In this document: positions 1 to 64,000 of the stretch, piece by piece
How the letters are laid out: every line of letters starts with the position of its first letter
How positions within the stretch are numbered: position 1 is the stretch's first letter
Source: Nymphaea colorata
Taxonomy: Eukaryota > Streptophyta > Magnoliopsida > Nymphaeales > Nymphaeaceae
Assembly (NCBI RefSeq): GCF_008831285.2
Contig: NC_045144.1
Location: 16,105,858-16,169,857, forward strand
Length of the DNA stretch: 64,000 nucleotides
Reading direction: 5' to 3'
Position numbers and translations under genes: made by a program
The notes under the pieces: model-generated
Told to the model about the DNA's origin: nothing
Seen by the model: the letters and a program-made list of their open reading frames with translations, nothing else
Databases searched by the model: none

Positions 1-1654
1 TGCAAAATTTAATGGATCACGGATCTTGGAAAATCACCTTACTAGATATCTGTGATTTCAAACCAATCTTAAATTTGTTGTTCTCAAATATATAATTTTC
101 GGGATGTTAATGAATCATATCCAAATCAAATGGTATCATTTCCCATATTTGATTTTATTGGATGTTCAGATATTCAAATTCAAATACGAATTTAAAAGAA
201 ATAGATACTGGATTAAGGATATTTACTTGAAACAAAATCTGAATTGGAATTGGAATCGGAATTTAATTTGATATTGATTTACGATGGAATTTTATAAGAT
301 CCAAATTTCTAAACCAAATGTTCAAATGTTTACATGACTTTTTTAAAGCATTCTTATAAAATATTCAATCCAAATCTGATCTATTGACATCAAACCATGT
401 AGGAAAACACATCCAATGCAAAGATCCTCTTATTTCGGATTCCAGGTCAGAGGAGCAGTGGCCAATCTTAGTCCACGCCTCTCGGCCAGACGTGGCTAAT
501 TCTGGGCCGCTGAATGGAACCCCAACAGGAAGCATCAACGGCTGGGAATCCCCAGCTCAACGAGCGAACTGGGATATGCTTCATAATATTCTCCCCAACT
601 GGCCTGCGGAATTATATTTTTATTCAATGACATCCCTCTTTCTCTCTCCTCACTTTCTCTCTCTCTCTCTACAAAGTGAAGTGGGTCTACGCCAGGTCCA
701 CGCAACTAGCAGAATAAAAACCAGAAAAATGGCCTCCACGGACTGCATGTTCAAGAAGGCATTTTATATGTGGGGCTTCTAGATGGGAATCTTAACCTTT
801 TAAGAACTCTAAATAGGACCAGGAAAAAAAAAAGGGGGCTCAATAATCAGTAAGAAATTGAAGTTTAAAATCGTTATACATTTAATGTTTGGTCATCTAA
901 TTTTGTTGACAAACATGAGCATCCAGAAAGTAGTTTACTATTGTTTGTGATTAAAATTGGAGACCTTTGGAAATGCCAAGTCACCCCAAGAAATATAGAT
1001 TGGTTAGTTAGATGCACAGCATACATCATTTTCGTCCATGCAATTTTCCTGGACACTATGCTTATAGCCAGTCGACACCAGACTTGTGACACTGCAGCAC
1101 GTAACCCAATGACATGGGGGCAAGCGGAAAGTGGGCAAATTCTTATTGGATTATGATAATGATTCAAATGATGATGATGGTGGCACGCCACATAGCACAT
1201 TTCTTATTCCCAGACGTTTGCTCTGTGCCACACTCTCTCTCTCTCTCTCTCTCTAGAACATATTTGGATAGCATAAAGCCTTGTTGCATATGATTGTAAG
1301 TACACCCAACTTTGACTTTGCTCAAGAGTCTTTGCTATATGAGTCACCAAAGCCACTCGGTTCGGCGATACATGTAAATGTGAACTTGCATAATTAGGGT
1401 CTATCTTGTCGCCTATCCAAATTTGAAAATGTTAGTAAGATGTGGTAAATAAATCTGGACCTGATTTGGAATCGGATGTACATTCACTATGTAGTTTCAC
1501 ATCAAGAAACTAAATCTGAGTAACTAACATTTGATTCAGTTAACTATGACTGTCAGATCTATTGCTAGTTGGACATGAATTAGGTTTAAAAGAATCAGAT
1601 TCATGCTACCACCAACATAGTGCTCAATGCTTTTATGGGCAGGCAAGAAATGTG
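1..1654. repeat. Segmental duplication block A1 (matches 33,645-35,603)
   Basis: This block aligns almost end to end with 33,645-35,603. The shared landmarks come in the same order: the start near the left edge, a CT-rich stretch near 655, a second CT run near 1,235 and the final AGGCAAGAAATGTG. No reading frame is preserved in both copies, so I call no gene. In copy B the block is cut at ATGTG by a retrotransposon; here the empty site is at 1,650-1,654. The stretch from 140 to 340 is rich in ATTCAGAT/ATCCGAT-type words found in many places in the window. Confidence 0.85.
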
Positions 1655-4600
1655 AAAATGGAAATGTTCGTCACTTTTCCATTGAACACATTAGATTTTT
1701 TTTTTTTAGTAGCAGATAATGACTGAAAGACCCGTGTAACTTAGATTTTATGGTGGACAAACTCAAGTGGCATCGAAACTTGGACCTTTAACACGATAGT
1801 GACAATGATTCATGATATTTTCTCACAATTTTACGATTTTGTTATTGCAAGTTGATATATAAAAGAAGCTAAGACCTCATAGATGCTAGGTCAGCATCTA
1901 TAGTGGATGAATAAATCATAGTGCATTCATGCATTCGGTGTCTGCATCCACATACGCAAGTGAATCCTCACTCCAAGGTTCACATAGGCAATTGGACAGC
2001 CCATGAAGACCGTCCGATTGCATGATCAGCTGGCCCCGATGGGTGGCCATCCTCTACCGGACCGATCCGCAAAAAATCGGATATGAAGACAAATTTTGAC
2101 TTCAATCAAGAAAACCGGATGGAGTTTTGATTTAAGAAATGACATCTAGTCGGAATCCAATTTCTGATCTGAATTTGGATCAATTTTAGTTTTAAACATG
2201 TATCATATATCCGTCTCTGCACATTTGATTCTTAATCTATTGTGGTACATATCAGATTTTGTTTAAAAGTCAGATTCATATTCATGTCTGGATTTAATAA
2301 TCGGATTTGTTTGTAAATTCGAATCATCAACAACAAGACTAGAGGACTTGAAGAATTTCAGGAAAGCCTCCCTAGTAGATTTGGCAGATGAGACCAATTT
2401 AGAAGAGAAGCGACGTAATTCATCACTGCAAAGAATACTAACAAGTGCCATTGACCTATGAGAAATGGAAGGCGGAGAAACTTCGGAAGTAGCCTGAATA
2501 CTAACAAGGCCAGAAAATTTCCGTGGAGAGAATAAATAGATAAAGAGAGATTGGGTATCCATGCCTAGTGCCTTTGGAAGCCTGAATATACTCACTTGTA
2601 GCTCTATTAATCTAAACCGAACGACAGACAGTCGAGACTTATGACATGAACAACAGGTGATGTGAGACAATATTACTCCCATATAGCAAGCAATGATCTT
2701 GGAAATCCTTGATGCGTTTATTTATCCTAGCGACCTCTGTCATTCACCAGTTTGTATTTCAACTTAGGCCTCTGTGTTTTCATTTGGACTTCGACCATGG
2801 GATGGCTCATGAATGTTCCTTCACCTTTGGTAGCAGATGCTTTGTGGCAGCTGAGAATTTGACATGCGTTTGTGGCAGAACCTTATTCCACTCTTATGGT
2901 GTTTGAACTGGAGCAGAGTGATACCCTCCTTACTGTAGTTCAACCACACTGACTAGTTGGAAGTTCAGAGGCACTTCCACAAAAAGACGAGCACAGCCCG
3001 CTCTCTGTAGCTAATCACATGTAAGTGAACAGGGAAGAAGCAAGATTGGTGAAGCTAATCGCATGTAATTAGCTATAGAGAGCGGGCTATGCTTGTTTTT
3101 TGTGGAATTGCCTCTGAACTTCTAACCAGTTTTGGTTGAACTACACTGGAAGGAGGGCATCACTTCGCTCCAGTCCATACACCATAAAGGTAGAGTAAGG
3201 TTGTACCACAAATGCATGTCAAATTAATCAACAACCTCCACAATATGTCATCTGCATGTTAAAATATGATATGAAGTCCAGTGAACGAGAGAGGAGACTA
3301 TGTTTTTCATAGAGTTTTCAATAACTCAAATGTGAACTTTTGAATCTACACTCTGACCCTTTCAATTCCATGAAAGAAGCAGCCCACGATGGACCGATGA
3401 AGGAGTTCTTTCATGGCTTCAAATAAGGACTAGGGAATGACTATTCGGGTATGCTTCTTGGAGCAGGTGTCCTTTAACTGTATGCATATGCAGAGATTTC
3501 AGTTGTTGCTTTCGCTATTGATGATGAACTTGATTTCAAATTCAATGTACATCATTATATTTTGTTTGTATTTGAACGACATAATGTTCCTTTATGAACA
3601 TTCTTCATAACAATTACGCAAGTCATGTTTTTTGCAGTTTGTGTTCCATGATCAGACATGCCATTACAGATATTCACTGCTCTCTGTATGATGTCATCCA
3701 ACGGCAACTTGCCCATTGAAAAGTCTCGACACCTTTAAGCTTACATCATGGGCCAATGCGCTAGCTGGGAACATGGAAATGTCAACATCCTTCAACTTGA
3801 ATGCCTTAAGTCAACTCATGAAGCTAGATCTGCTGAACTGCTGTGATCCATCCTCAAGATTTTATGCATATGTTGCCTCCTAAACAGTAATTATGTTGGG
3901 TCACATTAAAGCTCTAATACAGTGGCAGGGGCACATATAAGCTCGTGCAGGCAGCTGACCACACCAATCTTTTAAATTTTTAAATGGGCATCATTAATCA
4001 TTTATCCTTATATATATATAAGTGCTTCACCAGACATGACTATTTTTAAACAAGTGCCCCTTCAGCCAATTTATCTGGCTCCGCCACTGGCAGTTGGCCA
4101 CACCAGCTTCTCAATTTTCTTTCATTTTTACATTAAGATCGTTTAATATTTACTTTGTTATACATGAAAGTGCCCTTTTAAGTATGAAAACTTGCCCTTT
4201 TTAAGTATGAAAACTTGTGAATTAGTGTCATTCCAAAAAAAGATTTCTGGCTTTTGCTTTAACATGCCTTGTACTTTTCATAGCTACCTAGGGGAAACTC
4301 AATTTTTGGTAGCGTGAAGAAAACAGTATTCAGGGACCTGAAAAGGCTGGAGGTGGGGTTCATCCTCATCTGATCTAAACATTGAAGGCACATCGGCCCA
4401 ATGAAGTAATGGTGGACCTTGTGATGTGACCGGCAATGTGAACAAGTGGAGGAGGTGTCTTGTGTTGTTGATGCATGAACAAGGGCCAAGAGTGAACTTG
4501 GCCCAACGTGGTGATCTACTGAGCAAGTGCACCCATATTATGCGCAAATTACTGGCAGCACATGTTTCATAGTTATCCGCCCACTGCTTGGATTAGGATA

Positions 4601-5160
4601 GATGCTTGTTTCACAATAATAGTGAAAGAATCTGTTTGAAATGCATCATGTTCTTATATAGTTTAAAAAAGTCATAATACCTAGTGAAGGACCAAGAAAA
4701 TTTTATAAAGGAGGCCAGGTAATCTTTTTCTTGGAAAAACAAAGTCTTGAAAAATCCAAACCCAAAAAAAAAACAACTTTTAATATTAAAACAAAAAAGG
4801 GTTTGTTTTAATATTACCAACTTGTAGCAATCAACTCTTATTTTTATGTAGAAAATAACAAAAAATATACGAATCTAAACGTTCGTGAGTGATACCCATG
4901 ATGCAAAGGTTGTTAAAACAAACATATGGAGACAAACCTGTGTGATCTTGTTTCCTTGAAAACATAATTTATCTGATTATAGTGATACCAACAATGATTT
5001 TTCTCTAAAATTTGATGCCCTTGCGGACCTCAAGTCACATGACATGTGTCAACTTGCTCAACTGGTGCCACCCACAACACCGGGGTCTAATCAATACATA
5101 TGTTAGTTCGATACAAGTGTCTTATCGAGTCAGATCTGGTATCATACCAAAAGTATCAAG
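1655..5160. repeat. Segmental duplication block A2 (matches 46,313-50,165)
   Basis: This is the continuation of the duplicated unit, collinear with 46,313-50,165 once the copia insertion in copy B is removed. Copy A keeps about 120 bases near 1,855-1,975 that B lacks. Between 2,460 and 2,700 the two copies are unrelated (B has 46,997-47,665 instead). No coding frame survives in both copies. The block contains a foldback element and ends in a dispersed repeat (about 4,250-5,160) that recurs four more times in the window. Confidence 0.85.
2845..3250. repeat. Foldback (MITE-like) element, copy A
   Basis: Two arms of roughly 180 bases are inverted copies of each other around a short loop near 3,030-3,055. 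Examples are GTTCAGAGGCA on the left against TGCCTCTGAAC on the right, and GCCCGCTCTC on the left against GAGAGCGGGC on the right. The outer part pairs AATTTGACATGC with GCATGTCAAATT. The same structure is in copy B at about 47,815-48,195, so it predates the segmental duplication. No clear target-site duplication was found. Confidence 0.7.
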
Positions 5161-8100
5161 TGTAATCCAGGTCAAGTAGCAGGGCTGGAACCTTTGGAAC
5201 CTTTGCTGGATCCTTCTCACCTGTCTTACGATGGGGAGACCGTTATCTCATGATCTCATGTCACTAAGGGCGCCCGTTAGCCGTCGAGATGATGTCACAG
5301 ACACTCCATCAAAAGAAAAAAGGGAGAAAAGACAAGCTCATCTTTGCAAGTGCATATGGAGGAAGCCTGCAATATGCAAGATAACTTCTTTCAAGTGGAG
5401 AAGATATTTAAGTTTCCTATGCCTCTTTCAGCTTTTAGATAGCTAAGATCATTTCACTTCTTTCACTGTTAATTGAGAATGTCGTATCAATGGATTAATC
5501 CATCCTTCTGCAACATAGACATGAAGAGATCGGAGATGACACTCATTTTTTGTTTCAAGTTTTCGTGGGCCATGGACATGGGGAATCAGTAAAGAGGAAG
5601 CATAAGACTTTGACCTTTAAGCAGCAATGTTAATGTAGCTGCTTCCACTGCCAAAAGTTTGCATTAGAATTGTCCAACATAACTACTGAAAAGTGCAAAT
5701 ACGTCAGGAAATTCATGCCGATTGGTAACAGATATCTGCATCCTGCAACGTTATTGCCAATTTGCTTCATCCTTTCCACAAGCTAAACAAGAACTGTATA
5801 AAGGCCCCCTATCTCTCTGCATTTCTGTTTCCGTACATGTCAATCTTCGGCACAATGCCAAAAGTTCACACTAAGCTGTAAGCAGTTTTCTGCTTGCCTA
5901 ACACATTGTAATTGTTCGAGCTAGCATTGTGCAAGCCTGACATCACCAAGCTGTCAACATATTGCTTAATCCTTCCAGCATGTTCCACAAGTTAGAGAAA
6001 CAGAGGTGGAGAGTAAATAATTGAACAATGTGCTTTCAGATTCACTAAAGTTACATTAGTCATTGGGTATGATGCAAAGAATGCAAGATTATCTTATCCC
6101 CGTCTTAAGAGATAAAAGTAGTTGTATATGGATTCCCATTGAACGTATCCTTTAGAAGATGTAAACTTGACAGACTTTCCTTCCACTTTACAGAGCTTGA
6201 ACTGCGGGTCAGCAGAACTGTCTTGAAGCTGGCCTGGCTTGCTTGTGCAATGATTTGGTAGTTTCTATTGTCAGATTACATAGCTTCATCACTCACGATT
6301 TTCTTTATCTGTGTCGCAAATTCACTTTGTTCCGAGGACTTTTGTTTCTTAGCTGAAGAATGCCAGTCCTGCTTTTTAGGTTCAGCCGAGTTAATATGGC
6401 TTTCCTAAGAAATTGTTGGCTGAGATATTAATTCTCTCAAACATAGGTATAGTCATCCGAAGACCAAACAGTACTTAAATAAAATTCTGAACTTAAGGTG
6501 TGAACATGCAACCAATGGAACTATCTTATTGCCGAAAAATGTAGAATGCTTGTGCCCATTTTTTTGTAGCTAATGCAATAGATGTCGTCTTTGTGTTGTA
6601 ATCCATTTCATGTGTGTTCTACTTAGAAGGATATAGTACCTGCAAGGACACAAAGAGATATGACTGATAGTTTTTGAATATCATCGACGATTGGGTTCTG
6701 AGATAGATATATAATATCATACATATGTAGGGAGAGAGAATCAGTTGTACATCATGTAAACCATGTATTCCCCTTTACAAACGATCCCCATCTTCTTATT
6801 AGAAAGAAATATGTGATGTATGGAGGACGAAGAATATATGGAATGGCCTTAGGATATGTTGATATATCCGATTTGAATCAGACATCTGACCAAACTGATA
6901 TGAAAACTTTGGATATGAAAAAATATTTAATATCTGGTTAAGAAATCAAATCGGATTATGACTTAAGAAATGACATCCGATTGGATATTTAGATTCAGAT
7001 ACACATAAATATCCAGTCGGATTCAGATACATATTTTAATCAAATTTACTTTTAAATAAACATCCTATATCTAATTCTCTTACATTTTGAAAATTAGCAA
7101 AATTCGGTTCAAAATTTGGATTCGGATATGAATATAAAAATCAGATTCAGATTGTAAAATCGGATTTGTGATGCGTATTCAGACATAACTTTTCTTTATT
7201 TGTATTTGAATCCGACTATGTAAATATCTGAAAAGACAAAATACTGTTAAGGGTGTATCCGATCTGGTATATCAGATCTGTTGACGATCTGTTGACGTCC
7301 CTAGACCTTGTGTGCTAAAACTTTGTTATCCAATATATGGGACGTCTAGGGATCATCTGACTTTTGAAATAGGCTACAGCAGATTTTTTACAAATCGGGT
7401 TGCATGGATGCGATCGAATGGCAAGCGTGAATTTGGAGATTCAATTAGACGAAACAATCAACTTATAATTATTTAACTTAAGCATAACGATTGATAGTAC
7501 TTGTGCTGGTAATGCCAAAAGTATTGTGGATAGATTAATTAAGACCAATTCAAAGAAATTAAGTAAATTTTCTTGCATTAATTCTTAATACAGTGGCTAA
7601 GTAACCAATCCAAAGGAGGATTGCAGACCAACATAAGCTCAGCTTGTTTGCGACAAGACTCAGATTGGCTCATAAAATACTCATATGTGATTAGTAGATC
7701 TCATCGAGATTGAAGAAGAGGATATTACAGAGCAACATAAGCTCAGCTTGTTATATGCACATCGGTGCACCAGAGTTTGTAATGACAAAACTACCTTTAA
7801 TCAGTATAATTTTTTTATAAGGACAAAAAATGGTACTAAAATATTAACAGATTAAAAATGACATTTTTTAAAAAAAACCAAAATATCCTAACTTCTATCT
7901 TATTTTTCTAGGCTGTATATTTGATGGGTGTACAGGATGTTGCAAGCAACTCACTCTCTAGTCGATGGTTGCAGAGCAATCATCCAAATGTAACAGGTAC
8001 ATTGAACACCAGTGGTGGAGTTAGGAATCTTGGTTTTAAGGGCACTAATCCAAAAGTTCCATGCTTGGAGGGGCACCAATGTATATAATTAGTCAAATAT

Positions 8101-8479
8101 TCCAAGACAGCAATATAAATCTGGAGTTGATGTGGGCAATTGCCCACACTAGAATACATGTTGATGACATACGTACAAAGTCGAAGCATGTGAACGGCAA
8201 AAAGCAAATTAATTTAGGCTCAAAAGTCACCTGATTGGGCTACTTAATAATTTAATTTGATTGGAAAATAGATCTATTTCGTTGCATCGCTGATTCAAGA
8301 GTGTCAAAATTTAACTATTTAAATGAAACTAAAATTGTTATTTTCAAATTGTTTCCTTATACGCCTTCTCCATTTTTTTCAGCAGAATTATTCAGAAAAT
8401 TGATCACCCAACAACTCAACCCAATCACATAACCAACAAAAACTGGCACCACCCCCTGTACTTATCACAAATCAGAAGG
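5161..8479. other. Copy-A-specific intergenic DNA, no gene seen
   Basis: I see no convincing coding region here. Open frames are short and without recognisable motifs. The part from 6,850 to 7,280 is AT-rich with many ATCCGAT/ATTCAGAT words. A short phrase, CATAAGCTCAGCTTGTT, occurs twice (near 7,633 and 7,731). The stretch 8,205-8,320 is a diverged copy of 10,490-10,620. This is the start of the 14.7 kb that is absent from copy B. Confidence 0.6.
8205..8320. repeat. Dispersed repeat, copy 1 (pair with 10,490-10,620)
   Basis: Both copies share AATAATTTAATTTGATTGG, then ATAGATCTATTT, then TTGCATCGCTGAT in the same order. They lie about 2.3 kb apart in direct orientation. The family is not recognised. 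Confidence 0.6.
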
Positions 8480-8490
8480 CTAAATGCTTC

Positions 8491-9365
8491 TTATAGGAGA
8501 AGGATAATCATCAAGCTGGTTGCCAACACTGTGAGCATCGTCATCTCCAAGCAGTGATTCCTTGGAGATGCAGAACTCTTGCCATATGCTCCGGTGCGGG
8601 GAATGACACGCACTCCGCCACTCCTTCCTCCGCCTCCTCCTCTGCTTCCGCCCCCTCCTCCACTTCTCCCTCCCCCTGCCAATTTCCTTGGATTTGCCTG
8701 GATTATTCCAGTGGTGATATCCATGCCCTGCACAGAAACTGAGCAAGTGCGGCACAACTTAATTACTAATTCTGCATACAGCAAATTCGTTTCTCATGAC
8801 TTTTCATTCGATATATCTACCTGAAGCTGCACAATACCGCATACTGAACTTATCCACCTTTCTGTTGGGATAAATGGAACAATCCGATCAACATGTGGTA
8901 AAAGCATTCCGTGTTATCAGGTAGAGCCCTGATTTTTTTTGGGGGCGGGCCAAACCATCCGCAGGTCGGGCTAAAAGGAGCACTGGTCGAATCAAACTAA
9001 AAAAAATTGATTTTTTCAATATAATTTTTTTTTTCTGCACTTACCAGCCCCCACTTCGTCCGCCCCTGCATGTTATCTCATTCTATTAAAACGAGTGCTG
9101 ATTGCAATCGAACAGCTACAGCTTCAAAACAGGGTAATTGGTTCAGTTGGACAAGCCATTGTATGCGGCAGTCTGCTCAATTGAGAGCAGCAGAGCAACC
9201 AAGAAAGACCAACGATTTAAAAAGAGGAGGTGGGACATGTAGAAGATATATACCTGGTGATAAGGTAGAAATTTCATTGGAAGAAGCCGGAGAAGCAGCC
9301 GCTGGGGTTGATCGAAGAATAAGAGATAAAAGCAAGAAAGTGATGAAGATGCACCGCGTGGCCAT
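8491..9365 (-). CDS. Small secreted glycine-rich protein, two exons, probably GPI-anchored
   Basis: Exon 1 is 9,365 to 9,254 and begins with ATG. It encodes a signal peptide: hydrophobic IFITFLLLSLIL, then an Ala/Ser-rich stretch ending STLSP. It ends at CAG|GTATAT, a good plant donor. Exon 2 (8,738 to 8,491), using the acceptor CTCAG, stays in frame and encodes a Gly-rich middle (GGGRSGGGGGS and similar), then RVIPRTGAYG. It finishes in a hydrophobic tail, TVLATSLMIILLL, directly before the stop. Signal peptide, small-residue stretch and hydrophobic tail are the layout of a GPI-anchored cell-surface protein of 119 residues. A second acceptor 11 bases downstream (exon start 8,727) gives a different 119-residue product, ending at 8,480, with an Arg-rich segment and an acidic tail containing LDDYPSP. 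The upstream side (9,366-9,490) has a CT run on the coding strand and a TTTTAAAAGG TATA-like box. The gene is missing from copy B. The family is not recognised; both exons are prediction only. Confidence 0.5.
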
Positions 9366-9492
9366 GGTAGCGATGCAAGCTCAGAGAGAGAGAGAGAGAG
9401 AGAGAGAGATGCTATCGGCGGTGGGGGTGGTGGAGGAGATAGACCTTAGTTGGTTGCTTTTTGGGTTTTCATTGAAGACAACCTTTTAAAAT
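9366..9492 (-). promoter_or_regulatory. Candidate core promoter and 5' leader of the secreted-protein gene
   Basis: Reading the minus strand there is a TTTTAAAAGG box at about 9,482-9,491, roughly 120 bases before the ATG. A CT dinucleotide run follows (9,385-9,410). Pyrimidine runs in the leader are common in plant genes. The positions fit a promoter, but that is inference. Confidence 0.35.
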
Positions 9493-9499
9493 GATTCAA

Positions 9500-10489
9500 G
9501 GAAAAAGTCAAAACAAGATAAATCAAAATTAATAATGATAAATAAAAAAAATCTTTTCACAAAATTTAGTTTTTCATATTTATCTTTGTCAAGATTACAG
9601 GAACGTCATCTATTTAAGTTTTTTCTTTTACGTTGTGTAACAAGTCTCAAATGAAAATAATCTTTTTCATTGCATTTTATTGAGTCCTGTCATCAAGTCT
9701 GTGTGCATGGTTCTCTCGTAGCTACTCACTTCAAATGGGACCTTCACCAGTTTGATTGTGATAATGTTTTTTCAAACAATTTTCTAGTTGAGGAGGTTTA
9801 CATGTTGCAGCAGAAGGCTGTGAAGGTCTTCAATGTCCCCATCTTGTTTGTTGCCTTGCCATAGTCTTTATATATATTGAAACAGGTTATGCATGCTTGG
9901 CATATGCGGCTTAGCTAATTTTTTAAATCTGAATTCAAATATGAATATGATCGGATCCAATTTCTTAAATTCAAATTCAATCTGATTTCTTAATTGGATA
10001 TTATTTTCTTTTCTATACCTGATTTTTTCAAAACAGTTATATCCAATCCAAATAAGATACATTGACATCGTTGACTTGAATTGGGATGTTTAGGTTGTTT
10101 CAAAATGGAGAGAGAATGAAGAATTGAGTTGGAATCGAGCTGATAGGGTAGTTCCACTTCCACCTGTATTGAGAATGATTGTATGTGGATAAGGATGTTG
10201 GTCCTTTTGAAAATGAGACTGGTTTGCTGCCAGATTTTGTCTCTTTGGTCATTTGACCTTAGAAAGCCTAGTTTTTTAAGTGTCATTTGGCAATAAAGAC
10301 ACTAGTTCTATGAGTATCCTATGAATCTATTACAAATATTAAGGTATAATCACACAACGTTAAAACTAACCTTCCATAAATATATGACTCAATCTTTGTG
10401 GCAAATTCATGCAATACTCACATAGTGTTCCCACTGTCAAACGACATGAAACTCAAACGTTCAATGTTGTTGCTATTTTGATTGGGAAA
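9500..10489. other. Intergenic DNA, no gene seen
   Basis: AT-rich sequence without a recognisable frame, motif or RNA. The stretch 9,920-10,060 again has the TTCAAATTC/ATCTGATT words seen in several other intervals. Confidence 0.5.
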
Positions 10490-10620
10490 TAATTAATAAT
10501 TTAATTTGGCTAATTAATTAAGGCTCAAAAGGCACCTGATTCGGCTAATTAATAATTTAATTTGATTGGGAAATAGATCTATTTGGTTGCATCGCTGATG
10601 CAAGAGAGCCCCATGCACCA
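10490..10620. repeat. Dispersed repeat, copy 2 (pair with 8,205-8,320)
   Basis: Direct copy of the 8,205-8,320 sequence, with an extra internal GGCTAATTAAT phrase. See that entry for the shared words. Confidence 0.6.
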
Positions 10621-10662
10621 ACAACATTTATTTCTTTTAAGTATTTGTACCACTCATAATTT

Positions 10663-10865
10663 TCTTTTCATTTTGTAAAACAAGAAATCTGACAAAAGTT
10701 TTCTTTGCAAATGTTACTTATTATTCTCTAATTGTTATGTACCAAGATCACTATAGCGATAGGTTTTTTCATTTTGTGATACAAGAAATCTGACAAAAGT
10801 TTTTCATTGCAAATGTTACTTATTATTCTTTAATTGTGATGTACCAGGATCACTATAGCCATAGG
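10663..10865. repeat. Two-unit tandem repeat, about 101 bp each
   Basis: The units are 10,663-10,763 and 10,764-10,865. Each begins TTTTCATTTTGT, passes through CAAGAAATCTGACAAAAG and ends ATCACTATAGC, one base, ATAGG. The units differ at only a few positions, so the duplication is fairly recent. Confidence 0.85.
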
Positions 10866-10906
10866 AAAAGAGGAGCTAACAGATGATCTAAAAATGAAAA
10901 AGGAGA

Positions 10907-11001
10907 CATGATTGAAAGTTTTTAAGCGTTGCACCATTAGAGCTAACATTCTCAATGTCTGTTAGCTCTAATGCTACAATGCTTATAAACTGTCTGTCAT
11001 G
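10907..11001. other. Short hairpin of miRNA-precursor size
   Basis: Arms of about 42 bases (10,907-10,948 and 10,960-11,001) surround an 11-base loop. The inner 12 bases, TTAGAGCTAACA against TGTTAGCTCTAA, pair perfectly. The outer part has scattered mismatches. This is compatible with a plant miRNA precursor or a very small MITE. There is no evidence of transcription in the sequence itself. Confidence 0.4.
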
Positions 11002-12629
11002 CTCTTGGTGAAACATGTTCATTCCACTCTTTATAAGGGAATGGTGGTTCTTCTATATCTTCGATACAGGACTATAAATTCTCACTTTTCTTTCACGTTA
11101 CAGTACTATTATTCACACCAGCATTAGGCCCCACAACTACAATGACAAGGACCAGTTGCCATGCTGACTAAAGTGTCCTTGAAGCCTAACTTTCCATATG
11201 CTAGAAAAGACAAATTGCACCAAACCTTCATTAGAAATGACAGCACAAATAAAAATTCAAAATGTTAGACATAACAAAAGCAAGTTAAACTGAATCATGA
11301 CTCCATTTTTTCTCACTATATCTAGGGACATCAAACTCAAACTATCCATCAAAAGAGATGGATGTCAGGTGAATTTTTTTTTTTTCCTACATCAAGGAGG
11401 ATAAGGAAGAAGTGGGAGAGAGGTTCCTCCCCCCCTCCCCAACCCACCATCATGAGGAGCGACGTCCGGCATGGCCTTGATGCCGGCCGGAGCGCCTGCC
11501 GGCGATGGTAGGGTGAGCTGCTCTAAGAGAAGAGAGAGGAGAAGCATATAAAAGAGAGGGATCAGTGGGAGAGAAGGAAAAGGGGTGGAGGGAGGGAGGG
11601 AGAACAATGGGATTGAAATTCTGGACTCTGATTTTAGGTCGATGGTCATGATTGGATGGCATCCTAACCATATCATATCCATGCGGTGGTTTTGAGAATC
11701 AAAATTGGTTGGAACTTGGAAGAAGCTTCTTTTGGCACTAAATTGTGCTTCCTAACATGTTTTAACATAATCTAATGTCCAAAGAGGGCATTGCTATTGT
11801 ATAAATTTGCTCTAATTTTATAGAGTAAGTTTGTGAAATAGTTACAAACCATTTCTTTGGACAAACGGGCCTAACAAGTGACAGACTGAGTTCCGAGTTT
11901 CCTTAGTAGTGTAAAGTTGTATGTTCTGTAAACACTAATCTATGGAGGGCCACTATCATTCATTTCTCCTTTGGCTTGTTGCCCCAAATATCTGGGGCAA
12001 TGTCAACAAGAACTTTTGGCAAGGAAAGAGCTCCATGTGCTGCTATCTATTTAGAATTTCTATAGAAGTTTTGGCTTGGCAAGCCTATGAGAGTGGGTGT
12101 TGTCTTGGACTCCACGCACAAGCAGCCACTTGCAGGAGTCAAACTTGGAGCCAGGAATTTTTTACTAAAGGCCTAGTTTTGAGCTCAAATTGGGCCAACT
12201 TGAGCTTGACTACTCGACTCCAAAAACGCCAGTTTAAACTCAAATCAAGTTCCATAAAACAAGCGCGAGCTCGACTAGACAATACAGCATCATGCTTGAG
12301 CTCGACTTGTTTGACTCATTTGGCTCACTTCTATTATAAACTAACAGTTAGAACTAGTATATGGGGCATAGCCGAAAGGAGGTGCTCATGGGCCTTGAAC
12401 CCACCTCAAAAATTTTTCTTAAAAAATTTACATGTAAATTTTAAAAAAGTTCACTTGTTCTAAATAAAAATTTTGAAAAATGTATTTCGGTCACAATTAA
12501 AATCTAAAAACTTTAATTCAGCCACCCTTAAAAAATTGCTAAAACTAGTACTAATGGATAATAAATGCTTAGCAGCATAGCTCTAACTATCCGAGAACTA
12601 AAAAATATTCTTGCATTTTCTCACCCTCA
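11002..12629. other. Intergenic DNA with a local duplication, no gene seen
   Basis: The stretch 11,685-11,810 recurs in diverged form at 14,365-14,485: both have TTGGAACTTGGAAGAAGC, then CATAATCTAATGTCCAAAG. Near 12,370-12,530 is one copy of a family of degenerate repeats recognised by TTTAAAATTT-type tracts and phrases like GGCTCC near the ends. A GC-rich patch at 11,395-11,600 has open frames on the minus strand, but they are low-complexity Pro/Leu/Ser and I do not call them genes. Confidence 0.5.
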
Positions 12630-12851
12630 ATGGTGGTGGAGGTGGAGAGGAGCATGGCGACACCAGAACCAAGATCAAGAAAACTAAGAGGGGCAGCAGT
12701 GAGGACTGCAGCTGCAGTTGGCATACGAAGCTCAAGCGCCGGCGGCCGTCGAGACGGCGTGGCGAATTCAGGCGGCCTTAGCTGCTTGAGGATTAATATG
12801 GGGCCTGTAGTCTTATCGATCAGCTTGGTGGCAGCCTTGATCCTGCTGTAA
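12630..12851 (+). CDS. Possible small membrane protein, unrecognised
   Basis: A 73-codon frame with Arg/Ala/Gly-rich N-terminal half and a hydrophobic C-terminus, GPVVLSISLVAALILL, ending directly at the stop. That is the layout of a tail-anchored protein. The frame is locally GC-richer than the surrounding DNA. I do not recognise the family, and no copy exists elsewhere in the window to test conservation. It may be a chance frame. Confidence 0.2.
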   Translation: MVVEVERSMATPEPRSRKLRGAAVRTAAAVGIRSSSAGGRRDGVANSGGLSCLRINMGPVVLSISLVAALILL

Positions 12852-13753
12852 AAGCAACTGCTCCTGCTGTTATACTTCCATTCTTTTAACTTATTCTTTT
12901 TGTCCATAATCTGAAGAACAATGAACCACTTTAATTCTCAAAGTCATGTTTCTTCATAAACACTGCCAAATACGAGCATGAATCTCTTGATCTTTCCCTT
13001 TTTCAAATATTGCGATATATTATAAATGGATGGGAGTGAATACATTAATGTAAAAATTTAATTTCCTTGAGATTCGTAATCTTATTCGCCGATTCAGGCA
13101 ATGCCGGTCTGAGACTTCTAAGATTTGATTGCATGTCGGTCAATGCTTTCCTCGGCACTTAATCCCATCGAAATCCAATTAGACTCCGGCGTCGACGAAT
13201 TTATGATTTGAAGATTCGGACAAACCCAACGACAGTAAAAGCGCGTCATGTAGGTGCACACAATTTTATTTTTCCACCAGTATAATTAATAACTAAAATA
13301 TTTTTAGTTCAGAAAACTTTTTGTAAAAACAAAATTGAAAATAAAAAAAAAAACTATAAAAGACTTTTCTTTTTAATAAATTATGAAAATGTTCTTTCCT
13401 TCCTTACTGCTCAAGGTAGGCACGGTGGACATAACTTTCTCCTTTGCTCATCCTGTTCTTGTCTCCTGCCGACGTTTCCAAATCTCACGTTGCGAACGAT
13501 ATTGTGCCGATTCGTCGCACATTGCACGCCAGATCACGTGAACCTTTTGCCCTGCCTCTTTTTCTTGTGTAGTCTCTCGTTCGAGTTCACATAATTCAGC
13601 AAATTTATATTGATGTAGCCAAACTTTTTTGGATGCAGATCGGATCCCACTGGCTCCGCCTATTTCAGTCGAGTGGGCAATTGCCGTGAAGCTCCCAGAC
13701 AGCATCTTGTGAATGGAAAACTTTTGCGATCCAAAGCCGGAAGGTGCCCTTAC

Positions 13754-13876
13754 CTGCCCCTTTTCTGTCGCTGTGTTAATAAGCAATTCAGAATAGAGGA
13801 CGGTGAGAGCGAGCAGAGAAGCAAAGGCCGTCGTCGTCACTCGGTTGACATCGGAGGTGGAGCTACAGCTTGACAT
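13754..13876 (-). CDS. Candidate first exon of an unrecognised membrane protein
   Basis: A 41-codon exon-like frame begins with ATG at 13,876. It contains a hydrophobic segment (AFASLLALTVLY) and ends exactly at CAG|GTAAGG, a strong plant donor. I cannot find a convincing second exon to the left. The frame stays open past the donor to 13,448, which weakens the splice model. It lies head to head with the plus-strand candidate starting at 13,894, 17 bases apart, so at most one is likely to be a real main transcript. Confidence 0.25.
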
Positions 13877-13893
13877 AAGGAGGTCGGACGGAG

Positions 13894-14307
13894 ATGAGAG
13901 ACGGCAGAGATCCCTTCAGACCGCCAGCAACCGGTGGTGGCGAAAACAAGAAGGCGGTGATGGCCGGGAGAGGCGTCATTATAAGGGCAGCCTTCTTCCT
14001 CTTCCTCTTTTTCTCCGCAAGACCTTGCTTCTGTTTATCAGCAGGGCCTGCTGCTGGCCCTTCATCATTCTCCGCAGGTCTCCCTCTTTCTATCTCTCTT
14101 TCTGTTTTTATAAATCCCAAAGTGGATATACAGTGTAGATTATGTGTTTCTTCTTCCTTCCTCAGCCTATCGTTTTATTTGGCGTTGTTTTCTTTGATGA
14201 AAAGAAAGTTGCAGATACCAAATTAAGTGTTTGCAGGATATCTTCTGCTGTTGATCGTCTTCCACCTCACGAAAAAATATGCGTTTTCCTTTTTAACGTA
14301 TAGGTAA
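13894..14307 (+). CDS. Candidate two-exon small membrane protein
   Basis: Exon 1 (13,894-14,077) contains a signal-like stretch (IIRAAFFLFLFFSARP) followed by a small-residue segment, and ends at CCGCAG|GTCTCC. Exon 2 (14,237-14,307), after the acceptor TTTGCAG, continues in frame with the hydrophobic YLLLLIVFHL and reaches TAA. The product would be 84 residues. The frame and splice sites fit, but the family is unknown. The opposite strand has a competing candidate. Confidence 0.25.
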
Positions 14308-16081
14308 AAGCTGAGTCGAGATTCAGGGACTATATATGGGGAAAAGCTACTTTAACTACCTCGTTTGGATGATTTTGAGGATCAAAACTCGTTGGAACTT
14401 GGAAGAAGCTTCTTTTGACACTAAATTTAGTTTTGTTTTATCATAATCTAATGTCCAAAGAGGCCATTGCTACTGTATTCAATTGTTAACCTTTTGAGGA
14501 ATTTAGGATTCAATAGCTAGAGCTTGAGGTTAAATTGTATCATTTCTACTAAACTACAAGCTTGTTTTTACCGAAGGCATGTAGTGATCAGAATACTGTT
14601 GGTCTGTGAAAAAGGGAGCCCCCATATAAGGACAAAAAATAAGTGAAGAAGTTAAAACTCTTTTTTTTTTTTGAAAAATAACCAAATATTCCAACTTTCC
14701 TGTTCTTTTCTTTTGGGTGTATACTCGCTGTTCACTCTCATGGAAAATTAAAAAGTATTTGTTTTTTACCTCATTTGATGTGACTGAGCTTGTAGTGCAT
14801 GCTGACTAAAAGATGATAATACATGTTAGTCCCCGTGTCATTAAGTTCAACTAATTTGATGGGAAAAAGGAATGTTGGGTGCACAACCCTATTCACACAA
14901 CAAATATAGACTGTTTAAAAAAAAAGAAGGTGGGTTAGCGTATTTTATAAGTTTATAAGTGTTTTTCAGTCTTTTTACTTTTTTCAATCTCATCTTTATC
15001 TTTTTCAAAACCTTCATTTTTCACTTTATTACCACCCATGTGCATGTGCAGTAATCAGTAATCAGGTTGCTTTTGACAACTAGGATTTTTAGTCATAGGG
15101 CATTTGCATTGGTGACACAAATTTGGTGTGAGCCCTACATATAATTGGTGACACAAATTTGCTGTGAGCCCTGCATATAATTTTCAAGTCATAACAATGT
15201 AATTTTGAGATAATATAATGTGATTTTTAATGGGCTGGTGTGGGCAGTAGCCCACCCTAGACAGCAAGTATCTCTTTACTTCTCTTTGGATAGTATATAC
15301 CAAGAGAGATATAAATGTATACGGTAATTAATAACCCGAAAGTAAGCAGGAGTCCAAGAGAATTTTTCTAAAGTTTCTATAGCTTATCTGAGGTGATCAT
15401 TTGCTCATTGAGGACGAATATGAAGGTGGAGGAGCAGTTGATCAGATCGGCCAATTAAGGACACATCATACTGCAATTAAGAGGCAAGTTATTAGTGGAG
15501 GTGAACCTGGAGTTTCGAGAAGAAGTAGTTCCGCCAGTGGTAGAGGCACATCGGCCAAGACAAACCCCACAAGAGTTCCTCAGTCAGCAACCACTGCCAT
15601 GGTTCGGACCTTCTGTTGGTTGCATGGGCAGCATTCAGTTGTCTCTTGATGTGGAAGTGATTAGTATAATGGGGATGAATACAATCTGTTGGGGAGGCCA
15701 AAGTAGTTGCGCAGGTCCAGGTTTCCGTCTTCATAGTTGTCTATGTTGTAAAAAAAGAAACATATCATAGAAAGTTATCACACATATATACATGCCCTTA
15801 TGCATCATATCATGTATGCCCTTATGCCACTCAAGCCAATAACTGTTGGCCTATACTAGCAATTGTTCCAAACTCCTTGGGCTTGAGGCAACTATAGTGA
15901 GGGGCTTATAAAAAAGGAGTTGTTATGTGATTGGTTGTCTTATCTTATAGCCTTTAAGTTTTTAGGTTATAACTGAAACTGCTAAGGAATGGATTGTAAT
16001 TTGCCGCCACATGTTTGCTTTTCCTCCTTGAGCTTGATCTTTGATACCAAGTATTCTAAACAATTCCTATCACACAGTCCC
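14308..16081. other. Intergenic DNA with small repeats, no firm gene
   Basis: The interval holds the second copy (14,365-14,485) of the 11,685-11,810 repeat. It also has a two-unit tandem repeat near 15,108-15,182, where GGTGACACAAATTTG, GTGTGAGCCCT or CTGTGAGCCCT and CATATAATT recur. An open frame at 15,401-15,649 (+) overlaps another at 15,495-15,770. Neither has a recognisable domain or clear splice sites, so I do not call a gene. Confidence 0.4.
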
Positions 16082-16091
16082 ACACACACAC

Positions 16092-16143
<52 letters not shown>
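16082..16143. repeat. CA then GA microsatellite at the LINE 3' end
   Basis: A short CA run (16,082-16,092) is followed by about 24 GA units to 16,143. It lies directly beyond the last recognisable LINE sequence, so it may be the element's tail expanded by slippage. Confidence 0.85.
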
Positions 16144-16145
<2 letters not shown>

Positions 16146-16149
16146 GATA

Positions 16150-18545
16150 AAATGGGAATATATAACAAAATTTGGGGGACAAGAGGTCCCCTAAATATAA
16201 AAGCAATCCGCAAAGAACAAAACACGCAAAAAACACAAGCAGGAGGAACAAATATACAATACAATGCAAAGAAAAATAGGAGAGAAGAGGAAAGGCGAAA
16301 CGGCAAAGTCACCCAACCGCAGTCAGGCGGCAACGCTTTAGCCGAATGGCGAACTGGATATCCCCTTGCACAAGACGAGCCACAGAATCTGGTGAAGAGA
16401 AGGTGCCCCTGAAGACCCTGTTGTTGCGCTCCACCCAAATGCGCCACCAAGCCGAAATAAGCCACGGCTTCCAGACATGACCCCAGGAAGCAGTTAGGTG
16501 GGGGAAAGGACAAAAGAGGAAGAAAAGACGAATGGATGGTGGGTTTGGAAGATTACTAACAAGGGAATGCCAAGCAGAAGCAAGGACACTAGAGAAAAAA
16601 GAGCAAGAAGTAAAAAGGTGGACCCGAGACTCAGTCGCAACAAGACATAGGGGACACTGGTTAGCCAAACTGATGTCAAGGCGCTGTAAGTGATCAAAAG
16701 TGTTGATATGTCAGAAGAAGCCAGACAAAAGCAATGGCTCGAGGAGATGGGCCAGGAGACCAAAGAGACCGAGGGGGGAGCGACGCGACAGAAGGACCAA
16801 AGGAGGCCAGGTAGCAAGAAGAAAAAGTGAACTCACAGGTAGGTGAAAGGGGCCAGGATGGGGACGTGAACGATGAGAGGTCAGCAAGGCAGAGGAAGAG
16901 AGGAAGGACAGAAAGCATGTCGGGCCAAAAGTGAGAGGGGGAGATGTGAGAGATAGAACTATGCCAGACGCTAGGGGAAGGCAGGTTAAATTTTGAACTA
17001 ATGAATTGGGTGATGGGAGAATGTTCAGTTGCTAACCGCCACCACCAAGAACAGAGGGAAGACTCGCAAGCCCGATTAAGGTTGGTAACCCCAGCACCCC
17101 CAAGAAGACGCGGAAATGCAACCACATCCCAATGCGCAAGGCGATCTGAAGGTCGATCACCATCCCAAACAAACTTACGAATAAGCTTATCAAACCTACG
17201 CAAAACAGCCACAGGAGGCCGAAAGACAGGCAAAGCATGGAGAGGAACCGACGCAAGGCAGTGCTTAGCCAGAATAATCCGACCTGGAAGAGAAAGCAGC
17301 TTTCCCTGCCAACACTGAAGGTGATCCGTAAGCTTCTGCTCCACCCCATCCCAAAAAGAGGGAGCAGGAGGCGACAACGTAATCTGAAGCCCCAGATAGT
17401 CCATGGGCAGGCTAGTAGCTTTACACCCAAAGCAAGCTTCCGCGATAAGTACCGTGACCGGATCCGCGTGAATGAGGAAAATGTGACACTTGGCGGAATT
17501 GATAGAAAGACCCGAGATGAGCTCAAAGACCCGAAGGATGAGCCACGTTCTCACAACCTGCTGGCGAGAAGCACTGCCGAACAGGAGAAAATCATCAGCA
17601 TACTGAAGGGTGGAGAAGGACGGCAAGTGGGAGAGCGAATGGGGTGTGAGGAAGCCAACGACCGTTGCGTGATGGAAAAGCGCAGAAAAGCTTTCAGCAA
17701 CTAAGTTGAAAAGCAAGGGCGAAAACGGACAACCTTGACGGAGGCCACGCTCGAGACAGAAGAAGTCACCACACTTCCCATTGAAGGAGACCGCAAGCTG
17801 TGACCCAGTGACAAGCGACATGATCCACTACCTAAACGAAGGCCCAAACGCAAGACGGGTGAGGAGGTCAAAAAGGAACTCCCAACTAACCGAGTCAAAC
17901 GCCTTAGAGATGTCCAACTTCAGGATGAATGAAGGTAGCCGTAGACAGTAAAGGGAGTGAACAACCTCATTAGCTAGGACAACCGCGTCCTGCAGACGCC
18001 GACCCTTGACGAAAGCAACCTGGAAGGGGTTAATGACTGAAGGCATGACAGGCGCAAGCCGCATGGAGAGAAACTTAGCAATAATCTTGTACGGCGTACC
18101 TAGGATGGAGATCGGGCGAAAGTGGGTGACGTCCGTAGGGTTAGGGCGCTTAGGCACCAGGACGCAGGTAGCTTGATTGAATTTCTTTAGGAAAACAGAA
18201 TTGGAGGCGAACTCATCACAAAACGTAAACACATCCGCGCTACAAACCTCCCAAAAAGTACGAAAAAATTCGACTGGGAAACCATCAATGCCGGGCGCCT
18301 TACTAGTGCCAAGGGCCCAGACCGCGTTCTTGATCTCTTGGTGTTGGAAGGGCCGCTCAAGAGCGATCGCACAAGAGACAGAGAGAGAGGAGAGGTGAAA
18401 ATCCGGCATCGTGGCACGGAAGCGAAGAGGTTTAGAGTAGAAATCCTGGAAATGAGCGCTCAGGGCCAGGAGGATGTCATCACCAAGAAAAATCCTGCCC
18501 TCGATACCCATGGACTGGAGCAACGTCTGACGGCGCCTCTAAAAG
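16150..18545 (-). mobile_element. 5'-truncated LINE (non-LTR) retrotransposon
   Basis: The body encodes, on the minus strand, a LINE-type reverse transcriptase and a C-terminal zinc-binding region. There are no LTRs. The apurinic-type endonuclease expected upstream is absent, so the element is cut at its 5' end near 18,545, as is usual for LINE copies. The GC content is clearly higher than the flanks. I found no target-site duplication. The element is not in copy B, where the whole 5,160-19,840 interval is missing. Confidence 0.85.
16309..18523 (-). pseudogene. LINE reverse transcriptase ORF, broken
   Basis: From right to left: an RT N-terminal part with SKAPGIDGFP and ILKLDISKAFDSV (18,523-17,828); the catalytic part with RGLRQGCPFSPLLF and YADD (17,821-16,694); then a zinc-finger-like end with CPLC and HLFTSC, followed by WWRIWVERNNRVF (16,668-16,309). 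The first break is an in-frame stop at 17,828-17,830. The second is a frame change near 16,690-16,715. The catalytic YADD is intact, but the protein cannot be made whole. This ORF copied the element into DNA when active; it is now a relic. Confidence 0.85.
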
Positions 18546-19443
18546 AAAAGGTTTAAAGTGAAGAACAAAGTTTTTCAGCCTCTGCTCTCTAATTTATAAA
18601 ATGTCATGCCATGAAAGAGAGATCTTCCATTTCCTTTTTCTTTTCTTTTTCTTCTTCTCGTAGCAAATTGCAAAAGACCATCTGGGCAGTACAGTGTACA
18701 GAAGGAAGAAATAGAAAGAGTAGCCTTACCTTATCTACTCACACCGCGACTATACATGTAAGCAAAGTTTAATATTCCCCTCAAATCACCTTACAAGTTG
18801 TTGATTGATCTTTTGTTCAGCATTTTAACATTCAGATTACTTGAGTGTTCTTTCATTCTTTTAAATTTTTTTTGACAGTCTTTATGCAATCTCCTAGATT
18901 GAGCATATAAAAAAACAATTGCACTCATCTACATATTTATTGTTTCGAGATTTCTGTAGTCATCATCTGTGTACGTACAGGTAACTGTGCAAAGTCTATG
19001 AAGCCTAGTCTAGGATTGGTAGAATTGTGAAACTGAAATCTTATGTTAGATAATTAACAGTGAAACAATAAGCCTCTTACTATCTGTCTTTTCAATCTTA
19101 CGCTCTACATGTACGCAGAAGCTTCCATAACATTGATTGACTGATATCCTTAGAAATAAATCAAGAGATTCAACTGGAAAAACTTTGTCTCGATAATTCG
19201 ACATCAATTCATCTACCACAGCACACAATTTTGAAAGATTTGATCTTTTTCTAACTAGATATTGATAAGATAGCAGATGGGGAGGGAGATCAGCGAGAGG
19301 AAGAAGTGTATCTGATGATAATCTTGGTCAAGACAGCAAAAAACTTTTGTTGGTAGTTACATGCCGAAGGTTTTCTGCGAAGCAAATAATTTTCTGATCT
19401 TCAAGAACGCGGGTTAGCACAAGGATCATGATCGGGCAATAGG
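18546..19443. other. Region upstream of the TCP gene, no gene seen
   Basis: AT-rich sequence between the LINE and the TCP start. It would include the TCP promoter and leader. I see no unambiguous TATA box or transcription-factor site that I can defend. Confidence 0.4.
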
Positions 19444-19837
19444 ATGATTAAGAACTTAGCAGATCGGAACGATGCACCGCTGAAGCAGGAAGGCTTCGTT
19501 GAAGACCGAAAGAACGGTAGAGAACCCTACAGTTTGAGATCATGGTCGGGGCTAAAAGACCCAAGAATCGTACGTGTTTCACGCTCCTTTGGGGGAAAGG
19601 ATAGGCACAGCAAAGTGAAAACGATAAAGGGGCTGAGAGACAGGCGCGTTAGGCTTTCTGTCTCGACTGCCATCCAATTATATGATCTTCAAGACAGACT
19701 TGGCCTGAACCAGCCCAGCAGAGTTGTTGATTGGTTGATTCAGAATGCTCAGCATGAAATCGATGAGCTTCCTCCACTGCCGATCCCTCAAGAAGATGAA
19801 GCTTATAACTTCTCTCAGCCACTGACGGTTTCCAGAT

Positions 19838-19897
<60 letters not shown>

Positions 19898-19914
19898 TAT
19901 TCTCTTTTAGATGA
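19444..19914 (+). CDS. CIN-class TCP transcription factor, C-terminus replaced by microsatellite
   Basis: TCP proteins are plant basic-helix-loop-helix-like DNA-binding factors of the nucleus that control leaf and flower growth. Residues about 50-108 form a TCP domain: [10 protein letters not shown], then [11 protein letters not shown], then [14 protein letters not shown], then [10 protein letters not shown]. The preceding [11 protein letters not shown] and the short loop place it in the class II CIN group, nearest in my judgement to the TCP5/13/17 type. Two positions look unusual: Lys at 59 where Cys is usual, and Ser at 74 where Pro is usual. The protein has only 156 codons against roughly 300-400 in the family. 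After about residue 133 the frame reads alternating Ile-Tyr and Arg-Glu from an AT/AG microsatellite. The real C-terminal region is lost, so this is a truncated gene or pseudogene. Confidence 0.75.
19840..19897. repeat. Compound (AT)n(AG)n microsatellite at a block junction
   Basis: About 16 AT units (19,840-19,872) run directly into about 12 AG units. To the left is TCP coding sequence found nowhere else in the window. To the right is sequence shared with copies B and C. The microsatellite therefore sits exactly at the join between two blocks. The related B junction at about 50,470-50,510 has the same AT-then-GA character. Confidence 0.85.
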
Positions 19915-22160
19915 TGAAGTTTTAACTAGCAATTGTAGCAATTGATGCATGCCTCTCGGTTTTGTGTCACTAGTTACGTCATTTCTCCACGTAAAAAACA
20001 AATAGAGAGATGACGTAAAAGAGGAAGGGAAGGACAGTTTGAAATGGCAACGGAATTTAGAGAAAGATGTAAAACGAGGGTGGCGTGACAACAGAGCACC
20101 AAACGAAACTCAACTCTAGGGAGATACAGAGGTTGGTTGAATTGAATGGAATTTTACTTAGACATACTAACTAGTTAATCGTTTCAAACTATTAATATTG
20201 AAAACCAATTGGTCGCGAAATTGTTTTACCTTTTGTGCGTACCAGTTAAAAAGAGTGATTAAAACATGCAACGTGATTAAATGTAATACGATGCTATGAA
20301 CTAATAAAGAATCCGGATTTTAAAAAGTTACTGGAGGGAGATGCCAAATAAGAATATCGATCGAATTGAACCTCATCGTGATTAAGAAAATTAATTGTTA
20401 AAAAAAGAGAGGAAAAAGCATCGTGATTGAGAAAATTAATTGTTAAAAAAAAAAGAGAAAAAAGCAAAGACGAGAGGGGTGCAAGGAGACAACATGAAAA
20501 AGAGGGTCCAAATTGTTGAAGGCGTGAGAATTATCTTTTCTTTCTCGTCATCGACGTTGTCCCCACCGTCTTCGTTACTGGAAAGCTGGAGTGGGCCCCA
20601 CAGCTCGTACTCGGCGGCACGTCACAGACTTTACATTGCTTGCTGATCAAGGCATGCTTGTTGAAAATCCCGTTTGTCGGATATCACGATTTTTAAAAGA
20701 TCGGGATCTTTGCCGAAGGAACGCGACCTCCTGACGGCAAATACGACGTCAGCTCTGACGTGGCGTCCCCGCGAAGTAAAGACGAGATCATAAACAGTCA
20801 AACCCCACTCGCCGGTTGACTTTTGTTCAGGTTCGGGCCCATCGCCGGTCGTTCCGACGTCTTCGTCCGGAAATTCTACTAGACTTCGGTTGATGGGTCC
20901 GTTTGAATGCATGAATTTTGTGGGTTTGACAGACCAAGTCTTCAAATCTCCACTTGGTTTCACAATTTAAATTTGAACGATTTGGCTCTCAATCAAGTGG
21001 ACCTGAATTTTTTTTTATATATATATAACAATATTTTAATTGGCTTTAGTGACCTAAATTTCGTGAAACTGATCTATATAATTAGACCTAAATCTGTCCA
21101 GATCCAATCAAAGCTTTTAAATTGAGTTCCCATATATCCCACCCATCCTACACCTACCTTTGATTGTGCCAACGTCGAGCGGCTTTTAGCGAAGGGCTAC
21201 AGAGGTGACCCACTATTAAGAGCGAGTAGTTGACCTGCCCCACCTTAGGACCAGTTCCCTTCTTGAGTTGTTAGATACTAATTAAAGGGGTTGACTTCTG
21301 CCAAATGTGAATTGTTCACCTAACTCGCCCGAGCCGAGCCGAGTCAAAGTGTCTTCCAGAACCATAAGTTAGTTACGTGAGCGGATCAAGGTAGGTTCCA
21401 GGAGAAAAAATAAAAGGAAAGAACGGAACAGGATTCCCATGTGCTGACGTTCTTGAACGCTCACGGTCCTTTCTATACACAGTAATTACTTTTTAAGATC
21501 AGTGGTTATCTTTATCTAATTGGAGATGAGTTTTACTGCCGTATTGCTTGAGCAGGTCAGCAGTCTCGTCTCTTATGGGAGAGATGTGTGGACTGCACAC
21601 TTTGGCGACACGTGGTGGTTTACGCGAAGTGTTTGCTTTGGAAAATTGACCTGAGTCGTCGCCGATGGGGCCGAAAAGTCAGCTGGTGAGGCTGGTGATT
21701 CAGATGATGATGATGGTGTGTTGAGTAGAGCTCATTTCTTATTTTCAATCTTTAACTCCGAGGCACATTCTCCATGCCTCTCTAGAACATATTTGGTTAG
21801 CAAAAAGCTAAGAAGATGACTGGATAAGCACATAATGTTTTTTTTTTCTTCTTTGTTTCTTTTTTCTTTACTCCCCCAAGTTAAGGTCGATCGAGGGTAG
21901 GGCCCTTCTAAAATTGGCTCATCTAAATCTCTTAGTAGCACTGTTTTGGCAAAATTTTAGTGTAAAACTTCCTTGAACTTCAGCCCAAAATTGTAGATCA
22001 TTGTAAGCACACCCAACTTTGACTTTGCTCATGAGTGAATCTACTCTATGATATTCATAAAATTAATATGTGGATTTTTTTGGAGTAGGAGGGGTATTTC
22101 ATCTTTAACTTAAAAGAGAGTCAAAATTCTCATTCAATCTCGTCTTTTTAAAGTACATGC
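19898..22160. repeat. Segmental duplication block Q, copy A (matches 50,515-52,165 and 31,243-31,975)
   Basis: Shared landmarks are TGAAATGGCAAC, the stretch GAGTGGGCCCCAC near 20,590 (also in copy C at 31,610), TTGAGTTGTTAGATAC near 21,265 and GCGAAGTGTTTGC near 21,625. No frame is preserved between copies, so I call no gene. A G-box-like ACACGTGG near 21,608 is also present in copy B near 51,525. It could be a promoter element of a gene now lost. Confidence 0.8.
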
Positions 22161-22746
22161 CCTGCTTTCGGAACCTTGGGATGTCTCTCATTGTGCTTCA
22201 AGTTGAGCATCAATTGCCTCCTGTTTACATCACAATGGAGTTGATACCTCGACTATTTAAAATGAAAACTGGCCACTTACCAACATCCATCCTAGCCATT
22301 GCACCAACCTTTTAAGGGACATAATGAGAGCTTTTTCATGTGCTTGTTATGCTTGAGAATGTAAAAATGGAAAAGATATAGATCTGAAACCGCTTAATGA
22401 AATTTAGCAAATAAATCTGGATCGGATTGCTGATCCAATCCATATTCAGTATATAGCTTCACAGCCGAAACTGAATACGAGTCTGGTCTCCGTACTAAGA
22501 TTTGATTCAATCCTATGCTAGTTGGACATGAATGCGGATCTAAATGATAAGATTTGTATCAAGTTCATATATTTACTGGATTACATATCAAATGCTGTGA
22601 ATGTTAGATCTGATTCGGATCATTGTTTACCTTGGTGCTTCATACAACAGTGCACAGTGGATGGTACTTTGAAATTAAACTACCGTTGATATTTATGTCA
22701 TGTATACAAATGCTAGTCAATACATAGACACGCTAGACGGCATCGG

Positions 22747-22748
<2 letters not shown>

Positions 22749-22794
<46 letters not shown>

Positions 22795-22805
22795 GAGAGA
22801 GAGAA
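22749..22805. repeat. (TA)n microsatellite followed by GA run
   Basis: About 20 TA units then a GA run. It borders the gene remnant at 22,806-23,110 on its 3' side. Confidence 0.9.
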
Positions 22806-23110
22806 AGATAGAGAGATTTGAAGAAATTTCAATTAATTGCATTTCAATCAAATAATCATCAACGGTTCCAGTTTCAACGGAATGAATGGAATCGATGGCA
22901 TCATCAATTACTTTTGCCAGCCCGCCATCGTTAAGAATTGCTGAATTTTCCACCCCAACCGAGTTGGCATCAGTATCCCTGACGGTGGTCGATTCAATTG
23001 CCGGGTCTTCAAAATCCGGCTCGCCTGAAACACTCGGGCATTGGCAAATTCTCCGGCGCCTCTGCCCTCAGGCAAACCCAATTCTCCCCCCAAGACCAAT
23101 CTGGCGCCAT
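22806..23110 (-). pseudogene. Unrecognised protein-coding remnant
   Basis: Reading the minus strand, a frame from about 23,027 to 22,806 has good coding character: EPDFEDPAIES, NSVGVENSAILNDGG, VIDDAIDSIHSVETGTVDDY. An ATG at 23,110 opens a frame (MAPDWSWGENW) that runs one base out of phase with it and stops at TTTTGA, so there is a frame break or an unrecognised intron near 23,025-23,035. The 3' end is replaced by a GA/TA microsatellite. Copy B keeps only the leader and promoter side (52,195-52,300). I do not recognise the family; it is acidic and may be an extracellular protein. Confidence 0.4.
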
Positions 23111-23394
23111 GAAAAGAGGCCTGCCCGCCAAGCCTCCCGGCTCGCGGCGAACCCCGCACCTCTTAAAGATACAGAAAGAAATTTGGAGAGAGAGAGAGAA
23201 GGGTAGATCCGTCTTGGTTGGGTCCCATTTGTCTCCACGCTGGCTGCTAACGCGGGCCCTCCATGCTCCTTTGCTGAGTTGGCCTGTGGTCCCACCAGTG
23301 TTGCAAGGACAGCGTGGCTCCCAGCACTTGACGTTATAAATAAATATATATATATATGTTATAAATATATATAAATATGAATATATACAGTGAA

Positions 23395-24041
23395 TAAATA
23401 ACATAAACAAATGAGATAAGTAACAGAAGTGGGGAACAATTTATAGTTAGAGAAGAGGATATGGATCACCATTGGCTTCTTTCTTCCATCATCACTGTAG
23501 CAGTTATATGTATACAAGGGAAGAGAATGGAGCTAAGGATCGAGTAAATTAAGTGAGAATGGCAGAGATGAGACGGAGAATGGGGAGAGAGGAGTGGGTG
23601 AAGGGGAGGACTGTTGGGAGAGGGGCCTTCGGAACTGTCAACTTGGCCACCTGCTGCAAATCCTCCTCCTCCTTCGACCATCACCACCCTCTTCCTTCTC
23701 TCTTTGCTGTCAAATCCGCCATTTGACAGCAAAGAGAGAAGGAAGAGGGTGGTGACGGTGGAAGAAGGAGGAGGATTTGCAGCAGGTGGCCAAGATGACA
23801 GTTCCGAAGGCCCCTCTTCCAACAGTCCTCCCCTTCACCCACTCCTCCCTTCCCATTCTCCCTCCCATCTCTGCCATTCTCACTTAATTTACTCAATCCT
23901 TAGCTCCATTCTTGTCTCTTATATACATATAACTGCTACAGTGATAATGGAAGAAAAAAGCCAATGGTGATCCATATCCTCCTCTCTAACTATAAAGTGT
24001 TCCCCCACTTCAGTTACTTATCTCATTTGTTTACGTTATTT
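23395..24041. repeat. Long perfect-type palindrome derived from the MAPKKK promoter and first exon
   Basis: The left arm (23,395-23,715) and right arm (23,721-24,041) are inverted copies around a 5-base loop, CCGCC (23,716-23,720). By eye there are about 20 differences in 325 positions (about 94% identity), with very few gaps. Each arm holds roughly 160 bases of upstream sequence and then the kinase start: ATG at 23,559 on plus and at 23,877 on minus. Each then runs through the intact glycine-rich loop (GRGAFGTV) to AVKSA at the loop. The right arm is collinear with the kinase locus of copy B (57,265-57,480 and 57,805-57,962). The left arm is therefore the newly inverted copy, and the kinase body is missing here. 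Both upstream regions face inward, so transcription from either side would make a self-complementary RNA. I infer an inverted-repeat small-RNA locus. Confidence 0.85.
23559..23726 (+). pseudogene. MAPKKK N-terminal fragment in the palindrome's left arm
   Basis: A 55-codon frame from ATG to TGA encodes the start of a protein kinase: EEWVKGRTVGRGAFGTV (ATP-binding loop), NLATCC, and LFAVKSA with the invariant Lys. The stop is created by the palindrome centre itself. The loop motif is intact here, whereas the kinase in copy B has lost a base in it. The fragment cannot be a working kinase. Its interest is as part of the hairpin. Confidence 0.8.
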
Positions 24042-25956
24042 ATCTGATGCATGTCTATCTCCCAATTTGTTGAAATCAGAGAGAGAAAGAGAGGGCTAAA
24101 AAGTTCCGATGCTGTAATGCAATCATATAAAAGTTTTGATGCTGTAGAAGCAGCAAACATGAAAGTGAAAAAAATTAAGATGCTACAGCATAAAAAGAGG
24201 AAAGGGGGTGACCACAAGCACTTTTGGCGCTGAATAAAACTCATAAACAAGAAAGGAAATCCATTGGAAGAGAGAAAAGCAAAAGCAAAGCTATAGTGAA
24301 GGTTAGGAAAACAATAGCAAAAGGAGTTATGGTCACTCTATGAGCCATGACCTTTTATAGATCGTCACTATTGCAACCTAGATGGTATATAACAATCCAA
24401 TAAGAAAGAAAACATGTACTATCTGTATATACAAAGAAGTAATCATCAAAAACATCATCAATTTTTAGATATTAATTTACAAATTTAAGTTAGATTCTAT
24501 GACAAATGAGGAAAAAATAAACAAGGGAGATTTCTTTTTAAAAAAACTTCTATACGGATACCATATTCAGCTCTATCCTAAAGATTCATGTTGATATGTT
24601 GTAGATATATTTTCTAATATTGAGGTATGTGCTTACCATATTAATTAATATATTAATTAATTTATATATGTACTCATCAATCTAATCAGTAGGAGAAAGA
24701 AAGGTAGTGATCTTTTTATAACCATGGATATGGACTCTTCAGGTTGAATTATGTATATTTGTAATCTATCCATCTCTCTTCCCATCCCCCAGTTGGTTTC
24801 CTACTTTTTTTTGGCTTACTTAACAAAATCTGCATAATATTTTAATTATAGAAAGCCTTCATTAGCAATCAACAATTTTCAAATCCAACTATTTATTTCA
24901 CGTTTGCAAATAGAGAATAAATAGTGATGAATTCATGTTAAAAATGTCCACATACAAATATAAATATATATTGGGCTTTTGTAGAGAAATTTACATGTAA
25001 ATTTAGAAAAAAAATTATTTATTGTATATAAAAATTTAAAAAAAAAAAAGAATATTTCAGCCCATGTCAAAATTTTGAAACTTTAATTTGACCCCTTCAT
25101 GAAAAATTTCTGGCTCCACCCCTGTTGTCTCCTACCCAGGTTGCAGTATAAAATGAGCCTCCTATACATTAAGAATGTTGGACGAGCCGAGTCAACTCGA
25201 GTTCGACTCATAAGTTAAACGAGTCGAATTCGAGCTTAATTGATAACTCAAGTTTGTAAACTAGTCGAGTTAGAGCTGGATGAACCCGACTCGATTAGAC
25301 TCATTTTTTTGTAATTTAAAACACTTGAATTGACGTAAATAAAAATGTAAAAATTTTAAGCATAAAACATCTATTAAGGGACACGAGCTTAAGCGGGTTG
25401 AGCTCAAGCTCGGACTCAGTTAAGCGAGTTGAGCTCAAGACGACCTTGAGCACCTCATAAAGTTTGACTCAATTTTTGATGATGAGTAGAAGGAAACCCA
25501 TCAGTAAAAGTTTGATTTTCTTCTGATCAATATGTGCACAAGGACCAGTCAGTGAGCATTCACATGACTTTGGAACTATCTAACTGCAGATCATTTGATC
25601 AAGGGAAGGGTTGCTAGATATGAATAGAGACATATTATTGGTTGATATTGTACACTTTAATCCACGTTGCAATTGTTTTTGGAAATCATTTGGGCATGGA
25701 TCTCATCAGTCTCTCTTGCACCATACCCTGGAAATTACATGGTGTTGGTAGGAAGAACTACGTTCTTAGAGCAGAGGTAATCTAAAGATATTATGATTTT
25801 GTTTGATAGAAGATGATGTCATTATATCTATGCTCCTAACATATTCGATCCATATTTGTTAAAACAAAACATCTTGTATTCCAAAAATGCAATGTATTTT
25901 CTTCTAAATAAAAGCTCTTTTAAGCAGGGGCCGAGAGGAAGGGGGCCCAGCAGGCA

Positions 25957-25975
25957 CCCCCCCCCCCCCCCCCCC
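25957..25975. repeat. Run of 19 C
   Basis: A pure C run inside a dispersed repeat. Copy B has only a short mixed run at the equivalent place (near 60,950). Length in the assembly may be unreliable. Confidence 0.9.
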
Positions 25976-26627
25976 TCCCTCTCAGATTTTAACAACTTTA
26001 AAAATTTTATATGTAAATCTAAAAAATTTTAGTTTAATATATATATAAAATTTAAAAGGTTTATATTTCATCCCCTGTTAAAATTTTGAAACTATAGTTT
26101 GACCATTGTAACAAAAAATTCCTGGTTCCCCTCTTCATCATCCAAACTTCGACAACTAAAAACTACATACGACTCTTCTTGGTAGAAAACCCTAACCAGG
26201 TACTGAGTTTGTCCAAGGTTGTCAATGGCAAGAATAGGTTGGGAGCCCATCTCTCCCAGCAGTTTACATCAAAACCCTTGGTGACTCGTTTTGGGCACGG
26301 CTCTGGTCCATCTCAGTTGGACGAAATTAACCCTACCCCTTGGAAATAAATTGATCAAAATTTTAAAACATGATGAATTCCAATAGGGTTTGAGATGGGA
26401 ATTAAAATTCTTATGAGGCCGAAGTTAGGGCAGTTCACGAGCTGAGTTCGAGCCAATTGCTGGGCCTGCTTGAACTTGGCACAAGTGTACTAAGACAAAA
26501 CTACAGCTTGGCTCAAGTAGAGTCAAAGTTCATTAGCTCGAGTTCGACTTGGCTTGAGCTCTAAAACCTAGTACTCGAGCAAGCTCAAGCCGAGGATTTG
26601 GATTGATCCGAGCATTTCATCAAAAAA

Positions 26628-27220
26628 TTTAGTTTTTAAAGAAAGAGGCAGCATGGAGACTTAAACCTCATAGCCTAGTAGTCACATTAACATCCATTTG
26701 AACCATTTATCTTTTGTCATAACATTGAGGCATGTTAACCGACCTTAACCAAATTGAGCCCACTGAACACTAGCTCAACTCGTTATATGATCAAGGTCAT
26801 TTTTTAACTCAAATTCAAGTCGAGCCCAAGCCAAGTTTATCAAACAAGTGGCAGTCAAACTTGAACTAGTCCAACTCATTGAACAGCCCGAGCTGAAATA
26901 TATTTTTCAAATCTTTTACAAGGGCTGAATGATAATTTTAGTTCCGGCCTTCAATGCCAAGTTCCAGTCACGTAAATTATGTTGTATTCGCTAGAAAAAT
27001 GGTAAATACCGAATTTATAAGAGAACATTATCTTTTAAGAATTTAGTTTTTAAAGAAAGAGGCAGCATGGAGACTTAAACCTTACGACTAGTAGTCACAT
27101 GCACATCCATTCAAAGCATTTATCTTTTGTGATAACATTGCGAGAATTTAACCAAACTGAGCCCACTTGACTCAAGCTCAAGGTCATTTTTTAACTCCGA
27201 ATTCAGGTCGAAGGTTCTCG
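26628..27220. repeat. Direct repeat at 415-bp spacing
   Basis: TTAGTTTTTAAAGAAAGAGG followed by CAGCATGGAGACTTAAACC occurs at 26,628 and again at 27,043, with about 170 bases of related sequence after each. Copy B has a single unit (61,592-61,750). Copy A has therefore duplicated it, or B has lost one by unequal recombination. Confidence 0.8.
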
Positions 27221-27599
27221 GACTGTTTTGCTGTAGATAAGACATTTTTTAAATATGTGTTGCCTCATTTTAACATTTAGAAATCTTTAAGAGAAGGCTC
27301 TCAGACTGTTTTTAGCAAAAGTTCAGATTGTAGCTTCTTTATTTTTAACCCTAGTCTTCTATACCCGGATCTACTCTCAGTTTCAATGTTTAATGAATCT
27401 GAAACATTAAATAAGAGGCCTTGTGACGTCCACTATTTAAATGTGTTCGAACTGAACATGCGTTGCTTATGTACCTCCAAGACTTCCCAGTTGTGCTATG
27501 CCCCTTGAGGAGTCCCAATGAAATTTACTTTATCTTTAAACCACAGAAGAAATTAGATGCTGAGATTGACACCAGGAATAGCAGCGGAGGACGGCGGTG

Positions 27600-28495
27600 C
27601 CCGTGTTTCTGGCGATGGCTTCCAAGACTGCATCTGACTACCAGCGATCCTTCGAAATAGGCAAGTACCTGACTCTCTGCTGGTGCTTTCCGTTCCACTC
27701 GAAATATTCTTGTCACAGTTCTTTCTCTTGCTGAAAAAAAAAGGGGATTAAATAAGAAATCCATGCGTTGCTGCAGTTTCCAGATCGTGATATCACAGGC
27801 CATTGTAGACTCACTCACTCACTCACTGTTCGTATGTGATATCATTTGTTCAACATAAATGCAAAACCGCATGCACTGGCATCTGATGTCTACATTGAAA
27901 GCGCATTTTAGGTTTAATTTAAGTGGCCCATGCTTTATGCCCATAAAGTTATTGTGGACCCTGTGATGTGACAACTTATGTGGCCAAGTATGAATCTTGG
28001 CAAGATGATCTGCATGAACAAGAGCCAAGAGAAAACTTGGTCCATTTTGATGGTTTGTTGAACAAGAGAAATCTTGACACGTGTCGACTTGCTCGGTTCA
28101 TATTACCAACTGGTGTGATACCGAGTAGTTAGGGTTGCAAATGCAAGGGTGGAGGCAGAGGGTGCCAGCGGGGGCCATGGCTTCTTTCGGATCTTAGAAA
28201 AATCAAAATTCAACTTGTAAATTTTTAAAAATTATTTTAAACTCTATAAAAAAAATTGAAAAATTACATTTCATACTCTGTTAAAAATATTGAAAAATCA
28301 ATTCACTCAACAAGGGCTTCGCTTGATGACGAAATCGATGCCGCAGGAATTGGGTGTATGGGAGGAAGGTGTATGATTTTTTTTAATGGATACTTAGAAG
28401 GACGACCAAATTGATGACATTATGTATATAGATATAAGTAAGAGAGAGAGAGAGTGGGAGAGTTCTGTTTTTTGTTTTTTTTAAATACTTGGAAG
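27600..28495. repeat. Block P, copy C (matches 62,884-63,950 and 61,855-62,200)
   Basis: The stretch shares GCATCTGACTA, TCCACTCGAAATATTCTTG and the dispersed phrase GATCTGCATGAAC with the right-edge copies. It ends in a GA run, after which the copia element is inserted. No gene is seen; the short open frames are not conserved between copies. Confidence 0.75.
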
Positions 28496-28921
28496 TGAAA
28501 GGAAAAAATGCAACACTAAAATTTTTAAGTGGTTCGGATTAAAAAGATTCTAAGTCCACTTTCTCTCACACCAACAAGGCGATGGATGTGAGGTTCCCTT
28601 GATGAGAGAATTTATACACGTTTCTTGGAGGGATTTTTATAGATTTCTTTAAAATTCAAACAATCCTTCCTTGATTTTTTAGTTTCAATAATCATTTCTT
28701 TCTCCTTTGATGAGGATACGTTGCCACTTTTCTTGCCTAGATTCCTTGCCTTTTGAGGTGTTCTTCCTTGAATTATCACTTCAAATCTAACGGGTATAGT
28801 TGCCTTTTTGTTGGATTTGTTATGATCTTCATGATTTTCTTCATTCATTGAACTGGCATGATCTCCACAATTTCCTTCATCTGGTGAGCAGCTGTAACGG
28901 TCAGCAGCTTGTGTGTTAACA
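28496..28921 (-). repeat. 3' LTR of the rearranged copia element
   Basis: TGAAAG at the left edge and TTAACA at the right edge, as in the partner LTR. On the minus strand the LTR carries an open frame of over 100 codons (28,612-28,983, extending past the LTR edge) that is also open in the other LTR. Confidence 0.9.
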
Positions 28922-28979
28922 TCCCCCTTCAATCTCGAGCGTAGATTGTAGCGAAGACCGAGATTGTAGCCCAAAGCTG

Positions 28980-29868
28980 TCAATGATGATGGGGCAATGG
29001 CTTTGTAAACATATCAGCTAGCTGATGAGTGGACAAAATATATTGAGTAACTAATGATCCAAGAAACACCTTTTCTCGTACGAAATGAAAATCAAGCTCA
29101 ATATGCTTCATCCGAGAGTGATGGGCCATTTTGATGGTGGATTGCAAAGCGGAAAGATTGTCACATAACAACAAGGGAGGTTGAGAAAGAAACAGTCCAA
29201 GATCTCTAAGAATGAATGTGATCCAAGTTAGCTCTGCTGTTGCCGTTGCAAGGGCACGGTATTCTGCTTCACAAAAAGATCTCGCAACACTTTGTTGTTT
29301 CTTAGATGCCCAAGAAATACAATTGGGGCCCAAAAAAGTGCAGTAGCTTGTGGTAGAGCGACGAGTGGATGGGCAAACGACCCAATCTGCATCAGAATAA
29401 GCACGAGAGCTTAAAAAATTGCATTCCAAGAGAGATAGTGCCCTGAATATAGCGAAGAATGCGTTTCAGCAACTGGAAATGTTGCAGGGAAGGAACGTGC
29501 ATAAACTGAGACACATAATTAACAGCATAAGTGATGTCTGGTCGAGTAAATGTAAGATATTACAAAGCACCAACAAGACTGCAATACAATGTAGCATTAG
29601 GATATGCTTCTTCTTCTACAGTGTTGTTGCTGGAAACATTAGTAACCATTGGGGTAACAGTTGATCGGCATGACTGCATCTGGGCGTGTTCTAAAATTTC
29701 CATAGCATAGCGTTGCTAGTTGTGCAATAGACCGAAAGTAGTGTGTTGAACTTGAATGCTTAAGAAATAATGTAAGTCCCCAAGATCATTCATAGCAAAG
29801 GTACGAGATACTTCATTTTGAAAGGATGCAAGAAAAGTTGGAACTGTTCTGTCTTTCTCACTACGCCC
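28980..29868 (-). pseudogene. Copia RT C-terminal part and RNase H, relic
   Basis: From right to left the minus strand gives the RT end (FAMNDLGDLHYFL), then GAL, a stop, YLTFTRPDITYAV, and then RNase H with YSDADW, FCEAEYRALA, LLLCDNLSAL and QLADMFTKPL. These motifs identify the 3' half of a copia polyprotein. Internal stops and frame changes near 29,430-29,700 break it. It is co-oriented with the LTRs, the primer-binding site and the polypurine tract. Confidence 0.8.
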
Positions 29869-30809
29869 CTTGAAAACATCAGTTATGGTTGGAAACGGGC
29901 AGCATTTACTGATAACTCATATTGGCTCTACTAATCTTGATCTTGGAAATACGACTCTTCCTCTTGATAATGTGCTTGTTGTTCCTGCAATAAAGGAAAA
30001 TTGTATTTCCGTAAGTCAACTTACATCTTCTATGCCCTATGTATTTGAGTTTACAGCTGATTCATTTGTGATTAAGGACAAGGAAACCAATCAGATGATT
30101 GCCAAGGGAGCTAGAGAAGGAGATTTATATGAGCTCAAGACCAGGCTGGAGGCAGTATTCTTTTCTTATCATTTCAAGACAGCAACTTCAGAGATTTGGC
30201 ATAGTCGGCTCGGCATCCATCAGCTAAGATCATTGATTTTTTGTCGTCCAAGGGTAGAATAAATTTATCAACAAAACGTTTATGTTTTATATTTGTCAAA
30301 GTTGTCAATTGGGAAAAGCAACACGTTTGCCTTTTCTTCCATTTGATGATAAATATTATGAACCTTTTGAAAAAATTCATTGTGATATCTGGGGACCAGC
30401 ACCGGTTGACTCATGTCAAAAATTTCAATATTATGCTCTCTTTGTTGATCACCATTTTTGATACTCTTGGATCTATCCATTAAAATATAGGTTTTATTTT
30501 TTTAACAAAGTTTATGGAATTTCATAAGATGGTGAGTATGCAATTTGGAAGATCTATAAAAAATGTTCAAAGTGATGAAGGTGGTGAATTTAATAGCAAT
30601 GCATTTATCTCTTATTTAAGAGAATGTGGGATCAAACACCTTAAAGCTTGTCCAAAAACACCTGAACGGAATGGGTTGGTGGAGCGGAAACACAGGTTAG
30701 TTACTGAACTTGGATTAACTTTACTATTTCATAGTAATGTACCAACAAAACATTGGGTGGAAGCCTTTTCTACAGCTATTTGGCTCATAAATCGGTTGCT
30801 GACGTCCAT
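29869..30809 (+). pseudogene. Copia protease-end and integrase fragment, inverted in the element
   Basis: The plus strand encodes a gag-pre-integrase part (VMVGNGQHLLITHIG, YVFEFTADSFVIKD, then IWHSRLG) and an integrase core part (VQSDEGGEFNS, ERNGLVERKHR, AIWLINRLL). A broken stretch of about 250 bases separates them. The left neighbour (RT/RNase H) reads on the opposite strand, and the right edge abuts the primer-binding site directly. This orientation cannot belong to a normal copia genome. Confidence 0.85.
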
Positions 30810-30821
30810 GCTCTGATACCA

Positions 30822-31242
30822 TGAAAGAAAAAAATGCAAGACTAAAATTTTAAGTGGTTGGGATTAAAAAGATCCTACGTCCACTGTCTCTCACACCAAC
30901 AAGGCGATGGATGTGAGGTTCCCTTGATGAGAGAATTTATATTTCTTGGAGGGATTGTTACAGATTTCTTTAAAATTCAAACAATCCTTCCTTGATTTTC
31001 TAGTTTCTATAATCATTTCTTTCTCCTTTGATGAAGATATGTTGCCACTTTTCTTGCCTAGATTCCTTGCCTTGTGAAGTGTTCTTCCTTGATTTATCAC
31101 TTCAAATCTAATGGGTATAGTTGCCTTTTTGTTGGATTTGTTATGATCTTCATGATTTTCTTCATTCATTGAGCTGGCAGGATCTCCACAATTTCCTTCA
31201 TCTGGTGAGCAGCTGTAATGGTCAGCAGCTTGTGTGTTAACA
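30822..31242 (-). repeat. 5' LTR of the rearranged copia element
   Basis: Partner of 28,496-28,921. It differs by about 20 substitutions and one 4-base gap by eye. The minus-strand frame seen in the other LTR is open here too (within 30,891-31,328). Confidence 0.9.
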
Positions 31243-31975
31243 GGAAGATGATGAAATCGATGATGGAAAAACATAAAGGGAGTGGACGTAAGAGAGGAAG
31301 GGAATGATGGCTTGAAACGGCAAGCCAATTAAGAGAAAGATCTAAAACGAGGGTGGCGTGCTAAGGGATAGCAAAACAAAAGACTAGAGAAAGAGAGAGA
31401 GTTGGTTGAAGTATAGAACTTAGTTTAGTTTGATTGATACTCGGTCCGGCCCGATAAGAGTCCGGCTCGGGGCAACCCGACACCTAAAAACCGAGCCCAT
31501 ACTCAATCAAACCAAGTACCGGGCAGCGGGGCCCAATGTCCAGTCCTAATGAGAAATTGGTCGTCCCCACTCCCCCCACTGTCTTCGTTATTGAGAAATC
31601 GGGAGTGGGCCCCACATTTCGTACTCGGCATTGGGGGGTGTTCTTTCCGTCGCTTCTCCGCTTACTACGTTGAAGACTTTGCCCAAACGTGTGCTTCGTT
31701 GAAAGATTCTGGTTTGCGGATATCGTGACTTTTGGAGATCAGGATCTTTGCGGAATGGGTGCCCGCCAGACTCGTGAACGCGACGTCCTAATGGCAGCGA
31801 CGAACGTCGGCTCTGGCGTGTGTCGTAATAAAAGTCAAACGCCACACGCCAGTTGACTTTGCTCTGTTGGGTTCGGGCTTTTTGCGAGTCACTCGGACGT
31901 CTTGCCCCCAACTTGACTCCAGATTTTCTTCGTCAACAAATTTTATATGGTTCAATTGACGTACGCCAACATCGT
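31243..31975. repeat. Block Q, copy C (matches 20,000-20,960)
   Basis: Shared phrases are GAGAAAGATCTAAAACGAGG against GAGAAAGATGTAAAACGAGG, GAGTGGGCCCCAC, and the CG-rich run through GATCAGGATCTTTGCGG. After subtracting the copia element this block directly follows block P (27,600-28,495). A GC-rich stretch (31,440-31,550) is specific to this copy. No conserved gene. Confidence 0.75.
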
Positions 31976-33644
31976 GCAGTCTGTCTGCCAGGAAATTTTA
32001 TGGCTTCTCATTTTGGTCTAATGTTTAAAAAGTTTAATCTTGCATAGAAAATTGTAAAAATGTTTAATTATTTTAGTTTGTAGCTTTTTTTTTGTAAGAT
32101 TGAAACCAAATTAAGCTGGTATGAACAAAAAGATGGAGGGTGAAGTGAAAGTAGGTTGGGTGGTTATAAGAAATTTCTAAATTAGAACGCACAGTGTGGT
32201 CATGCATTGTGTGAACTAGTTGTACAAATCTAACTGGATCATGGCCATGCAAGACGTGACTCTGAGCCCATAGTGACACATATTCCACCAGTGGCCTTGA
32301 GTAGTTGAACGCCTTGGGGCATGGTCCCACTTGAACAGCTCGTACTCGACACGACTCAAAAAACTCGAGCTCAAGCTTGGTTCGAACTCGACTTGAACTC
32401 CTTATAGCAACCTTGAGCTCGACTTGGAATATACAATTGAACTCTACTCGTTTAACCCATTTAACTCGTTAGGCATTAACTAATTTGATGTTAACTCGTG
32501 TAACTCATATAGCTTGTGAAACCAGTTTTAGCAAAATTATATACTTACCAGTTTGCGAGTCGAGTGGAGTATAAACGAGTCGAGTTCCTGAAACTCGAAC
32601 TTGACACATTTATCGTTTCGAGTATCATTATAAGTTCAAACTCGTCTCGTTTGTAAACGAGTAGAGCACGAGCCAGGTTTTTTCGAGCGAGTTCGAGTTG
32701 AGCCTGAGTTGGTTCAGCTCATTGTGCAGCCCTACAGAAATGGAGTAGATTGATTGAACATTCGTTGTGGTGTCTTATGAATTTACCCTATTTTTCAAAA
32801 GCAGGTTCATGGGACAGTAACAAAATGTTATTATTGCCAAGCAATCCTTGGGTTGCATTTGATTCCCAACTGGTCTCAAATATGAGGGAATTTCAAATCC
32901 ATGATAGCTGAAATCCATAGTAATGTATCAAACTGTAGATTTTAGAATCCACCATCCAACGTGGATTTTGGATCCAAACTTTAATGTAAAAAGCATGGAT
33001 TTGAAATCATCCAGCTCCAACAACACCAGAACATTCATTGGTGGATTCAAATGGGCTATCACAAAACATGGCGATGGAACGGCGATAACTTTGGTCAGCC
33101 ACATTCCCTAGGAACAATCTTTCAAGCATTCTCTGTCTCCCGATTGAAGTATAATTTTTGTTTAATATTTAGGGAAAAACATTTTGAGCATAAAATCCAC
33201 AAGGCTATATCAAGATTTTGCCTTGTTTTGGAGCCTGGGTGGATCTATGGAACATCTTCATTGAAGAATTGTGAATTCAATACGTGGTCACACCTGTTCT
33301 ACCTCTCGAACCATGTAAAACGTTAAATTGACATCAAAGGAGAGCTCCATTGTTATTGATTATATATTAAATATGTGATTCTAGAACTTAGGATTTTAAA
33401 TTCCAGATTTTTGGAAAATGGAAGGACCCATTCTAACATGATCATAAATCCAATAAGGTCTCTTCGATTTTTGATTTGAGATCTTCAATATTAGAATTTA
33501 AAATGCTTGACTTTCATTAAGGATGCAAAATTCTTCGTTGAAAAATGTAAGGATTCGGCCATGGATTGTAACTCGCATAAAATCATTTGCATCATTGTTT
33601 GGAGTTCTTAAATCTAAGATTTAAGGCTCTTCATATTCGTTAAG
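31976..33644. other. Spacer between copies, no gene seen
   Basis: The part from 32,330 to 32,740 is a degenerate repeat built of GACTCG/GAGCTC/AACTCG words, also seen at 12,170-12,310, 25,170-25,450 and 61,400-61,560. The rest is AT-rich with no recognisable frame. Copy B begins near 33,645 with GCAAAATTTAATGGATC. Confidence 0.5.
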
Positions 33645-34181
33645 GATGCAAAATTTAATGGATCGCAGGTCATGAAAATCTCCTTACTAGATATATATGA
33701 TTTCAAAGCAATCTTAAATTTATCGTTCTTAAATATATAATTTTAGGGATGTGGTATTGTTTCCCATATTCCATTTTTATTGGATGTTCATATATTTAAA
33801 TTCAAATATGAATTTAAAAGAAATAGATACTGGACAAAGGATATTTCTTTGAAACAGAATCTGAATTGGAATTGGAATCTGAATTTAATTTGATATTGAT
33901 TTACAATGGAATTTTATATGATCCAAATTTATAAACCAAATGTTCAAATTTTTACCTGTTTGACTTTTTTAACGAGTCTAATCTATTGACATCAAACCAT
34001 GTATCGCAATCCATCGCGAAGATCCTCTTATTCGAAGAGGAGTCTGAAACGGGCTGCCACGTGCAGATTAAAGATGAGCTGTGCGGTTTCGGATTCCAGG
34101 TCAGAGAAGTTGTGGCCAATCTTAGTCCACTCCTCCTGGCCGAAAGTGGCTAATTCTAGGCCCCTGGATGGAACCCCAACA

Positions 34182-34383
34182 ACCAGGGTCAGGATTTTTT
34201 TCAGGGGCGGACCAAATGGGGGCTGAGTTTTGTGGGTTGGATTTGGATAGGGCCAAACTGAACTCACATTCAAAAAATACATGAAAGCAAAAAAAAAATC
34301 AATTTTTACACTATATATTTTTTTTTCATTTGGTTGGGGTCAGGCCATAGCCTAGGCACCCCCCCCCTTTCCCTCCGCTCCTG
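34182..34383. mobile_element. Short non-autonomous insertion, defined by comparison with copy A
   Basis: Copy A has an uninterrupted CCCCAACAGGAA at 509-520. Here the CCAACA is duplicated (34,176-34,181 and 34,384-34,389) around 202 bases that begin ACCAGGGTCAGGA and end CCGCTCCTG. Six-base duplication and clean ends show a transposition after the segmental duplication. A related stretch lies at 8,930-9,070. The family is not recognised. Confidence 0.75.
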
Positions 34384-34689
34384 CCAACAGGAAATATCAA
34401 CGGCTGGGAATCCCAGCACAACGAGTGAACTGGGATATGCCTCATAATATTCTCCAACTCACCCGCGGAATTATATTTTATCCAAGACATCCCTCTTTCT
34501 CTCTCCTCACTTTCTCTCTCTCTCTAGAAAATGAAGTGGGTCTACGCCAGGTCCACGCAGCTTAACAGAATAAAAAAATCCAGAAAAATGAATTCCACCG
34601 ACCGCATGTTCCAGAAAGCGTATTCTATGAGGGGCTTCTAGATGGGAATCTTAGTCATTTAAGAACTCTAAATAGGACCAGGACAACAC

Positions 34690-34712
34690 GGGGGGGGGGG
34701 GGGGGGGGGGGG
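34690..34712. repeat. Run of 23 G
   Basis: A pure G run. The equivalent place in copy A (near 825-835) is an A-rich then G run. Length may be affected by sequencing. Confidence 0.9.
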
Positions 34713-35603
34713 CGGCTCAATAATCAGTAAGAAATTTAAGTTTAAAACCTTTACATATTTAATGTTTGGTCATCAAATTTTATTGATAAATATGAGCATC
34801 CAGAAAGTAGTTTACTATTGTTTGTGATTAAAATTTGAAACCCTTCGGAAATGCCAAGTAACCCAAAGAAATATAAATTGGTTAGTTAGATGCACAACAG
34901 ACATCATTTTTGTCCATTCAATTCTCGTGGACACTATGCTTATAAGCAGTCGACACGGACTGATGGTACTCTTGTCACACTGCAGCACACAACCCAATGA
35001 CATGGGGGCAAGGGGAAAGTGGGCAGTTAGCATGTTTGCAAGGAATGGGCTGTAATCTTCTTGTTGGATTATGATGATGATTCAGATGATTATGATGGTG
35101 GCACGCCGAGTATAGCACGATTCTGATTCCCAGACTTTAGCCACATTTTCTCTCTCTATCTCTCTCTCTCTAGAACATGTTTGGATAGCATAAAGCCTTG
35201 TTGCGGATGATTGTAAGTACACCCAACTTTGACTTTGCTCAAGAATCTTTGCTATATGAGTCACCAAAGCCACTCAGTTTGGCGATACATGTAAACGTGA
35301 ACTAGCATAATTAGGGTCTTGTTCATGTGCTTGTTATGATTGGGGATGTAAAAATCGAAAAGGCATATCTTGTCGCCGATCCAAATTTGAAAATGTTTAG
35401 TAAGATTTGGTAAATAAATCTGGATCTGATTTGGAATCTGCTGTACATTCAATATGTAGTTTCACATCAAGAAACTAAATCTGAGTGACTAACTATGACT
35501 GTCAGATTATATGCTGGTTGGACATGAATTACGTTTAAAAGAATTAGATTCATGCAACCACCAACAGAGTGCCCAATACTTTTATGGGCAGGCAAGAAAT
35601 GTG

Positions 35604-35950
35604 TGAAAGAAATAAGAAACAAGAGAAAAGAGAAAGTGACGACTCAAGAGGATGAGTACGAGTAACTCTCTTACTTTTGTTGCAAGAATATACCTTGTAT
35701 TATATAGTGTAATTTGTGATCAGTTACATAACGTTACAGAAATGGTACAACATTTCTTGTCTGCCCATAAAACATATAAGGTAACACGCAAGGAGGGAGT
35801 TACGGGTGAAATGTTATCAATCAAAATTCTTTCTATAGTTTGAGAAGATCTTTCACCCGATAATCTTTGATTGACTTACTAGGTAATAGGTAATCAGTGA
35901 TTGATAAAGTTCACCCATTGCACATCTTCTTGTCATATCTTTCCTTAACA
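35604..35950 (-). repeat. 3' LTR of the older copia element
   Basis: 347 bases beginning TGAAAGAAATAAG and ending CTTTCCTTAACA. It is intact, unlike its partner. Confidence 0.9.
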
Positions 35951-38900
35951 TGCTCCCTCAAGCTAAACGTTGGTTCAACCACGTTTAGCTTGTCTCTAAA
36001 CAAGTTGAACAAACTAGTGTTGAGAGCTTTCGTCATTCCATTAGCTAGTTGCCCAGCAGATCGTATGAATTGAACTTGGATATTTCCTTGATTTACATGG
36101 TCTCGAACGAAATGAAAATCCACTTCCACATGTTTAGTTCGAGCATGAAAAACTTGATTGGCTGCAAGATATAGTGCTCCAATGTTGTCATACCAAAGAA
36201 CGGGTGAAGATGAGAAATTTACCCTCAACTCTTTGAGAAGTTATTTTAACCAAAGAAGTTCAGCACCTGACATGTCAAACTTTTGTATTCAGCTTCAGTG
36301 CTAGATCTAGCAACAATTCGTTGTTTCTTATATGCTCAAGATATGATATTATCTCCTAAGAATACAACAAATCCACATGCAGATTTTCTATCTTCTGGAC
36401 TTTCCTGCCCCGTCGGCATCTGCAAATGCGCAAAGTTGTAATGCTGACGATGGTTTGAGGTGCAATACATAATGACTGCATCTACTCAAGTATCGCATGA
36501 TTCATTTAACCATTATCCAATAATTCACTGTAGCAGAGTGCATGAATTGACAAGCCCGATTAACAGCAAATGTTATGTCTGGTCTAGTAAGAGTGGCATA
36601 TTATAATGCCCCCACCACACTTCGATATAAGGAAGGATCAGCAAAAAGTGTTGGAGGTGACTCTTTGTCTTCATTAGTACTCATTGGTGAAACAGTAGGC
36701 TTAGCCTTGGCCATATTAGCTCGCTTGTTGACATAGATATAACGATTGTGTTGTCCACGTGACTTCGATCCCAAGAAAATATGACAAGAGTTCAAGATCT
36801 TTCATTCAAAATGTATCCTGTAGTTGTCGAATAACCCAGTCAATAAGAAATGGGGACGATCCAGTAAGGATTATATCACCAACATAAACAAGCATATAAA
36901 GTTTGACAGTGCTTTTTGAATAAATAAATAGTGACGCATCAGATTGTGAGCCGAAGAAACCAGGCTTTTGAAAATGACAACTGAGCCGATGATACCGAGT
37001 TCAATGAGCTTGTTTGAGACCATAGATAGCTTTTTCCAATATTATATACGCAGGTAGGATGTTCTTGATCTTCAAATCCTTGAGGTTGAGTAATATAAAC
37101 ATCTTCATCGAGATAGCCATTCAGAAACGCATTGTCAAAATCAAGTTGACAAAGAGGCCACCCATATTGCATGGCTAAAGAAAGTAAAACCCGAATTATA
37201 GTGGGTTTTACTGTTGGACTAAATGTTTCCGAGTAACCGATGCCTTCTTCTTGTTGGAAACCACGAGCAACGAGGCATGCCTTATGTCTAGCTATAGTCT
37301 CATCAACGTTCCGTTTAATTTTGTACACCCATTTTGAGCTAATGACATGAAGATCAAGGTGTGTGAGAATGAGATATCATGTGTCGTTTTGTTTGAGGAC
37401 CTCATCTCATGTTTTATTGCTTGCTGCCAGTCACTATGTTTAATCGTTTCTTCAAATGATGATGGTTCCTTCTGATCTAGTATAACACAAAAAGTTTTTG
37501 GTACCAAGGAACCGGTCACCAACCTTGTGACCATAGGATGAGTATGATGTGAAGGCCGAGTGATAGATGAATTTTCAGTAAGCTCTTGTATGGTTCCATT
37601 TTCAGTCTCCTGTGTGTGTTCATGGCCAACCAGATCTTATATGGGTGAAATGGACGAATCGGGGAGATCAGTATGGGAAAATGATGTAACAAGAGGTGAT
37701 AAGGGGCTTGGTTGTTGTGGTATGGGCCTATTAGCAGCATGATCTCGTGAAACAAAGATGGTCATATCATAACAATCATTATGAGACACAGAAAAATCAG
37801 TGACGTATGGCATGGAAGAACTTTGTTGTCTAGATGGTACTGGTGGATGATTATATAATAAAAGAGTGCTATCTTGCTATGCTGACTCAACTAGTGGAGG
37901 ACCCATGCCGTGAGAGTTGCTATGTTCAAGATTAATATTTGTACCTTGATCAAGTCGAACATTGGGCGTTTGTAGGGAAAGATCGAAAATTGTCGATGAC
38001 TGCCGTTATGCAAATGTTCATCAAAAATCACATGCCGAGAAATAAGAGTCCTTTGAAGTGTGGCATGATAACAAATATACCCTTTATGTCCACTTGAATA
38101 GCCAAGGAAAATGTACCAAGTGGTCTTTGGTTGGAATTTGGTGCTATTAGATAAAATGAGAAGAGGATAACATATGGACCCAAAAACTCATAGGCAAATG
38201 TAATCAGGTACCTTGTCAAACAGCAACTGAAATGGAACCTTTTGTTTGAGCTTGAGAGTCAGTAGTTGGTTAATGATGTATGTAGTCTTGAAATATTCAA
38301 CCCCAAATTTGTAGTCGAGCCCGGAATAATATAACATACTTAAACCCCGAAATATAACATACTTAAACCAGTCTCTACAACATGTCTGTTCTTTCTTTCA
38401 ACTATGTCATTTTGTTCAGGCATATAAGGACATGAAAAATCGATGGAGAATTCCATGTTTTTCACAGAATGATTCCAACGCCTTGTTGCAGAATTCACCG
38501 CCATGTTTAATTAAATGGTGGCAATAGTTGAATTCAATTGTTTTTCCATCAAGACTTTAAAATTGCGAACACAATCAACTACTTCATATTTTGTCTTTAG
38601 AGGAAATATCCATGAATAGCGAGAAAAATTATCAACTATCAAAAGGAAGTATTTGAAACCATCATTATAGAACACAAGAGCTAGTCCCCAAACGTCCATG
38701 TGTTATACTTCAAGAACTCGAGAAGCATGAAAATCGGAAGAAGAAAATAGTTATTTATGCATTTTGCCAACAAGACAAGATTCACAAACGTCTCTTCCAG
38801 ATGAAGAGTTGAAATTAAACAACTAGAATTTAAAAGATTTATAATCCTTTTATTCGCATGTCCTAACCGGCGGTGCCATAGCTCATAAGAGGTTGTATTA

Positions 38901-41035
38901 TTCTGGCGTGAAAAACAAATGCAGAAGGTTGTTCTTTCTTGATTCTTGCTCGCTCTCTTAAGTGTAATGGGATACAGTCCATTATGCTTCTTTGGTCCCC
39001 GAAGAAGAATATTGTTTGTTTGTCGATCCTTGATCACAAAATCATACGGTGAGAACTCAAAGATACAGTCATGGTCAGCAGTAAATTTTCCAACTGATAA
39101 CAAATTATGAGCAATATTGGGGACGTGAATAGTATTCTTGAGTTCTAAAGATTTTCCACCAACATCATCACCAATATTCTTAATAAAAAGGCAAGAACCG
39201 TTACCAATCATGACATTCTCTTGTCTATCTTGAGGCGCTTTGTTGTGCATCATATCATCATTTGCTACAATATGATTTGTACCGCCTGTATTTGGGTATC
39301 AATATTCATTTAATGAATCTTGCATACTCATGGCAGTGTAGGCTTGAGGAATGTCGTAGCATATATAGGTTGAGTGCCCCTTCCGTCCAAAAAATTAGCA
39401 AACAACAGGAGGGCATTGATATTGTGTGCTGGCCGTACCAGATCGTTGTTCTGGCTTGAGCTGATTGCCATGCCCTTGAAACTGATTTCCACAACCACCA
39501 TGATTCCTTCCTCCTCAGCCGTGGAATAATCCTCGGCCTCGACGTTGCCCGTGAAAAGCGTTGAACGCAGTGTGGTTGATAACCTACGATGTTGGTTGAA
39601 CAAATTCGGTGTTCATCGAAGTCAAGTTAAGTAAGGCAAGCCTTTTTTTCTTGATTGAGCATATTAACAAATAGTTCAAAAAATGAAAGTTTTGATGATG
39701 ATGGACCACTAAGCATGGTGATAAAAGTTTCATAATCTGATGACAATCCATTAAGTGTTACTTCTACTAGATCTTGATCAGAAATTTCTTGACCAATAGT
39801 GGATAAAGTATTCGAAAGAAATCTGATTTTATCTAAATAAGCTTACATAGACATAGTTCCCTTCTTAATCAGAAGCAACTCCTTACTCAGAAGCAACTCC
39901 TTACGCAACAACATGATTCTTAGAGGGGACTGAGAACCATATGATTTTTCTAGGAACGACCAAGCATCATAGGCAGTTTTGGAGCACATGATATGCCCCA
40001 ACACAGCTTTTGTGACTGTTGCCTTGATCCAGCTTAATGCAAGACGATCTATCTTTCTCCATCCAACAAATTCTGGATTCACTTCAGTTTTGTCGTCCGT
40101 TGTTATCTCCTTCAGTGATTCGACATGAGTTCCATCAACAAACTGAAGAAGGTCTTGAGAGTCCATTATTGACTCTTGTTGACTTTGCCATATAGTTATC
40201 TCGGTTGCGTTTGACTGAGATGAGTGCAGCAGCATTCGATTGGATAGGCATCGTGGCAGCCATGACGCACACCACAGCAAATAGATTTCTCTCTCTCTGT
40301 CTGAGATCAGAGGGCCTTCGTCGGTTTCGGTGGCGTACGGCCAAGAGAGAGAGAGAGAGAGAGAAAGAGAAAGCACCTTTCGGGTGAAGAAGATAGCGCT
40401 GGCCGAGAGAGAGAGAGAGAGAGATCACCTTTCGGGTGATGAAGATAGCGCCGGCCGAAGAGCACCTTTCGGATGATGAAGGTAGCACCAGCCGAGAGTT
40501 CGAGGCTTTTGTAGATAGAGAGAGTGCTTTTTTGTGGCGCGCGGGAAGGAGGCGAGCAGCCCTAAAGGCGATATGTTTTGAGACACGGGCGAAAGAGATA
40601 GCGCCAGCCGTTTTCCCCCTTTTTTTACATGCTGAACAGACGCTGAACAGAGGACCCAGCACCGGTCTGTCGGAAAGAAGACTCCTTAGTGATGCTTCTT
40701 GTGCAACCTTTAGGGGATCTGCTGAGCAAGGAGACAGCGCTGGTTTTTGAGGAGAAAAACGGAAGTCAATTTCCCTTGTTTCACATAAGACACAGCAGGA
40801 GAGGCAGCTAGAAAACGAAAGGTTCCAGCCGGCTCAGGTGACGGTTTGGGGCAAGAATAGGCTCCTTGGAACCGCAACGAGCAAGGGATGTTTCCTGAGC
40901 AGTGTGAGAACCAACGAAGGTTGGTACCTGTGTCAATGTGCAGGTAAATAGCAACACTGAGAAGAACTATGCCTGAACAAAGGGGCAACTAGAACAGAGG
41001 AGCACCAAGAACCACTCAAAGTGGCTTTGATACAT
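35951..41035 (-). pseudogene. Copia gag-pol, degenerate
   Basis: Domains in order from right to left: a gag part (40,140-39,843; WRKIDRLALSWI, KTAYDAWSFLEKSYG); a pre-integrase part (39,253-38,850; VMIGNGSCLFIKNIG, NLLSVGKF, YELWHRRLGHANKR); an integrase start (38,699-38,511; FLLIVDNFSRYSWIFPLKTK); RT (37,328-36,939; VARGFQQEEGIGYSETFSP, LDFDNAFLNGYLDEDVY); the RT end (36,795-36,601; DPSLYRSVVGAL); and RNase H (36,228-35,960; LWYDNIGALYLAANQVFHART, HFVRDHV). Many stops and frame changes separate them. A small repeat (GAATAATATAACATACTTAA) occurs twice near 38,325-38,365. Confidence 0.85.
40335..40505. repeat. Three-unit tandem repeat in the element's leader
   Basis: Each unit of about 50 bases contains GCACCTTTCGG or TCACCTTTCGG, then a GATGAAGATAGCGC or similar stretch, then GGCCGA with a GA run. 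It lies between the primer-binding site and gag, where copia leaders often carry repeats. Confidence 0.8.
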
Positions 41036-41188
41036 TGAAAGAAATAAGAAACAAGAGAAAATCGAAAGTGACGACTCAAGATAATGAGTACGAGTAACTC
41101 TCTTACTTCTGTTACAAGAGTATACCTTGTATTATATAGTGTAATTTGTGATCAGTTACATAACGTTACAGGAATGGTACAGCTATAC
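41036..41188 (-). repeat. 5' LTR of the older element, first half
   Basis: The second half is at 46,120-46,307. The split is caused by the younger copia element, whose target TATAC was duplicated (41,184-41,188 and 46,115-46,119). Confidence 0.9.
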
Positions 41189-41519
41189 TATGAAAGGAAT
41201 TAAAGAGTATTCAGAGATTTTTAACGTGGTTCACCTGTTAAGGCTACATCCACGATGCAGGGACCCCCTTCACTATGGTGGTTCCTGTTTTCCCTTTATA
41301 CATTCTTTTTCTTTACAATGGATGGGGATGACCTTTTCAGTTTTAACAGACTCGATAAGGTTTCCCCTTTCAGTTACATCCTCTTTACATGAGGATGGAT
41401 TACATGCTAACATGGTTCCACATTTGGTGGAGTTGATGTAACCAACTGCACGTTCATTGTTGGTGGAGCTGATGTAACCAACTGCACATTCTGTGTGATC
41501 AGGACGAGGGTCTTTCACA
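41189..41519 (-). repeat. 3' LTR of the young copia element
   Basis: Differs from its partner only by A instead of G in ATGCTAACATGG and in GCACATTCTG. Confidence 0.95.
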
Positions 41520-41544
41520 GCCTCCCTCAAGTGCAACTGTATGC

Positions 41545-42391
41545 TTCTGAGGTTGAGCTTGACACGGAAATAATTAAACTGTGTGACAGCAATGGGCTTG
41601 GTTAGGCCATCAGCAATTTGGTCCTTTGATGAGAGATGCTGAACTCTGAGCAAACCTTTAGAAACTTTGTCGTGTACATAGTGAACGTCAACTTCAATGT
41701 GTTTGCTTCTGGAGTGAAACGTGGGATGAGCTGCAAGGTAGTTAGCGCTGATATTGTCACACCAAATAACTGGTGTGTTGACAACACTAACTTTCATCTC
41801 ACTTAAGAGAGATTGAATCCAAGTTAGCTCTGCTGCGGCATTTGCTACTCCTCTGTATTCGGCCTCCGTGCTTGAGTGGGAGACAACATGTTGTTTCCTT
41901 GAACTCCATGAAATAAGGTTAGGGCCAATATAAACTGCATACCCTGAGGTGGATTTTCGGTCATCAGGAGACCCATCCCAATCAGCATCTGTGTAGACAT
42001 TAATGCTAGTGTTTTTGGATGCTTTGAACACCAATCCATACTGAATAGTATATTTTAAATACCTTAAGATTCTTTTAACTGCTGTCCAGTGAGCTATGGA
42101 GGGCTTGTGCATGAATTGGCACACTTTGTTGATGCTGAAAGCGACGTCTGGTCTTGTGATAGATAGGTATTGTAAACCACCCACAATGCTCCTATACAAG
42201 GTAGGGTCCTCGAAATCAATGTCGTCTCCAATGTGTAATTTAGAGGAGGATGACATTGGAGTGGTGAATGGTTTGCACTCATGCATTTTTGCCTTTTTTT
42301 GGAAGATCCATGATGTACTTCCGTTGAGAGAGGATAGCACCTTGGGAATTATACAGAACTTCCACCCCAAGGAAAAAATGAAGCCTCCCAA
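41545..42391 (-). pseudogene. RNase H part of the young copia element
   Basis: Contains LYRSIVGGLQYLSITRPDVA, VYTDADWDGSPDDRKSTSG, SSTEAEYRGVANAAAELTW, VIWCDNISANYLA and IADGLTKPI, the copia RNase H signature with its acidic residues intact. RNase H removes the RNA strand during reverse transcription. The frame is shifted against the RT frame at an A-run near 42,295, so the polyprotein ends early unless the frame is changed. Confidence 0.9.
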
Positions 42392-43200
42392 GATCCCTTA
42401 AGGCAAACTGCTCACCCAGAAGCTTAATAATCTTGTTAGTAAGACTTTGAGAATTGCCGGTGACAAGAATGTCGTCAACATAGACCAGAATATAAACGAT
42501 ATTTTCACCACTATGCATGATAAATAAAGAAGGATCAGTTTTAGAGCATGTGAATCCAAAATGAAAGAGACTTTGACTCAGCCGTTGAAACCAGGCTCGA
42601 GGGGCTTGCTTTAGTCCATATAGGGCCTTATGAAGGTGGCAGACGTGTGATGGAAATTGATGGTTGACGAAGCCGGGCGGTTGAGCCATATACACTTTCT
42701 CAGATAAGGTTCCATTAAGGAATGCATTATGGACATCAAGTTGTCTAATTATCCAATTCCCCCGTAAAGCAAGTGAGATCATGGTTCGAATAGTACCTGG
42801 TTTGACGACAGGGCTGAAAGTTTCAAAGAAATCAACTCCTTCTTCTTGGTGAAACCCTTTTGCGACAAGTCTAGCTTTGTGTCGCTCAAGAGTTCCATCT
42901 GACTTGCGTTTGATGCGGTACACCCATTTGCATCCCACAACATTCATGTTCGAGGTCCGAGGCACAAGAGACCATGTTTTATTCTTGCAAAGAGCTTGAA
43001 ATTCGTCTTGCATAGCAGCACGCCACTCGTTATGCTTGGTGGCTTCATTAAAATCTTTTGGTTCCTTGTCTTCAAGGAGTTTAGTCACTAAGAGACTAGA
43101 GAAAGCATAAGGAGAGGATGGTTTGAGTGAACCAGTTTGGGAGCGTGTCACCATAGAGTGAGACCTTGAGGTGACCAGCGGTTCCTCTTGAGGAGCAGGT
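42279..43200 (-). CDS. Reverse transcriptase part of the young copia element
   Basis: The frame includes WVYRIKRKSDGTLERHKARL, GFHQEEGVDFFETFSPVVKP, QLDVHNAFLNGTL, ALYGLKQAPRAW and the catalytic YVDDILVTG. All are classic copia RT motifs. It starts after the inverted segment; the sequence before VTRSQTG is still in frame back to about 43,199. It stops at 42,279 from a frameshift in a run of A. The domain is intact, but there is no evidence it can be translated on its own. Confidence 0.85.
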
Positions 43201-43334
43201 TGAAGCTAATGTCACTCACAGAACCAACCAAGGTAGCGGAAACCAATATTATGGAAGGGGAAACTATCGTGGAGGCCGTGGTGGTCGATTTCGCTCACGA
43301 GGCCGAGGACGAGGAAACTACAACAACAATCAGC
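43199..43334 (+). repeat. Inverted copy of gag sequence inside pol (partner 44,938-45,073)
   Basis: The 136 bases are the reverse complement of the gag region that encodes the Arg-Gly-rich stretch, with one mismatch that I can see. On the plus strand they read VEANVTHRTNQGSGN then RGGRGGRFRSRGRGRG, which is exactly the minus-strand gag text. They sit between integrase and RT and bring stops into the polyprotein. Confidence 0.9.
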
Positions 43335-44092
43335 GGAGTAGGTTGATCTGGACTTGTTTGTGGCGAGCTAGGAGCAATAAGCAGTTCACTGTCATGAACA
43401 GGAGCAGTAGGATTTTCTGCAAGGGCACTGCTTGAAGATGAGAGCCATGGAGGCACAAGAACAGCTTGTGAGTGAGTTCCTCGGGCTGAAGTGTCATTAG
43501 CTGATTTTTCAATAAAAGGAAAATTTTCTTCATTGAAAATAACATCTCTGGACACAATAATCTTGAATGAGTTAGGATCCATGCATAGATAGCCATGATG
43601 GTTATCACTATAACCCATAAAAACATGAGCATGAGATCGATAGTCGAGTTTGTTGGATCTATACGCTCTCAAGTTGGGGAAGCATAAACACCCAAAAGTT
43701 TTAAGAAACTTGTAGTTGGGTTCCTTGTTCCAAAGCATTTCAAGGGGACTTGTATTTTTCAAGCCTGCAGCAGGCAATCGATTTATCAGAAATATTGCAG
43801 CTGAAAAGGCAAAATTCCAGAGTTGTTTTGACACATTGCTATGAGCTATAAGAGTCAATCCAGTATCAACGATATGCCTATGTTTGCGTTCAGAGACGCC
43901 ATTCTGTTCTTGGGTGTGAGGACAGGAATAACGATGTTTAATTCCTACCTTGGAAAAATAGTTGTCCATGCACTTGTATTCTCCTCCACCGTCACTATGG
44001 AAGTTCTTAATTTTTCTTCCAAACATATTTTCAACCATTGCTTTAAACTTTTGAAAGGACTCAAGCACTTCAGATTTATGTTTCAACAAAAA
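43335..44092 (-). pseudogene. Integrase core of the young copia element
   Basis: Contains the HSDGGGEY and EQNGVSERKHRHIV motifs of the DDE core, then AAIFLINRLPA and FGCLCFPNLRAY. It follows the gag-protease frame in phase after a single TGA codon at about 44,096-44,098 that stands where Trp would be expected. The right side is therefore a simple nonsense break. The left side ends in the inverted gag segment. Confidence 0.9.
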
Positions 44093-44095
44093 AAG

Positions 44096-45745
44096 TCATG
44101 TAAATCTTGACCATGCAGCAACAAAGATAACATAAAAACGATGTCCATAGATACTAGAAATAGGGGCTGGCCCCCATACATCTAAAAAGATGATCTCTAG
44201 AGGTTCCAATTTACTGTAATCAATGCGATTAAAGGGTAACTTATGCATTTTAGCAGTTTGACAGGAAGAACAAATTCTGATATTGCAGTCCGAAAAAGGT
44301 AAATTAAAAGAACTAAGCACACGATCAACAATTTTTTTATTTGGATGTCCCAACCGGGCGTGCCATGTAGCGCGACTAGCCTTTTCTCCAATGCAAGCAA
44401 CTTTTTCTTTAAACTTGTCAAAGTCAAGAGTGTAGATTCCTCCTTTAACGTGTCCTTTCAACAACTCTCGTTTGGATCTGGCATCTCTAATTCTGCACTC
44501 TCTTGCATCAAATTCAAAAACAACATTATTATCTGCAGCAAACCGATGCACAGAGAGAAGTTTCTTGGTGATAAGAGGAACATGAAGAATATCATGCATC
44601 TTGACATTGAAATTTCCAACTTTAAAGGATGAACTACCAATGTGTTTAATAGCTAAACCTGTACCATTTCCCACCTTGACAGAATCAGTGCCCGAGTAAG
44701 CGGAATTTATTGATAAAGAGCTGAGATCAGGAGCAACGTAATGGGAAGCACCAGAATCAGGATACCACGAATCATCACCGGTGGTCTCAGATGTAGTAGC
44801 ATTGTACGCATGAGGAGGATTGGAATTAGAATTGTCTGATTGCTGGAATAATCTGCACGTCTTTGCCGAGTGCCCTATTTTTTCACATAATTGACAGACA
44901 ATGTGAGAGTGTTGATCATTATAATACCTTTGATTTTGCTGATTGTTGTTGTAGTTTCCTCGTCCTCGGCCTCGTGAGCGAAATCGACCACCACGGCCTC
45001 CACGATAGTTTCTCCTTCCATAATATTGGTTTCCGCTACCTTGGTTGGTTCTGTGAGTGACATTAGCTTCAACTTGTGAGTCAAATGCTTTTTCAACAGA
45101 ATCACCTTCACCAAGGTAGGCTTCATGGGACAACAAGAGACTAAGTAATTCAGTCATGCCAATAGGATCCTTGCGAATAGATATAGAAACGCGCATTGCT
45201 TCATACTCTGGTGGAAGACCACGAAGTATATGAAGAATAAGGTCCTCTTCTTCAACTTTCTTTCCAGCAACTTTCAGATGGTGGGCAATGGATCTAGCTT
45301 TCTGAACAAATTGGGAAATAGATTTGTTTCCCTTTCTTAAATTCTGTAGCTGCTCCTTAAGTTGTAAGATGCGTGCACGTGATTGTGCAGCATAAGCATC
45401 TTGCAGAGTGGTCCAGACTTCATAAGATGTTTCCAATCCAATAATTTGAGAGTGAACAGAGTCAGACAAAGAAGAAATAAGCCAGCTAAGGAGAAGCTGA
45501 TCTCGCCGGCGCCAGTCTATATACTCAGGATTGGGAGCAGATTTGCCATCCTTGATGACAGTTTTTTGAGGTTCAGTTTTTGATCCGTCAATGAAGCCTT
45601 CAAGATCATAGGAGATAAGCAGAGGTCGGAATTGAGACGCCCACAATACATAATTATCAGAATCTAACTTGGTTGAAATGAAGTGTTGAAAAGAGGTAGG
45701 AGCTGGTAGGCCTGGAAGCGGAGAGGAGCTGGCTGCCATGTCCAC
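44096..45745 (-). CDS. Gag, protease and integrase N-terminus of the young copia element
   Basis: A 549-codon frame from ATG at 45,745. Order: gag (SFQHFISTKLDSDNYVLWAS, then WTTLQDAYAAQSRARILQLK), an Arg-Gly-rich part, the zinc knuckle CQLCEKIGHSAKTC, the protease site SWYPDSGASHYV, a pre-integrase part (VHRFAADNNVVFEFD), the integrase HHCC part (WHARLGHPNK, CSSCQTAK) and the first core Asp (IIFLDVWGPAP). Gag forms the particle, protease cuts the polyprotein and integrase inserts the DNA copy. The frame is intact up to the TGA. Confidence 0.9.
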   Translation of the reverse strand: MDMAASSSPLPGLPAPTSFQHFISTKLDSDNYVLWASQFRPLLISYDLEGFIDGSKTEPQKTVIKDGKSAPNPEYIDWRRRDQLLLSWLISSLSDSVHSQIIGLETSYEVWTTLQDAYAAQSRARILQLKEQLQNLRKGNKSISQFVQKARSIAHHLKVAGKKVEEEDLILHILRGLPPEYEAMRVSISIRKDPIGMTELLSLLLSHEAYLGEGDSVEKAFDSQVEANVTHRTNQGSGNQYYGRRNYRGGRGGRFRSRGRGRGNYNNNQQNQRYYNDQHSHIVCQLCEKIGHSAKTCRLFQQSDNSNSNPPHAYNATTSETTGDDSWYPDSGASHYVAPDLSSLSINSAYSGTDSVKVGNGTGLAIKHIGSSSFKVGNFNVKMHDILHVPLITKKLLSVHRFAADNNVVFEFDARECRIRDARSKRELLKGHVKGGIYTLDFDKFKEKVACIGEKASRATWHARLGHPNKKIVDRVLSSFNLPFSDCNIRICSSCQTAKMHKLPFNRIDYSKLEPLEIIFLDVWGPAPISSIYGHRFYVIFVAAWSRFT

Positions 45746-45783
45746 GCTGGTTTAGTAATGGAGCACCATCAGCTCTGATACCA

Positions 45784-46114
45784 TATGAAAGGAATTAAAG
45801 AGTATTCAGAGATTTTTAACGTGGTTCACCTGTTAAGGCTACATCCACGATGCAGGGACCCCCTTCACTATGGTGGTTCCTGTTTTCCCTTTATACATTC
45901 TTTTTCTTTACAATGGATGGGGATGACCTTTTCAGTTTTAACAGACTCGATAAGGTTTCCCCTTTCAGTTACATCCTCTTTACATGAGGATGGATTACAT
46001 GCTGACATGGTTCCACATTTGGTGGAGTTGATGTAACCAACTGCACGTTCATTGTTGGTGGAGCTGATGTAACCAACTGCACGTTCTGTGTGATCAGGAC
46101 GAGGGTCTTTCACA
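45784..46114 (-). repeat. 5' LTR of the young copia element
   Basis: Partner of 41,189-41,519, with two differences. Confidence 0.95.
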
Positions 46115-46119
46115 TATAC

Positions 46120-46307
46120 AACATTACAACATTGGAACATCTATGGTAACAAGCAAAAAGGGAGTTACGGGTGAAACGTTATCAATCAAAATTCTTTATA
46201 TAGTTTGAAAAGATCCTTAACCCGATAATCTTTGATTGATTTACAGGTAAACACTGATTGATAATGTTCACCCGTTGCATATCTTCTTATCATATCTTTC
46301 CTTAACA
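46120..46307 (-). repeat. 5' LTR of the older element, second half
   Basis: Continues 41,036-41,188 after the nested element and ends CTTTCCTTAACA before the ATGTG duplication. Confidence 0.9.
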
Positions 46308-46312
46308 ATGTG

Positions 46313-49300
46313 AAAATGGAAATGTTCGTCACTTTTCCATTGAACACATCAGTTTTTTTTTTCCTAGTAGCAGACAATAACTGAAAGGCCCGAGTAACTC
46401 AGATTTTATGGTCGACAAATTCAAGTGGCATGGAAACTTGGACCCTTAACAGGACAGTCACATAATGGTTCATGATATTTTCTCACAATTTTAGGATTTT
46501 GAAACTCCAAGGTTCACATAGGTGACAGCCCGTCAAGACCATCCGATTGCATGATAAGATGCCCCGGATGGTCGCCCTCCTCTACCGGACCGATCTTCAA
46601 AAAAATCAGATATAAAGACAAATTTTGACATTCAATCAAGAAAACCAGATGGAGTTTTGATTTAAGAAATGACGTCTAATTGGATTTCAATTTTGAATGT
46701 GGATTTGGGATCAATTCAGTTTTAAACAAGGATCCTATATCTGTCTCTGCACATTTGAAAGTTTATTCTTAATATATTGTAGTACATATCAGATTTTGTT
46801 TAAAAGTCAGATTCATATTCATATCTGGATTTAATAATCGGATTTGTTTGTAAATTCGGACTCATCAACAAGACTAGAGGACTTAAAGAATTTCACGAAA
46901 GCCTCTCTAGTAGATTTGGCGGATGAGGCCAATGTAGAAAAGGTGTACCAAAAGTCATCACTGCAAACAATACTAACAAGAGCTATTGACCTATGATTGT
47001 CATGAGGGAGAGGAGTCTAAGATTTTCATCTTCACTTACTATTTCACCATCAATTAGATTCGGCAAAATGTCTCCAGACGAGTCTAACTTCTGAAACATC
47101 TATCGAAGGCAGGCAAGACATATTGCTAGGCTCTCTTTTTTCTTTTCTAGCACCTACCATATGTATACATTTTGTCCCCTCCATAGTTCTTGGAATTTCT
47201 GTCAAGGATCATTGCTCCAAGGTTGAAAAAGATTTACAGAACAGTTCGAGTGGAGATTGTTTACTACGGCCATGTCATGTCTTTTTGGTGGGAAGTGTCA
47301 AGGTAGTTGAGTACCATCCATTGAAGCAGAATCTCTCTTTGCCGCAAAAGTGAAGCTTGCAGGAAACTCAGGGTCATCGCCAGAGGAAGAGAGTAATTAC
47401 AGCAATCCACCAAAATTAAGAGGGTTTTACACTAGGATTTGGTTATCCAAGTATATTTTGGAGTCTGCATGTTATTCATAATTGAGGTCAAGATTTGAAG
47501 TCCCACTTGCTATAGATGATTGGCATCTGGGCTTTTTGGATTTCTCAGGGATCAGCTTCTAGGATAGCTTTTCCTGCTGTTTGGATGGACTACTTGACAA
47601 CAGATCAGTGTACATATCGGTGAGGAGATCTGCTGTTAGATTGTTCGCAACATCTTCATTTAGATTTGACAAAATCCTTGAAGCGTTTATTTATCCTAGC
47701 AACCTCTGTCATTCACCTGTTCGTCTTTCAATTTGGGCCTCTGTGTTTTCATTTGGACTTCAACCCATGGGATGGCTGTTCCTTCACCTTTGGTAGCGGA
47801 TGCTTTGTGGCAGCCAAGAATTTGACATGCATTTGTGGCAGAACCTTATTCCACTCTTATGGTGTTTGAACTGGAGCAGAGTGATACCCTCCTTACTGTA
47901 GTTCTACCACACTGACTAGTTGGAAGTTCAGAGGCACTTCCACAAAAAGACGAGCACAGCCCGCTCCCTGTAGCTAATCACATGTTAAGTGAACAGGGAA
48001 AAAAGCAAGATTGGTGAAGCAAGTCAGATGTGATTAGCTTTAGAGAGCGGGCTATGCTTGTCTTTCAGTGGAATTGCCTCTGAACTTCTAACCAGTTCGT
48101 GAGGTTGAACTACATTCAGGAGAGCATCACTTTGCTGCAGTCCATACACCATAAAGGTAGAGTAAGGTTCTACCACAAATGCGTATCAAATTCATCAACA
48201 GCCTCCACAGTATGTCATCTGCATGTGAAAATATGATATGAAGTCCTCTTTTACCTAGGGGCAGTGAACAAGAGAGGAGACTGTTTTTCATATATTTTCA
48301 ATATTTCAAATGCATACTTTTGAATCTACACTCTGACCATTCAATTCCATGAAAGAAGCGGCCCACGATGGACCAATGAAAGAGTTCTTTCATGGCTTCA
48401 AAGGAGGACTAAGGAATGACAATTCGGCTATTTTTCAACCCACGTTCATCCTGGAGTAGGTGTCCCTTCATTGTATGCATATGCAGAGAGGTCAGTTGTT
48501 GCTTTCGCTATTGATGATAAACTCGACTTCAAATTCCATGTACATCATTATTTTTTGTTTTTATTTGAACGACGTAATCTTCCTTTATGAATATTCTTGA
48601 TAACAATTACACAACTCATGTTTTTGCAGATTGTGTTCCATGATCAGACATGCCATTATAGATATTAACTGCTCTCTGTATGATGTCATCCAACGGCAAC
48701 TTGCCCATTGAAAAGTCTCGACACCTTTAAGCTTACATAAAGGGCCAATGTGAAAGCTCGGAACATGAAAATGTCAACATCCTTCAACTTGAATGCCTTA
48801 AGCCAACCCACGAAGCTAGATCCGCGGAGCTGCTGTAGTCCACTCTCAAGATTTTATGCATAAGTTGTCTCCTAAACAGTAATTATGGTGGGTCACATTC
48901 AACCTCTAATACAATGGCAAAGCCACATATAGGCTCCTGTGGGCAGTTGCCCACACCAATCTTTTAAATTTTTAAATGGGCATCATTAAACATTTATCTT
49001 TATATATATATATATATATAAGTGCCCCACCAGACATGACTATTTTTAAACAAGTGCCGCTTCAGCCAATTTTTTTTGTTCCACTGCTGGCAGTTGCCCA
49101 CACTAGCTTCTCAATTTTCTTTCATTTTTACATTAAGATTGTTTAACATTTACTTTGTTATACATATAAGTGTCCTTTCGGGTATTAAAGACTTGTGAAT
49201 CTTTGCCGTTTCAAAACATACCTCTAGCTTCCCTACTGTTCTAGCATCCATTGTATTTTTCATAGCTACCTAGGGGAGACAGCAATTTTTGGCAGTGCAG

Positions 49301-50165
49301 GGGCCTGAAAAGGTTGGAGGTGGGGTTCATCCTCATCTGATCTAAAGATATTGAAGGCACGTCGGCCCAATAAAGTAATGGTGAACCTTGTGATGTGACC
49401 GGCAATGTGAACAAGTAACAATAATGGCAGGATGGAGGAGGTGACTTGTGTTGTTGATGCATGAACAAGGGCCAAGAGTGAACTTGGCCCAACCTGGTGA
49501 TCTATTGAGCAAGTGCAACCATGTTTAGTAGTTATCCGCCCACTGCTTGGATTAGGATAGATGCTTGTCTCACAATAATAGTGAAAAAATCTATTTGAAA
49601 AGCATCATGTTCTTATATAGTTTTATTAAGTCATAATATCTAGTGAAGGACCAAGAAAATTTCATAAAGGAGGCCAGTAATCTTTTTCTTGGAAAAATTT
49701 GTATAGAGTGGGTCTTAAGTCCAAAGGCTTGAAAAATCCAAACCCAAAACAAAAAACCCAACTTTTATTTCTAAAACAAAAAAGGATTTTTTGGTGTTTT
49801 AATATTACAAACTTGTAGCAATCAACTCTTATTTTTAAGCAGGAAATCACAAAAAATATACGAGTCTAAACGTTCGTGAGTGATACCCAAGATGCAAAGG
49901 TTGTTAAAACAAACATGCAGACAAACGTGTATGATCTTGTTTGCTTAAAAACATAATTTACCTGAATATAGTGATACCAACAATGAATTTTCTTTAAAAC
50001 TCCATGCCCTTGCGGACCTCAAGTCACACGACAAGTGTCAACTTGCTTGACTCGTGCCACCGACGATCCCGTGGTCTAATCAATACATATGTTAGTTCAA
50101 TACAAGTGTCTTATCAAGTAGTTAGGGTTGCAAATGGGTTAGATCTGGTATCACACCAAAAGTTT
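46313..50165. repeat. Segmental duplication block B2 (matches 1,655-5,160)
   Basis: Collinear with copy A. The stretch 46,997-47,665 replaces an unrelated 240 bases of copy A. It includes short open frames without domains. The foldback element of copy A is present at about 47,815-48,195. The dispersed repeat near the end (49,240-50,100) matches 4,250-5,160. No gene is conserved. Confidence 0.85.
47815..48195. repeat. Foldback (MITE-like) element, copy B
   Basis: Same inverted arms as 2,845-3,250, for example GCCCGCTCCC against GAGAGCGGGC and AGAGGCACTTCCAC against GTGGAATTGCCTCT. Presence in both copies dates it before the duplication. Confidence 0.7.
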
Positions 50166-50369
50166 GTTTAGGTTAGGACCTGGAAACCCACTTTTATTAT
50201 CCAAAATTCACACACATCCCTAAACATCCCTAAAAAAGAGAATCAAATCCAAGACATTCATAAGCTTGGAATATGCTGATCTATTAACCAGGGACCCTCG
50301 CCCGGGCCGGCAGCGTGCCCCTACTAATAGAAGGCAAGAAAGTGATGACATAATCCAGATAAAGGAGGC

Positions 50370-52457
50370 TCGCTAGTTGATAATTTGATGACGTAGAGAA
50401 ACAGCATAAGGGGAGGAATCATGGTCCTCTTCAATTCGTGCTTTCAAGATTGACCAAATTGAGGACATTATATATATATATATATATATAAAGAAAAAAA
50501 GAGAGAGAGAGTGTGTGAAATTTTCTTTTTCAAGAAATACTTTGAAAGATGAAGAAGTTTCAACCAAATGCACATGCCTCGGTTTTGTCTCACTAGTTAC
50601 ATCTGTTTTCCAAGTAAAAATAAATAGAGAGAAGAGGAAGGGAAGGACAGTTTGAAATGGCAACCGAATTTAGAGAAAGATGTAAAACTAGGATGGCGTG
50701 ACAACAGAGCACCAAACAAAACTCAACTCTAGGGAGATAGAGAGGTTGGTTGAATTAAATGGAATTTAGCTTGGACATACTAACTAGCTAGTTAATCGTT
50801 TCAAACTACTAATATTGAAAACCATTTTTTGTGGATTAACATGATTTAAAAAGGTGCGAAATTGTTTTACCTTTTGTTAGTGCCAATTAAAAGAGAGATT
50901 AAAACATGCAACATGATTAAAGGTAATACGATGCTACGAACTAATAAAGAATCTTGAATTCAAAAAAGTTGCTAGAGAGAGAATTGGCTCTGAATCAACG
51001 ACCTGAAAAATTTTTGTTTATATATAACAATCAAGGATCTAAATTTCGTGACACTCATCCATATAATTAGACCTAAATCTATCCAGATCCAATCAAAGCT
51101 TTTAGCCAAGGGCCACAAAGGTGACCCACCAAATAAGACCGAGTAGTTGAGCTGCCACACCTTAGCGCGAGGTCCCTTCTTGAGTTGTTAGATACCAATT
51201 AAAGGGGTTGACTTCGGCCAAATTTGAGTTGTTCACCTAACTCACCCGAGCCGAGCCGAGTCCAAGTCTTCCAAAACCAAAAGTTAGTTGCGCGAGCAAA
51301 CCAACATAGGTCCTAGGAGAAAAAAGAAAAGGAAAGAACGGAACGGGATTCCCTTGGGCAGGCGTTCTGGAACACTCACGGTCCTTACTTTACACAGTAA
51401 GTACTTTCTGAGATCATCGGTTATCTTTATCTAATTTGAGATTAGTTTCACTGCAGTATTGCTTGAGCAAGTCAGCTCTCTCGTCTCTTATGGGAGAGAC
51501 GTGTGGACTGCGCACTTTGGCAACACGTGGTGGTTTACGTGAAGTGTTTGCTTTAGAGACTTGACCTGAGTCGTCGCCGGTGGGGCCGAAAAGTCAGCCG
51601 GTGAGGCATCACTGGTGATTCAGATGATGATGATTGTGGTGTGTTGAGTGGAGCTCATTCCTTATTCTCAATCTTTAGCTCCCAGCCACATTCTCCATCT
51701 CTCGCTATCTAGAACATATTTGGTTAGCAAAAAGCTAAGAAGATAACTGGATAAGCACATGAGGCTTTTTTCTTCTTTCTTTCCTTTTTCCTCTACTCCC
51801 CCAAGTTACTTAACAAGTAGGTTGATCAAGGGGGAGGGCCCTTCTAAAATTGGCTCATCTTAATCTCTTAATGGCACTGTTTTGGCAAATATCTTAGTGT
51901 AAAACTCCCATGAATTTCAGCCCAGAATTGTAGATCATGGTAAGCACACCCAACTTTGACGTTGCTCAAGAGTCATTGCTATAAAAATCACCAAAGCCAA
52001 TCCACTGGATGATATTCATAAAAGTAATATGTGGATTTTTTTTCAAGTGAGGAGGAGTATTTAACCTTGACTTAAAAGACAATTGAAGTTTCTACTCAAT
52101 CTCTTATCTTTTAAAGTATATGCTCTGCTGTCAATGTCTCGGGATGTCTCTCTTATTATGATTCAACTTAAATATCAATTTCCCCCAAGGAGGCCGCTCC
52201 CTTGGCTCTACCCCCTAGCCACCTCCGGCTCCATGAAAAGAGGCGTGCCCGCCAAGCCTCCCGGCTCGCGGCTGCCAGCGATGCCCCCACCTTTTATAGA
52301 TACAGAAATTTGGAGAAAGAAAGAGAAGGTAGATCCGTCTTAGTTGGGTCTCATTTGTCTCCACGCTGGCGGCTTACGCGGGCCCTCCATGCTCCTTTGC
52401 TGAGTTGGCTTGTGGTCCCCATGCCGCTGCTTGGACAGCGTGGCTCCTCATTTGATG

Positions 52458-52495
<38 letters not shown>
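50370..52495. repeat. Segmental duplication block Q and beyond, copy B (matches 19,900-23,335)
   Basis: It follows block B2 after only about 200 bases, whereas in copy A 14.7 kb lie between. It begins beside an AT/GA microsatellite (50,470-50,510) and ends at a long AT run (52,460-52,494). A TATA box, TCTATAAAAGG on the minus strand (52,290-52,300), lies about 60 bases from the ATG at 52,234. It corresponds to the start of the gene remnant of copy A. Here the frame stops within ten codons. Confidence 0.8.
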
Positions 52496-52497
<2 letters not shown>

Positions 52498-53086
52498 GAT
52501 CATATGAGGGAGTGATATAAATGAATAGTAGGTTTTCTGCCGTTTTGGATGTGGAGTTTTGGTTATTAGTTAAACAGATCTGGATGCTATTGGAAATGAC
52601 ATTCAATTGCATTCATATTCAGATTTAAATATATGCATAATTTTGGATTCAGATTTGTATCTGATTTAGTGTAAAATAAGTATTGCATACCATATACGTA
52701 TATATAAGGTTGAGTTTTAACATACTGCAGTGCTTATCAGAGTCTATTTAAAAATCGGATTCAGACTCACATGTGCTTATAAAATCGGATTTTGAGGAGA
52801 TTAGGATTGTGAATTTGGACTGGAGTATTAATGTGGTTACTAATGTTTACGTTATACTCGTTAGTAAGAAAAGCAAGAGTTTCTATCAACAAATTTAACT
52901 TGTAAATATAAAGGGTAAACAAAGTTTCAAAAAACCAATTGACTCCTCCTATGTTGTGGGAGATGGAGAAAGTTCTACTTCTACCAATTACAGTGTGAGC
53001 CATCGTTTCTTTGCATCAGTCCAATGACCTTACAAATTTTCTTCTTATTATACAGATTGAAAGTTCCAGTGAATACGAAACCTATG

Positions 53087-53135
<49 letters not shown>

Positions 53136-53160
53136 TTATGTCAAAAGAGTGATTCTAAGT
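52496..53160. other. Copy-B-specific DNA with AT microsatellite, no gene seen
   Basis: AT-rich, with ATTCAGATTT/AATCGGATT words up to about 52,800 and a (TA)20 run at 53,092-53,132. No recognisable frame. Confidence 0.5.
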
Positions 53161-53164
53161 TAAA

Positions 53165-53460
53165 GGGCAAGCTTGCCTCAAGGAGCATAGTGTAGCTGGT
53201 GGGGTTAAAGGCTTGTAAAATATAGGTTTTCAATTCGATTCCCGTGGGCGTTATGTTATTGTGTCTTAAGGCAGTAGGGCACGACATTCAAGTTAAAGGG
53301 TGTTCCATTCTATCACTGACACCAACGCAACTGAGAACTCGGAGGCAAGGGACATGGGGGGCCTTCGGGCTTCGCTTCAAACAGTGAGATTGACCATCTC
53401 GCTCACCCAAAAGGTAAAGGGCAAGCCATCAACCTGACAACTGCGTCTGTTTGAAGCCCT
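53165..53460 (+). mobile_element. Candidate tRNA-derived SINE
   Basis: The plus strand has an A-box-like TAGCTGGTGGGG (53,192-53,203). About 30 bases later comes a B-box-like TTCAATTCGATTCCCG (53,228-53,243). These are the internal RNA polymerase III promoter boxes of tRNA-derived SINEs, at the right spacing. The cloverleaf itself is not preserved, so it is not a tRNA gene. The ends and a target-site duplication are not clear. Confidence 0.45.
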
Positions 53461-53889
53461 CTTTCCCAAAATGTCATAACCATAGGCACTAAGAACTTGT
53501 TAAAAACTTGTTAAAGAGGTGAAGGTAATAAAGACATGCTCGCTCTCTAAAGAATCACTGTAACAGTAGACGTCATGATAGAGGAGGAGCCAAGCTACTT
53601 TCATGGTTTGGCTCGTCGTATGAAAAACATGTTTGTTTTAATTTATGTCCATTATACATGTTGTGGTTTTTTTTTCTAGTTTTATTTATGCATTTCGTTT
53701 GATTTAATCATAGCCACAAATATAATGATATTTTGGGAAATATTGTAATATATTAATGGAAAAAGTCCAAAAACCAATTTTCAAAAGTTTTTGAAAACCA
53801 ATTCACGCAATATACTACAGAGAACCAATTCCTGATTTTCTGTGCCACAACGGCGAGGCAGAACATTCGTTAAACCTGCACAGAGACGG
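53461..53889. other. Spacer, no gene seen
   Basis: AT-rich to mixed sequence between the SINE-like part and the foldback element. Nothing recognisable. Confidence 0.5.
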
Positions 53890-55180
53890 ATCCAACGGCT
53901 CCAGGGACTGCTGACGTGTCAATGAGGCGTTTTCGTTTTCCGCATTGGCTGGCCCGACCCGGCCGATGGGTCTGGCCCGGGCCCTTATTGGGCCGGCCCG
54001 GCCCAATGCCCACCCTTAGCTCCTATAATGAGCTTTTTTTATTGCCACCACTACCAGATGAAACTACCACTTTGCCATTCAGTGGCCGATGACTGTGTGA
54101 TTGGCAATGCACAAAATTAGTAATGATTTATGGCATATTTTCTATAGTTAAACACTTTACTTATTCAAATGGTAAGTTGTTAATTTTTTTGCTCATCCAA
54201 AATATCTAGTTGAATTCTTTCTTTGTCTTTCAAAATTTGTGAACAATGCCGTTAAACTGCGTTTCCAGAAAAAAATGGTTAAATCCACAAAATGGACCAA
54301 ATTTAAAACGGGATAAATTGAACATAAGAAGAAGATCAAGAAAATAAGTGACATTACTAAAAGCATCCACTGATTCTTTTCTTGTATCTACTTCTGGGGC
54401 ACAAAAAAATGGTTTAAAGTTAAAGGAATATTCAGAGTTAGGAGATTATATGTTATTTTGGTGAACGTAAATCATTATCAATCATGAAAAGATGTGGGCA
54501 GAAAGAAAAGAAGGATGCACACTGTCCAAAGAATCACTGTCCAAAGAAAGTTGGATGATGAATCAATCCCTCGTCACATGGAGGGCCCCCTGATTGATAA
54601 TGATTTACGTTCACCAAAATAACATATAATCTCCTAACCCTGAATATTCCTTTAACTTTAAACCATTTTTGTGTGCCCCAAAAGTAGATACAAGAAAAGA
54701 ATCAGTGGATGCTTTTAGTAATGTCACTTCTTTTCTTGATCTTCTTCTTATGTTCAATTTATCCCGTTTTAAATTTGGTCCACTTTGTGGATTTAACCAT
54801 TTTTTTCTGGAAACGCAGTTTAACGGCATTGTTCACAAATTTTGAAAGACAAAGAAAGAATTCAACTAGATATTTTGGATGAGCAAAAAAATTAACAACT
54901 TACCATTTGAATAAGTAAAGTGTTTAACTATGGAAAATATGCCATAAATCATTACTAATTTTGTGCATTGCCAATCACACAGTCATCGGCCACTGAATGG
55001 CAAAGTGGTAGTTTCATCTGACAGTGGTGGCAATCAAGAAAGCTCATCATAGGACTTAAGGGTGGGCATCCGGCCGGGCCGGCAGACCGGACTAGGCTCA
55101 TCGGCCCATCGGGTCGGGCCAGTCAATGCGAAAAACGAAAACGCTCATTGACACGTCAGCCGTCCCTGGAGCCATTGGAT
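53890..55180. mobile_element. Large foldback element with 590-bp inverted arms
   Basis: The left arm (53,890-54,484) and right arm (54,591-55,180) are inverted copies around a 106-base centre. The inner 400 bases are almost identical: for example GTGAACGTAAATCATTATC against GATAATGATTTACGTTCAC, and CACTGAATGGCAAAGTGG against CCACTTTGCCATTCAGTG. The outer GC-rich part (GGCCGGCCCGG words) is more diverged. No transposase is encoded. It could be a foldback element or a Mutator-like element with long terminal repeats. I found no certain target-site duplication. It is absent from copy A. Confidence 0.8.
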
Positions 55181-55211
55181 GAGCCGTTGGATTTTCCACA
55201 ACCAAATTTTA

Positions 55212-56214
55212 GGCCACGTTTGATGGCCACGAAAAACACTGTGGATGGAGGGAAAATTTTCTTTTTTGTACGGATTCAACCGGCGCCATCAAACTTAGCA
55301 AAATTTTCCCCGCTCAAAACTCGCTTCCAGGGTAAATTTACCCTGGAAAAAAGTCGGACCCTCTGGGGTCCGACTTTTTTCGAGCGATTTTTTTTGTAGC
55401 CGTTAGGGCTTCTTCGATGAGTTGGGGAGGGCGAGGGGGGCGACGCGAGGAAAGACAGGGTGGTGGTGGTGGCTGGGGAAGGAGAAGGAATCGGGCAGGC
55501 GGCTGGCCCCGCGCCACCATTGGCATCAAAGCGGCATCACTCCATGAACGCAAAGCATGCCTCCTCCGTCGTTAAGAAGACCATCCCTACAGAGAATGAG
55601 ACCAACCGGACCAAGCCCACCTCCCCTCCTCACCAACTCTCGTAAGTCTCTCCGAACGATTGATCCAATTCTTCCTATTTCTCTTGATATTTTAGTTTCC
55701 CTTTCTGATAGTTTTTTGAATTTTTGATGCTGACAAACTTTCGCCGTCCTATTTGGGACCTCCCCTTTTCGTGGTTTTGGCCTTTCTTCCTTCCATTTAA
55801 AGGTATTGTCTTCTCCTCGTTCTGCTCTCTTGATGGGGGTGGAGAAAGGACTGTCAAGAAGCTGAGATTGTCGAAAGCTTTGAGGATTCCTGAGGGGACG
55901 ACGGTTTCCGATGCTTGCTGCCGGATGGCAACTCCCCGCGTTGATGCTGTTCTGCTTACCGACTCTAATGCCCTATGACACACAGTCATGGTATCAGGAA
56001 AAAGATGGTTGTTCAGCAGTAAATTTACATTTGTTCATGAAAAAATTTTCTTGCATACCAAACATGGAATATTTTACCTCGAAAAAAACATTCAGGCTAT
56101 CAAACATGGCCTGAATTAGGAAAAAGGAAAGTTTAACCAACCGTACATTTACCATGGCTTTTTTACCTGGAAAAATTCTTCCCCCTCAAAAAATCCATGC
56201 CATCAAACGTGGCC
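55212..56214. mobile_element. Harbinger-like non-autonomous element carrying a captured gene fragment
   Basis: The ends are exact inverted repeats, GGCCACGTTTGATGGC (55,212-55,227) and GCCATCAAACGTGGCC (56,199-56,214). Weaker pairing continues inward for about 40 bases. Both sides have TTA (55,209-55,211 and 56,215-56,217), the 3-base target duplication typical of PIF/Harbinger transposons. The 1,003-base interior holds a CBS-domain gene fragment but no transposase. An internal palindrome lies at 55,310-55,385. This is the structure of a gene-capturing (Pack-type) element. Confidence 0.75.
55460..55978 (+). pseudogene. Captured 5' fragment of a CBS/PB1-domain protein gene (CBSCBSPB type)
   Basis: The second part (55,835-55,978) encodes GERTVKKLRLSKALRIPEGT, then VSDAC, CRMATPRVDAVLL and TDSNAL. 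I recognise this as the start of the first CBS domain of the plant CBSCBSPB family. CBS domains bind adenine nucleotides. An upstream exon-like frame (55,460-55,641) ends at TCTC|GTAAGT, a good donor. The acceptor before the second part lacks a clear AG, so the intron looks damaged. The fragment ends in a stop just after TDSNAL, well before the rest of the protein. It lies wholly inside the Harbinger-like element, so it was probably carried here. Confidence 0.7.
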
Positions 56215-56285
56215 TTAGGGAAATGTTTTGGACAATAACAACAAAGAAAGGGAATCAAATGGGTCCCCAAGGGAGAGCGGTTCCG

Positions 56286-57425
56286 TTAGTTGACCGGATT
56301 TCTTACTTCCCTAACCTGGACCCACTTCTCACAACCACTCCGGAGCCAATCGGGCTCATGACGCGTGGCAACCAGTTGGATCCTACTGGCCGGAGAATCC
56401 GCCGGCCGGTGACCGATGGTCTGAGGAATTGAACTTCCCGACGACAGCGACGACGATGATTGAGAAGAGCTGCTCCACCTGAGAGAGTCCAGTGCGCCTT
56501 TAGGTGATGTAAACTGCTCCGGCTCCTCGGTGGCAGCGCTGGGAACTTCACCTCCGCCGCTCCAACACACAAAATTCGTGGTGAAGTAGCATCTCGGCCG
56601 TCCATCTCCTTCGAGGATCCTTCTCAAAGCACCTCCCCAGGAAATCCTTCCCCTGTTCCGATAGACCGGCGGGAATCTCGGGCGACTCGTTGCTTATGCC
56701 AATCCGGTACAGCAACTGCACCACATTGCCCGCGCCTCCGCCCGGAACATCCCACGGCGGCTTCCCCGTGACGAGCTCAATGAACGTGCAGCCCAGCGAC
56801 AACACGTCCGACGCCGGTGCCGGCTGGCCTCCAGCCGCAACTTCCGGCGACATGTACATGGGCGTCCCTTGAATGGTGGCCTCCGGAGGGGCCCTCTCCC
56901 CGAGGCGCTTCGCCAGCCCGAAGTCGGCGATCTTGACGCCGGAGACAGGGTCGAGAAGGACATTAGAGGGCTTGGTGTCGCAGTGAACGAACCCATGGCG
57001 ATGAACATGCGACAACCCCTCGAGTATCCCGCGGGCGTAGCGGCGAACGGTGAGCTCGTCGAGCTTCCCGCTTCGGCGGCAGAGGTCGGAGAGGCTGCCG
57101 CCGGAGACGTACTCCAAGAAGAGGTTGAAAGCCCCATGGTTGGGCGATCCGAGCATCCATTCGCCTCCAAAGCAGCGGATGATTCGTGGGAAGTGGGGGA
57201 TTTGGGAGAGAATGAAGGCCTCTTTCTGCAGTGAAGAAGAGGAAGCAGAAATGGCGGATTTGACAGCCAAGAGAGAAGGAAGAGGGTGGTGACGGTCGAA
57301 GGAGGAGGAGGATCTGCTGCTGCAGCAGGTGGCCAAGAGGACAGTTCAAAGGCCCCTCTTCCAACAGTGCTCCCCTTCACCCACCCCTCTCTCCCCATTC
57401 TCCGTCTCATTTCTGCCATTCTCAC
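56286..57425 (-). pseudogene. MAPKKK17/18-like protein kinase with frameshifts
   Basis: MAPKKKs of this clade phosphorylate MAP kinase kinases in stress and hormone signalling. From ATG at 57,425 the frame reads GWVKGSTVGRGAF, then leaves the kinase frame. A base is missing near 57,346-57,349 compared with the palindrome copy. The kinase frame continues from about 57,336 to 56,548. It carries LLAVKSA (the invariant Lys), a Glu in LQKEAFIL, HCDTKPSN (catalytic loop, with Cys in place of Arg), KIADFGLA, MYMSPEV, SDVLSLGCTFIELVTGKPPW and a full C-lobe. There is no in-frame ATG before the Met of GEWMLG, inside the N-lobe, and a TGA lies just upstream. After the stop at 56,548 another frame (to 56,286) continues with a SPKGALDSL tail, suggesting a second frameshift near 56,575-56,600. 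It has no introns, as is usual for this clade. It is a pseudogene unless the two indels are sequence errors. Confidence 0.8.
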
Positions 57426-57481
57426 TTAATTTACTCGATCCTTAGCTCCATTCTCTTCTCTTATGTACATATACATATAAC
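57426..57481 (-). promoter_or_regulatory. Proximal upstream region of the kinase gene
   Basis: Matches the upstream part of both palindrome arms of copy A, including CACTTAATTTACTC and CTTAGCTCCATTC. TATA-like tracts (TATATGTACATAAG reading minus) lie about 40-50 bases from the ATG. The match then breaks at the MITE. Confidence 0.5.
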
Positions 57482-57797
57482 CAATAATGTTACAAAAGGA
57501 GTAGCTTATTCGTATTGGTGGGGCCGATCTATAAACTGTATCATAACATATATTTTTTTAGAGTCTTTAAATGCAAGACAAGAGAGGAATGAGAGTTTAA
57601 ACTTTAAAAAATAAAAAACTTTGTGTTTTAACTCGTATGGTATGATATGTGAATGTATCGCCTGTATCGTGCGATGCGCTTGCGATACATGTGCATATTG
57701 CGTACCGCAAGCATAACGTATAGGTTTTTTCAACCTATAAGATACGTTTTATATGATACACATATGTATCGTACGTATACTATACGAATAACATTGA
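57482..57797. mobile_element. MITE inserted in the kinase upstream region
   Basis: Copy A is continuous here (ACATATAACTGCTAC near 23,925). In copy B ATATAAC is duplicated (57,475-57,481 and 57,798-57,804) around 316 bases. The ends are weakly inverted (CAATAATGTTAC on the left, AATAACATTG on the right). The interior is full of GTATCG/CGATAC palindromes. A 7- to 8-base duplication suggests a hAT-like family. Confidence 0.75.
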
Positions 57798-57804
57798 ATA
57801 TAAC

Positions 57805-57962
57805 TGCTACAGTGATGATGGAAGAAAGAAGCCAATGGTGATCCATATCCTCTTCTCTAATTATAAATTGTTCCCCCACTTCAGTTACTTATCTCATTTG
57901 TTTATGTTATTTACCTAATGCATGTCTATCTCCCAATTTGTTGAGATTAGAGAAAGAGAGAG
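57805..57962 (-). promoter_or_regulatory. Distal upstream region of the kinase gene
   Basis: Continues the match to the palindrome arms: AGCCAATGGTGATCCATATCC and CTTCAGTTACTTATCTC are identical in copy A. It is now pushed about 320 bases away by the MITE. No specific site can be named. Confidence 0.45.
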
Positions 57963-58517
57963 GCCTACCAAGTAACAGCGGATCATGTCCGCAAACAGCA
58001 ATGAATGTGGAGCAACCCTTGTTTCTGCTGTCATCCATGGCCGCCTCCATTATTTCTCTTTTGTTTTACTCTTCTTAAGAAATTTTTTGTTGGGAAGCCT
58101 AACTTTGATGTGTTTTCCAGATAAATGAGATACTTTTCCAATCATTTAGCTTATTAAGTAGAGTGGGTACCTCATAATGGTCTTCCTTACCTCTTCTGCA
58201 GTTAAAGTTTTCACTTTCTTTTGTTGACCAATTTGGAGAAAAGAGTAAGCTTAGAAGTACAAACTATGAACATAGATAATGACAACAGCCTGTATACTGC
58301 CTACGGTTACGGGGAATACTTCAACTTCCTGGAAGGAAAAAAACCCACCACGTTATTAATGACATTTGGGGAACCTTCTTTTCCTATGGTTAATGACATC
58401 AGAGTCCATCTTTCACGCATGAGCAATGGCATCACCACATGTGGGCCGCTCTTTAAAATTCCTTCGTTTTTACATTGACAAATTTAAGATATACCTTTAT
58501 ACACATATACAGGTGCC

Positions 58518-58550
<33 letters not shown>

Positions 58551-59124
58551 CCTACATTGATCAAAAACCACTTGCATACACTTAACATTTTACTTTTGCT
58601 AAAAGAATAAATTTTAGTATGACCAACCACAATTTTCACATGATATCTACCCAAACCTAATATAAAAATTTAGAAATTTGCTTCCTTAATTATTTGTGTA
58701 ATATCATTAATTAACTTATAACTTTAAGTAATTTAAAAAATTCTTAGTTTGCAGTTGTGATTTTTATAAATTCCATTTTAAGAAAACCATGACCTGACAT
58801 TTCCCATGATCCTTTTATTTTTGTTAAAGACAATATTGGAAGTATAAATATTTACAAAAGATTTTCAATATATATATATATATATTCTTGACTTATGTAC
58901 ACAATGCTTAATGTGCCATTAATCTCTATAAAACTTCTTGTCCCACTGTCACCAACCCAACTGTAAGCGGTTGACAAAAACCCAAAACGCATGAACAAAT
59001 AAGCAGGTCAAAATGACCAACAAATAAGCACGTCAAATATTTAATCCCAACTAAAAAGCAAAAGATTTAGGGATTAAAATTATTTCACCTGAAAGAATAT
59101 ATATTAGAAAAAAAAAACTTGATA
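57963..59124. other. Copy-B-specific DNA, no firm gene
   Basis: About 1.15 kb that copy A lacks at 24,090-24,100. A frame at 58,221-58,478 (+) has ordinary composition (TAYGYGEYFNFLEGKK) but no known domain. Two TA runs lie at 58,518-58,547 and 58,867-58,886. Confidence 0.4.
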
Positions 59125-61854
59125 TGGAATGGAAGCTCTAATGCAATCATATAGAAGTTCCAATGCTGTAGAAGCAGCAAAGATGGAAGCGAAAAAAATT
59201 AACATGCTACAACTTAAAAAGAGGAAAGGGGGTGACCACAAGCTACTTTTGGTGCTGAATAGAACCCATAAACAAGAAAGGGAATCCACTGGAAGAGAGG
59301 AGAGCAAAGCTGCTGATGAATGCTAAGTAGGATGCAGAAACACGATAATTAGAACAGAAATATAAACTACCTGCCCCACTATATAAAGTTTAAATCTAAT
59401 GTAAAGGTTTAATTCAACTTATACGGTTAAAAAGATAAAGACAAATTTATCAGAACTATTCATTTATTTGAAAATGATACGAAATATGGCGCAGAACATA
59501 AAATAGTAATGTCCATTTATCATCTTCATTCATAATCCTAAATACTGGACAAGAAATTTAACGGAGATGAGAAATTAGTCATACATAATCCAAGTAGAAC
59601 ACTAAGTTTATTATTTTGAGCCCATCAATATGGTTTACAAAACATAAAAAGAACTAATATAATCAAAACCAATTAGTTGATTCTAAACTAGTACTTATTG
59701 ATTGACAAGCAGAGAGAAAAATTTATATATAGATAAAAAACCTTGAACAAAAAAAGATAACACCAATAGTGAAGGTTAAGAAAATAATAGCAAAAGGAGT
59801 TATGATCACTCTATGGGTTGTGGTCTTTAATAGATGTAACTCGTTGCTATCTAGATGGTATATAACAATCCAGCAGAGAAGAAAACATGTACTATATGTA
59901 TATATTAGAGAAGTAATCATCAAAAACATCATCAATTTTCGGATATTAATTTACAAATTTAAGTTAGATTCTATGACAAATGGGGAAAAAAAAAAACAAT
60001 GGAGATTTTCTCTTAAAAACTTGTATACGGATGCCATATTCAGCTCTATCCTGAATATTCATGTTGATATGTTGTAGATATATTTCTTAACATTGAGGTA
60101 TGTACTTACCATACTAATTAATTTATATATGTACTCGTCAATCTAATCAGGAGGAGAAAGAAAGGTAGTTATCCTTTTATAACCATGGATGTGGACTCTT
60201 CAGGTCGAATTATGTATATTTGTAATCTATCCATCTCTCTTCCCACCTCCAATTAGTTTCCTACTTTTTTTTTTTGCTTAGTTAACAACATCTGCTAATA
60301 TTTTAATTATAGAAAGCCTTCATTAACAATCAATAATTTTCAAATCCAACTATTTATTTCACGTTTTCAAATAGGGAATAAATTGTGATGAATACATGTT
60401 AAAAACATCCAGATATTAAATATAAATATATATTGGGCTTTTGTAGAGAAATTTACATTTAAATTTAAAAAAATATTTATTGTATATAAAAATTATAAAA
60501 AAATTATATTTCAGCCCATGTTAAAATTTTGAAACTATAATTTAGCCCCTTCATGAAATATTTATGGCCCTACCCGTATTGTCTCCTACCTAGGTTGCAG
60601 TATAAGATGAACCTCCTATACATTAGGAATGTTGGACGAGCCGAGTCAACTTGAGCTCAACTCATAAGTTAAACCAGTTGAGTTAGAGTTGGATGAGCTG
60701 AAAATTACAAGGTGTTTGGTAAGCAGATCTACGTTCTTAGAGCATAGGTAATCTAAAGATATTATGATTTTGTTTGATAAAAGATGATGTGATTATAGAT
60801 GTGCTTCTAAATCCAATAGTAAAATACTGGATATAATCAATCCATACTAGTTAAGACAAGAACATCTTATATTCCAAAAATGCAATGTATGTGCTTAATA
60901 AAAGCTCTCTTAAGCAGGGGCGGGGGGAAGGGGGCGGTAGCGGGGGCCTTGGCTCCCCCCTCAAAATTTAACAACTATAAAAATTTATATGTAAATCTAA
61001 AAAAAAATATTTTAATATATAGAAAAAATTTATAAACTTTCTATTTCTGCTCCTTTTAAAATTTTGAAACTATACTTTGACCCTAGTGACAAAAAATTCC
61101 TGGCTCCGGCCTTGCTCTTAAAGGTTCCCCTTTTCATCATCCAAACTTTGACAACTAAAAGCTATATACGACTCTTCTTGGTAGAAAACCCGTAACCAGG
61201 TACCGAGCCCATCTCTCCCAGCAGTTTACATTCCTTGGTGACTAGTTTTGGGCATGGCCTTGGTCCATCTGAGTTGGACAAAATTAACCCTACCCCTTGG
61301 AAATAAATTGATCAAAATTTTAAAACATGATTAATTCCAATAGGGGTTGGGGAAGGAAATTAAATTTCTTATGAGCCAAAGTTGGGGCAGTTCACGAGCT
61401 GAGTTCGAGCCAATTGCTGAGCCGGCTTGAACTTGGCACAAGTCTACTAAGACAAAACTCCAGCTTGGCTCAAGCTCAAGTAGAGTCAAAGTTCATTATT
61501 TCGAGTTCGAATTGGCTTGAGCTCTGAAACCTAGAACTCGAGCAAGCTCAAGCCGAGGATTTGGCTTGAGGCGAGTATTCAATTTAAAAATTTAGTTTTT
61601 AAAGAAAGAGGCAGCATGGAAACTTGAACCTCATTGCCTACTAGTCACATGCACATTAAGCTTTTGTGATAGCATTGCGAGAGTTCAACCAAACTGAGCC
61701 CACTTAACTCGAGCTAAGGTTATTTTTTAACTCAGAATTCAGGTCGAAGGCTCTCGGACTGTTTTACAGTAGATAACACATTTTTTTTAAATATGTGTTG
61801 CCTCGTTTTTAACATTTAGAAGTCTTTAAGAGAAGGCTCTCCAACTGTTTTTAG
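59125..61854. repeat. Segmental duplication block, copy B (matches 24,100-27,310)
   Basis: Collinear with copy A. The segment 59,311-59,763 is extra here. The plus-strand frame at the start (KKINMLQLKKRKGGDHK) is partly kept in copy A (KKIKMLQHKKRKGGDHK) but ends differently. It may be a remnant of a real exon, though I do not recognise it. Degenerate GACTCG/GAGCTC repeats lie at 60,620-60,700 and 61,390-61,570. Confidence 0.8.
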
Positions 61855-62883
61855 CAAAACCACATGCACTGGTATCTGATGTGTACATTGAAGGCGCATT
61901 TTGGGTTTAATTTAAGTGGCCCCCATAAAGTTATTGTGGACCTTGTGATGTGACAATTTATGCCCGCCAAGTTCGAATGGCAAGATGATCTGCATGAACA
62001 AGGGCCAAGAGAAAACTTGGTCCATTTTGATGGTTTGTCGAGCAAGTACACACCCATGCACATGTTGGTAGTTATCTTCCCACTGCTTGAATTAGTGAAA
62101 GAAGTTTAGCTTTAAAGGCACACAATAAAATGGCAACCAGTTTCTCAACATCGTCTTTAGTTTTGGGGTTCTTCTTTTCCCGTTTGACAGCAAGATGTCT
62201 ATCAAGACTGAATTCACCGTACCTTCGCTTGTTCTGCCACGGAAAAGGTCGTAGGCAGTCGTGGAGACAGAAAAAATTAGGTAAAGATGAGGTTAGATAA
62301 TTTTTTCTTCAAAAAATTTTGTTTGTATATAGTGAGTCTCAAGCCCAGAATGGGTTTAAAAAGTCCAACAAAAACAACAAACATTTCATCGTTTAAGATA
62401 AAAAAGGGATCTTAGTTTCTAATATCACAAACTTGCACCGATCAATTATGATTTTTAAGCAGGAAAAGATATATATATATATGGCTTTCTCTTGTATCAC
62501 CGTCAACCGTCAAGATGATGTCAACACGAGATGCAAGGTTGTGTTTAATAGGGTCGTTTGCTACGAGTGATCAAACAAACATTGGAAACATAGTTTACCT
62601 TATTATAGTGACACCAATCAAATTTTTCTTAACAAAAAAAAATAAAAAAATCCGTGCCCTTGTGAGTGTAAGTCACACGACACGTGTCACTCACTGGGTT
62701 CGTATTATTAACTGGTGTGATACCGAGTCGTTAGGGTTGCAAATGCAAGGTTGGAGGCAGGAGGGTGGCAGCAGGGCCACGGCTACTCTCAGATCTTAGA
62801 AAAATCAAAATTCTACCTGTAAATTTTAAAAAATTATTTTAAACTATATAAAAAATTTTGAAAAGTATATTTCAAACTGTGTT
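61855..62883. repeat. Block P, further copy 1
   Basis: Matches 27,840-28,320 and the next copy at 63,085-63,830. Shared words are GATCTGCATGAAC, GAAAACTTGGTCCATTTTGATGG and CACACCCATGCACATGTT. A short TA run lies at 62,469-62,481. No gene. Confidence 0.75.
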
Positions 62884-64000
62884 ATGGCGACGGCTTACAA
62901 GACTGCATCTGACTAGCGGCCGACTCTCCGTTGGTGCTTTCCATTCCACTCGAAATATTCTTGTTACAGTTCTTTCTTTTGCTGTAAAAAAAACAGGTTA
63001 AATAAGAAATCCATGCGTTTCGGCAGTTTGCGGATCATGATATCACAAGCCATTATAGACTCACTCAATATTCATGTGATGTCATTTGTCCAACATAAAC
63101 GCAAAACCGCATGCACTGGCATCTGATGTATACATTGAAGGCGCATTTTAGGTTTAATTTAAGTGGCCCATGATTTATTCCCATAAAGTTATTGTGGACC
63201 TTGCGATGTGACAATTTATGCAACCAAGTTCGAATCTTGGCAAGATGATCTGCATGAACGAGGGCCAAGAGAAAACTTGGTCCATTTTGATGGTTTGTCG
63301 AGCAAGTACACACCCATGCACATGTTCGTAGTTATCTTCCCACTGCTTGGATTAGTGAAAGAAGTTTAGCTGCCAATCTGCCTGAAAGGCACACAATAAA
63401 ATGGCAACCAGTTTCTCAACATCGTCATTAGTTTTGGGGTTCTTCTTTTCCCGTTTGACAGCAGGATGTCTATCGAGACTGAATTCGCCCTACCTTAGGT
63501 CGTTCGGCCGTGAAAAAGTCACAGTTAGTGGTGGAGCTAGAAAATTTTAGGTAGGGATGAAGTTAGGTAGTTTTTTCTTCGGAAAATTTTGTATATATTG
63601 GGTCTCAAGCCTAGAAAGTGTTTATAAAATCCAACTCAAAGAACAAATATTTCGTCGTTTAAGATAAGAAAGGGATCTTAGTTTATAATATTACAAACTT
63701 GCACCGATCAATTACAGAAAAATCAAAAGTCTACTTGTAAAATTTAAAAAATTATTTTAAACTATAAAAAACTTAAAAATATATATATTTCAAACTGTGT
63801 GAAAAAATTTGAGAATGCAATTCCCTAAATAAAGGCTACGCTTGATAATCGATGATGCGGGCATATGGGGAGGAAGCTGCATGATTCTCTTTAATCGATA
63901 CTTAGAAGGACAGACCAAATTGATGACATTATGTATATAGGTATAAGTAAGAAAGATTCGTCATTAAGGAGTCATTAAGAGGTCATTTGGCAACAGTGAC
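62884..64000. repeat. Block P, further copy 2, running off the window
   Basis: Repeats the order of 27,600-28,450: GACTGCATCTGACTA, ACTCGAAATATTCTTG, GATCTGCATGAAC and ATTGATGACATTATGTATATAG. It continues past the window end. No gene is seen. Confidence 0.75.

Follow-up and report, generated by a model that had tools for sequence, protein, structure and literature searches.

Gene-derived inverted duplications are already known to have founded MIRNA and siRNA loci in plants. Rice LGC1, Antirrhinum SULF, Mimulus YUP and maize Mu killer are reportedly inverted or partial duplications that give rise to trans-acting small RNAs with an established function, and LGC1 is said to have formed from convergent genes shortened by one deletion. 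Precedents for a gene-derived inverted-repeat origin are described in several papers (PMC1790633, PMC3237417, PMC13051633, PMC13213937). For Arabidopsis, 48 non-conserved families and 16 loci with evidence of an inverted-duplication origin are given; for some loci two related duplicated sequences are suggested to have been juxtaposed, and decay is named as the commonest fate of such loci (PMC1790633). The soybean locus GmIRCHS is thought to yield dsRNA that silences its family, and the silencing was shown (PMC13051633).

PMC3237417 ascribes the birth of inverted-duplication miRNA genes to "not well-known mechanisms". Template switching has been reported to create hairpin RNA genes (PMC8794818), and in yeast inverted junctions arise where interrupted inverted repeats of 2-14 bp occur, a spacing of 40-80 being preferred (PMC10766183). 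A literature search returned no title on an inverted-repeat small-RNA locus derived from a MAPKKK gene, which does not imply its absence from print. Here we describe a hairpin made from the start of such a gene in a 64,000-nucleotide stretch of the Nymphaea colorata genome (C7:16105858-16169857), referred to below as the window. As judged from its sequence, the hairpin could be a source of small RNAs directed against a sister gene that is still intact, and could represent an early stage of the known route to silencing genes.

Structure and genomic setting of the hairpin

The window is a tandem segmental duplication, with copy A at approximately 1-28447 and copy B at approximately 33647-63956. 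A 426-base direct repeat (94%; 28496-28921 and 30822-31242) lies at the boundary between the duplicated copies. Open reading frames were also observed with a reverse-transcriptase domain (RVT_1; 16694-17821) and with a TCP transcription-factor domain (19444-19914). A copia-type element at 41189-46114, with gag and reverse-transcriptase domains between 331-base terminal repeats, appears to be a recent insertion because these repeats are 99.4% alike. A palindrome of about 370 bases (77-78%) is probably older than the segmental duplication, since it is present in both copies (2856-3225 and 47818-48193). A larger palindrome (53890-55180; 1.29 kb, 89%) lies inside an interval absent from copy A. 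Its relatives among the matches listed were at least its own arms, one partial match at C13:7812627-7813168 (three pieces, 70-82%) and five matches of 30-45 bases, and with so few it does not look like an abundant MITE.

Copy A holds a near-perfect hairpin of about 650 bases at 23394-24043. The left arm (23394-23715, 322 bases) has its sense strand on the plus strand and the right arm (23721-24043, 323 bases) on the minus strand. The loop CCGCC (23716-23720) separates them, and the AAAT (23712-23715) and ATTT (23721-23724) that flank it mark the join. Across 323 aligned columns, 20 substitutions and a single 1-base indel separate the arms, whose identity over the 322 ungapped columns is 93.8%. 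Perfectly paired runs of at least 21 bases number eight and cover 213 of the 323 columns. These measures agree with the preliminary description, which gave arms of about 320 bases, about 94% identity and a 5-base loop; the palindrome that it placed at 23395-24041 is real, with ends that need to be moved outward to the positions given above.

Upstream sequence, the ATG and the codons for GRGAFGTV and AVK are present in both arms, as had also been proposed, and we take the two motifs to be the ATP-binding loop and the invariant Lys region of a kinase. When the minus strand of the hairpin was folded as RNA, it reached -590 kcal/mol, compared with -195 kcal/mol (sd 8.35) for 20 shuffles, none of which was as good (z -47.3). 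The earlier view of an inverted duplication that derives from a gene and has its upstream sequence facing inward is supported, and by this fold a transcript crossing both arms would pair with itself. Each arm also contains a 55-codon open reading frame (23559-23723 on the plus strand; 23713-23877 on the minus strand) that includes both kinase motifs and stops just beyond the loop. A Pfam search of both frames gave no match, and a micropeptide encoded by them was set aside as a candidate.

Relatives of the hairpin were sought by searching the genome (407,766,735 bases) with the left arm; the best candidates only were scored, so that counts are lower bounds. At least seven matches were listed, comprising the left arm itself, its partner arm, two pieces of the copy-B kinase gene (B), two open kinase genes designated K1 and K2, and a truncated 5' fragment designated T (C7:8345072-8345365). 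K1 (C7:15819768-15820892), located 310 kb away and outside the window, has an open frame of 377 codons without a stop and a full kinase domain (PF00069, E 6.1e-53), and its best solved relatives carry the name MAP3K5. K2 (C7:15833621-15834766) is also open, at 72% in the protein search, and is convergent with K1 at a distance of 12.7 kb. Of 1285 first-look candidates in the protein search of the genome, 109 were scored; the ten matches listed at E up to 1e-40 include five more kinase genes at 42-45%. Four further open MAPKKK-like kinases, 43-45% to K1, were observed at C7:16014003-16401763, within about 250 kb of the window, where they form a local cluster.

Near-perfect palindromes with short loops are typical of inverted chimeric read artefacts. 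An assembly or library artefact of this kind was ruled out by the arm-specific differences, some of the 20 substitutions and the indel being common to other copies, and by the colinearity of both flanks with copy B; the probability that we leave to it is negligible. A MITE or fold-back transposon was also considered. Four palindromes in the window passed a palindrome screen, the kinase hairpin being the most alike (92.8%), and the presence of three others would suit a mobile element. Applied to a sample of 20 genome pieces of 10 kb each (200 kb), the same screen passed two palindromes (72% and 76% identity), and it passed none in 49.5 kb around T, K1 and K2. All of the at least seven matches listed for the arm are the hairpin's own arms or the kinase copies B, K1, K2 and T, with no dispersed copies of the palindrome among them, and no target-site duplication was seen by eye at 23394 and 24043. 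A transposon origin was rejected on these grounds as extremely improbable, and the hairpin looks specific to this locus. Altogether, it is almost certainly a real structure made by inverted joining.

Comparison with copy B allowed the two arms to be told apart. The left flank of the hairpin (23083-23375, plus strand) is colinear with copy B 52207-52496. Outward along the right arm, 23927-24104 is colinear with 57798-57973, so that the kinase upstream sequence left over beyond the hairpin (24044-24104, minus strand) is colinear with copy B up to 57973. Because of this flank colinearity, the right arm was taken as the native 5' end of the copy-A kinase gene and the left arm as an inverted copy of a kinase start. 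Between the flank matches, copy B holds a stretch of about 4.7 kb, including the kinase body, that has no counterpart there in copy A. Apart from the kinase and the flank, the only match of this stretch in copy A is weak and distant (52653-52792 against 2173-2308, 69%). By this alignment, the left arm is in the place of the kinase body and its downstream flank. The value of about 4.7 kb is the size in B and not necessarily the loss in A, since B may have gained insertions of its own.

The kinase gene of copy B (56286-57473, minus strand) shows the gene body that is absent from copy A. Its reading frame shifts near the gene start, and the protein search split it into two matches, the first with one internal TGA; due to these defects it was classified as a pseudogene. 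The preliminary description was therefore right in locating a related kinase (at 56,286-57,425) in the other copy of the duplication, but the gene there is not intact. The upstream region of the pseudogene also carries an insertion of about 320 bases (about 57474-57797) with TTATAT on both sides, which adjoins its TATA-like site on the upstream side. The alignment shows no such insertion in K1, in T or in either arm of the hairpin.

The join and the origin of the two arms

At the join site K1, B and T all read GCTGTCAAATCCGCCATTTCTGC, and the hairpin reads GCTGTCAAAT-CCGCC-ATTTGACAGC. The join motif AAATCCGCCATTT has the same form in K1, B and T and is one base different in K2. Because K1, B and T read GCTGTCAAATCCGCCATTTCTGC, the native gene already contains the imperfect palindrome AAAT-CCGCC-ATTT, and the join lies at this short inverted repeat with ATTT as the 4-base overlap that it used. 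Overlaps of at least 4 bases make up 0.56% of the 57,114 distinct fold-back joins in K1 with a return point within 60 bases, and 2.0% when every position pair within 40 bases of K1 is counted. Inverted joining at a pre-existing palindrome is as expected of fold-back or template-switch events. At the left end, beyond the last strong match, copy B aligns weakly to AGTGATATAAAT (30 of 2000 shuffles were as good), and the kinase upstream sequence starts ATAAATAAC. From these two sequences we infer a possible 6-base overlap (ATAAAT) within an AT-rich stretch.

In copy A, the kinase body and downstream flank are thus gone, and an inverted kinase-gene start is joined tail-to-tail to the native 5' end at AAAT-CCGCC-ATTT, as fold-back or template-switch repair would produce. 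Alternatively, a single deletion could have shortened a convergent pair of kinase genes. The family does contain such pairs, K1 and K2 facing each other, and such a birth would explain arms from two paralogues. We nevertheless consider it improbable, as copy B 52497-56286 has no left-arm match and the left arm ends abruptly 165 bases before its ATG, at a flank that forms part of the duplication.

Under fold-back or template-switch joining, the source of the left arm was examined by comparing the copies. The left arm is 96.7% identical to T, 96.4% to K1, 95.5% to B and 93.8% to the right arm, and because it is closer to K1 and T than to its partner, the arms may stem from different paralogues. 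Three columns (two substitutions and one indel in a G run) unite the right arm and B against the left arm, K1 and T, and no column sets the two arms together apart from B, K1 and T. At the two grouping substitutions, K2 goes with the right arm and B at one, where it is poorly aligned, and with the left arm at the other. Private substitutions number 3 in the left arm and 12 in the right (p 0.035), nine columns without right-arm sequence having been left out of this relative count. In the best tree, for which K2 was masked upstream of the ATG, the right arm groups with B at 73/76, a support that is not firm. The left arm, K1 and T do not form a clade in that tree, although such a clade is not rejected (p-AU 0.15).

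The same product could have had another birth, by simple snap-back, with the right arm itself as the template for the left and uneven divergence of the two afterwards. A symmetric join is what snap-back gives, and a clade of the two arms is not rejected (p-AU 0.159); this course keeps a substantial probability, if one short of even. It is disfavoured by the grouping columns and by the uneven private substitutions. Additionally, snap-back of a broken sense strand would make the left arm, which has the native CCGCCATTT, the original, yet the native upstream flank is on the right arm.

The comparison is suggestive, though not proof, of arms from different paralogues, and we tend to favour a K1-like relative as the source of the left arm. 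The complete scenario, in which the hairpin was born imperfect from a right arm of the A/B lineage and a left arm of a K1-like donor, with microhomology at both ends (the inferred ATAAAT and ATTT), is tentative and less likely than not. If there were two donors, up to 17 of the 20 differences between the arms could predate the join, and the locus could therefore skip the perfect-duplex stage, a stage thought to delay DCL1-type processing. The age of the hairpin would then be read from the roughly 1% of private change in the left arm and not from the 6% between the arms.

Possible transcription and small-RNA targets

The right arm keeps a TATA-like TATATAAG (23918-23925, minus strand), 48 bases before the ATG and the same in K1, with a presumed role in transcription. 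The arm comparison shows that the corresponding TATACAAG of the left arm (23511-23518, plus strand) is altered; the counterparts read TACATAAG in B and CATATAAG in T. Because TATATAAG is kept in the right arm only, transcription from the right is likelier than transcription from either side, which had been the initial proposal; it is plausible for the right side and less likely for the left. Copy A matches B for about 60 bases upstream of the hairpin and no further, whereas the sequence shared by K1, T and B extends beyond that point, and with this shared sequence cut, the right-side promoter may be truncated. On its minus strand, the stretch of 594 bases beyond the left arm contains no AATAAA or ATTAAA polyadenylation-like signal. 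A bacterial promoter and terminator scan, which has no bearing on a plant, returned nothing.

A minus-strand transcript would start at the right-side TATA-like region and would contain the right arm in sense, the loop and the left arm in antisense. It would fold into a long duplex from which Dicer-like enzymes would cut 21-24-nt siRNAs. As the transcript would start on the right, the antisense products would come from the left arm, and these would silence the intact K1 and methylate the locus and its copies. We infer the dicing and targeting of the hairpin RNA from the general biology of plant siRNAs.

With the kinase of the window being a pseudogene, the plausible small-RNA target is K1, outside the window. 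Exact matches to K1 were found for 150 of the 302 21-mers of the left arm, and 225 of them match with at most one mismatch; some of these positions precede the probable start and would thus fall outside the transcript. Were the hairpin transcribed in the opposite direction, 37 of 303 would match K1 exactly. Neither arm shares an exact 21-mer with K2, which 52 of the 302 left-arm 21-mers match at one mismatch. Exact 21-mers of either arm were absent from the 200-kb genome sample and from the window beyond the two kinase regions. These comparisons support the view that the match of the intact K1 to the hairpin is close enough for siRNA targeting. The genome holds both a long, closely spaced inverted repeat of a coding gene and, in K1, an intact related gene with a near-perfect match to it.

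The arms show no sign of a preserved stretch, the longest perfect run being 35 bases against a simulated mean longest of 52, and the amount of sequence in runs of at least 21 bases does not differ significantly from simulation (P 0.077). G:U mismatches outnumber A:C mismatches by 10 to 4 (p 0.18), which is no significant pairing bias. Selection for pairing was therefore unsupported. Rfam gave no match at the gathering score over the whole window; the 46 sub-threshold matches, animal miRNAs among them, follow the long stem, and a known RNA family was discarded as an explanation. A family match at the gathering score is not required of a new MIRNA family.

The same inverted joining may have left an inert rearrangement scar, with the hairpin untranscribed or its RNA undiced, and in neutral decay. 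This reading is favored by the spread of mismatches without a preserved stretch or pairing bias, by the 12 private substitutions of the right arm against 3 in the left, by the cut in the upstream region and by the right-arm codon changes, most of which alter the amino acid in the alignment judged by eye. The retained TATA-like box and the 213 of 323 columns still in perfect runs speak against it, neither being by itself a sign of activity. We regard the inert scar as a strong contender, at slightly less than an even chance. Whether the hairpin belongs with the gene-derived inverted-repeat loci from which siRNA genes and young MIRNA genes of plants start out, with activity presumed from its sequence, is in our judgement evenly balanced, and the production of small RNAs from it stands at about the same level. 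Regulation of K1 that matters to the plant is unlikely.

Comparison with described inverted-repeat loci

The record of birth at this locus is unusually complete, one genome having kept the native copy in truncated form, its full-length sisters and a likely target that is intact. As the full-length sisters show the junction sequence from before the event, the event can be read base by base. Birth by fold-back or template switch and the possible silencing of K1 are both directly testable steps; if inactive, the hairpin is an ordinary rearrangement scar. LGC1, SULF, YUP and Mu killer involve other genes than the kinase of the hairpin.

Arabidopsis MIRNA genes of inverted-duplication origin have fold-back arms from protein-coding genes, as the hairpin does (PMC1790633). 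MIR163 reportedly acquired its promoter from the gene out of which it arose, and the promoter of the hairpin would likewise be the kinase's own; the arms of MIR824 and MIR846 match two different related sequences, which is suspected for the hairpin too (PMC1790633). The Arabidopsis loci differ in that their small RNAs were sequenced, whereas the hairpin is known here from its sequence, and in that the hairpin arms retain their match to the gene for about 320 bases. GmIRCHS is also a truncated gene in a tail-to-tail inverted repeat, but it has a 1,087-base repeat, a 78-base spacer and the promoter of a DnaJ gene, whereas the kinase's own promoter would serve the hairpin (PMC13051633).

At VIM4-VIM2 of Arabidopsis Cvi-0, a lineage-specific inverted pair, siRNAs methylate the locus and also act in trans on a paralogue (PMC13213937). 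There, two inverted genes were brought close by a 2.8-kb deletion, while the hairpin contains gene starts only, and small RNAs and a cleavage tag were shown for that pair (PMC13213937). With respect to its birth, the hairpin resembles described template-switch hairpins and yeast junctions, in which an inverted copy is joined at a short pre-existing interrupted inverted repeat (PMC8794818, PMC10766183). A yeast example uses 4 bp (PMC10766183), and the overlap at the hairpin join is 4 bases. The cases described are human microRNAs and rRNA (PMC8794818) and yeast (PMC10766183), and the hairpin is from a plant. Whereas the yeast junctions prefer repeats 40-80 bp apart (PMC10766183), the spacer of the hairpin is 5 bases, which fits self-folding better than it fits the yeast model.
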